This document shows positions 1 to 35,595 of a stretch of 35,595 nt of DNA, in pieces; within the stretch, counting starts at the first letter, position 1, and each line of letters opens with the position of its first letter. Made by a program: the position numbers and the translations under genes. The notes under the pieces are model-generated. The model ran no database searches. It was not told the origin of the DNA and worked only from the letters and a program-made list of their open reading frames with translations. The stretch spans positions 1 through 35,595 of the forward strand of contig NZ_NHSQ01000176.1 of assembly GCF_016653465.1 (NCBI RefSeq). Direction: 5' to 3'. The stretch is from Thiocystis minor (GTDB taxonomy: Bacteria; Pseudomonadota; Gammaproteobacteria; Chromatiales; Chromatiaceae).

Positions 1-57
1 ATCGCGGCGCGCGTCGCCCAGAGCGATCCCGCGAAATTCGTCTTCTGCCCAGCCCAT
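1..57 (-). CDS. IS4-type transposase, N-terminus only (runs off the left edge)
   Basis: Reading the minus strand from ATG at 57 gives 19 codons to the window edge: MGWAEDEFRGIALGDARRD. The pattern W-A-E-x-E-F...L-G-D-x-R-R is the hallmark start of the N-terminal DNA-binding domain of IS4/Tn5-like transposases (established family knowledge). The catalytic DDE domain would lie outside the window. A stop occurs in frame upstream (near 94-96), so the ATG at 57 is the only good start apart from a TTG at 69. The gene points away from traK, so the insertion sequence abuts the transfer region and may have displaced whatever divergent gene (traJ in IncP plasmids) once lay there. Only 19 residues are visible, so the family call is moderately sure and completeness is unknown. 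Confidence 0.6.
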   Translation of the reverse strand, partial: MGWAEDEFRGIALGDARRD

Positions 58-125
58 GCGATCCCCAATGAACGTGAATGCTCAAACCTATTTTACCCGC
101 ACACGGGGAGTTGTGTGTAATGGGA
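58..125. mobile_element. Probable terminal segment of the IS4-type element
   Basis: This is the leader between the transposase start and traK-side DNA. On the minus strand it contains an ACACACAACTCC-like stretch at about 106-120, where the outer end of an IS4-group element would be expected. The inner part shows CACAC (100-104) facing GTGTG (113-117). The exact outer boundary and the target duplication cannot be determined because the other end of the element is not in the window. Confidence 0.3.
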
Positions 126-270
126 TGGATTAGACGCCATGCGGACGACATCGGTCATCGCAAGGAAATGACGCGGACAGCGTTGATCATACAACGGACG
201 TGATGGGACAGATGGCTGACACCTGACGGACAGTCCGACCATCGGGGAAATCCATGCGCGCGGCCATCAG
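126..270. other. Candidate oriT / TraK-binding region with phased CGGAC motifs
   Basis: Non-coding DNA upstream of traK. CGGAC occurs at 142-146, 174-178, 195-199 and 227-231, with a near match GGGAC at 205-209. Start-to-start spacings are 32, 21, 10 and 22 bp, close to whole turns of B-DNA, so all motifs would face the same side of the helix. The last motif is half of a perfect 11-bp palindrome, CGGAC-A-GTCCG, at 227-237. In IncP plasmids oriT lies directly upstream of traK, and TraK binds and wraps that DNA. I found no match to the IncP nick site (ATCCTG context), so oriT function is inference. Confidence 0.35.
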
Positions 271-274
271 ATGA
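254..274 (+). CDS. Six-codon leader ORF overlapping the traK start
   Basis: ATG at 254 opens a six-codon reading frame (MRAAIR) whose TGA at 272-274 overlaps the traK ATG at 271 as ATGA. It has a GGGGAAA ribosome-binding-like sequence just upstream (244-250), whereas traK itself has no good Shine-Dalgarno. This looks like translational coupling that feeds ribosomes to traK. Such tiny ORFs arise by chance, so this is tentative. Confidence 0.25.
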   Translation: MRAAIR

Positions 275-720
275 GTGACGCTTCAAACACCAAGCCATTG
301 TCCGAGTTATTCCTGAGCACCTTAGAGAAAACGGCCCCGTCTGACGCGCGGCAATTCATTGATGCCTACCATGATCTGATCGCTCAAGGATTGAATCGAG
401 GTTTTTCAAGCGTGCGGATCTTTTATGCCTTTCAGGCGCTTGGCTTACCGCCGCCCATGAGCCAACGGCAATTCAGGCGCTACGTCAGCGCGATCAAGCA
501 GGAAGTGCTGTCTGGCGCACTGCAAACGAAGACGCCAGCGGTGGGCGAGGCAACGCGCACCGTCATGCCCGTCTTGAGCCATCCTGGCTGCCATGAGCGA
601 TCGAACCTCATAGAAAACGCCGCAGTGGGACATTCATCCGAACGACCAACGCGACCGTCCGTGCTGACGCCGAAAACATTCAATTGGAATCCCACTGCGG
701 ATTTCGATGATCTGTCTTGA
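271..720 (+). CDS. traK: TraK-like oriT-binding conjugal transfer protein
   Basis: 149-residue protein resembling IncP TraK (about 130 residues), the accessory protein that binds and wraps oriT DNA and helps relaxosome function in the cytoplasm. Three landmarks agree with what I recall of RP4 TraK. The first is an N-terminal helical region. The second is a central segment with the MSQRQFRRYVSAIK pattern, comparable to the F-S-Y-E-T-F-R-S-H stretch that is the likely DNA-reading helix. The third is the extreme C-terminus FNWNPTADFDDLS, matching the conserved F-x-F/W-N-P-T-x-D...D-L tail. The start at 271 is chosen because a six-codon leader ORF overlaps it as ATGA. traL follows 60 bp downstream, reproducing the IncP traK-traL order. 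The partner genes traJ, traI and traM are not visible. Confidence 0.75.
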   Translation: MSDASNTKPLSELFLSTLEKTAPSDARQFIDAYHDLIAQGLNRGFSSVRIFYAFQALGLPPPMSQRQFRRYVSAIKQEVLSGALQTKTPAVGEATRTVMPVLSHPGCHERSNLIENAAVGHSSERPTRPSVLTPKTFNWNPTADFDDLS

Positions 721-780
721 CTCACCGCCTACTTGTGCGCTCATGGCCGCACAGGCCAGCGCCTTTCAGAGAATTCGATC

Positions 781-1542
781 ATGTCCAAAGTTTTCATTAC
801 CTTGCAAGCGAAAGGCGGCGTGGGAAAAAGCTACGTCTCGTCGATTCTGGCGCAGTATTTCCAAGAAGCGAATTTCCCAGTGCGCTGTCTGGATACTGAC
901 ACCACCAATCCGACACTGCTGCGCTATAAGTCACTGAATTGTCAGTATCTCAAGCTCTCGGAAGCGCATGTGATCAACCCCCGGGCGTTCGATGAACTGG
1001 TAGAGATTGCCTCTGGGGCAACGCCGGAGATGCACATCATCGTCGATGTCGGCAGCAATGGCTTTCAATCATTCATGGCCTATGCAGTCGAAAACGACTT
1101 GTTCTCCGTGCTGGAGAGTTTGGACGTCCAGGTCGTCATTAATTCGGTGATCGCCGGTGGTCCGGATGCCGATGAAACCCTGAGCAGCACAAAGGCGGTC
1201 CTAGAACACACACGGGTTCCGACCTTGATTTGGCTAAACGCCCATCTGGGGGCTTTGGAATTCAGGCGCCGTCCGATTCAAGAGCTGGAGCTGTTTGATA
1301 CCTTCGATCACCGTATTCTTGGCTGGGTGATACTGCAAAAATATGCGTCCACCACCTTTGGACAGGATGTCGAGCACATGCTGAAAGAACGCTGGACCTT
1401 CGACGATGCGATCGAACAGCTCAAATTGATGCCGCGCATCCGCCTTCAGATGGCCAAGCGCGATTTGTGGTCACAGTTGGATCAGGTCTTTTTCCCACTT
1501 CCCGAGCGCCCGAACACTGAGGAAACCGCGTTGCGCGTTTGA
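781..1542 (+). CDS. traL: TraL-like ParA/MinD-type ATPase of conjugal transfer
   Basis: 253-residue P-loop ATPase, homologous in layout to IncP TraL (about 240 residues), whose role in conjugation is still poorly defined. The deviant Walker A motif KGGVGKS lies at residues 11-17, directly after the first beta strand (VFITLQA), as in ParA/MinD/TraL proteins. The following LDTDTTNPT segment (switch I region) and IIVDVGSNG (Walker B region) fit the same fold. The C-terminal part (TFGQDVEHMLKERWTFDDAI) matches the conserved TraL tail. I chose the ATG at 781 rather than an in-frame start at 733, because the 733 version adds 16 unrelated residues before the first strand. It follows traK on the same strand, and a small ORF begins 3 bp after its stop. 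Confidence 0.78.
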   Translation: MSKVFITLQAKGGVGKSYVSSILAQYFQEANFPVRCLDTDTTNPTLLRYKSLNCQYLKLSEAHVINPRAFDELVEIASGATPEMHIIVDVGSNGFQSFMAYAVENDLFSVLESLDVQVVINSVIAGGPDADETLSSTKAVLEHTRVPTLIWLNAHLGALEFRRRPIQELELFDTFDHRILGWVILQKYASTTFGQDVEHMLKERWTFDDAIEQLKLMPRIRLQMAKRDLWSQLDQVFFPLPERPNTEETALRV

Positions 1543-1545
1543 GCC

Positions 1546-1728
1546 ATGCCGCAGAGACGTGTTCGGCTTCCGCGCACCGATTTAGCCCATCAGTCGCATC
1601 TTGCCGGACACGACACCCAGGATCTTGATCTTGATCTTGATCTTGATCTTGATCTTGATGATTTAGACAACGTCGACGTCGATCAGGACATCATGCAAGC
1701 CAAGCAGGCATCTGAATTATTTAACTGA
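1546..1728 (+). CDS. Small Asp-rich protein with in-frame hexanucleotide repeat
   Basis: 60-residue ORF starting 3 bp after the traL stop and probably translated with it. The middle is a run of Asp-Leu pairs encoded by six perfect tandem GATCTT units (1621-1656), followed by an acidic DDLDNVDVDQD tail. It occupies the position of traM in IncP plasmids but shows no similarity that I recognise. Because the repeat unit is six bases, slippage would change length without breaking the frame. Its last 12 bases overlap the convergent 3' end of the SNF2 helicase gene. That overlap marks the junction between transfer genes and defence island, so the ORF may be a truncated remnant. No function can be assigned. 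Confidence 0.45.
   Translation: MPQRRVRLPRTDLAHQSHLAGHDTQDLDLDLDLDLDLDDLDNVDVDQDIMQAKQASELFN
1621..1656 (+). repeat. Six perfect GATCTT tandem repeats (cluster of GATC sites)
   Basis: GATCTT is repeated six times without error and continues into GATGAT. Every unit contains the Dam methylation site GATC, giving six sites at 6-bp spacing. Within the small ORF it encodes alternating Asp and Leu. Confidence 0.95.
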
Positions 1729-4425
1729 CGACTCGGGCCAGAGCAATCCCAAAGGCTGATGTTCTGGATATTTGAATGGGAGTCCCAGTGCTGGCAGGGA
1801 TTGTCGCAATCGCTCAATGCCGATGACGAATGTTTGCTCAAGGAGGCTTCGGTCTACCGCGATGGAAAGCGGAGGAGCCTTGGTGCGTACCTTGGTCTGG
1901 TTAAGCATCAGGAGTAGTTTGTCGTCCGTCAGGATAGATGCGGTGGTGCCATCTTTTGGAATCAGGATTCCGAACACCCGACTCCGAACGGTGCCGGACG
2001 ATGCGGTCACGCGATCGAACACTTTGGCAATCACCATTGGATGCTCCAGTCCATCAATCATGGCCAATACGGCTTCCTGCTCCAATGCCTGTGCGATAGC
2101 GTGGTCGAACGCCGCATGACCGACGCCGATGATCTGGATCTCCGATCCGCCGGCAGAGCGGACGCGGCTGAAGACGGCGTCTTTGTAATGCCGTCGAACT
2201 GCCGGGGTTGTAAGCCAGGCGTTCGGCGTTTTGAACGATAGACGATCGTCGCTCCAGGTCGGTCGGCGCTGATTCTTGATCAGCATTGCCTCGAAAAAGG
2301 GGCGCAGCTCCGGCAAATCCAGCGCGGGGATCTCCTTGAGTCCTTGGCAATCGAATTTGGCCGCGTTCCCGACCAGGGCCTTGACGGTATCGATAGCGGC
2401 GGAGCCACCGAAGGTCTTGGTCTTATCATCGAACCAGTCGGACAGCTTCTCCCGAGGAACGCTGGCGGCCTGCGAGAACAACTCGGTAAAGAGGCTCTTG
2501 TCGCTCATGCCGAGCACCAATTGGAGCAAATCCTCGGGCTCGTCCATGGCGGAGCCCAGTGCTTGCATGATATGGCCGACTTTGACATTGAGCTTGCTCC
2601 AGATCAGTGCCTCGACGGTTTCTTCGTTGCGCAGCGAGACGACGTCAACGGGGTGCGACTGACCATAGCGATGCAGGCGACCAACACGTTGATGTAAACG
2701 CATGGGATTCCAGGGCAGATCGACATGAATCAGGGTTTGGCAACGGTGCTGAAGATCAATGCCCTCGCCGCCGGCCTCGGTCGATACAAGAAACCGAACT
2801 TCGCCAGCGTTGAAGCGCTCGGCGGCGATCTCGCGTGACAACGCGATGCTTTGACTTTGGCCGCTGACGCCGACCACCATCTCAATGCGCTCGTCACCAT
2901 TGATGAAAGCGACACAACCGTCGCCGTACTGGCGGATCAGCGCGAACATCAACAACGCCTGAGTGGCCTTGTACTCGGTGAAGAACAGAACTTGGCGATC
3001 CGGGAAGTCCGCATGAATGACTTCCAGGATGCGCTCAATCTTGGTTTCTTCCCCAACGGCCTCCGCCGCCTCGACGAGGGTGCGTAAGTGTGGGATCTCG
3101 TTGGCGAGCAAAGTAATGGATGCAGCGGTGTTCTCGACCGCCAGTTCATCGAGCGCTTGCTGCAAGTCCAGCAGATCCGCGTCGTCCTCTGCTGAAACCA
3201 ATGGAGTACTATTGGCCAGACGTGCCTGCTCCTCGACCAAGAGTTGTTGCAGCCGCTCTTTCTCCTGCGTCAGTCGGCCGAGGCGACCTTTGAGCGCCTT
3301 ACGGATCGCGGCAACCGAGCTGGACGCCAGTTTCTGCATCGCGATCAGCACGAGCATGACCTGTTTGCCCTCGTTTTTGGAGAGCGTGGAGGCGTAGGCC
3401 CTGCCACTGGCGATGAAATCGGTCAGGTTCCGATAGAACTCGCGTTCGGTGTCACTATACCGATACGTAATGGGATGCTGCTGAAGGGGTTTGAAAAGCT
3501 TGCGTCCCTGCATATCGATCACGGACTGCTTGTTGTTGCGGATCAGAACTTCGCGCAAATGGGGAATCTGCTCTGCATCGGGGCGATCGGGATCAAAGAG
3601 GTCTGGGCGCAGCAGATGCAGCAATGCCCAGAAATTATAGGGCTTGCCCCGATGCGGGGTGCCGGTAAAGAAGAGCGCGGACTGAATCTTGCCGTGCTCC
3701 ATCAGTTTCTTGATCAGTGCATAACCTAAGGTAGCACCTTGATGTTCGTCGGCGTTGAGATGATGTGCTTCGTCAACGATCAGCAGATCCCAGGGTTCAG
3801 CCGCCAACAACCGGGCGTGACGACCATTATGGTCCTGGCGCAGTGTCGGCAGCGATGCGATGACCTGGCTGGTTCCGTTCCAGTAGTCCGCCTTGGGTGT
3901 GTCCGCCGCAGTCAGATAAGGCGTCAGGCGGATGTCGAACATGCTGCGCAGACGCTGCTGCCATTGCCCCACCAAGGCGGCCGGACAGAGGATGAGAATG
4001 CGTTGGGTCAGTTTTTTGCTGATGAGTGGCCAGAGGATGAGCCCCGCTTCGACGGTTTTACCCAGGCCCACGTCATCGGCGATCAGTTGGCGTGCCGGCC
4101 ACTGCTGTAACACCCGATGACAGACCCAGAGTTGATGAGGCAGCAAGGCGATCTGAGAGCGGGAGAAGACCCCCCACTGGTCGTTAACCGACAGGATGGC
4201 CGCTGCCTGGAAGTAGGTGATCGCGTCGATTGCCGGTGACCAGTCGCCTTGGCAGATGCTCGTGCCGACTTGAGGACCTGGTCTGAGCAGGGATTTCTCG
4301 CATTCCTCGAGTCCTGCATCGAAACGCACGATGACCGTCTCGCCCCGGTCGAGGATGACCGTTCCCCGGCCCAAATCCTCGTGGACAACGACATCATCGG
4401 TCTTGAGCGCAACGGCGGCGTCCAT
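1717..4425 (-). CDS. RapA/HepA-type SNF2 helicase (last gene of the downstream cassette)
   Basis: 902-residue SF2 ATPase of the SNF2 superfamily, expected to translocate on duplex DNA. Residues 10-45 resemble a small beta-barrel like those at the N-terminus of RapA. Walker A is DVGLGKT (118-124), motif Ia is CPAALVGQW and motif II is DEAH (218-221). Motif III is FFTGTPHRG. The second RecA lobe carries FFTEYKATQ, STEAGGEGIDLQ and motif VI (QRVGRLHRYGQ). The ATG at 4425 has AGGAG 7 nt upstream (4433-4437). The stop overlaps the convergent small ORF at 1728 by 12 bp. It lies 39 bp after the 3' half of the sacsin-like gene, so it probably belongs to that operon. It is a different protein from the BREX helicase at 19179. 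DISARM DrmD is related in type, but no other DISARM gene is present. Confidence 0.85.
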   Translation of the reverse strand: MDAAVALKTDDVVVHEDLGRGTVILDRGETVIVRFDAGLEECEKSLLRPGPQVGTSICQGDWSPAIDAITYFQAAAILSVNDQWGVFSRSQIALLPHQLWVCHRVLQQWPARQLIADDVGLGKTVEAGLILWPLISKKLTQRILILCPAALVGQWQQRLRSMFDIRLTPYLTAADTPKADYWNGTSQVIASLPTLRQDHNGRHARLLAAEPWDLLIVDEAHHLNADEHQGATLGYALIKKLMEHGKIQSALFFTGTPHRGKPYNFWALLHLLRPDLFDPDRPDAEQIPHLREVLIRNNKQSVIDMQGRKLFKPLQQHPITYRYSDTEREFYRNLTDFIASGRAYASTLSKNEGKQVMLVLIAMQKLASSSVAAIRKALKGRLGRLTQEKERLQQLLVEEQARLANSTPLVSAEDDADLLDLQQALDELAVENTAASITLLANEIPHLRTLVEAAEAVGEETKIERILEVIHADFPDRQVLFFTEYKATQALLMFALIRQYGDGCVAFINGDERIEMVVGVSGQSQSIALSREIAAERFNAGEVRFLVSTEAGGEGIDLQHRCQTLIHVDLPWNPMRLHQRVGRLHRYGQSHPVDVVSLRNEETVEALIWSKLNVKVGHIMQALGSAMDEPEDLLQLVLGMSDKSLFTELFSQAASVPREKLSDWFDDKTKTFGGSAAIDTVKALVGNAAKFDCQGLKEIPALDLPELRPFFEAMLIKNQRRPTWSDDRLSFKTPNAWLTTPAVRRHYKDAVFSRVRSAGGSEIQIIGVGHAAFDHAIAQALEQEAVLAMIDGLEHPMVIAKVFDRVTASSGTVRSRVFGILIPKDGTTASILTDDKLLLMLNQTKVRTKAPPLSIAVDRSLLEQTFVIGIERLRQSLPALGLPFKYPEHQPLGLLWPESSVK

Positions 4426-4464
4426 GGTCAGGCTCCTATCTGGATCAACATCGATATCAGGGAA

Positions 4465-7194
4465 TTACGATGCATAAACGGTGCAGCTGCTTTTCACTTG
4501 CGAGTCGTAAGCCATCAGCTGAAGCGGAATGTCATAGGCCCCATCGAAGCGGGCGTCCTCCGGTTGTTCCAAGTGCTCGACAAGGATTGCGTGGATTTCT
4601 TTGGATAGACCGATGTCAGCCCCAGTGCCTTCGAATTGTTCGTAACCCCACTGCGCGAGAAGAACACGTACTTTTTTGGTCGGTACATAGGCGCAGGCAT
4701 GTGGAACCTTCGCGCCATCGACCACTTTGAGTCGGAGCAATTCGCGGACGACGAAACAAGCGCCGATGCCCAGCGTCTTGTGAAATGGCGGTGCCGAGAT
4801 GCCTCCTCCCCCAAGCTTTGAAGCTGCGCGCGGTTTCAAGACGTTGTCCTGTGCGAGCCGGCAATCGCCATCCGTCCATCCCCAAATCGGAAGGCCCAAC
4901 ATGAGCTCGCGGTAGTCGTCGAGATAGCAGGCGAGGCGATAGATGGCCGGGAAGCGTTGCATCCAGTGCTCGTAAGTTTGAGCGTCGGTCTGAGCATCGA
5001 TATAGGCATCCAGGACGCCCATCCACGCCTCGAAATTGTTGCGCGGATCGGCTCTTGCGAAGACCTGCTCCCACCAACCTTGTTGGCGACACATTTCGAG
5101 GAAACCCCGATTTTGATTCCGATGTCCTTGGCCGAAACCCATGGTGTGGAAATGTCCCAGAAGGAACAGGGTCAACCAAGCCGAGCGATCGCCATTACCG
5201 TCGTCATCGGATCGCAGCGCATCCACTGGCGCGACTCCTCCTGGATAGATGTGCTGCTCATACTCCTTGATGTAAACAGCGCCATGTCGTTGCCAAAAAT
5301 CTCTCAACTTCAAGAGGGTTCTCGCAACATCGACGGGGCGATGCGATTCTTGCTGATCGCTGTCGTGCTCTTGCTCCGACACAAACCGATCTTGACTTTC
5401 AGTGCTCTTAAACTGAACCAGGACTTGTAAAATTTGCTCGCGTGGCCAGTTCTGGAAGTAGGGTGACTCTTGTCTCAGATCCGAGAGCCAGGAGCTGTCA
5501 AATGCCATGGTTCGTAGATCCGAAATCACGCGTGTGGCTAGCTCTCCGTCACGCAAGTACACCAACGCTGCGGTTCTCCGTTCCTCGTTATCCTTCAGTT
5601 CGCGTATCCAGCGCGCCAACTGCCGAGTGTCAGCCCTGAACCCGCTTGGCCCCCGACAGCGCCTCAGCATGTTTCGGCCGGCCGCATCATAGTCAGTGTT
5701 GAGTTTGTGCCGGTCGGGCGCGAAGGCCCAACGCATCCGCTCTTCTGAATCGCGGTTGGATGGATCGGCCATCAGCAATTCCGCCGCCGGGGCAAAACAG
5801 CCCGTCACGTCCTGGAACATTGCGCCGTTGAACAGCTTCTCCGTGTCTTCAAGATCTTTTCGCTGGCCCTTGTTCAGGTCATCCAGTTTCAGAGAGTCGA
5901 AAATGGCGTCCCAGATACGCGCCGGCTCCGGATTGAGGCGCACCTGTTGGCCGTGATCCATGAGCTTGGATACCCAATCGGCGAGCCGGCTCGATTTCCA
6001 CTGCGCCCGTGCAGTAGCGTATGGAGGATGCGCGAGAGTCGCCCATTCATGGATTTCGGCGGATACCGTTTCTCGTGGAGCAATCGCGTCGGCGAAGTGG
6101 CTCCAGCCGAAGAGTTGCTCCAACACGCTCGGAATGGACAAGGCGTCTCGTAACACCAGCCGAACATCGCTGACCCGTATCATAGCACGATGCGTGGTTG
6201 GCAAGCCGTTCGGAAGCAGCGAGCGACTCCAGGCGAGCTCTCCGAGCCCAACCTGAGCAGTACATTGCACAAGTGATCGCACCTTGCTTGGCTCTCGCTT
6301 CTGGATTCCACCCAGTAGGGATCGCCACAGGCTGTACCAAAGATCGTAGGGGGTCACTCCCTCGTTCAAGCCGATCGCGTGGCGAACCGTTTCCCAGTCT
6401 TGGTCGGCGGCGAGCCGCAAGTCTTCGAGGGCATTTTTCAAGCCGCGCCCGAGTGCTTCGGCGACGGCGTGGTTGTGCTCCTCGCGATCAGCCAGACTGG
6501 TTCGTGCCGCGTTGACATCGAAGCGCCCGTTGAGTGCGACGCCAAGCGCCGCGTCCTCCGAGGTCGGAGCCAGAACCCAGAGCGAAGGAATGGTCTCCGG
6601 CAGCGATTTCACGCCTGATCCATCCAGCCCAAAGAGGATCGCGCCGTCGCCAAGGCCGATGCGCATGGCCTGGATTCGCGTCATGACACTCATATCTTTC
6701 GGATCCGGGACCAATAAGCTCCCAATGCCGAAAGCTGGGGCCTGCTCCAAACTGCTGGGGCACCAGGTGAAGCTGGTGCCGCCAAGATCGATTTGTCGGA
6801 TCGACTTGGCGAAGCAGCACAAGACACCAGCCATCTTGTGGAATCGGTCGAGCAAGGGAGAGATAGAGCCGGGATCCAAGCTGAGTCGAATGCCTGTGCC
6901 CGCCCCGCCGCCCGCCGGCGCATGCTCGCGGAGCAGTCGCCGAAGATCGCGATCGTCCTCGAGCTGCATGGGTAGCATTCCCCCGAGGATTCGCAGACTC
7001 AGTCGGCTGCTGACGATCTGAGGCTCCTGACAGGCGAGAAAAACGCTCTTGAACCCCAACCCAAACTTGCCGGTGGCTGGAGGCTCCTTATTGGACGCGT
7101 TGACGATGAGCATCTTCTCGAGATCGCGATGATAGTCGCGGTCACGGCCAGGAAAGGGATCACCTGCCGCGTTCAGCGGGCGACCCCAGTGCAT
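4465..7194 (-). CDS. 3' half of the split giant sacsin-like GHKL ATPase
   Basis: 909 codons are open from ATG 7194. The in-frame coding sequence really continues upstream to 7269 (25 more codons, no start) until it meets the MITE. The segment opens in the middle of a GHKL/Hsp90-type ATP-binding domain. MHWGRPL corresponds to the D-x-G-x-G region, and GKFGLGFKSVF (residues 42-52) is the G2 lid motif. The essential N-box helix is missing here and lies instead at the end of the upstream gene (FELFQNADDA). The rest is a long region without recognised domains. No stop interrupts the 909 codons, so either the insertion is recent or the fragment is still made. GAGAAGGA lies about a dozen bases before ATG 7194 and could allow translation. 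On its own this fragment should not bind ATP. Confidence 0.75.
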   Translation of the reverse strand: MHWGRPLNAAGDPFPGRDRDYHRDLEKMLIVNASNKEPPATGKFGLGFKSVFLACQEPQIVSSRLSLRILGGMLPMQLEDDRDLRRLLREHAPAGGGAGTGIRLSLDPGSISPLLDRFHKMAGVLCCFAKSIRQIDLGGTSFTWCPSSLEQAPAFGIGSLLVPDPKDMSVMTRIQAMRIGLGDGAILFGLDGSGVKSLPETIPSLWVLAPTSEDAALGVALNGRFDVNAARTSLADREEHNHAVAEALGRGLKNALEDLRLAADQDWETVRHAIGLNEGVTPYDLWYSLWRSLLGGIQKREPSKVRSLVQCTAQVGLGELAWSRSLLPNGLPTTHRAMIRVSDVRLVLRDALSIPSVLEQLFGWSHFADAIAPRETVSAEIHEWATLAHPPYATARAQWKSSRLADWVSKLMDHGQQVRLNPEPARIWDAIFDSLKLDDLNKGQRKDLEDTEKLFNGAMFQDVTGCFAPAAELLMADPSNRDSEERMRWAFAPDRHKLNTDYDAAGRNMLRRCRGPSGFRADTRQLARWIRELKDNEERRTAALVYLRDGELATRVISDLRTMAFDSSWLSDLRQESPYFQNWPREQILQVLVQFKSTESQDRFVSEQEHDSDQQESHRPVDVARTLLKLRDFWQRHGAVYIKEYEQHIYPGGVAPVDALRSDDDGNGDRSAWLTLFLLGHFHTMGFGQGHRNQNRGFLEMCRQQGWWEQVFARADPRNNFEAWMGVLDAYIDAQTDAQTYEHWMQRFPAIYRLACYLDDYRELMLGLPIWGWTDGDCRLAQDNVLKPRAASKLGGGGISAPPFHKTLGIGACFVVRELLRLKVVDGAKVPHACAYVPTKKVRVLLAQWGYEQFEGTGADIGLSKEIHAILVEHLEQPEDARFDGAYDIPLQLMAYDSQVKSSCTVYAS

Positions 7195-7267
7195 GAACGT
7201 CAGCGCATCCTTCTCGATCGCGACGACGAAGCGAGACGGGTCCGGCTGAGTATCGGAGAAGCTGCCT

Positions 7268-7271
7268 TTAG
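7268..7271. repeat. Target-site duplication TTAG, left copy
   Basis: TTAG directly precedes the left inverted repeat of the MITE-like element. The identical TTAG follows the right end at 7501-7504. A 4-bp duplication fitting YTAR is what I recall for IS5-subgroup transposases. Confidence 0.7.
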
Positions 7272-7500
7272 TTCTACTTTGTTAACTTTGACTGTCGCAT
7301 AAATTAATGAATTTTAAGTTATTTTTTATTAGGCGCAATAAATCTTCATTTACTATGCCCCTATTGAAGATAGATGTTGGCGGTTTATGGGTGATTATAG
7401 GCGCTCAACGCGCCACTAGAACCCTATTGTTTATGTGTATTTTTGTTTATTATCATAAAATTTAAACACTTAAAGATTTTTTGAAGGTAACAAAGTAGAA
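7272..7500. mobile_element. 229-bp AT-rich MITE-like element interrupting the sacsin-like gene
   Basis: The ends are perfect 13-bp inverted repeats: TTCTACTTTGTTA at 7272-7284 and TAACAAAGTAGAA at 7488-7500, with partial pairing continuing to about 20 bp. TTAG is duplicated on both sides. The inside is AT-rich (19 of 60 bases are G or C at 7321-7380) and encodes no transposase, so it would be moved in trans. It contains a small GC hairpin, GGCGC-TCAAC-GCGCC, at about 7400-7414. On the minus strand there is a perfect TATAAT at 7394-7399 pointing toward the 3' half of the interrupted gene, although no good -35 box is visible. Removing 7272-7504 rejoins the flanking reading frames exactly. Confidence 0.85.
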
Positions 7501-10500
7501 TTAGCCTTTTGCGTAAAGCGCAGGATCTCCAACTGTTGGTAAACCGCATCGTCTGCGTTCTGAAACAGCTCGAATGGGATGCTCTCGCGCTTGTACTGGA
7601 ATTCCTCGATCTTGCCGCGCACGCCCTCCAGCAAGGCATTACGTGCCGCTTCGTCACGCTCGATCAACTGTTGGATCTGTCTTAGAGCGTCCTGGCGTTC
7701 CTGCTCGAACTGCGTGGCGCGATCATGACCGCGATATTCGACGACCTTGGCTCGGGCCTGGTCGAAAGCCTTGAACGCGCTCATCAACCCTGGGTGACGG
7801 CTAGGCTTCAGTTGTGTCGCGAGGATCGGGAGGCTTTCCAGAATCAGGCTGCGTGCGACATGAATCGCGATCTGGTCCGAACTCTCCACCTCTGGCCACA
7901 GTGTAGCAAGATCGCCAAGCCACTGATCCGACCATTGCTCCGCGACCAACCGGATCGATTGTCGCAGCATGGCCGCGAGTGCTTCTGGAGAGTGCTGGCT
8001 AGCCTCCACCGGTGCAAGCTGGATCAGAATGCGATCGAGATCGTTGTCGCCACGAACTGTGACGAAACCCTTTGCGCTGGAGCCACGCTTGACCCGCAGT
8101 AGATCGCCGATGATCGAGGATACCGCGACTTCGTTACTCTTTACCTTGACCGCTAAAAAACTGTAACAGCCCATCGCCTCCTCGGGGCTTTTCCAGTAAA
8201 GATCCGCCCAGGTTTTTGTCTGGCCGGGCGTATCGGGTCGCGATTTCCATGGCAGCTTTGCCAGAAGCCAATCCCTGAGACTGATTTGATTACCTTTGTA
8301 TTTCTCGACAAGGTGTTTGACTTCTGGCGTGGTCCCGCAGACAAAGACGAAAGCACCAATCAGGGCATCTGGAATTTTGTCGCGCCAAGTATCAAAGTAA
8401 TCCTCGAGCAGCGTTGCGAATGCCGCGCCTTCTACGGTCGGTGAAGCCGGGGATGTTGCATCCGATTTAGCTGATAGCGCATTGGCCGGTACCACCAAGT
8501 CCCGCAGGATGCGATAGTGATCCTCATGGAGTACGAAGCGCCGCTCGATATCTTCCGCTTTGGCGCAGAGCTCGTTGGCGTGTCGCCAGTCACCGCCGCT
8601 GTCCATGAACTCTAACGCCCCGAGTTTCTCCTCCGCGCCAGGCAACGCGGCGAAGCGTTGGAGATAGAGGTTGAACGCGGCGCGACGGGGCGGATTCGGT
8701 TTTCCTTGTCGCCGAATCCAGCGCAGCACCCGCAGAACGATCTCCAATTCGTCGTCTAGCTCACTTGCCATCTCCGGATAGACGTAGCTCACGACATCCT
8801 CCGGGTGGTGCGCCTGGGTAAGGCTTAACAACAACGCCCACCCCTTGGCGGGCTCAAGGTTGCGAGGCATCTCAGCGAGCACGGGTAATGCTTGCAGCAG
8901 ATCTGTTGGCTCATCCTCCAGCGCGCCAAGGTGGTAGTCGGGCAATTCGCCGATCAATAATCCAAGCGTCTTGAGGGCGTCGTCACCTTGGGCCAAAAGA
9001 CCCAGATCACGGACCAGGCTAAATCCAGGGTGATCCAGGATGCTCTGTGGCAGGAGATCGACGAAGCTATAGGCGCCATCTTGGTGTTGCGTCGCCAGAT
9101 CGCGGATCAGGCCGGATGGGTCCTCGCAGTCGATGATGTCAGACGGTGTGAACGCCGCGCCGGCGAGGTATGGAACCCATCTGGCTGTTTTCAAAGCCTG
9201 TTTGAGATCGACGTCCAGTGTCCTGTCCAGATCGCGTACATCGTCGAGAATCATTTCGACAAACCGCGCAGGTTGCGCGGCTGACAACAGCAGATCCAGT
9301 CGTTCTCGCGCATCGAATGGTGGTGTGATCAGTCGCTGCTGATACCGGCGCAAGTCATCATTGTGACTGCGGCGAATGATGCGCAGCTGATCAGCGAAGT
9401 CGACGGGTGCGGGGCGCCCCGTATCCAGATAGATGCGCTCCCTAAGCAGGTCACAGCGCCGTCCGTCCGTACATTCGTGTAACGGCAGCATGCGCCAGAC
9501 GACTTCATCGGTGGCCGCATGAGTGAGGATCTCGATGCATTCGTGGGACTCGTAGGCGCTTGCATCGATTCGAGCAAGTCCTTCTTGCTTGAGCGTCTTG
9601 ATGGCGTCGAGTAGGTCTTTCGCACGAATGCGCCTGACACCGAGTGCCTGGCGGACCGGATCCGTGACATGCTGAGCGAGGTCAGGATCGATCAGATTCC
9701 AGCCGGTATTCAACTGACTCCAGAGGCGCTCCCAAGCCGTGCCCTCTTCCGCGTCCCGAAACCAGAGCGTTGTTTGCAGATCGCTCCAGTGACCGTCTCC
9801 CCCGTGTAGGAGAAACCGAAACCCGCGTTTGGCCCGTTCGTCGTTGCCGGGGTCGGACAATTGGCGTATCAGAGACTTCCTTTCAATCGGTTCTCGCAAC
9901 GTATGAACGTGGGAGCCGAGCGCATGCAGTACACCCTTGGCGTCGCAGCTCATGATCTCCTTGTTGTCGAAATCCAGGAGCGCCAGGATCTTTTGTTCGA
10001 GAACAAGAATCCGACCACTGGCCAGCGCCTTCTGCAGCGGTTTAGCCAGTGCGCGTCCTTGGTCGTCGCTGACTTGCCCGCGCCTGAACAAGAGCGATGC
10101 CTGACGCGCCTTTTCGATCTCGGCCAGTGTGATCGCCCGAATTTGGTCCCCATCGCCCTGGCCATCGTAGAAGACCGGGATGAGTCGCCGATTCCTCAAG
10201 GCGCGCATGAGCGAGGCTGATGCACTCGAGTCACCGTCGATTCGGCTGGCCAGGTCGTAGATCAGGTTCAGGACAGCCGCGAATTCTCCGTGCGACGACG
10301 CTTCCTCGATCCAATCGCCGACGATTTCCAGAAGCTTCTCGGCATCGTGATACGAAAGCTTTGCCTCATCCTCCAGTTTGTCCGGACAGAGCTCGGATGG
10401 CAGCACCAATAGGGCCACGCTGCACGTCAGTAACCGCTTACGCAGTGCTGGCGGAACGCTCTCAGACAGTCGGAGCTGGATGGCGTGCGGCAAGTACCCG

Positions 10501-12392
10501 GTGAGGCGTTTGATCTGCTTCTTGTTCGACCGGATGCCGTCAAGACCGATCTGCGAGAATCCCTCTCGAACGAGCGCCACAACCTGCTGCTGGAGCGATC
10601 TCTCGTGCAACAGACCATCCAGTGAGAACAACGCCACGGTATCGACGAGGTAGCCTAGCTCATCGGGACTCTTCAGAATCTCTGCCGCCTTGACATGGCT
10701 GAACAAACCAAGCGCTTGCTCTAAGTCGGGGGCGCTAAGGCCGCGCGGCGTCAGATGTTGAGCATCGGCCGCGACGAACGTGTAGGTACCTTCCAGCTCC
10801 GACATTCTTGGAAAGACACGCCAAGGTAGAGCCGGATCTGGTTTTGAAGGTGTCGGGGTCGGCAAAGGCAGCAATGGCCGCTCGCTGCTCACGAGCGACC
10901 AAGACGGTCCGCTTTGTTGCAGCTCGAGCACCCATTGCGCTGACTCAGTGATGACTTCGCGGAACTTGGTCCAGAGCTGACTGCGTGCGAAGGCTTTGGC
11001 CAAGAGGCGTCCCGTTTCCACGTGACGTTCCGGATCAAGCGTCGTCACGTAGTCATGCAGAACCGGCAATAGCAGGGGCAGCGTGCCCTGGGTCGCCAAA
11101 CACTGATTCCAGGCAATCCGGACCGCATCGACGGAGTCGGCAGGTTTTTCTGTCTCGCCTTTGCCAAGGACATCGAACCCATGAATGCCCCGACGTCCAG
11201 GGTCGACAAAGAAATAGCCATGCAGCGTACAGCTGAAATCTTGATCGCCTCCGCAGAAGAGCGTCTCGGAGACGAGATCGTCCTCGAGTGGCAGGAAGAC
11301 CGCCCAACGGATCGTCAGATGACCTCGTGATGCGACCGATGCAGGGGACGTGGTGAAGACGATCGTTGCATGTGGCTCGGCCTTCTCGCGCTCGGGCTCT
11401 GGCTCTGGATTACCGAGATCGTCGGTACGGTGGGTCTCCGGCCATTGGGGGCCGTGGTGTAAGGCTTTTAGCGCATCGAGCCAGTGATGGGTCTCGCGGC
11501 CATTGAAATGAGATTGAGCCTTCGTATCCCCCTTGGCTTGGATGTCGATGAGGCCCTTTAGGCTGTGCTCTCCCGAAGCTGTCGGACCGTGCAAGCGTTG
11601 AGCCGGATCCGTGATCTCGATATGGAAAGGTTGATAGCGATCCATGTTGATTGGCTGAAAGCTGACCTGCTCCACATGGCGCAACAACGGAAGCACGTCG
11701 GCAACCTGAATCGGCAGCCGTGGGTCTTGAAAGAATGACAGGGAGTCGTCTCCGTCACCTGGGAACTCCTGAACGATAACTCCGGTGACTTTGTCGCCTT
11801 CCCGCCGATGCACTTCCCGCCGCAAGGGTAGCCAGAGCACGAAGGACTGCTCTGATTGGGGGGTGGGAAGCCCCTTGATAATCGTCGCGAGCGCCTGACG
11901 CATTGCGTGCGCGTCTTCGGAGGACAATCGCTCCCAGCTTGGATGGATGGGCGCAAATTCCTCGCGCAAGCTCTCAGGAACACTCCAGGGATTGACAATG
12001 CGCGCAATCGGCCCGCGGTCGGCGATATGACCGAGGAAGAAGAAGGCTTCACAGAAATGGAAGACGCTCTTCATCCCCAGGCCGAACTTGCCAATGGCCG
12101 CTCGATCCGCAACCTTGTTGCTCAGGCCGTAGCTGCGAATGCCGCGGTCGTGCTTCGTCTCGAAACGGCCATTGTTGACGATGCACAGTGCGTCACCTTG
12201 GAGCAGTGGGTGTCGCGCCTCATTGAGCCCTGGAATCAGCGCGAAGACCACGTGCGTGGCCTCCGCATCATCGGCGTTTTGGATCAGCTCCTTGAGAACT
12301 GGAAATCCAGGTTTGTATCGATCTCCGAGATCGTTCCGTAACCGCTGAACCACTTCGAGCGGATTCTGGATGAAACCAGAATATTCTCCCAT
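7470..12392 (-). CDS. Giant sacsin-like GHKL ATPase, 5' portion (truncated by the MITE)
   Basis: 1640 residues from ATG 12392. The first module is an Hsp90-type ATPase like those of sacsin. Its N-box is KELIQNADDA (Glu35, Asn39), its G1 region is IVNNGRF (71-77) and its G2 motif is GKFGLGMKSVF (101-111). A long region with no recognised catalytic domain follows. Near the end a second N-box appears, FELFQNADDA (Glu1608, Asn1612). Native sequence ends at Ala1630, and the last ten residues and the stop come from the MITE. Without the insertion the protein would have about 2,564 residues and two GHKL modules. I prefer ATG 12392 to ATG 12467 because AGGAG lies 6 nt upstream and the MGEYSGFIQNP start directly precedes the conserved domain. 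Hsp90-like modules suggest ATP-driven clamp closure; the role in defence is inferred from context. Confidence 0.8.
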   Translation of the reverse strand: MGEYSGFIQNPLEVVQRLRNDLGDRYKPGFPVLKELIQNADDAEATHVVFALIPGLNEARHPLLQGDALCIVNNGRFETKHDRGIRSYGLSNKVADRAAIGKFGLGMKSVFHFCEAFFFLGHIADRGPIARIVNPWSVPESLREEFAPIHPSWERLSSEDAHAMRQALATIIKGLPTPQSEQSFVLWLPLRREVHRREGDKVTGVIVQEFPGDGDDSLSFFQDPRLPIQVADVLPLLRHVEQVSFQPINMDRYQPFHIEITDPAQRLHGPTASGEHSLKGLIDIQAKGDTKAQSHFNGRETHHWLDALKALHHGPQWPETHRTDDLGNPEPEPEREKAEPHATIVFTTSPASVASRGHLTIRWAVFLPLEDDLVSETLFCGGDQDFSCTLHGYFFVDPGRRGIHGFDVLGKGETEKPADSVDAVRIAWNQCLATQGTLPLLLPVLHDYVTTLDPERHVETGRLLAKAFARSQLWTKFREVITESAQWVLELQQSGPSWSLVSSERPLLPLPTPTPSKPDPALPWRVFPRMSELEGTYTFVAADAQHLTPRGLSAPDLEQALGLFSHVKAAEILKSPDELGYLVDTVALFSLDGLLHERSLQQQVVALVREGFSQIGLDGIRSNKKQIKRLTGYLPHAIQLRLSESVPPALRKRLLTCSVALLVLPSELCPDKLEDEAKLSYHDAEKLLEIVGDWIEEASSHGEFAAVLNLIYDLASRIDGDSSASASLMRALRNRRLIPVFYDGQGDGDQIRAITLAEIEKARQASLLFRRGQVSDDQGRALAKPLQKALASGRILVLEQKILALLDFDNKEIMSCDAKGVLHALGSHVHTLREPIERKSLIRQLSDPGNDERAKRGFRFLLHGGDGHWSDLQTTLWFRDAEEGTAWERLWSQLNTGWNLIDPDLAQHVTDPVRQALGVRRIRAKDLLDAIKTLKQEGLARIDASAYESHECIEILTHAATDEVVWRMLPLHECTDGRRCDLLRERIYLDTGRPAPVDFADQLRIIRRSHNDDLRRYQQRLITPPFDARERLDLLLSAAQPARFVEMILDDVRDLDRTLDVDLKQALKTARWVPYLAGAAFTPSDIIDCEDPSGLIRDLATQHQDGAYSFVDLLPQSILDHPGFSLVRDLGLLAQGDDALKTLGLLIGELPDYHLGALEDEPTDLLQALPVLAEMPRNLEPAKGWALLLSLTQAHHPEDVVSYVYPEMASELDDELEIVLRVLRWIRRQGKPNPPRRAAFNLYLQRFAALPGAEEKLGALEFMDSGGDWRHANELCAKAEDIERRFVLHEDHYRILRDLVVPANALSAKSDATSPASPTVEGAAFATLLEDYFDTWRDKIPDALIGAFVFVCGTTPEVKHLVEKYKGNQISLRDWLLAKLPWKSRPDTPGQTKTWADLYWKSPEEAMGCYSFLAVKVKSNEVAVSSIIGDLLRVKRGSSAKGFVTVRGDNDLDRILIQLAPVEASQHSPEALAAMLRQSIRLVAEQWSDQWLGDLATLWPEVESSDQIAIHVARSLILESLPILATQLKPSRHPGLMSAFKAFDQARAKVVEYRGHDRATQFEQERQDALRQIQQLIERDEAARNALLEGVRGKIEEFQYKRESIPFELFQNADDAVYQQLEILRFTQKANSTLLPSKNL
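7501..7504. repeat. Target-site duplication TTAG, right copy
   Basis: Identical to 7268-7271 and directly adjacent to the right inverted repeat of the element. The codon that spans this copy (Ala) is unchanged if the element and one copy are removed. Confidence 0.7.
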
Positions 12393-12521
12393 CCTCTTCT
12401 CCTTGAATTTTCCCTGCTCATACTCCGGACGACGACTGCCAGATCCGCTGTAGACTCGATCATCCATCGTTACAGGCGCAGCTGGTCAGCCGTCGAGATC
12501 AATCGGTGCTTTAATCTAAAT

Positions 12522-15500
12522 TCAAGAGCAAAGTTTTTCCTCAATGAGGTCATGGATACTCTTGGAGTCGATACTTCCGTTCGCTTCGTCCTGGGTGATG
12601 ATGAGTGTCCCGTTCTCTCCATCACCTTCATCACGGGGCCGAATCCCATGGTCTCTGTACCAAGCCAGCTTCTCTTCCCAGCGCCTGCGATAGCTCGGCA
12701 CATGGAGCATGCCGCAATGCTCCCAGTAGAACGTCTCACCTGACTCCATGTCCTCAATCGTAAAGTCGGGATATTTCGTTTCACCATTGATTTTCAGAGG
12801 GCGCTCATAACGATAGTCGCAGCCTTTGGCGTGCAATGCATTCGCGATGATCACCTCGGACTTCGATCGCACCATTTCTCCACGCATCGTCCGGTGAATC
12901 AGGTTTTCCTCGAAGAATCGGCCCTCGATATCGATCGGTGATGGTGGGACGAAAAGATTGGTAAGGCGCCGGGCGGTCTCCGAGTGATCATCAGTAGAGA
13001 ATTTTCGCAAATCGGTGCGTTGGCCCTGGTGTAGGATGATGACGCGGTTCTTCTGGCGGGTGAGCGCAGTGTAAAGCAGCTCGCGTGAGAGCAGTCGGCA
13101 CGGGTTCGGAAGAACAAGAATGACCGTGCCGAACTCGCTACCCTGGGACTTGTGGACCGTTAGGGCGTAGGCGAGCTCGAGAATGGCGCTGCCTTCTTCG
13201 CCAAAGTCTTTTCCCGTGAAGCTGTACTTGAAGCCAGGCTGAGACGAGAGTTCCACCTCGAGCTTCCACCGCAGATCGGGTTGACCTCTTCTCCAATAGT
13301 AGCCAACGACCATGCCGATCTCACCGTTAGCGATGTAAGCGTCGTCCTTGTCTGGATAGACCTTGCGGTGGCGGTTCCAAGGCAACTTTGGATTGGTATT
13401 CACAAGGTTGATTACCTTGTCACCATAAACAATTTGCTCGCTTCCCATTGGCTTAGGGTACTTACGTTTCCATCCTTCCTGACGGCAAGCATGAATTGTT
13501 TCCTGTCGGAACTGTCTATGTATCAAGCGATTCAGTTCGGGAACTCCATGCGCACCTGAACGCACCGGGGAAAGGATCTGCCAGCCCTCTGCAATCTCTG
13601 CGGCGCCTTTCTGTTCGCCTCTGTGAGGATTGAAGAACCGAATTTCATTCCAGGGTGTTCCCCCGATCGTCTGATCGAATCCGGCAATATCCTCAGGGTT
13701 CGCCAGTGCGGCAATCTCCTCATCGTCTTCGTTTGTTCGCTTGAGCTCCTCTACCAGAACATCGATCAGTCGAGAGCGAATCTCGTCCGGGGTATCCCAC
13801 TGCACAAAGCGCACATGCCGGCTCTGGCCAGTGCGGATCACCTTGTCGAATACATCGTCCTCGCCAGGCGCGATCGGCGATCCGCTGAACAATTCGGCGA
13901 GCTGGAGATCTTCGCGATCTTGACCACCCTGGCGGCACCGGACTGTCAGCTCGGTGTAGCCAGACCCAACACGCGGGAATCGCTCCGTCACGCCGTCGGG
14001 CGAGAGCCGGTTGATAATGTCGACGAAGGGGCGACCGGCACCGATCGGCGGAAGCTGGCGTGGATCACCAACCAGGATTAGGCGGTGCAGACCCTTGAAT
14101 GCCTGGATGAGTGCGCCGAGCATCTCCTCCGTGAGCATCGAAGCCTCATCGATGATGACCGTGCACGCATCCGCATCGGGCGCTTTCTGGTCCGACAAGT
14201 GGTATCGCCCTGTCGTCGCGTCATAACGGTGCGGCGTCAAGAACTGAGCGATGGTCTTGCCCTTGAGATTGAGTGCCTGAGTCGATTGCTCGAGGCGCAC
14301 ACGCGCCTTTCCGGTCGGTGCGAGCAGTAGGATGCCTCCCTCTTCGATCTTGGGGTGCGAGCAGAGCACAGACAGCAGTGTGGTTTTGCCTGTGCCTGCC
14401 GGGCCAACCAGAACCGACAGCCGCGATTCGGCAAGCTCCTTTAGAGCCGCGCTCTTCTCTACCCGCGCACTTTCCTCGATCTCGTAATCATCATCTGTTT
14501 TGGCAGGCATATCGGGCAGACGTTGATCAAGCCGGGCCCTCCAGTCTGCATCGACGATATGGCGCTTGGCCTTGACACTGATACGCTTCTCCGCCGCATC
14601 GCGGATCGTCTTGCCTATCTCCGCGAGCCGGCCGAGTTGGAGGGCAGGGGCACTGTTCGCCATGGCCGTCGTGACGATGACATCGTCGAAGCTGTCTCGG
14701 GCCACTTCCATCAAGTCGCCGTCGACTTTGCAGCCGGGATCGAGCGTTAGATCACGGATTCCGAGGACGACCTGGGACTGAGGCAAGAGTGTGCTGCCGG
14801 CTGCTGCCGCGTCTTCGAGCACCTTTACCGTCAATGCCCGCACGCGACGCGCATCCGTTCCGGAATCCAATACCGTGGGCGCTGGTAATGGATGCTTCGT
14901 GCGAATCACTGCATCGGGGAAGACCCCGCGATCGACCGTCCAAACACTAACAGGGTCATGAGTGAGGCGTGTCAGCTCGTAGAGGAGATAGGGGTTCGCA
15001 AGAATTGCTTGGTCCGTCGTGTCGATGCCAGCTTTGGCGCGCTCCTCCTGGACGTAGAGCCTTTTTCCCTGTTCGCCCGTGATCTCGAAGCGGCTGATGA
15101 GCTTCAGCAGTGCCCGGCGATCCTCGGGCAGACGTGACCACTTGGCCGTCAGTGTCTTATCGATGCTCTTCGCGAGAGGTGTCGGTAAGATCTTGTCAGG
15201 ATGAGTGAACATTTGGTCGACAAGGGGCCACGGGTCCGCGTTGTCGCCCGCCTTTTCGGCGAGTGCGCGAGCGGCAAAGGTGCCCAAGTCCAGACCAAAG
15301 GCCGTCAGCGCGGCGCCCAGCCCTGGACAGGGTCCGCGCGCCTTCCACAATTCCCCGAGCCGCGCGTCGATCCACTTGAGGCACTGTTCCCATGGGCCTT
15401 CCAGAGTACCTTTGGCTTTGCGCAGCGACTCCGCGCAGGCCAGCAAGGAAGCGATAGCCCCGTCGTGGCTCACCAACTGCGATGCATAGGAGAACTCAAG

Positions 15501-16313
15501 CAATCGGTCTGCTGGAGAGAGTGCGGCCAGCTCTGCTGCATCGAATTCAGAATCCTCGGCTGCCTTGGCAATCGCCGCGTGGTAGGGCAGGATGAAGCCG
15601 TCCTTGAAGTCGGGGCGGATCGAATGCTGGATCATCCGTTCCCAAACCATGGATCGCAGCTTGCCCGAAAGCGCCTTCGTCGAATAGGTATACTCCTGCA
15701 GTTCGCCGACATGCTGAACACGACCTATGCCAATTAGAATGCGGCTACTGGCCGAGTCCTCTACAAAGGGAGCTTGCTTGGCATAGAAGAAACAGAGTGA
15801 TCGCTCTGGCTTGATGTGCCCGGCAAAGCCATCGAGGAGTGCCGTTTGGTTGCGGTGATCTTGCACCCACGGTGTCTCGAAGCCCAGGTCGGGCTCACGC
15901 TCTCCATGCACGTCAAGGTTGTGCTCCTGCGTATTGATTCCCATCGTCTCCCGCAGCATCCATTCGAACGGCATGACGGCAGCTGAATAGGCTGGATAGC
16001 GCAACGGTGTTGGCTTGAAGTGGCCATGGCTCGTTTCTGGCCCTCGGTTGTATGGATGGTTTACCGTTCGCTCGTATTCGAACGGGGCCATGAACCCAAC
16101 CCGTTCCGCGACACAGACCGGCCACTGTGATGGCTCAAGTTCCTCCAGACTCTTACCTGATACCGCCTGCTCGGCTGTGTCATTGCGACTTTCGGCAATG
16201 CGCTTGAGCTTGAGACAGGCATCATTCAGATGTGGATTGGTACAGACTCGGCCGTCCCAGCCGGTGTCATGCCAAGGTACGCGGATGGAGATGTGTTTGA
16301 GCGGGTAGTCCAT
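12522..16313 (-). CDS. Large RecD-like SF1 helicase with C-terminal PD-(D/E)XK-like nuclease
   Basis: 1263 residues. The first 600 or so are unrecognised, beginning with a conserved-looking PWHDTGWDG stretch. A RecD/UvrD-type helicase follows. Walker A is GPAGTGKTT (about 635-645), Walker B is IIDEAS (about 721), motif III is VGDPRQLPP, and the UvrD C-terminal signature is ALTVHKSQGSEFG (about 1050) with YTALTRQKNRVII. The last 120 residues look like a restriction-type nuclease: Glu1153 (KSEV), Asp1183 (YPDFTI) and Glu1198 (YWEHCG). The usual catalytic Lys is replaced by His/Cys. A longer frame from GTG 16346 exists, but ATG 16313 has GAGAGGA upstream (spacing slightly long) and starts at the conserved segment. 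It follows the brxA-position gene by 83 bp and precedes the giant GHKL gene, probably in one transcript. It may unwind and degrade invading DNA. Confidence 0.8.
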   Translation of the reverse strand: MDYPLKHISIRVPWHDTGWDGRVCTNPHLNDACLKLKRIAESRNDTAEQAVSGKSLEELEPSQWPVCVAERVGFMAPFEYERTVNHPYNRGPETSHGHFKPTPLRYPAYSAAVMPFEWMLRETMGINTQEHNLDVHGEREPDLGFETPWVQDHRNQTALLDGFAGHIKPERSLCFFYAKQAPFVEDSASSRILIGIGRVQHVGELQEYTYSTKALSGKLRSMVWERMIQHSIRPDFKDGFILPYHAAIAKAAEDSEFDAAELAALSPADRLLEFSYASQLVSHDGAIASLLACAESLRKAKGTLEGPWEQCLKWIDARLGELWKARGPCPGLGAALTAFGLDLGTFAARALAEKAGDNADPWPLVDQMFTHPDKILPTPLAKSIDKTLTAKWSRLPEDRRALLKLISRFEITGEQGKRLYVQEERAKAGIDTTDQAILANPYLLYELTRLTHDPVSVWTVDRGVFPDAVIRTKHPLPAPTVLDSGTDARRVRALTVKVLEDAAAAGSTLLPQSQVVLGIRDLTLDPGCKVDGDLMEVARDSFDDVIVTTAMANSAPALQLGRLAEIGKTIRDAAEKRISVKAKRHIVDADWRARLDQRLPDMPAKTDDDYEIEESARVEKSAALKELAESRLSVLVGPAGTGKTTLLSVLCSHPKIEEGGILLLAPTGKARVRLEQSTQALNLKGKTIAQFLTPHRYDATTGRYHLSDQKAPDADACTVIIDEASMLTEEMLGALIQAFKGLHRLILVGDPRQLPPIGAGRPFVDIINRLSPDGVTERFPRVGSGYTELTVRCRQGGQDREDLQLAELFSGSPIAPGEDDVFDKVIRTGQSRHVRFVQWDTPDEIRSRLIDVLVEELKRTNEDDEEIAALANPEDIAGFDQTIGGTPWNEIRFFNPHRGEQKGAAEIAEGWQILSPVRSGAHGVPELNRLIHRQFRQETIHACRQEGWKRKYPKPMGSEQIVYGDKVINLVNTNPKLPWNRHRKVYPDKDDAYIANGEIGMVVGYYWRRGQPDLRWKLEVELSSQPGFKYSFTGKDFGEEGSAILELAYALTVHKSQGSEFGTVILVLPNPCRLLSRELLYTALTRQKNRVIILHQGQRTDLRKFSTDDHSETARRLTNLFVPPSPIDIEGRFFEENLIHRTMRGEMVRSKSEVIIANALHAKGCDYRYERPLKINGETKYPDFTIEDMESGETFYWEHCGMLHVPSYRRRWEEKLAWYRDHGIRPRDEGDGENGTLIITQDEANGSIDSKSIHDLIEEKLCS

Positions 16314-16396
16314 GGTCGTTGTTATTCCTCTCGGAGATCGCTTCACGGACCGGTAGGATCAATTGCTGACCGGTCCCATCCAGTCTGGGCTGTGGC

Positions 16397-17155
16397 TTAA
16401 TCGCAGCCCATGCGTTTGCATTCGGTATCGAGCTCCACCATGTCGGTGTCGAGCCCCTCACGATACAGCCGAAACTGCGTCGCGGCTCGGACCTGGTCCA
16501 CAGTCAGCGCAAGCTCGAAGGGGAAGAGTCCTGGATGAGTCAGCAACTGATCTAGCGGCAGGCACGCTTGCTCGGCATCGACGAGCAGCGCTTCGATGAG
16601 AATCAGCCCAATGTCCGAATCGATCCCCCTTGGGCCGGTCGGCCCGGCAAAGTACCCCGGTGTTGGCGTGTCCTGTAGGACATCCCACTGGACCATCGAG
16701 CGAACGATGCGCTGGACGGCGCGGAGCAGTGTGGAGCGCGCACCCCAGTGATCGGCGAGCCGACGTGACAGCACGGCCAGGGTGAAGCGGCCTTGCAGCT
16801 TCAAGAGCCGTCCCGCCGCCGAGGCGATGTCGGAAAAGATCGGATAGGTTCCGACCATCATCGCCCAGTGCAGGGCGAGCCGTTCCTCGGCTGTGCAGGT
16901 GGCGAGCCGCTCAATCGCACGCTGGCGCAGGTCGAGAGCGGACGGCGGCACCGCGCCCCAGATGTGGTTCAACACCGTGACCGTCTTCCCGCGCGCCGTG
17001 TTTGACGCGTCACCGCTGACGACGCCATCAAGGAAGGTCCAGAGAGATTCCCTCAGCGCATCGGGCGGCGCGCCGGCCGCCGCTTGGGCCGCGGCCGCAT
17101 CGAGCCAGTCGAGATCGATCCGGCGGTCGAAACCGATGGTCGCGCGCCGGCTCAT
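16397..17155 (-). CDS. brxA: BrxA-position protein of type 3 BREX
   Basis: 252-residue protein whose ATG overlaps the pglZ stop as ATGA, so it is translationally coupled to pglZ. Type 3 BREX loci end with brxA after pglZ, and the position is exactly right. The sequence is mostly helical, and the segment LHWAMMVGTYPIFSDIASAAGRL followed by RAVQRIVRSMVQW looks like a helical bundle leading into a winged-helix region. I cannot align it to the DUF1819/NusB-like BrxA of type 1 BREX from memory, so the symbol rests mainly on gene order. BrxA proteins bind DNA and are needed for full BREX activity in studied systems. No catalytic motif is visible. Confidence 0.5.
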   Translation of the reverse strand: MSRRATIGFDRRIDLDWLDAAAAQAAAGAPPDALRESLWTFLDGVVSGDASNTARGKTVTVLNHIWGAVPPSALDLRQRAIERLATCTAEERLALHWAMMVGTYPIFSDIASAAGRLLKLQGRFTLAVLSRRLADHWGARSTLLRAVQRIVRSMVQWDVLQDTPTPGYFAGPTGPRGIDSDIGLILIEALLVDAEQACLPLDQLLTHPGLFPFELALTVDQVRAATQFRLYREGLDTDMVELDTECKRMGCD

Positions 17156-19182
17156 GACGCCTTCGTCAGCCTGACGAAGGGCACGATCACCTCTTCGAGC
17201 GCGATGCCGCCATGTCCAACGATCCGTTTCCCCTTGGGGATGAAGGCGCTCCTGCCTGCGGCCAGCAACGGCAGATAGTCATCGGGCAGGCCCAGCGATG
17301 GCCATGGATAGGTGTCAGGATATTCCTGGTGGATCTTCTCCCGTGTGAGCGGATGCGGGAAGACATGGACGCGCTCCCCGCGCTCGTCGGCGATAGCACC
17401 GACATTGGGTTTGCCCATGCCGACGCCTTCGATGTTGCCATGATCGGCTGTCAGGAAGAGTTCGAACCCGTGCGAAAGGAGATGACGCGCAAGGCCGCGG
17501 ATGTGGCCCTGCCGAGCCCAATGGCGGACGGCGGCATGTAATCCGCCGGTTCCGGTCACAGTCCCGTGCATCATCTGGTCGACGGTGCCGACGACCACCC
17601 CGAGCACCTTGCAGTGTGGCTGCTCGGCAGCGTCCCGCACGCGCGCCGCGAACGCCGCGTCTGGCTCGTCCTTCTTCTGGCACACATAGTCGACCTCCGG
17701 CCCACGCAATCCCTGATCGGCCCAGACCCGAGCCCAGTGCTGAGGCTCTTTCTGCGTGGTTCCGATCGATTGTGCGTAGAAGTCGGGTGGCTCGCCCGCG
17801 AAGATCGACTGGCGGGACACCGTCGTCAGGGTCGGCACCCAGGCAAAGACCTGCGACTCCTGGCAGACCAGATCCTGCAGTGACTCCCTGACCACGAGCC
17901 ATTGGTCGAGTGCCAGGCCGTCGACGACCAGCAACGCCAGCTTGGCCGTGGCCGATCGGTTGCGCTGGTAGCCCAGATAGCGGACGACCTTGTCCAGGGT
18001 CGTGGGCCAGGGGAGATGCGGGAGGCTGTGGAGCGCGGCATAGCGGATCTGCATCCAGCTTGCGAAGCCCGCCTCGATGTCGGTGTGCAGCGAAGCCATC
18101 CGCTCGGTCAGCTCGGCATCCGCGTCGCCGTCGATCCGCCACCGCAGGCTCAGCGCCTCGGCCCAGCGCCACGCAAACCGAGACCAGGTCGGGTGATCGG
18201 CCACGGCATCCGGCAGGTCCGCGGTCAGCGCATCGAGCAGCCGCTCAAGTCGCACGCGACCATCTACGGCGTGATCTCCCGCCACGCCGACCCGATACCA
18301 GGTCCCTTCAACCGCATGCGGCGCGATGGCCGTGCTCGGCGGCAGCAACCCGTCGGTGAACAGACGCTCGACGTAGACGCGGACATCATCATGATCGAAG
18401 GGAAGCTCCAGCGGTCCCGGAATGGTGGGTGCCGGTAACGCCTGGTCGTGAACCGCGTCGCCGCCACGCGTCAGCAGGAAATGGGACCAGCGTTCGCCGA
18501 GAAAGGCGAGAAAATCCTCGCGCCGTGACACGATCCGAGCGAGCGGCCACCGAGGCCAATCACCCTGCATCTCCAGGTGCTCGACGAGATGGCGGTCGAG
18601 CGCGGGCGGGAAGGAACTCGGGCGATCATGTCGCCGCAGCAGCAGGTTCAGCAGATCGGCCGGCGTCTTGATCAGCTCGGGCGCGATGCCGAAGACATGA
18701 CGCAGCACGAAGTCGCGAGTGGCATGGGTTCCGAGTGGATCTGGCCTGGTCTGCTCGACCGCCTGCGCGAGCCTGTCGAAATGGATGGGATCGAGATCCG
18801 CGACGACCGCCGAGGCAAGCATCGGAAACAGCTCGGGCAGACTGAAGGATAAGACCCGCCCGCCGATCCAAGCTTCCTCCAGCACATCATGCGGGATCCG
18901 GTTGAGATCACCGTGCCCAGCTCGCAGCACCAGCACCAGATGCGTGGGCTCGCGGCGATCCCAATGCCGACGAAAACGGCGCTCATAGGCGAATCGAAAG
19001 GCGACTGGATCCTCGAACGACAGGAGAGCGAAACCACTCTCGGCCAGCCGCTGAACCACTCCTGGCTCGGTCAGCAGGGCGTCCGGATCGCTGACGACGG
19101 TCAGCCGACTCGCCGCCGCGCTGGCCGGGCTGAAATGGCGCAGGATGGCGGCGCGCCAACCGCCACTGGACTGGTCGTTCAT
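17152..19182 (-). CDS. pglZ: BREX PglZ, alkaline-phosphatase-superfamily protein
   Basis: 676 residues. The C-terminal half is a PglZ domain. KLALLVVDGLALDQW (around residue 415) supplies the metal-binding Asp after a beta strand, and LTADHGNIEGVG (around 580) is the conserved D-H-G metal site of the alkaline phosphatase superfamily, followed by a GERVHVF strand. The N-terminal half is helical with no recognised motif. PglZ is the signature protein of all BREX types; it is essential, and nuclease activity has been reported for some homologues. The gene is locked between brxHII and the brxA-position gene by ATGA overlaps on both sides, so the three are surely co-translated. Length and order fit type 3 BREX. 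Confidence 0.9.
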   Translation of the reverse strand: MNDQSSGGWRAAILRHFSPASAAASRLTVVSDPDALLTEPGVVQRLAESGFALLSFEDPVAFRFAYERRFRRHWDRREPTHLVLVLRAGHGDLNRIPHDVLEEAWIGGRVLSFSLPELFPMLASAVVADLDPIHFDRLAQAVEQTRPDPLGTHATRDFVLRHVFGIAPELIKTPADLLNLLLRRHDRPSSFPPALDRHLVEHLEMQGDWPRWPLARIVSRREDFLAFLGERWSHFLLTRGGDAVHDQALPAPTIPGPLELPFDHDDVRVYVERLFTDGLLPPSTAIAPHAVEGTWYRVGVAGDHAVDGRVRLERLLDALTADLPDAVADHPTWSRFAWRWAEALSLRWRIDGDADAELTERMASLHTDIEAGFASWMQIRYAALHSLPHLPWPTTLDKVVRYLGYQRNRSATAKLALLVVDGLALDQWLVVRESLQDLVCQESQVFAWVPTLTTVSRQSIFAGEPPDFYAQSIGTTQKEPQHWARVWADQGLRGPEVDYVCQKKDEPDAAFAARVRDAAEQPHCKVLGVVVGTVDQMMHGTVTGTGGLHAAVRHWARQGHIRGLARHLLSHGFELFLTADHGNIEGVGMGKPNVGAIADERGERVHVFPHPLTREKIHQEYPDTYPWPSLGLPDDYLPLLAAGRSAFIPKGKRIVGHGGIALEEVIVPFVRLTKAS

Positions 19183-22007
19183 CCCGCCTCCCCAGCAGCG
19201 ACGATCGCGACGAGCAGCAATGGGCTCAGCTCAGCCAACGCCTGCTCGCGCCGCGCCAGGTCCGCACGCCAGTCGGCTTCCTCCCGTTCCAGCTGCGTGC
19301 GGCGATGGTTTCTCACCTGCGGCAAGCCGATCCGTTCGAGTCCCCGCTGGCGGGCGGCGAACGCCAGTTCCATTTTGCGACGCTCCTGGCCGATGCGCTC
19401 CCAATGCCGCTGGGTCAGCTCACGGAAGAGGACTTCACCCTGCGTCTCGGCGACTGCCCGCGAGCGCTCGAAGGCCTCCTGGGTTGCCGTCGCTGTCTCA
19501 ACCCGATCAGGGCATCGGGTCACGCCATCGGCGAGTTCGACCAGCCGATCCCAGATGACCCGTGCTGTGGGGGCGAGCGCCTGTCCTTGGCGCGAGACGA
19601 ATACGGGCAGGACACGCTGCTCGCGCCCCGAACTGGTCTGGAGACCGATCCGCCATAGCGACCAGACCCCCGTTACCTTTTCGGAGACACCAGGGACAAT
19701 CAGCGCGGCCACGGGCAGCCCCGGCGCATAGGGCGGGAGACGGGTCGTGAGGCCCCGGACACGGGCATCCTCAATGGTGAGCAGGGTCAGCCCCGTCTCC
19801 CCGGCCGCAGTCCGGCTGAACGACACCGCCGTTGCTTGATGGCCATCGGGCCAGACCAGATCGTAGCGGTCCCGTCCCCGGACCTGCGCACGGGCGCCAT
19901 GCTCGGCCTGGCTGCGCAGCCACGACAACGTCATGCGCTCGGTCCAGAAGGGCATCTGATGTCCGGCGACCCGCTGCGCGGCGGAGGGATCAAGCGGCTC
20001 GTCGACCCGATAGAGACCCACGCCATCGCGCACCGCCTGCGCCCTGGCGCGGATCGACTCCGCCAGCGCCTCGGCACGCGCCTCGGCCTCGGCCGGCGCG
20101 AGCACGGCGCCGACATAGAGCTGCTCGAAGTCGAAATCCCCTTCCTCGGAGTCCAGCACATCGGCGAGCTTGTCGACGCCGAACTCCTCCAGGATGCGTT
20201 GCAGCTTTTCCTCCAGCACCTCCCGCACCCGCAGTTCGACCGTGTCCTCCAGCGCGAAGTTGAGCGCCCGCACGACCTGCTTCTGACCGATACGGTCGAC
20301 CCGGCCGATGCGCTGCTCGATCTTCATCGGGTTCCACGGCAAGTCGTAGTTCACCACGACATGGCAGAACTGAAGATTCAGACCCTCGCCGCCGGCATCG
20401 GTCGAGATCAGGATCTGGGCCGCGCCGGCGAACGCCTGCTGTACGCCCTGACGGGTCTCCAGATCCATTGAGCCGTTCAGGGTTGTGACCGGGTAACCGC
20501 GCTGGCTCAGATAATCGGCCAGCATGGCCTGGGTCGGCACGAACTCGGTGAAGACCAGCACCTTGAGCACCGGGTCGTTCTCTTCCCGCTGCAAGCGCTG
20601 AATCCAGCCCAGCAAGGCTTCGGCCTTGCCGTCCGTGGTGCGCGCCTCGCAGCGGCGCGCCGCCGAAAGCAACAGCTCGACCTCGGCGCGCTCGTTCTTC
20701 AGCCCTTTGAGTCGCGTCTTGAGCAAGGCGTCCATCTGTGCCTGACCGTCGAGTTCCACCCAGTCCTCGCCCACGTCTTCCGCGAACAGCGACAACTGAC
20801 CCATGGGCAGATCCAGCACCGCGAGCCGCCGCTCCAAGGCGGTGCGGATTGCCGCCGTGCTTGAGGTCACCAGGCGCTGCATCAGGATCATCAGGAAGCC
20901 GACCGCCGTCTTCTTGTCGGCCAGCGCCCGGTTGTAACCCTCCCGCACGTAGTCGGTGACCGCCTCGTACAGGAGGCGCTGCTCGCGCCGCGCGTCATCC
21001 CAGGCGACCGGAACGATCTGGGTGAAGCGCGGCTTGAACAGCGGCTGGCCCTCGGGGTCGATGGCTCGCCGCTTCTCGGTGCGGATCACATAGGGGGCGA
21101 TATTCTCGCGGGTAACCGATGCCTCGTCGGGCAGGGCGTCGGCGTCGAGAAAGCCCACCAGCCGGCGGAAGGCATCGGTCTTGCCCTGATGCGGCGTGGC
21201 CGAGAGCAGCAACAGATAGGGCGACGCCAGCGCCAGCGCCTCGCCGAGCCGAAAGCGCGCCACCTGTTCGGAACTGCCGCCAAGTCGGTGTGCCTCGTCA
21301 ATGATGACCAGATCCCAACCGGCCGACACCAGATCCTCGAAACGCTCCCGGTTGAAGCGCGCCACCTGCTCATGGGTCCAGCCCCGGCGCGTCTCCAGGG
21401 GTTTCACGGAGTCCAGCGGACAGACGACCTGATCGTGGAGACGCCAGAGGTTGTCGGTCTCATCGACCGCCGCCAACTGGCGCCAGGCGGGAAAATGTCC
21501 GGGCTGGACCAGGCGGAAGTCTTCATTGAAGTGTGTCCGCATCTCGCTCACCCACTGGCTCGTCAATCCGGTCGGCGCGACTACCAGGATCCGTTTGGCG
21601 AGTCCGCGCACCTTCAGCTCGCGCAGGATCAGACCCGCCTCAATGGTCTTGCCAAGGCCCACCTCGTCGGCGAGCAGATAGCGGACGCGATCGCCGGACA
21701 TGGCACGCTGCAAGGCGTGGAGCTGATGCGGCAGGGGGATCACCGAGCCTTCGAGCGGCGCGATCAGGACATCGCGCTCCAGCGCATCCAGGATGCGAGC
21801 GGCGGCACTGACGTAGCAGAGCTGGTCGAGCGTGGGTGGTGCCGCATTCGCCAAGGGGCGGAGTCGGTTCAGCGGCAGCCGGACGACGGCATCGCGCCGG
21901 GCGAGCCAGACTTGGGCGGTCCGCTCACCCCAGAGCGAGTCGATCCCGATGATCCGGCAGGGCTCATCGTGGTCGAGGCTGTAGAACCAATCCCCGGTTT
22001 GTGGCAT
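19179..22007 (-). CDS. brxHII: BREX type 3 SNF2-family helicase BrxHII
   Basis: 942-residue SNF2/RapA-like ATPase. The N-terminal 60 residues (DWFYSLDHDEPCRIIGID...) form a probable small barrel. Walker A is DEVGLGKT (114-121), Ia is VVAPTGLTSQW, motif II is DEAH (237-240) and motif III is LLSATPHQG. The C-terminal lobe has VFTEFVPTQ, STDAGGEGLNLQ and QRIGRVDRIGQK (motif VI). ATG 22007 is preferred to the TTG at 22016; neither has a strong Shine-Dalgarno nearby. The stop overlaps pglZ as ATGA. In type 3 BREX this helicase lies between pglXI and pglZ; here the CBASS operon sits between it and pglXI. The region is GC-rich (38 of 60 bases at 21541-21600), unlike the CBASS genes next to it. Confidence 0.88.
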   Translation of the reverse strand: MPQTGDWFYSLDHDEPCRIIGIDSLWGERTAQVWLARRDAVVRLPLNRLRPLANAAPPTLDQLCYVSAAARILDALERDVLIAPLEGSVIPLPHQLHALQRAMSGDRVRYLLADEVGLGKTIEAGLILRELKVRGLAKRILVVAPTGLTSQWVSEMRTHFNEDFRLVQPGHFPAWRQLAAVDETDNLWRLHDQVVCPLDSVKPLETRRGWTHEQVARFNRERFEDLVSAGWDLVIIDEAHRLGGSSEQVARFRLGEALALASPYLLLLSATPHQGKTDAFRRLVGFLDADALPDEASVTRENIAPYVIRTEKRRAIDPEGQPLFKPRFTQIVPVAWDDARREQRLLYEAVTDYVREGYNRALADKKTAVGFLMILMQRLVTSSTAAIRTALERRLAVLDLPMGQLSLFAEDVGEDWVELDGQAQMDALLKTRLKGLKNERAEVELLLSAARRCEARTTDGKAEALLGWIQRLQREENDPVLKVLVFTEFVPTQAMLADYLSQRGYPVTTLNGSMDLETRQGVQQAFAGAAQILISTDAGGEGLNLQFCHVVVNYDLPWNPMKIEQRIGRVDRIGQKQVVRALNFALEDTVELRVREVLEEKLQRILEEFGVDKLADVLDSEEGDFDFEQLYVGAVLAPAEAEARAEALAESIRARAQAVRDGVGLYRVDEPLDPSAAQRVAGHQMPFWTERMTLSWLRSQAEHGARAQVRGRDRYDLVWPDGHQATAVSFSRTAAGETGLTLLTIEDARVRGLTTRLPPYAPGLPVAALIVPGVSEKVTGVWSLWRIGLQTSSGREQRVLPVFVSRQGQALAPTARVIWDRLVELADGVTRCPDRVETATATQEAFERSRAVAETQGEVLFRELTQRHWERIGQERRKMELAFAARQRGLERIGLPQVRNHRRTQLEREEADWRADLARREQALAELSPLLLVAIVAAGEAG

Positions 22008-22041
22008 GTCAATCAATTAGGATGTTAGCAAGGATTCTCCC

Positions 22042-22680
22042 TTAACCCTGATTCTTCCTGAGGGGCTTTGGCAAAAATTTATCGATTTCTTCGTCTGTGA
22101 ACGTCATCTCTTCCATACACTTCAGGGCATCAGATGCCTCCTTGTATCCTCTCGATAGGGTGCGAGGAGAGCCCTTGTATATTTTGTGCAGTTCCCCATG
22201 CAATTTGTCCCGAGATGCTCTCAGGTCGTCGATGCCGATAACGCCGGCGCGAATGTCAGTTAATAACGAAAGATATTTTTCACGGATATTCCATATGGAC
22301 GAAGCCGCGTCTGCATGTTTCTGTGAAATTGCTCCAAGATCGTACTTCTTGGTATACATAGTTAGGGCTAATGAGACTACAGAAACGATTGCGGCAAATA
22401 TTCCGGCTATTTCAGCTATATCAACCACGAATTCAATGTTTTCCATTTCTAATTTAATCCTAAATATCTCGCTCTTTGCAAATACAGCTGTCAATATCCC
22501 AGATGTAGTCATTGCGGTTAAAATAATCTGTGAAAGCCTGATTCTATTATTCTTGACATTTAAGATGTCCGCGCATTTCTCTTGTGTTTTATGTGTATAT
22601 ACGACGCGCCCATAACATTCCCGAATTTGAGATTCATAGATCTCCAGCTGTGATGGTGCTGCCTTCGGATTTGTTTCCAT
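22042..22680 (-). CDS. SLATT-domain two-helix membrane effector (CBASS)
   Basis: 212 residues from ATG 22680. Two hydrophobic segments, about 50-68 (QIILTAMTTSGILTAVFA) and about 84-109 (FVVDIAEIAGIFAAIVSVVS...), are flanked by charged helices. This is the architecture of SLATT (SMODS and SLOG-associated two-TM) proteins, which are effectors of nucleotide-signalling defence and are thought to form pores when a cyclic nucleotide is made. The ATG lies 7 bp after the stop of the CD-NTase gene, so the two are one operon. A longer frame starts at TTG 22707 and would overlap the CD-NTase end; I prefer the ATG. Base composition is low in GC (20 of 60 at 22441-22500), unlike the BREX genes on both sides, pointing to separate acquisition. 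It probably acts in the inner membrane. Confidence 0.82.
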   Translation of the reverse strand: METNPKAAPSQLEIYESQIRECYGRVVYTHKTQEKCADILNVKNNRIRLSQIILTAMTTSGILTAVFAKSEIFRIKLEMENIEFVVDIAEIAGIFAAIVSVVSLALTMYTKKYDLGAISQKHADAASSIWNIREKYLSLLTDIRAGVIGIDDLRASRDKLHGELHKIYKGSPRTLSRGYKEASDALKCMEEMTFTDEEIDKFLPKPLRKNQG

Positions 22681-22687
22681 ATTCAAT

Positions 22688-23974
22688 TCACTCAATGGGG
22701 ACGTCAATTTCAGCCTTGGCGGTCACGACGCCATTTTGAACAGCGTAGCACTCAACGAGATGGTCACCACGAAATTTTGTATGCTCTTCTCTCTTTTCAT
22801 GCCCTGAGTCCGGAATTATCTGCCCACGAACTTCATCGCGTTTTTTCGCTTCTTCGCCGCGATTCAAAACTTTCCAGTAGAGCTTATACTCTCCCGGAAT
22901 GTCGTGTTTCGTCACGGAGAATGTCAATTTTTTACTTGGCTTGAGTCTTAAGCGATGGCGAAGCATTTCAGAAAGAGTATGTTCTCTAAAACCATCCTGA
23001 AGCACATCACAATCGATCGTCAGGTTATGGCGTATGTCAATCGGAAAAAGATCTTCAATGAATTCTTCTGTTTCGTGAAACGTTTTGGTTGCGGATTGCG
23101 CTGATTCTGTAGTGGTCGCACCTGCTGGAAATGGACGTCCGTACACTTTTTTCCACTTTTTGTTCGCCGATGCCGATCCTTCTGAATCAATAGCGTCTAA
23201 GCATAATTCGTATGCCTTTTTCGCTTTACGCTGGAATTTTTTCTTGACCTTGACTCTTTGACCACTACCCAGCGCAGCGTAATAATCCTGGTCAGGCTGA
23301 TTCGCCAAAAACAAAAAGAAATCCCTGCTCATCCAATCATAGTAACCATGACTTTTGTTATCATATTCCGCTGTTGATCTCAAGAAATTGTAGGCTAACG
23401 TATCTATCAAAAGGCCACCCATTCCTACGCCGTGCTTGTTCTTCCAGGCTCTAGCCATCTTGCATAATCGTCTAAGATTGTTGTTCTTCTCCTCGTTAAA
23501 CTCCCTCATGGCGTCCAGTTCTTCACAAGGTTTTGTGATTTTCCAGCTACCACCATTGTAGGTGTCGGGATACTTGAAACTGCCGTCATCTTGTTTGAAT
23601 ACTGGCTGCACTTCGACATGGAAATTCGCATAAAGCACTCTGACGACAAGGCGGTCCACGTATATTGTCGTTCTTGGGTATCGACGCTTAATCGCGTCTT
23701 TTGTTTCAGTCAGAAGTCTCGATTGCCCGTCATTCTTATATTGATCCCATTGGGAACCTGGCATGATGTACAGCATATCCAGGTCGGATATCCCTTTGAT
23801 AGCCGTTCGACGGCCATAAGATCCAACTTGTAGACTATTGGCGGTCTTGGAATCCGTGTCGCGAAAGTACTTATTCAGGCTCGCGGTAATCTCTTGGTAT
23901 CGATTGCTGAGTTCCTGTTGATTATCGAGCGCCAAGTTGCCAAGAAATTCCCGAAACATTTCCGATACTGTCAA
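22688..23974 (-). CDS. CBASS CD-NTase (cyclic oligonucleotide synthase) with AGS-C-like sensor
   Basis: 428 residues. The nucleotidyltransferase signature is clear: VGSYGRRTAIKGISDLDML, with Gly51-Ser52 and the metal-binding Asp64 and Asp66. The third acidic residue is probably Glu121 in HVEVQPVF. A helical SMODS-type region follows. Residues about 330-428 carry YWKVLNRGEEA, EVRGQI, EEHTKFRGDHLVECY and a final beta strand, fitting the AGS-C sensor domain described for some CD-NTases. The enzyme would make a cyclic di- or trinucleotide upon infection; the product cannot be predicted here. The start is TTG 23974, chosen because AGGAG lies 9 nt upstream, whereas the next ATG (23959) is too far from it. 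The SLATT effector follows. No Cap2/Cap3 or HORMA/TRIP13 genes are present, so this would be a minimal two-gene CBASS. Confidence 0.88.
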   Translation of the reverse strand: MTVSEMFREFLGNLALDNQQELSNRYQEITASLNKYFRDTDSKTANSLQVGSYGRRTAIKGISDLDMLYIMPGSQWDQYKNDGQSRLLTETKDAIKRRYPRTTIYVDRLVVRVLYANFHVEVQPVFKQDDGSFKYPDTYNGGSWKITKPCEELDAMREFNEEKNNNLRRLCKMARAWKNKHGVGMGGLLIDTLAYNFLRSTAEYDNKSHGYYDWMSRDFFLFLANQPDQDYYAALGSGQRVKVKKKFQRKAKKAYELCLDAIDSEGSASANKKWKKVYGRPFPAGATTTESAQSATKTFHETEEFIEDLFPIDIRHNLTIDCDVLQDGFREHTLSEMLRHRLRLKPSKKLTFSVTKHDIPGEYKLYWKVLNRGEEAKKRDEVRGQIIPDSGHEKREEHTKFRGDHLVECYAVQNGVVTAKAEIDVPIE

Positions 23975-24034
23975 TTGTCAACGCTCCTGCTTAATGGTGC
24001 TGTGGCATATGCGCACAACATAAAAAAATTCTAT

Positions 24035-26830
24035 TTATAAGTTGCTTCCGCCGCGTGTCCGCGCATTGTCGTAATACATCAACAGCTTCTCGTCTTCCTG
24101 CAAGACCGCATCCGGTAGCTTGTCCCCGATCGTGACGATGGTGGCGTAGTCGCGCTCCTGCCAGCAGGCTTTGAAGCCGGCGCGAATGGCTTCGGTGCGG
24201 AAGAGCTTCAGTTTGCGCTGGGTGCTGGACTTGTAGTCCTCGAACTCCTTGAGGAGCGCGCGTTCGCGCAGTTGCTCGCGTTCGGCCTGCTTGGTCGGGT
24301 CCGGCACATACCAGCGGTCGCGGGCCTTCTCCATCAGGCGCGGATCCTCTTTCTCCAGGTTGCGCAGTTCCTTGAAGTTGGACGAGAGGTAAGCGTGGAT
24401 CTGGCTCGGGACCGGGCCGCGGCCGTCGTAGTGGAGAAACCCCTGTTCGAGGAGCGTCTTCAGTTCGACCGTCTGCTCGTGCTTGGCCCAGGCTTGCAGC
24501 TCGCGCATGAACTGCGGCTGGAGATCCTGGAAACTTTGCGGCTTGTCCTGGAGTTGCTGGCGCACCCACTGGATGGCGCTGGCCTCGTCGCTGACGAAGA
24601 GACTGAGCTGACGGAGTTCGCCGACACTGGTGCGCTTGCGGTCGTACTCGACGACCTGCTCGGGCAGGAACCACATGCCGTCGCGTTCGGATAAGCGCTG
24701 CGGGAGTCCCTGCAGGAACTCGGGGCCGGAGAGCGGCACGCTGATGCCGCGCTGGACGTGGAAGGCCGTCATGCGGTCCAGCAGCATCTGCGCCGTGCGC
24801 TCCGCGACGATCTCGCCCGCGCCGGGGCGACCGACGACGATGGGGACGTTGCCAAGGTGCTCATTCACGAAGGCCCAGGCCGCTTCCGGGGTGGTCTGAC
24901 CCAGCTCGAAGCGCTGCGTGAGCGCCTCGGTGGGTTTGTAGGCCGAGATGACCAGATCCTGCTTGACCGCCGAGCTGGTCACCTGTCGATAGGAGCCTTG
25001 TTGTTTGTCGAGGGTCCGCACATCGGCGATGACAAAACCGGCGACGCCCATCGCCTCCTGGATGGCGCGCCAGATGGCGTTGCTGGAGTTGCTGAAGACC
25101 ACCGTCATCCAGCGGCCGGGCTTGAGCACCCGGTGATACTCCGCGAAGCAGCCGCGCATCAGGGCATGGTAGTCCTGGACATCCTTCTTTTTGGCCTGGT
25201 CGACGATGGCCTCGTTGGCCGGGCTGGTCTGTACGCCATGCCAGGATTCGACCAGAAAATTCAGGTCGGCGTAGTAGATGTTCTCTCCGAAGGGCGGGTC
25301 GGTGAAGATATAGTCGATGGAGTTTGGCCCGATGGGCAGTAACGCGCAGTCACCGGTGGAGATCATCGTTGAGTCGGAGCGATGCCCAAGCTTCGCCATT
25401 GCGCTGGATATTCGCTTACCGCGCGCTGCTAGGGCATATGATGGTGAAATCTCACAATGAATCGAGGGAATGTAGTAAACGCCGTTCAGGAACTTATTAA
25501 CTTGCTTAAAGCCCTGCGGTTGAAACCGATTCAGAAGCGCCATCGTCCAGATGGACTGCTCCGCAAGAAATACGACCATTCGTCGAAGACGTAGATCCTT
25601 TATTGTTTGTGCCTTGCGCCATAGATGCGCAATGCTGTGTGCGGCTCGTGGTAAAAAAAAGTGGTGCACATGAGTGACGCCTGCTGCATCCATTCGAGCA
25701 CGTTCGTGCGTCATGTGCATGTATGGAAGCGGTGTGGTGGGCACTTCGGCTGGAAGGGATAACTGCTCGATTTTCGACAGCAGCGCAAGATCTTCCTCCG
25801 TGATCGGTCTTTCGTATGTTACGGAACCGAGCTTGTAGTTGACAGAGATTGGCAGGCGCTTCGGATGCTTATGGCTTTCACCAGTTGCCGTATCAAAAAC
25901 AGTAACGTAGAAGCGGTTGAGATTCTTTTTCGTTAGTTCTGCCGCACAGTGAGGGCAAGAAAATTCCTTCCGAGGACCAGTGCTTTTCTCGTCTGATGCT
26001 TCGGCAAGGAAGTTCACCTCGCCGGCGCACTCGGGGCAGGAGAAAACCTCGCTCCAGATAGTGTAATTGAGTCGTCCTTTAGCCTTGCCATCAGTGTGCA
26101 GCACCTCATACATCCAACCGAGATCCTGCTCTACCTCATCTAAGATGCGCGCAGCTTCCCGCTCGAACTGGCTTGCATTAAATGGCAGGTTGAATCCGGC
26201 GGAGATGAAGGTTGCCGCTGGCCCAAGGTCATTGAGGATGGCCCGGCGCCCGCCCCACTCGGGGGCGTCATGACCTGCGGCCTTCCATTCGCTCTGGAGT
26301 TTCTCCCGGTAGTCGCTCGGGGCCATTCCGCACCACTGTGCGGCGAGTCCAGTCATCCCTGAGCCGCAGAAACCATCCAGTACCACATCGCCAGGTCGTG
26401 TGTAATGCAAGATCGACGGGACGATGGCTAGGTAGGGAACTTTGGTGTGATAACTGTGAAGCTGAAACAGCTGATCGGTCTTGCCTACGCTGACATCGAC
26501 CGCGAAGGGCTCGCGCTCGTAGTGTTCCTCGGGATCGTAGGGCTTGCCGTGGAGCCGCGCGAAGTCGGCGAGAAAGGGGTTCGGGCAGGCGGTGTAATAG
26601 GGTGGATCGGACATCCGCAGGATGGCCTCGTCCTCGCCCTGCGGGAAACCCGGCGTCGCTCGGAATGCGGGATCCTGGAGCCGCTCGCGCAACCGCTCGG
26701 TAAAGTACGCCCGCCGCGCCGCGTCGTTCTCGAAGGTCATCCCCAGGCAGTCGACGGGGCCGCTCTCGGTCTGCGTCGTGTCATTCAGGGCAAGCTGGAC
26801 TTGGGGATCCTGGGCGAGGTTGGCGGTCAT
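24035..26830 (-). CDS. pglXI: BREX type 3 adenine-specific DNA methyltransferase PglXI
   Basis: 931 residues. The SAM-binding motif I is LDGFCGSGMTG (151-161), and the catalytic motif IV is TDPPF (about 510-514), followed by GENIYYADLNFLVESWHG. An additional DPPY occurs near residue 75. Between motifs I and IV are two zinc-ribbon knuckles, CPEC (265-268) and CPHC (292-295), typical of the zinc-ribbon adenine methylases (COG1743 type) used by type 3 BREX instead of PglX. It would methylate host DNA at a specific adenine site to distinguish self. The ATG overlaps the stop of the winged-helix gene upstream (ATGA). Base composition is mosaic: the part coding residues about 210-497 is markedly poorer in GC than both flanks, suggesting exchange of the recognition region. 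Confidence 0.88.
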   Translation of the reverse strand: MTANLAQDPQVQLALNDTTQTESGPVDCLGMTFENDAARRAYFTERLRERLQDPAFRATPGFPQGEDEAILRMSDPPYYTACPNPFLADFARLHGKPYDPEEHYEREPFAVDVSVGKTDQLFQLHSYHTKVPYLAIVPSILHYTRPGDVVLDGFCGSGMTGLAAQWCGMAPSDYREKLQSEWKAAGHDAPEWGGRRAILNDLGPAATFISAGFNLPFNASQFEREAARILDEVEQDLGWMYEVLHTDGKAKGRLNYTIWSEVFSCPECAGEVNFLAEASDEKSTGPRKEFSCPHCAAELTKKNLNRFYVTVFDTATGESHKHPKRLPISVNYKLGSVTYERPITEEDLALLSKIEQLSLPAEVPTTPLPYMHMTHERARMDAAGVTHVHHFFLPRAAHSIAHLWRKAQTIKDLRLRRMVVFLAEQSIWTMALLNRFQPQGFKQVNKFLNGVYYIPSIHCEISPSYALAARGKRISSAMAKLGHRSDSTMISTGDCALLPIGPNSIDYIFTDPPFGENIYYADLNFLVESWHGVQTSPANEAIVDQAKKKDVQDYHALMRGCFAEYHRVLKPGRWMTVVFSNSSNAIWRAIQEAMGVAGFVIADVRTLDKQQGSYRQVTSSAVKQDLVISAYKPTEALTQRFELGQTTPEAAWAFVNEHLGNVPIVVGRPGAGEIVAERTAQMLLDRMTAFHVQRGISVPLSGPEFLQGLPQRLSERDGMWFLPEQVVEYDRKRTSVGELRQLSLFVSDEASAIQWVRQQLQDKPQSFQDLQPQFMRELQAWAKHEQTVELKTLLEQGFLHYDGRGPVPSQIHAYLSSNFKELRNLEKEDPRLMEKARDRWYVPDPTKQAEREQLRERALLKEFEDYKSSTQRKLKLFRTEAIRAGFKACWQERDYATIVTIGDKLPDAVLQEDEKLLMYYDNARTRGGSNL

Positions 26831-27144
26831 AAGCGTACTCCGGGCAGGGTCGCGAGCAGGGTGCGTCCTGCGTCGGTGAGGCGGTATCGCTGGCGCGAGC
26901 TATTGGGTTTGTCGGGAATGGTCATCTCCACGAGCCCGGCGTCGAGCGCGGGGGCGAGGTACTCGCGGCTGAAGTGCATGCGGTCGGTGAGTTCCAGCGC
27001 TTCCATCAAGGCGGCGCGAGGCATGTCGCCCTGGAAGCTGCCGAGCAGTCTTGCGACTTGCGGGGTGACTTGATGGGTCACTTGCGGGGTGACTTGCTCA
27101 GCGGCTTGCCTGGACGGAGGCTCGGAGTCCGCGATCGCGTCCAT
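26827..27144 (-). CDS. Small winged-helix protein coupled to pglXI
   Basis: 105 residues. An N-terminal segment with repeated VTPQV/VTHQV pentads is followed by a winged-helix domain (LMEALELTDRMHFSREYLAPALDAGLVEMTIPDKPNSSRQRYRLTDAGR). The same pentad-plus-wing arrangement is known to me as the C-terminal tail of many Fic-family and AlbA-type ATP-binding regulators; here it stands alone. The wing motif ending PDKPNSxxQxYxLT is very typical. It is coupled to pglXI by an ATGA overlap, so it may be a DNA-binding partner or regulator of the methyltransferase. The DNA carries a matching near-repeat (CTTGCGGGGTGACTTG) at about 27058-27096. Function unproven. Confidence 0.65.
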   Translation of the reverse strand: MDAIADSEPPSRQAAEQVTPQVTHQVTPQVARLLGSFQGDMPRAALMEALELTDRMHFSREYLAPALDAGLVEMTIPDKPNSSRQRYRLTDAGRTLLATLPGVRL

Positions 27145-27147
27145 GCC

Positions 27148-27639
27148 CTAGGGGTGTTTCTCAAAACTACTTAGATCCAGATTTGTAAGAAGTTCAAGAA
27201 TTTGGTTGCAATTTGAGAATATTGATTCTTTTTGCGACTCCAAGTCTGAAACAATTCCTGTTAATATTCCGATGGATATTGAGAGTTCATCCGCATCATC
27301 GCCACCCTCTAGAATTTCGATTTCGATTTTCAAGGGTTCTAAGACTTCAAGAGTATTGTCTGACTCGAATATTGCATTTGTCATGTCATCAATGCATTCT
27401 TCAATAATTTCAACTGGGGTTTTGTATTCTTCGGAATCATAATCATTGTTTGAAAAGTACTCATCAGTTATTTCAGCAAGGTCTTCTAACTGATCGATGC
27501 AATCTCCAATTTCATCAAACCACTCAAAGTGGTCGAGTTCTATTTTTATATCTATAACATCAAAAAATCTCTCAAATGCATTCATGTCGTTTGTTGTTTT
27601 ATTTAGTAATTCTTTTAGATGGCTTATAAAAATATTCAT
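27148..27639 (-). CDS. Highly acidic AT-rich small protein, unknown
   Basis: 163 residues with 43 Asp/Glu against 8 Lys/Arg by hand count, so strongly negative. It is predicted mainly helical, with no signal peptide or membrane segment. I do not recognise a family. The gene is very AT-rich (14 of 60 bases are G or C at 27541-27600), in sharp contrast to pglXI and brxC. It sits 3 bp before the winged-helix gene and 2 bp after the stop of the 74-residue ORF, so it is inside the BREX transcript. Such charge is seen in DNA-mimic proteins and in some immunity proteins; either role here would be inference. Translation start ATG 27639 has only a weak upstream purine stretch. Confidence 0.6.
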   Translation of the reverse strand: MNIFISHLKELLNKTTNDMNAFERFFDVIDIKIELDHFEWFDEIGDCIDQLEDLAEITDEYFSNNDYDSEEYKTPVEIIEECIDDMTNAIFESDNTLEVLEPLKIEIEILEGGDDADELSISIGILTGIVSDLESQKESIFSNCNQILELLTNLDLSSFEKHP

Positions 27640-27641
27640 TA

Positions 27642-27866
27642 TTATTTCGTTCCGAAATTTAACCCGCGTTCAGGGTGATATGCGTATTTTCCATTGCAAT
27701 CAGCTTCCGATGAACTAACGAACATCGGTGCTGATGCGGTTTGGTTTTGTATGTTGACGATATGCTGCGCGATCCGCATATACTTCGATGACTCGTCCAC
27801 CGGCTCGATACGGTCATTGACAGGCAAGTGATCGACCATCTGCCGGGTGTCCTGATCGAGCGTCAT
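27642..27866 (-). CDS. Short hypothetical protein after the antitoxin gene
   Basis: 74 residues, with ATG overlapping the antitoxin stop (ATGA), so probably translated. No recognised domain. Its 5' third is GC-rich like the antitoxin and BREX genes, while the 3' part drifts into the AT-rich composition of the next gene. This suggests a gene truncated or fused at the edge of an AT-rich insertion. It could be a remnant rather than a functional protein. Confidence 0.4.
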   Translation of the reverse strand: MTLDQDTRQMVDHLPVNDRIEPVDESSKYMRIAQHIVNIQNQTASAPMFVSSSEADCNGKYAYHPERGLNFGTK

Positions 27867-28156
27867 CGATCGTGCAGAGCGGTCAGCGCATCGGGGTTGG
27901 CCGCGACAATCCGCAGCAGCGCCCGGGCCGGACCCGCTGGACGCACACGGCGCTGCTCCCAGTTCTGTAGGGTCTTGGGCTTGACGCCAATCAGATAGGC
28001 AAAACGGGTCTGGCTGAGCCCCGTGCGCTCACGGATCGCCTTGACATCGGGGTCCGGAAACTCTCGGACGCGTACCCCCGGCACGGCTTCGCCACGCAGG
28101 TGCCGCCCCATATCGCGCACACTCTCCAGCAATTCGTCGAACTCGTTGTCATTCAT
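27863..28156 (-). CDS. XRE-type antitoxin (HigA/NadS-like)
   Basis: 97 residues with a helix-turn-helix of the Cro/C1 type at about 38-75 (IRERTGLSQTRFAYLIGVKPKTLQNWEQRRVRP), closely resembling antitoxins of the HigA/NadS group. Its ATG at 28156 overlaps the end of the toxin gene by 8 bp, and the toxin comes first, as in HigBA modules. It should neutralise the upstream-encoded toxin and repress the pair's own promoter. Being inside the BREX gene set, it may influence expression of pglXI downstream. No clear operator was identified. Confidence 0.82.
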   Translation of the reverse strand: MNDNEFDELLESVRDMGRHLRGEAVPGVRVREFPDPDVKAIRERTGLSQTRFAYLIGVKPKTLQNWEQRRVRPAGPARALLRIVAANPDALTALHDR

Positions 28157-28472
28157 GCTGAATCTCCAGGGCGATCGTCTCGGCTAAACGTTGCAGTTGA
28201 TCCTTGGTCAGATCCGATGCCTTGTTCTTGGCATAGGCGTAGACCAGATAGCATCGTTCCTTGGTCACCCAGTGGTAATAGATCACGCGCGCGCCGCCGC
28301 GCTTGCCTCGTCCCGGCAGCGGCACACGTAGCTTCCGCAGGCCGCGACCACCAGGGATCAAGTCCCCGACAGCCGGCTGTTCGAGGATCGTGCCTTGCAG
28401 ATCGGCGATGTCCTCATCCGAAAACAGCTCGCTGGCGCAACGGACGAAGATTGGTAGTTCAATGAAGATCAT
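28149..28472 (-). CDS. RelE/HigB-type toxin
   Basis: 107 residues of the RelE/ParE superfamily. The segment GGRGLRKLRVPLPGRGKRGGARVIYYHWV followed by LVYAYAKNKASDLTKDQLQRL matches the conserved strands and the K-x-x-x-x-L-T-x-x-E/Q-x-x-x-L helix of HigB/RelE-like mRNA interferases. The usual target is ribosome-associated mRNA. The toxin gene precedes its antitoxin, with an 8-bp overlap. It starts 47 bp after the brxC stop. A stability role (addiction to the island) or coupling of toxicity to BREX integrity are both possible. The start ATG 28472 has no strong Shine-Dalgarno. Confidence 0.82.
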   Translation of the reverse strand: MIFIELPIFVRCASELFSDEDIADLQGTILEQPAVGDLIPGGRGLRKLRVPLPGRGKRGGARVIYYHWVTKERCYLVYAYAKNKASDLTKDQLQRLAETIALEIQHE

Positions 28473-28519
28473 CGCCGCATGATTGTACGCTAGAAGCGGA
28501 GTTTGTAGCCAATACCTGA

Positions 28520-31500
28520 TCAGGTTTTCGAGGGATCCTTCTCGATCACGAAGCGCACCCGCGCCACATCCTTGCCCTTGGTCAGCTCGGCGACAAAACC
28601 CTCGAAGCGCTGCTTGATCTCAGCCACCGTGCAGGGCGCGCCGCCATCGGTGAGCGCCGAGAGCAGCCGGGGCTCGGTGAGGACGACGCGCTCCAGCCCG
28701 CTCAGGATCTCCTGCAGGGCCTTGACGAAGGCGGGACCGAGCGGGTCCGCGAGCTGTCCGCTGGCGAGGAACGCCTGCACCGCCGCGCGGCCTTCGGGGC
28801 TACTGGCCAGCTCGATGTTGTTGGCGACGGTCGGATCCTGCAGGTTGGCGAGCAGGGTCTTCGTCCAGCTCCGCACCAGATCGTCGAGCGCGGTATCGAG
28901 TTGGGAGATCCGGTCGCCGGCCGTGGTCCCCGACAACGGCTCCTCGACCGGACGGAAGGTGCAGTGGGGACAGACGGCGTCCGTGTCCAGCTCCTGCTTG
29001 GTGAGACTGAAACAGGTCTTCAGACCGAAGAGGCTGTTTTGATAATCCTTGAGCTGCTGGGCCGGCATCATCTCGACGGTCGCAATCTGTTGCAATTGCT
29101 TGAGCCGAGGATCCTGCCCGAGGCGGGCCTTGCGCTGATCGTCGGTCGCGCCGAGACGCAGCCGGGCGTGACGGTCGAGATAGATGTCCTGGTAGGCGGT
29201 CTTGAGCTGAGCGAGCGTCTGGCCGAGTGTGCGCTGAAAGCTCGGGTCGGCGCGGTGCTTGGGACTGGTGATCTTCGCCATCAGCTCGCCGCGCCGCTCG
29301 CGCATCCGGTCGATCCAGGGGTGACCGGCCTCGAGCACCGCTTCCGCCTTGCCGAGATAGGCGGTGGCGGGGCCGACCTGCGCCACGAGCTGAAGCAGTT
29401 CCTCGACCTCGCGCACGCACGCGAGACCCGACTGCTGGGCCTGGATCACCGTCGCGTCATGCGGAAAGCTCTTGAGCTTGCCGGCGGTATTGAAGGACTG
29501 AAGCGATTCGAGGAAACGCTTCAGTTCGCCGAGGCGCTGGCGCCATTCGGTCTGCTCCGGCTCGGACAGGATGGGCTTGCCCCAGAGCGCCAGGTCGGCG
29601 AGATGCGCCTGGGCCACCACGGCCTTGTTGACCCACTCAGCGACTTTCCCCTGGATCTGGGTGACGGCCTCGTCACGTTTCGCCGAGTTGACGATCAGAC
29701 CCTTGGGGACGCCGAGCAGGTCGCACAACTCCTGCAGCGCCCCGAGCGGCAGGTCGCGGGGGCGCTCGACCTGCTTGAACTGCGCGAGATCGCCGATCGG
29801 GAGCTTGGCGAATTGGTCGATGGCACCTGCGTCGATCTTCTTGCCGGTGATGCCGAGCACCAGATCGCCGCTGTGGACGAGTCCCGCCAGGACCACCGCG
29901 AGTAGCTCGGGCTCCAGCCGGAAGCGCGTCCAGTACTCGACCCCCGCCTGCTCCTGAACCAGCTCGGAGCGGTTCAGCACCTGACCCTCGCCCTTGGTTC
30001 CGAGCTGCTGGATGATGGACTTGGCGTAGCGCGACTTGCGCGGACGCAGTTGGTCGCCGTCGAGCATCTCCAGGGCATCGAGCATCGCCGTGCCGAGCTG
30101 GCTCTTGACGCCGCCGGCGATCCAACGCAGCCCGTCTTGGGCCGCCTGCGCGCGGTTCGCGCGCGTGATCGACGTGCTGAAGACCGGGTAGTCGGGCGCG
30201 GTGTCGTGGAAGTGAACCGAGAGCGAGACCGCGGCCGCCACGTCGAGATAGTCGCGCACGCCGCCGCGCGCCGGGGTCCGCGCAAACAGCGATTGCAACA
30301 GCAGGCCGAGGAGCTGCGGCTTGCCCTGATAGGTGACCTCGAAGGCCGTCGTCAGCTTCTCCTCCAGCCAGCGTTGCAGCGTGCGCAGGTGCTCGACGGC
30401 CTTGTCGTCGTAGGTCTTCTTGTTGCCGCCGGACGCGGTGAGCGCCTGTTCGCGGGCGCCGGCGTAGAGCCGGAGCGCACGGTCGAAATCCTCATCGCGC
30501 TGCGTGAGCCGGAAGAAGACTTCGTCCGCCTTGCGCTCGTCTTTGAAATAGGGCGGCTCGAACGGCTGGATGAAGTAGAGATAGAAATCGCGCGGCGGCT
30601 GCGCCGTGGAGCGTTCGTTCGGTGCGCCGAAGAAGAGGTAACCACTGCGCCCGGTCTGGCGCTCGCGCCACTCCAGCTCGTGCTCCCAGATGCGATAACC
30701 GGCGACATGAGCAGGTGCCTCGGGGTCTTCGAGCACCACCCGCCGCAAACCGTCGAAGTAATAGCGGTCGAGCTGCGCGTCGCTCAGGGTGTCGGCGCGC
30801 CGGGCGATCAGCGAGTCGAAGTCGATGTCCTTCTTGAGGTCCAGATAATACTGGCCATTCTCACGATTGAACGAGAGGAACTGACCGCTCACGGTCTTGA
30901 GGATCTCGCCCAGGACCGTCTCGACCGTGGTCTTGAGGAAGTCCGCGGCTCGTTCTGGTACAGGCAGAATGAGGCAGAGATCGTCACGCAGTTCCTCGAC
31001 CGTGACCCCGATGGGCGCAAAAATATCGCTGGTCGTCAGCCGATGGACCGCAAGCGCGTGGATGATCCGCAGTGCCGCGGGCCGATACGAGGGGCGGGTG
31101 AAGGCTTGCTGAATCCGGGCTTCGAGGACATCGGCCTTCTCGATGACGTCGCGGATCTCGGGGATCGAGCGGAACGACGGATTGTCCTTGAGGTTCTGCC
31201 AGTAGGCATCATAGGCGATGAGGCCGGGTTCGTCGGTCGGCACCGCCTCGGCGAGCAGACGGCGAATGGCGGCGCTCAGGGTCTTGAGCACCTCACGTTT
31301 TTCCGCGACATAGACGCGCTCGAAGGTGTCGAGATAGGCCGGGTGGACCGGAAACAGGCGGACGAACTCGTCCATCCGCTCGTTCATCGCGCCGTAGAGC
31401 GGCGCGAATGGCGTCAGGTGCTCGCGCACCAGTGCCTGCTGCCTGGCGTCTTTCTTCAGGAGCCGTTCGGCGACGACGTGGGCGACATCCTCACGGGCGA

Positions 31501-32233
31501 TGCGCATCTGCTCGAAACGATCCTTGACGCGACGCAGACTGTCGGCGGCGAACTGAAAGCGCGGGTTATCGAACAGGCTCTCCTGCACGCCGGCGATGAA
31601 GCGAAAACGTGAGCCTTTGCAGAATTCGCCGACGGCCCTGAGAAAATTCAGGTTGCGCATCAGTTCCTGCTCGTTGTTCGCGCGGAGATAATCCAGCAGC
31701 TCGTCGAGGACGAAGAGCAGGCCCTGGTCCGGGAAGCGGTTCGTGAAGGCCGCCATCATGTCGGCAAACACGTCCTTGTGGTTCTTGATCGCCTCCTCGG
31801 GCGGAACCTCGAAGTCGACATCCTGCTCGGCGAGCTGATCCTGAAGCGTCTCCATGACGAACTGGCGCAGCGGCATGGACGAGTTGATCTCGGCACGAAT
31901 GACAACGAACCGTCCGGCAATCGGGGCCGCCTTGCCAGCGACCTTCGGGTGCGTGACCAGGCCCGCCAAGTCGCCATGTTCGGCGATCGCAGAGATCACG
32001 GCCTGCAGGTGCGATTTACCGGTCCCATAGTTGCCGATGACCATGAGGCCCTTGTTGTCGGCCGGGGTCTCGAACTGGAGTTGCGGGAAGACGACGTCGA
32101 TGAGCTGCTCGCTCATGCGATCGGAGATGACAAAGGTCTCGACCAGGCGTCGCGCGCTGTCGACACGGTCGGCCTCGCGGAGCTGGACCACCGTTTCGAT
32201 GGGATCGAACTGGATGAGATCGCCGTAATTCAT
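28520..32233 (-). CDS. brxC: BREX type 3 large P-loop ATPase BrxC (DUF6079-like)
   Basis: 1237 residues. An AAA-type ATPase domain occupies the N-terminus, with Walker A GNYGTGKS (67-74) and Walker B LLFVLDELLDYL (Asp177, Glu178). The remainder is long and helical, with a Cys pair CPHC near the C-terminus (around residue 1090) that may hold zinc. Length and the opening GDLIQFDPIETVVQL fit the DUF6079/BrxC family. BrxC is an essential ATPase of BREX thought to assemble with PglZ and the methyltransferase. Its ATG overlaps the brxF stop (ATGA), so the two are co-translated. The next BREX gene, pglXI, is separated from it by five small cargo genes. Confidence 0.88.
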   Translation of the reverse strand: MNYGDLIQFDPIETVVQLREADRVDSARRLVETFVISDRMSEQLIDVVFPQLQFETPADNKGLMVIGNYGTGKSHLQAVISAIAEHGDLAGLVTHPKVAGKAAPIAGRFVVIRAEINSSMPLRQFVMETLQDQLAEQDVDFEVPPEEAIKNHKDVFADMMAAFTNRFPDQGLLFVLDELLDYLRANNEQELMRNLNFLRAVGEFCKGSRFRFIAGVQESLFDNPRFQFAADSLRRVKDRFEQMRIAREDVAHVVAERLLKKDARQQALVREHLTPFAPLYGAMNERMDEFVRLFPVHPAYLDTFERVYVAEKREVLKTLSAAIRRLLAEAVPTDEPGLIAYDAYWQNLKDNPSFRSIPEIRDVIEKADVLEARIQQAFTRPSYRPAALRIIHALAVHRLTTSDIFAPIGVTVEELRDDLCLILPVPERAADFLKTTVETVLGEILKTVSGQFLSFNRENGQYYLDLKKDIDFDSLIARRADTLSDAQLDRYYFDGLRRVVLEDPEAPAHVAGYRIWEHELEWRERQTGRSGYLFFGAPNERSTAQPPRDFYLYFIQPFEPPYFKDERKADEVFFRLTQRDEDFDRALRLYAGAREQALTASGGNKKTYDDKAVEHLRTLQRWLEEKLTTAFEVTYQGKPQLLGLLLQSLFARTPARGGVRDYLDVAAAVSLSVHFHDTAPDYPVFSTSITRANRAQAAQDGLRWIAGGVKSQLGTAMLDALEMLDGDQLRPRKSRYAKSIIQQLGTKGEGQVLNRSELVQEQAGVEYWTRFRLEPELLAVVLAGLVHSGDLVLGITGKKIDAGAIDQFAKLPIGDLAQFKQVERPRDLPLGALQELCDLLGVPKGLIVNSAKRDEAVTQIQGKVAEWVNKAVVAQAHLADLALWGKPILSEPEQTEWRQRLGELKRFLESLQSFNTAGKLKSFPHDATVIQAQQSGLACVREVEELLQLVAQVGPATAYLGKAEAVLEAGHPWIDRMRERRGELMAKITSPKHRADPSFQRTLGQTLAQLKTAYQDIYLDRHARLRLGATDDQRKARLGQDPRLKQLQQIATVEMMPAQQLKDYQNSLFGLKTCFSLTKQELDTDAVCPHCTFRPVEEPLSGTTAGDRISQLDTALDDLVRSWTKTLLANLQDPTVANNIELASSPEGRAAVQAFLASGQLADPLGPAFVKALQEILSGLERVVLTEPRLLSALTDGGAPCTVAEIKQRFEGFVAELTKGKDVARVRFVIEKDPSKT

Positions 32234-32832
32234 GCCGTGTTATCCGTGGCTGTGGAGGGGATGCCGCCCAGCGCATCGCTCGCGGGCGTCGCAACGATGC
32301 GCGCTTGCGGATCGTCGAAGCGGCGATACTCGGGATGATCGGGGCTAGCGTAGATGAGCGAGCGACCGTGGTAGACGCCACGCCAGGTCGAGACGAGTGT
32401 GCGGTTGCGCGAGAGGCTCTGCAGCAGACGCAATGGATCCTGTTGCAAATCGGGGTGGAAGAGCATCTCGATGTTGTCGAATAAAACGACATCGCCAGCC
32501 TGCTCGGCCAGGATGTCGCCCAGGATGCGCGCGACCCGTAGGGCACGCTGACGCACGGTCAGGTCGAGCAGGCGCTCGGCCAGTGCCAGGTTGAGGTTGA
32601 CGATGGGCCAGTCATGCTTGGCCGCGAGATCGCGCAACGCGGTGGTCTTGCCGCGACGATGAGGTCCGACGACGAGGATCAGCCGGTGATAGAGCGGCGG
32701 TGCCTGCTCGATGTGCTTGGCAATTTCATCTGAGAGAGAGCGCATTCGCTGATTTCCGGGAAAGACTTGACCGATTTTCCGTTCGCCCTGAGCGGTGAGC
32801 TTGTCGAACAGTCGCGTTCCGCTGTGATCCAT
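32230..32832 (-). CDS. brxF: BREX type 3 P-loop protein BrxF (first gene of the operon)
   Basis: 200 residues. The P-loop is VVGPHRRGKTTAL (55-67) and Walker B is DVVLFDNIEMLF (114-125), giving a compact ATPase. BrxF is specific to type 3 BREX and opens the operon, as here. The stop overlaps brxC as ATGA. ATG 32832 is preceded by three ATGAG pentamers and only a weak ribosome-binding sequence. An internal ATG at 32745 would give a shorter protein nearer the length I recall for the family, so the true start is uncertain. The C-terminus (ARIVATPASDALGG...) is probably disordered. Its precise role in BREX is not known. Confidence 0.82.
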   Translation of the reverse strand: MDHSGTRLFDKLTAQGERKIGQVFPGNQRMRSLSDEIAKHIEQAPPLYHRLILVVGPHRRGKTTALRDLAAKHDWPIVNLNLALAERLLDLTVRQRALRVARILGDILAEQAGDVVLFDNIEMLFHPDLQQDPLRLLQSLSRNRTLVSTWRGVYHGRSLIYASPDHPEYRRFDDPQARIVATPASDALGGIPSTATDNTA

Positions 32833-32947
32833 ATTCCCGTCTCATCTCATCTCATCTCAACCGAAGCAGAATAACACTCTCGGGAATCTTTCCGCATATC
32901 CTGTCGCCGAGCAGGCCGCTGTGAGAGCGGCCGCCACGCTCGCCTGT
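32833..32947 (-). promoter_or_regulatory. BREX leader region between the VWA gene and brxF
   Basis: 115 bp separate the VWA stop from brxF. There is a GGCCGC-N7-GCGGCC hairpin (32914-32932) without a T-tract, and a TATTCT hexamer that could serve as a -10 box. No convincing -35 box and no intrinsic terminator are visible. The BREX promoter is therefore expected here, but its elements cannot be assigned. Confidence 0.3.
32841..32860 (-). repeat. ATGAG pentanucleotide repeat upstream of brxF
   Basis: On the minus strand TTGAG is followed by three perfect ATGAG units, ending 8 bp before the brxF ATG. This places the tract at the ribosome-binding position, and every unit holds both an ATG and a GAG. 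A five-base unit changes spacing and frame if copies are gained or lost. Confidence 0.9.
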
Positions 32948-34237
32948 TTAGGTGTGTTTGGGCGTGTCCGCCGACGCCTGACCACCCTTCGCGCGTCGCC
33001 GCTCGCCACTACCGGTGCGCCCCTTGGTCTGGCTGGTGGCGGCGTAGTACCGCTCCTTGGCCTCGCGCGGCGCGAGCGGTGCCGCATGCACCTCGGAGTC
33101 GCTCGTCAGACTCTGGACAATGCCATTCAGCTCGGCGTCGTCGCCCGCGTAACCCCGAATCCGACGGGCCACGGCCTTGAGTCGCTGCTGAGCCTGCGCG
33201 AGGTCACCCTGACGATTGGCCAGCGCCGCATCGCGCCGGGCGAGGTTGGCATGATAGGCGGCAACCAGGCGATCCACATCGCGGTTGCGGGGTTGACGGT
33301 CGTTGGCGCTGTGCCTGGCCCAGGTCCAGTGCAGGCTGGCGCTGGCCAGATCCTGCCCCGAGGCATCGGTGACGCGCACTCGCAGCGGACAGGTGGCATC
33401 TGCTTCGCCGGCCGGGAAGGTCACCGCCAGCAACAGATCCTGTTCCTGTTCGCTGACGAGATCGCCGAGCCAGACGCTCAGGGCGCGCCCGTCCGTTTCC
33501 TGGCGCCACGGACCCAGCGCCTTCACCGTCAGATCGGACTCCCAGTGCAGCCAGACCCGCGCCTCGGCACAGACCACCGCCAGGGCATCGCCCAACTCGC
33601 GGGTGAGGATCGGACCGATGCGTTCGGCGTCGGCGAGGTCATGGAAGACCCCGCCGCCCGCATCGGCCAGCGTGCCGAGCAGCGCCTCGTCGAAATCGTC
33701 GCCGACGCCGAAGGTGTGGGTCACCACCCCGAGTTGCCGCAGGGCGCCGGCATGGGTCGCCAGTTCCGTCGCCTCGGTGATGCCAGCATTGGCCAGCCCA
33801 TCGGTGAGCAGGAAACAGCGGCGCAGCCGTTCCTCCGGGGACGTCTGCCCGATCAGACCGCAGCCGGTCAGCCAGCCCTCGCTGAGGTTGGTGGTGCCGC
33901 GCGGACCGATGGCGGCCAGCGCGCGCTGCGCCTGCGCGCGGGCGCCGGCGTCAATGGCACGCAGTTCCAGCAGGGTATCGATGTGATCGTCATAGACCAC
34001 GAGGGCAGCCCGGTCGCGGGCGTCGAGGCGCTCCAGCATCTGGCGCGCGGTGTCGCGGGCACAGGCCCATTTGGCGCCCCCCATCGAACCGGAACGGTCA
34101 AGGACCAGCGCCAGATCCAGGGGTAAACGGGCGCGGTCCGTGGGCGCCAGGGGTGCCTGAAGCCGGCAGTGAAGATAGCGCACGCTGTGGCCAGCGGCGC
34201 GGATCAGGGAACGATCGGTGGCAAGGGTGAGCTGCAT
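32948..34237 (-). CDS. VWA-domain protein with MIDAS metal site
   Basis: 429 residues from ATG 34237, which has GGAG about 5 nt upstream. A longer frame from 34366 adds 43 residues that overlap the MerR gene and is unlikely. The von Willebrand A domain has the MIDAS motif DRSGS (47-51), the threonine loop TTNLSEG (115-121) and the third metal ligand in LTDGLAN (Asp146). The C-terminal 130 residues are Gln/Arg-rich, helical and then basic (KGRTGSGERRRAKGG), possibly nucleic-acid binding. No signal peptide or membrane segment is seen. It begins 13 bp after the MerR-type gene, so they form an operon. The same strand continues into brxF after 115 bp. VWA proteins act as interaction modules; the partner is unknown. 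Confidence 0.78.
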   Translation of the reverse strand: MQLTLATDRSLIRAAGHSVRYLHCRLQAPLAPTDRARLPLDLALVLDRSGSMGGAKWACARDTARQMLERLDARDRAALVVYDDHIDTLLELRAIDAGARAQAQRALAAIGPRGTTNLSEGWLTGCGLIGQTSPEERLRRCFLLTDGLANAGITEATELATHAGALRQLGVVTHTFGVGDDFDEALLGTLADAGGGVFHDLADAERIGPILTRELGDALAVVCAEARVWLHWESDLTVKALGPWRQETDGRALSVWLGDLVSEQEQDLLLAVTFPAGEADATCPLRVRVTDASGQDLASASLHWTWARHSANDRQPRNRDVDRLVAAYHANLARRDAALANRQGDLAQAQQRLKAVARRIRGYAGDDAELNGIVQSLTSDSEVHAAPLAPREAKERYYAATSQTKGRTGSGERRRAKGGQASADTPKHT

Positions 34238-34250
34238 GCTGACTCCGGGG

Positions 34251-34787
34251 TTAAGCGGCGGAACCGAACAGACGGCGGGCCTGTTCGAGGAGTTCGTCGA
34301 GCCGGCGTTGATCGGCGCGGGCGAGCGGACGGCGGACATGGAGTTCGAGATCCGGATGCAGCGCAATGCGTTCCCAGGTGCTGCGGGCCGGGAGTGGGAT
34401 CCGGGGCGCCTCGGCGGCGTCCCGCGTGGACGCCATCACGGGCGCGGCCGGACCAGAAGGCGGCGCGGTCTTGGCGAGCACCTGACGGACGTAGTCCTGG
34501 GCAGAGGTTGCGGTCGGGACGGGACTCGGGGGCGCGGGTTCGGCCAGGGCGGCGGCCACGCCGGCATCGTCGAGTGCCTCCAGGTAGGTGCGAATGGTGG
34601 CCAGGGGTTGATGCGCATCCTGCAAGCGACGGATCAACAACAGGCGATCGCGGTGGCCCGCGCCATAGCTGGCGGTGGGGCCGCGTCCCACCGACGACAA
34701 CAGCCCTTCGGCGAGGTAGTAGCGAATGGTGCGCACGCTCACCTGCGTCTGTTGGCTCAGGGTTTTGATGTCGAGTTCGGTGTTCAT
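34251..34787 (-). CDS. MerR-family transcriptional regulator
   Basis: 178 residues. The N-terminal winged helix-turn-helix is LDIKTLSQQTQVSVRTIRYYLAEGLL, followed by GRGPTASYGAGHRDRLLLIRRL, the standard MerR wing and helix. A Pro/Ala-rich linker (about 80-125) leads to a short C-terminal helical segment (WERIALHPDLELHVRRP). There are no clustered Cys residues for metal sensing, so it is not a typical metal or redox MerR. It is followed after 13 bp by the VWA gene, which the regulator presumably controls together with itself. The ATG at 34787 lies 7 bp from a near-consensus -10 box, so the transcript is probably leaderless. Confidence 0.85.
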   Translation of the reverse strand: MNTELDIKTLSQQTQVSVRTIRYYLAEGLLSSVGRGPTASYGAGHRDRLLLIRRLQDAHQPLATIRTYLEALDDAGVAAALAEPAPPSPVPTATSAQDYVRQVLAKTAPPSGPAAPVMASTRDAAEAPRIPLPARSTWERIALHPDLELHVRRPLARADQRRLDELLEQARRLFGSAA

Positions 34788-34794
34788 GGCGCCA

Positions 34795-34822
34795 TTTATA
34801 CATCAAACACTGACGCTGTCAA
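34795..34822 (-). promoter_or_regulatory. Near-consensus sigma70 promoter of the MerR-VWA operon
   Basis: On the minus strand TTGACA (34817-34822) is separated by 16 bp from TATAAA (34795-34800). The -10 box ends only 7 bp before the MerR ATG, so transcription should start at or next to the start codon. The palindrome TGAC-AGC-GTCA overlaps the -35 box and could be an operator for the MerR protein. Confidence 0.7.
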
Positions 34823-35054
34823 TATGCCCCCGTGCCGTCTGGGCGGCGTGGCTGGCTCTGAAGGCGATGCGGGATCGACGGGATCGCTGCCTTGGCCAGG
34901 ACGCCGGTGCTGGATCCGGTTCCCGTTTTGGATAGCCTCTTCCCTGCCGTGACTTCCGTCGGTTGCTGCGCTGGCAAGACGAGCGTTGAGTTGCAAGCGC
35001 GGGGTTGATGCGGTTTTTCCTTCTGGTGGAGAGGGCGAGCACACGACCGTCCAA
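34823..35054. other. Intergenic stretch without a recognised gene
   Basis: 232 bp between the MerR promoter and the WGR gene stop. Short open frames on both strands have no recognisable protein features. No terminator hairpin for the WGR gene was found. Confidence 0.5.
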
Positions 35055-35318
35055 TCAGCCGACGGGCGTATATCCCCGCTTCTCCCGCCGTTGCTTAATG
35101 GCCGCCATGCGTTCCACGCCCGCGTCGTGGGAGGGCACCCAGACGATCCGCACCCGGCCCCGCTTCGAGCCCACGCCGCCCCAGCTTTGGATGACGGTCC
35201 AATCGCCCAACAGATCCCGGACCAGATCGACTTGGTAGTAGCGGGCCTTCTCGGGATTGGTCCAACGGTGCATCACGGTGGGCGGCTCCTCGCTATCGGG
35301 TCCGTTTGAGTTCGACAT
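35055..35318 (-). CDS. Small WGR-domain protein
   Basis: 87 residues, almost entirely one WGR domain: RYYQVDLVRDLLGDWTVIQ followed by SWGGVGSKRGRVRIV, where SWGGVGS matches the Trp-Gly-Arg-type turn of the family with the Arg replaced by Gly. WGR domains occur in PARPs and in bacterial proteins, and they bind nucleic-acid ends or mediate contacts. A standalone copy of this size is common in proteobacteria, and its function is not defined. The ATG at 35318 is the natural start. It lies on the same strand as the MerR and VWA genes but is separated from them by a promoter, so it is a separate unit. Confidence 0.78.
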   Translation of the reverse strand: MSNSNGPDSEEPPTVMHRWTNPEKARYYQVDLVRDLLGDWTVIQSWGGVGSKRGRVRIVWVPSHDAGVERMAAIKQRREKRGYTPVG

Positions 35319-35348
35319 CGTGCGAATGTCGCGCAGCGGCGCCTTCCC

Positions 35349-35362
35349 GTCAACGGATTGAC
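35349..35362. promoter_or_regulatory. Inverted repeat upstream of the WGR gene
   Basis: GTCAA-CGGA-TTGAC is a perfect 5-bp inverted repeat with a 4-bp spacer, 30 bp upstream of the WGR start. Its position suits an operator. No convincing -10 box accompanies it. Confidence 0.25.
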
Positions 35363-35383
35363 AAGATTTGTGCCGTCTTGAGG

Positions 35384-35418
35384 CAAAAAAAACCCACCAG
35401 CCAAGGCTGGTGGGTTTT
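35384..35418 (-). terminator. Strong intrinsic terminator
   Basis: The perfect stem AAAACCCACCAGCC / GGCTGGTGGGTTTT (35389-35402 with 35405-35418) is followed on the minus strand by a run of eight T. It lies 12 bp after the stop of the gene entering from the right edge, so it ends that transcript. Confidence 0.92.
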
Positions 35419-35430
35419 CGGGGTTAACGA

Positions 35431-35595
35431 TTAGGCGACGAGCAGCTCCAGTTGCAGATCGTCCGTCGTCGTGTCCAGGAGACCCTGGACGTCAATGCCC
35501 TGCTTCTCCAGCACTGCGTCGAGTGCCTGATCGATGATGGCCTGCGCGCGTTGCGCCACGGACGCCTCCGCGTCATTGAGCCGGCGCCGTGGATC
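35431..35595 (-). CDS. C-terminal end of an unidentified protein (runs off the right edge)
   Basis: Reading the minus strand inward from the window edge gives 54 codons ending in TAA at 35431-35433. They contain a helical segment (NDAEASVAQRAQAIIDQALDA) and a leucine-rich acidic end (TTDDLQLELLVA). Codon use and the terminator just downstream make it a real gene end. No domain can be recognised from this fragment. Confidence 0.6.
   Translation of the reverse strand, partial: DPRRRLNDAEASVAQRAQAIIDQALDAVLEKQGIDVQGLLDTTTDDLQLELLVA

Follow-up and report, generated by a model that had tools for sequence, protein, structure and literature searches.

A giant sacsin-like ATPase and a RapA-class SNF2 protein inherited as a pair and found beside BREX type III in Thiocystis minor

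The locus in Thiocystis minor

Three very large genes follow each other on one strand directly behind a BREX operon in Thiocystis minor, and the question that they raise is whether they make up one defence cassette or whether a smaller unit is inherited within them. The stretch of DNA analysed here (the window) is the entire contig C176, 35,595 bases of a genome of 5.3 Mb in 198 contigs, and all open reading frames of the three-gene set and of its BREX neighbours lie on the minus strand (Table 1). A preliminary description of this DNA had proposed a single undescribed cassette of a helicase-nuclease, a giant sacsin-like ATPase and an SNF2 helicase. The three large genes are indeed present where it had placed them, on the same strand, and its domain assignments were confirmed in each case: a RecD2-like helicase with a nuclease, a giant of the SACS/GHKL type and an SNF2/RapA-type helicase. 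The complete BREX set that it had reported next door is also there, with all six type III genes (BrxF, BrxC, PglXI, BrxHII, PglZ and BrxA) belonging to the neighbour and not to the three-gene set, and with CBASS genes nested inside; GC is 44% over positions 22501-24000, in the CBASS region.

Table 1. Features of the window, in positions of its 35,595 bases
Feature	Position	Strand	Remarks
RapA-class SNF2 translocase, second gene of the core pair	1717..4425	-	902 aa
Giant sacsin-like ATPase, C-terminal piece (rest of second GHKL domain and tail)	4465..7194	-	80.5% identity to the intact L029 orthologue
MITE interrupting the giant's gene	7269..7503	.	235 bp, terminal inverted repeats, 30% GC, TA at both ends
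Giant sacsin-like ATPase, N-terminal piece (first GHKL module, middle, start of second GHKL domain)	7470..12467	-	Pfam SACS 80.6 bits
Accessory helicase-nuclease PDC-S68	12522..16313	-	1,263 aa from ATG; PDC-S68 1,628 bits
BREX type III brxA	16397-17155	-	context, outside the pair
BREX type III pglZ	17152-19182	-	context, outside the pair
BREX type III brxHII	19179-22016	-	context, outside the pair
CBASS cyclase and 2TM effector, nested in the BREX operon	22042..23974	-	cyclase 668 bits, effector 244 bits; context
BREX type III pglXI, brxC, brxF	within 24035..34366	-	context
VWA-domain gene heading the BREX operon	32948-34366	-	context

The gene of the giant is interrupted by a MITE, the ends of which are 20-base inverted repeats complementary at 18 of 20 positions (90%). 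In this genome the element is present in 24 full-length copies, that of the window included, at 99-100% identity, besides partial copies, and this indicates that the element was recently active. As the giant's gene has been broken by so recent an insertion, the copy in the window is probably inactive. The coding frame of the C-terminal piece extends back to the edge of the MITE at position 7268, and the gap to the SNF2 gene is 39 bp. At the other end, alignment with the starts of orthologues makes a start at position 12392 likely, which would leave about 130 bp between the helicase-nuclease gene and the giant. The length of about 2,564 residues that had been predicted for the intact protein agrees closely with that of an intact orthologue from another genome of the family (2,563 residues, about 80% identical). 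An intact pair is also found in the same genome as the window, on contig C107, where a giant of 2,515 residues is followed by a PIN-domain gene and then by the SNF2 gene. Damaged giants occur elsewhere, one copy in genome G183 carrying an in-frame stop and those of loci L008 and L063 being split.

Inheritance of the pair and recruitment of the helicase-nuclease

In order to follow the genes beyond the window, about 85,000 species genomes were scanned with an alignment of four intact giants as the query and with two short peptide patterns sought, which gave at least 80 giant loci. Of these, 44 were assessable, having an essentially complete giant (by scan match or reading frames) and at least 2.8 kb after it. 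They take in giants split into two frames (L063, L082 and L091) and the near-identical pairs L067/L084 and L085/L086, and L043 and L056 repeat the contigs of L033 and L034. The 36 loci left out hold giants that are partial or at a contig edge, degenerate ones (L072, L077 and L111) and more distant sacsin-type proteins. An SNF2 gene comes next after the giant, on the same strand, in 43 of the 44 assessable loci, the exception being L082. The spacing is between -10 and +78 bp in 41 loci and about 820 bp in two, and a PIN-domain gene lies between the two genes in L056. The trees of the giant and of the SNF2 protein are moreover closely correlated (Mantel r = 0.94 over 40 loci), a value that none of 2,000 permutations reached, the best giving 0.28. 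The linkage in 43 of 44 loci, combined with this correlation, identifies the giant and the SNF2 gene as the inherited unit, a pair and not a trio. Outside the 44 loci, three giant fragments (L071, L095 and L098) have room behind them and are without SNF2 gene, and no SNF2 partner was found behind distant sacsin-type proteins in any of eight loci with room (L103, L104, L107-L110, L113 and L116). Four of these eight were scanned by profile and all four proved to be TmtA, which we take to be Tiamat, a single-gene system.

The pair is widespread though rare. In the survey of the order, 210 genomes, the SNF2 gene was found in seven, the giant in seven and both in six (hypergeometric p 4e-10, uncorrected for relatedness), and the unmatched genomes are G008, whose SNF2 gene is degenerate, and G154, which holds a fragment of the giant. 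Among 369 genomes sampled evenly across the class, either gene was met with in the window's own genome only. The hosts of the pair, by record title and including titles of metagenome-assembled genomes, nevertheless range over Gamma-, Alpha- and Betaproteobacteria, Geobacter, desulfobacteria, Acidobacteria, Cyanobacteria, Verrucomicrobia, Kiritimatiellia, Chloroflexi, Spirochaetes and Neomarinimicrobiota, to which Deinococcus plasmids are added. Within the plasmid collection the giant occurs in seven records, six of which were examined, and four of the six carry the pair (two from Deinococcus, one from Trichormus and one from Sphingomonas); the seventh record is another Trichormus plasmid with the same span and identity. 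The Synechocystis plasmid has a giant truncated by IS elements and the Haematobacter plasmid a divergent giant without SNF2 gene, the pair being absent from both. A search of phages with one intact giant as the query was negative, and a scan of viral contigs (IMG/VR) gave one locus, L127, which lies beside an integrase and type I restriction genes.

The helicase-nuclease differs from the pair in its history. Its residues 12-1270 align with positions 1-1217 of the 1221 of the PADLOC profile PDC-S68, nearly the full length. PDC denotes a candidate system in PADLOC, and we know of no described function for PDC-S68. The defence-system search that had been suggested earlier returned a divided answer: no named system tested here fits the set, but the helicase-nuclease is already on record as a candidate and the SNF2 protein is labelled DrmD. 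The protein consists of a RecD2-like SF1 helicase and a C-terminal nuclease of the PD-(D/E)xK type (E...PD...E-H-x-G), preceded at the N-terminus by a conserved stretch rich in H, W, D and C. Of 13 aligned sequences, that of the window included, 12-13 keep the key residues of the C-terminal RSKSE...PDFT...EHxG motif.

PDC-S68 is found beside the pair in seven loci, upstream in four and downstream in three. Besides the window these are L008, L046, L047, L048, L050 and L090, in none of which a match to the BREX core of the window was found in the stretch examined; the co-occurrence of all three families without BREX, which the preliminary description had put forward as a check, thus exists. On the SNF2 tree, however, the presence of PDC-S68 corresponds to seven separate gains (seven changes over 42 tips, from flanks of limited length), and its distances barely follow those of the SNF2 protein, with r = 0.17 over the seven loci, a value given without permutation test and for which PDC-S68 of L008 is represented by one 664-aa reading frame and that of L050 runs off the end of its contig. 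Most of the sampled PDC-S68 genes lie away from the pair. Only one of eight plasmid records with at least 80% of PDC-S68 has the pair, and of the four genomes of the order that carry the gene, two (G022 and G056) are without the pair, the window's has it adjacent and G146 has both at contig ends. The low correlation, the separate gains at seven tips and the location of most copies elsewhere rule out a single inherited three-gene cassette, and the original proposal of one has to be given up on this point. PDC-S68 was found in one of the 369 genomes of the class sample, and the helicase-nuclease gene, used as a query against E. coli, found no match. Since the gene is itself so rare, chance is an improbable reason for its being met beside the pair seven times, although defence genes tend to cluster in general. 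PDC-S68 appears as a repeatedly recruited accessory of the pair.

Domain architecture and possible mode of action

The giant is a protein of about 2,500 residues with two ATPase modules of the sacsin/Hsp90 (GHKL) type. It matches the Pfam SACS (sacsin) domain with E = 2e-22, and sacsin alone was matched in a profile search of the PDB at E 0.01. Sacsin is a human ataxia protein and is best known as a chaperone. The motifs ELIQNADDA at residue 60 and GKFGLGMKS at 126 mark the first module of the giant and a second N-box, ELFQNADDA, is present at 1633. The N-box Glu, the G-box glycines and a downstream Arg are kept in both modules in at least 95% of 40 giants, the Arg being situated about 360 residues past the N-box in the first module and about 280 in the second. 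An Arg downstream of each ATPase domain of sacsin has been proposed as the catalytic one, the ATPase mechanism of that protein being still under debate (PMC9880540), and the conserved Arg of the giant may be its equivalent. The two halves of a Pseudomonas homologue were modelled with AlphaFold2, about 400 residues between them being outside the models, and gave a mean pLDDT of 85.5 for the N half and 88.0 for the C half. Foldseek placed sacsin SR1 at the top for the N half, followed by MORC2, Hsp90, GyrB and MutL, while Hsp90 was found throughout among the 50 matches listed for the C half; the structural resemblance extends to MORC2, MORC3 and MORC4. The TM-scores are low (0.11-0.28 by query length), so that the picture of a clamp rests on domain homology.

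The SNF2 protein carries a Walker A motif DDVGLGKT at residue 117, DEAHH at 218 and QRVGR at 579, and these helicase motifs are conserved across an alignment of 42 family members. Its closest relatives in the PDB are RapA. Inspection by eye of the residues conserved in the SNF2 protein and in the giant revealed no recognisable nuclease motif.

Together with the linkage, the co-inheritance and the defence neighbours of the pair, these features lead us to lean, if only slightly, towards a core that is a two-protein machine against invaders, in which an SNF2 motor works together with a double GHKL clamp and nucleases are recruited. The parts of this proposal differ in strength: a function of the pair against invaders is likely, that a translocase with a double ATP clamp acts on DNA is an even call, and the supply of cutting by recruited nucleases may as readily prove wrong as right. 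The SNF2 protein would travel on DNA and would deliver, or sense the state of, foreign DNA. Binding of ATP would close the two modules of the giant as clamps on DNA or on DNA-bound protein complexes, analogous to what is seen in the GyrB, MutL and MORC ATPases, and the clamped giant might then stall the genome of the invader or mark it for destruction. The pair itself is probably non-cutting. Cutting may be provided by adjoining nucleases, such as the PD-(D/E)xK protein PDC-S68 in the window, or alternatively by the systems that the pair has joined, that is BREX III, ARMADA-like sets, Mrr or type I or IIG restriction enzymes.

A different division of labour, which is rather unlikely, is that the giant serves as a chaperone-type sensor that binds phage proteins or remodels host complexes such as RNA polymerase, with the SNF2 protein acting on transcription. 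Such a role would be in agreement with the Hsp90 matches, which fill the list for the C half and recur in that for the N half, with the reports of sacsin as a chaperone (PMC3710099, PMC9880540) and with the kinship of the SNF2 protein to RapA, which acts on RNA polymerase. However, the N half also matches GHKL proteins that handle DNA (MORC2, GyrB and MutL), and systems that target DNA are present at many of the loci.

Carried further, though at less than even odds, the clamp-and-motor reading would allow the pair to be seen as an unnamed core immune module present in some nine or ten phyla (by record titles), a nuclease-free clamp that is loaded by its translocase and borrows the effectors of the operons hosting it. 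If so, we know of no earlier immune system with a double sacsin-type clamp at its base, and the eukaryotic sacsin and MORC machines might have a prokaryotic relative in it. Confirmation would bring a two-gene core of wide occurrence into the defence repertoire, would require the PADLOC label 'DrmD' on the SNF2 protein to be corrected and would suggest that large defence operons serve as docking places for smaller modules; sacsin, in turn, would gain a bacterial relative that is amenable to study and has a constant partner.

Neighbourhoods and relation to named systems

A gene of a defence family, named or candidate, lies near the pair in at least 19 of the 44 loci, a count based on chosen neighbours and without background control, which becomes 15 of 44 once those loci are discounted whose sole such neighbours are PDC-S68 and a UvrD-type gene. 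The position in a defence island that had been reported for the window is in this way matched by many other loci of the pair. Neighbours seen at single loci include GajA (L039), Mrr (L052), HmaB and HmaC (L054), a CBASS-type cyclase (L057) and PDC-S06 (L102), and many loci are without a nuclease immediately adjoining the pair. It is improbable that the pair serves DNA maintenance or functions of plasmids and mobile elements instead of defence. Its presence on plasmids and, next to an integrase, on a single IMG/VR contig would be consistent with such a role, but type I restriction genes accompany it on that very contig, and both its patchy, rare distribution and the many defence genes nearby point away from it.

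BREX is the most prominent of the neighbours in the window, and the pair adjoins or sits inside BREX III operons, following brxA in the window, preceding brxF in G181 and G183 and occurring in L068 as well; listed by locus label, the adjacency concerns the window, L029, L030 and L068. In L068 the pair, an IetS gene and an AAA gene lie together between brxHII and pglZ. It might be supposed from these cases that the three genes are extra components of BREX type III or a subtype of it, but this is very improbable, as the position of the pair differs between loci and as PglZ, PglX, BrxC, BrxA and BrxF of the window, used as type III queries at E 1e-10 over limited flanks, found no match in the 43 remaining assessable loci or in the plasmid loci. 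The giant and the SNF2 protein are hence not constant components of BREX type III, for which six core components are described, the word GHKL being absent from the available part of that text (PMC12839542). The adjacency to BREX is recurrent but facultative.

Genes resembling those of ARMADA lie beside the pair in L046, L063, L051, L058 and L101, an assignment by resemblance and not by ARMADA profiles. They encode a BrxHII-like helicase, a type IIG/PglX-like methylase, a DruE-like helicase and a UvrD helicase with a RelE-like N-terminus, and in L046 and L063 the pair is placed between the type IIG-like methylase and the DruE-like helicase, with a UvrD-type gene following that is cut by the end of the locus. 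The window and most of the 44 loci are without DruE-like gene and do not belong to ARMADA in this respect. Neither are the giant and the SNF2 protein among ArmA-D, and the words 'sacsin', 'HSP90' and 'GHKL' are absent from what is available of the text describing that system (PMC12458937).

The core of DISARM consists of the DrmA helicase and DrmB (DUF1998), usually with DrmC (PMC9142583). The SNF2 protein scores 972 bits over residues 6-897 against the PADLOC profile PDLC02634, labelled DrmD, and misses the NCBIfam cut-offs for DrmD (297 bits against 610, and 152 against 950), while none of the 17 window proteins scanned has DrmA, DrmB or DrmC as its best call. A DISARM variant with the SNF2 protein as DrmD is thus scarcely credible, despite the PADLOC score, the DISARM operon on the Trichormus plasmid, which lies 5 kb from the pair, and the DUF1998 and helicase genes close to the IS-truncated giant on the Synechocystis plasmid, as that Trichormus operon has a true drmD of its own alongside the SNF2 gene of the pair and the two proteins fall in separate clusters. 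The preliminary description had already judged DISARM unfit, and no named system tested here fits the set. DrmD, BrxHII and RapA share with the window protein the RapA-class SNF2 architecture and the helicase motifs. The true DrmD of the Trichormus plasmid aligns with the window protein over 415 aa at 28.7% identity (100 bits), and three BrxHII proteins do so over about 610-640 aa at 31-32%. The SNF2 proteins of the pair cluster apart from both DrmD and BrxHII in a midpoint-rooted tree, with a node support of 0.60, and coexist with BrxHII in the BREX III loci as they do with DrmD on the plasmid.

No published account of the pair was found among open-licence full texts. A figure legend on DefensePredictor names a histidine kinase-like ATPase among the domains of predicted systems (PMC13092281), and these systems may overlap with the pair.

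TmtA of Tiamat resembles the giant in being a large prokaryotic protein with an N-terminal GHKL domain of the sacsin type, and the giants of the window and of L031 match TmtA profiles in that region. These matches cover about 80-100 residues, with weak ones in the second GHKL domain, whereas the four TmtA proteins scanned (1,565-1,857 aa) all give near-full-length matches of about 340-830 bits. As both the pieces of the window giant and the intact giant of L031 match over the GHKL domains only, and as the giants possess two GHKL modules, some 2,500 residues and a linked SNF2 gene, they are not members of Tiamat. MORC proteins, too, are far smaller than the giants. The described design that comes nearest to the pair is that of genes for MORC-type GHKL ATPases linked to SWI2/SNF2 helicases, in restriction-like neighbourhoods with varying nucleases (PMC2292703); compared with these operons, as far as they are described there, the giants are sacsin-type and double, the methylase or nuclease is not constant and the SNF2 partner is RapA-class.

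Modules nested in or adjoining BREX III operons

The type III BREX operon adjoining the sacsin-SNF2 pair (a giant sacsin-like GHKL ATPase gene and its RapA-class SNF2 partner) itself encloses a two-gene CBASS, consisting of a cyclase and a 2TM effector, in a region with a GC content of 44%. In Desulfobacterales bacterium HSG16 (L068) the pair, an AAA gene and IetS are themselves located inside such an operon, and BREX III operons therefore seem to act as hosts of nested defence modules. A VWA-domain gene is found near BREX III in the window and in two other genomes, G181 and G183 (loci L029 and L030).

Coordinates of features associated with the pair and with BREX III
Feature	Locus	Positions	Strand	Context
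CBASS, two genes	window	22042-23974	-	between brxHII and pglXI
Pair, AAA gene, IetS	L068	331-20466		flanked by brxHII and pglZ
VWA-domain gene	window	32948-34366	-	head of BREX III stretch
VWA-domain gene	L029	4805-6094		precedes pair and BREX III
VWA-domain gene	L030	5221-6510		precedes pair and BREX III
PIN-domain gene	L031	13796-14302		separates giant from SNF2 partner
PIN-domain gene	L056	17337-17759		separates giant from SNF2 partner
UvrD-type gene	L048	24797-26881		Gp49-like domain at N terminus (single member scanned)
Restriction genes to integrase	L127	878-19394		IMG/VR contig

Gene neighbours and a viral-contig locus

UvrD-type genes of about 700 aa are repeated neighbours of the pair and of the helicase-nuclease family PDC-S68 (L048, L044, L090, L101, L122). 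The PIN-domain genes found inside the pair are of a type known from toxin-antitoxin systems. In L127 a row of genes leads from those for type I restriction, via PDC-S11 and the pair, to a phage-type integrase; this locus is probably an integrative element carrying the pair as cargo.

PDC-S68 and the MITE

PDC-S68 begins with a region (residues 18-78 in the 1,274-aa reading of window 12522-16313) in which a set of H/R/W/H/D/W/C positions hardly varies, and this N-terminal conservation suggests a further domain. Among the control genomes of the genome surveys, the PDC-S68 profile also matched Methanocaldococcus jannaschii, and the family, or a relative, may thus extend to archaea. Judged from 24 full-length genome copies with 99-100% identity, the 235-bp MITE interrupting the giant gene (window 7269-7503) is the product of a recent burst in this genome.
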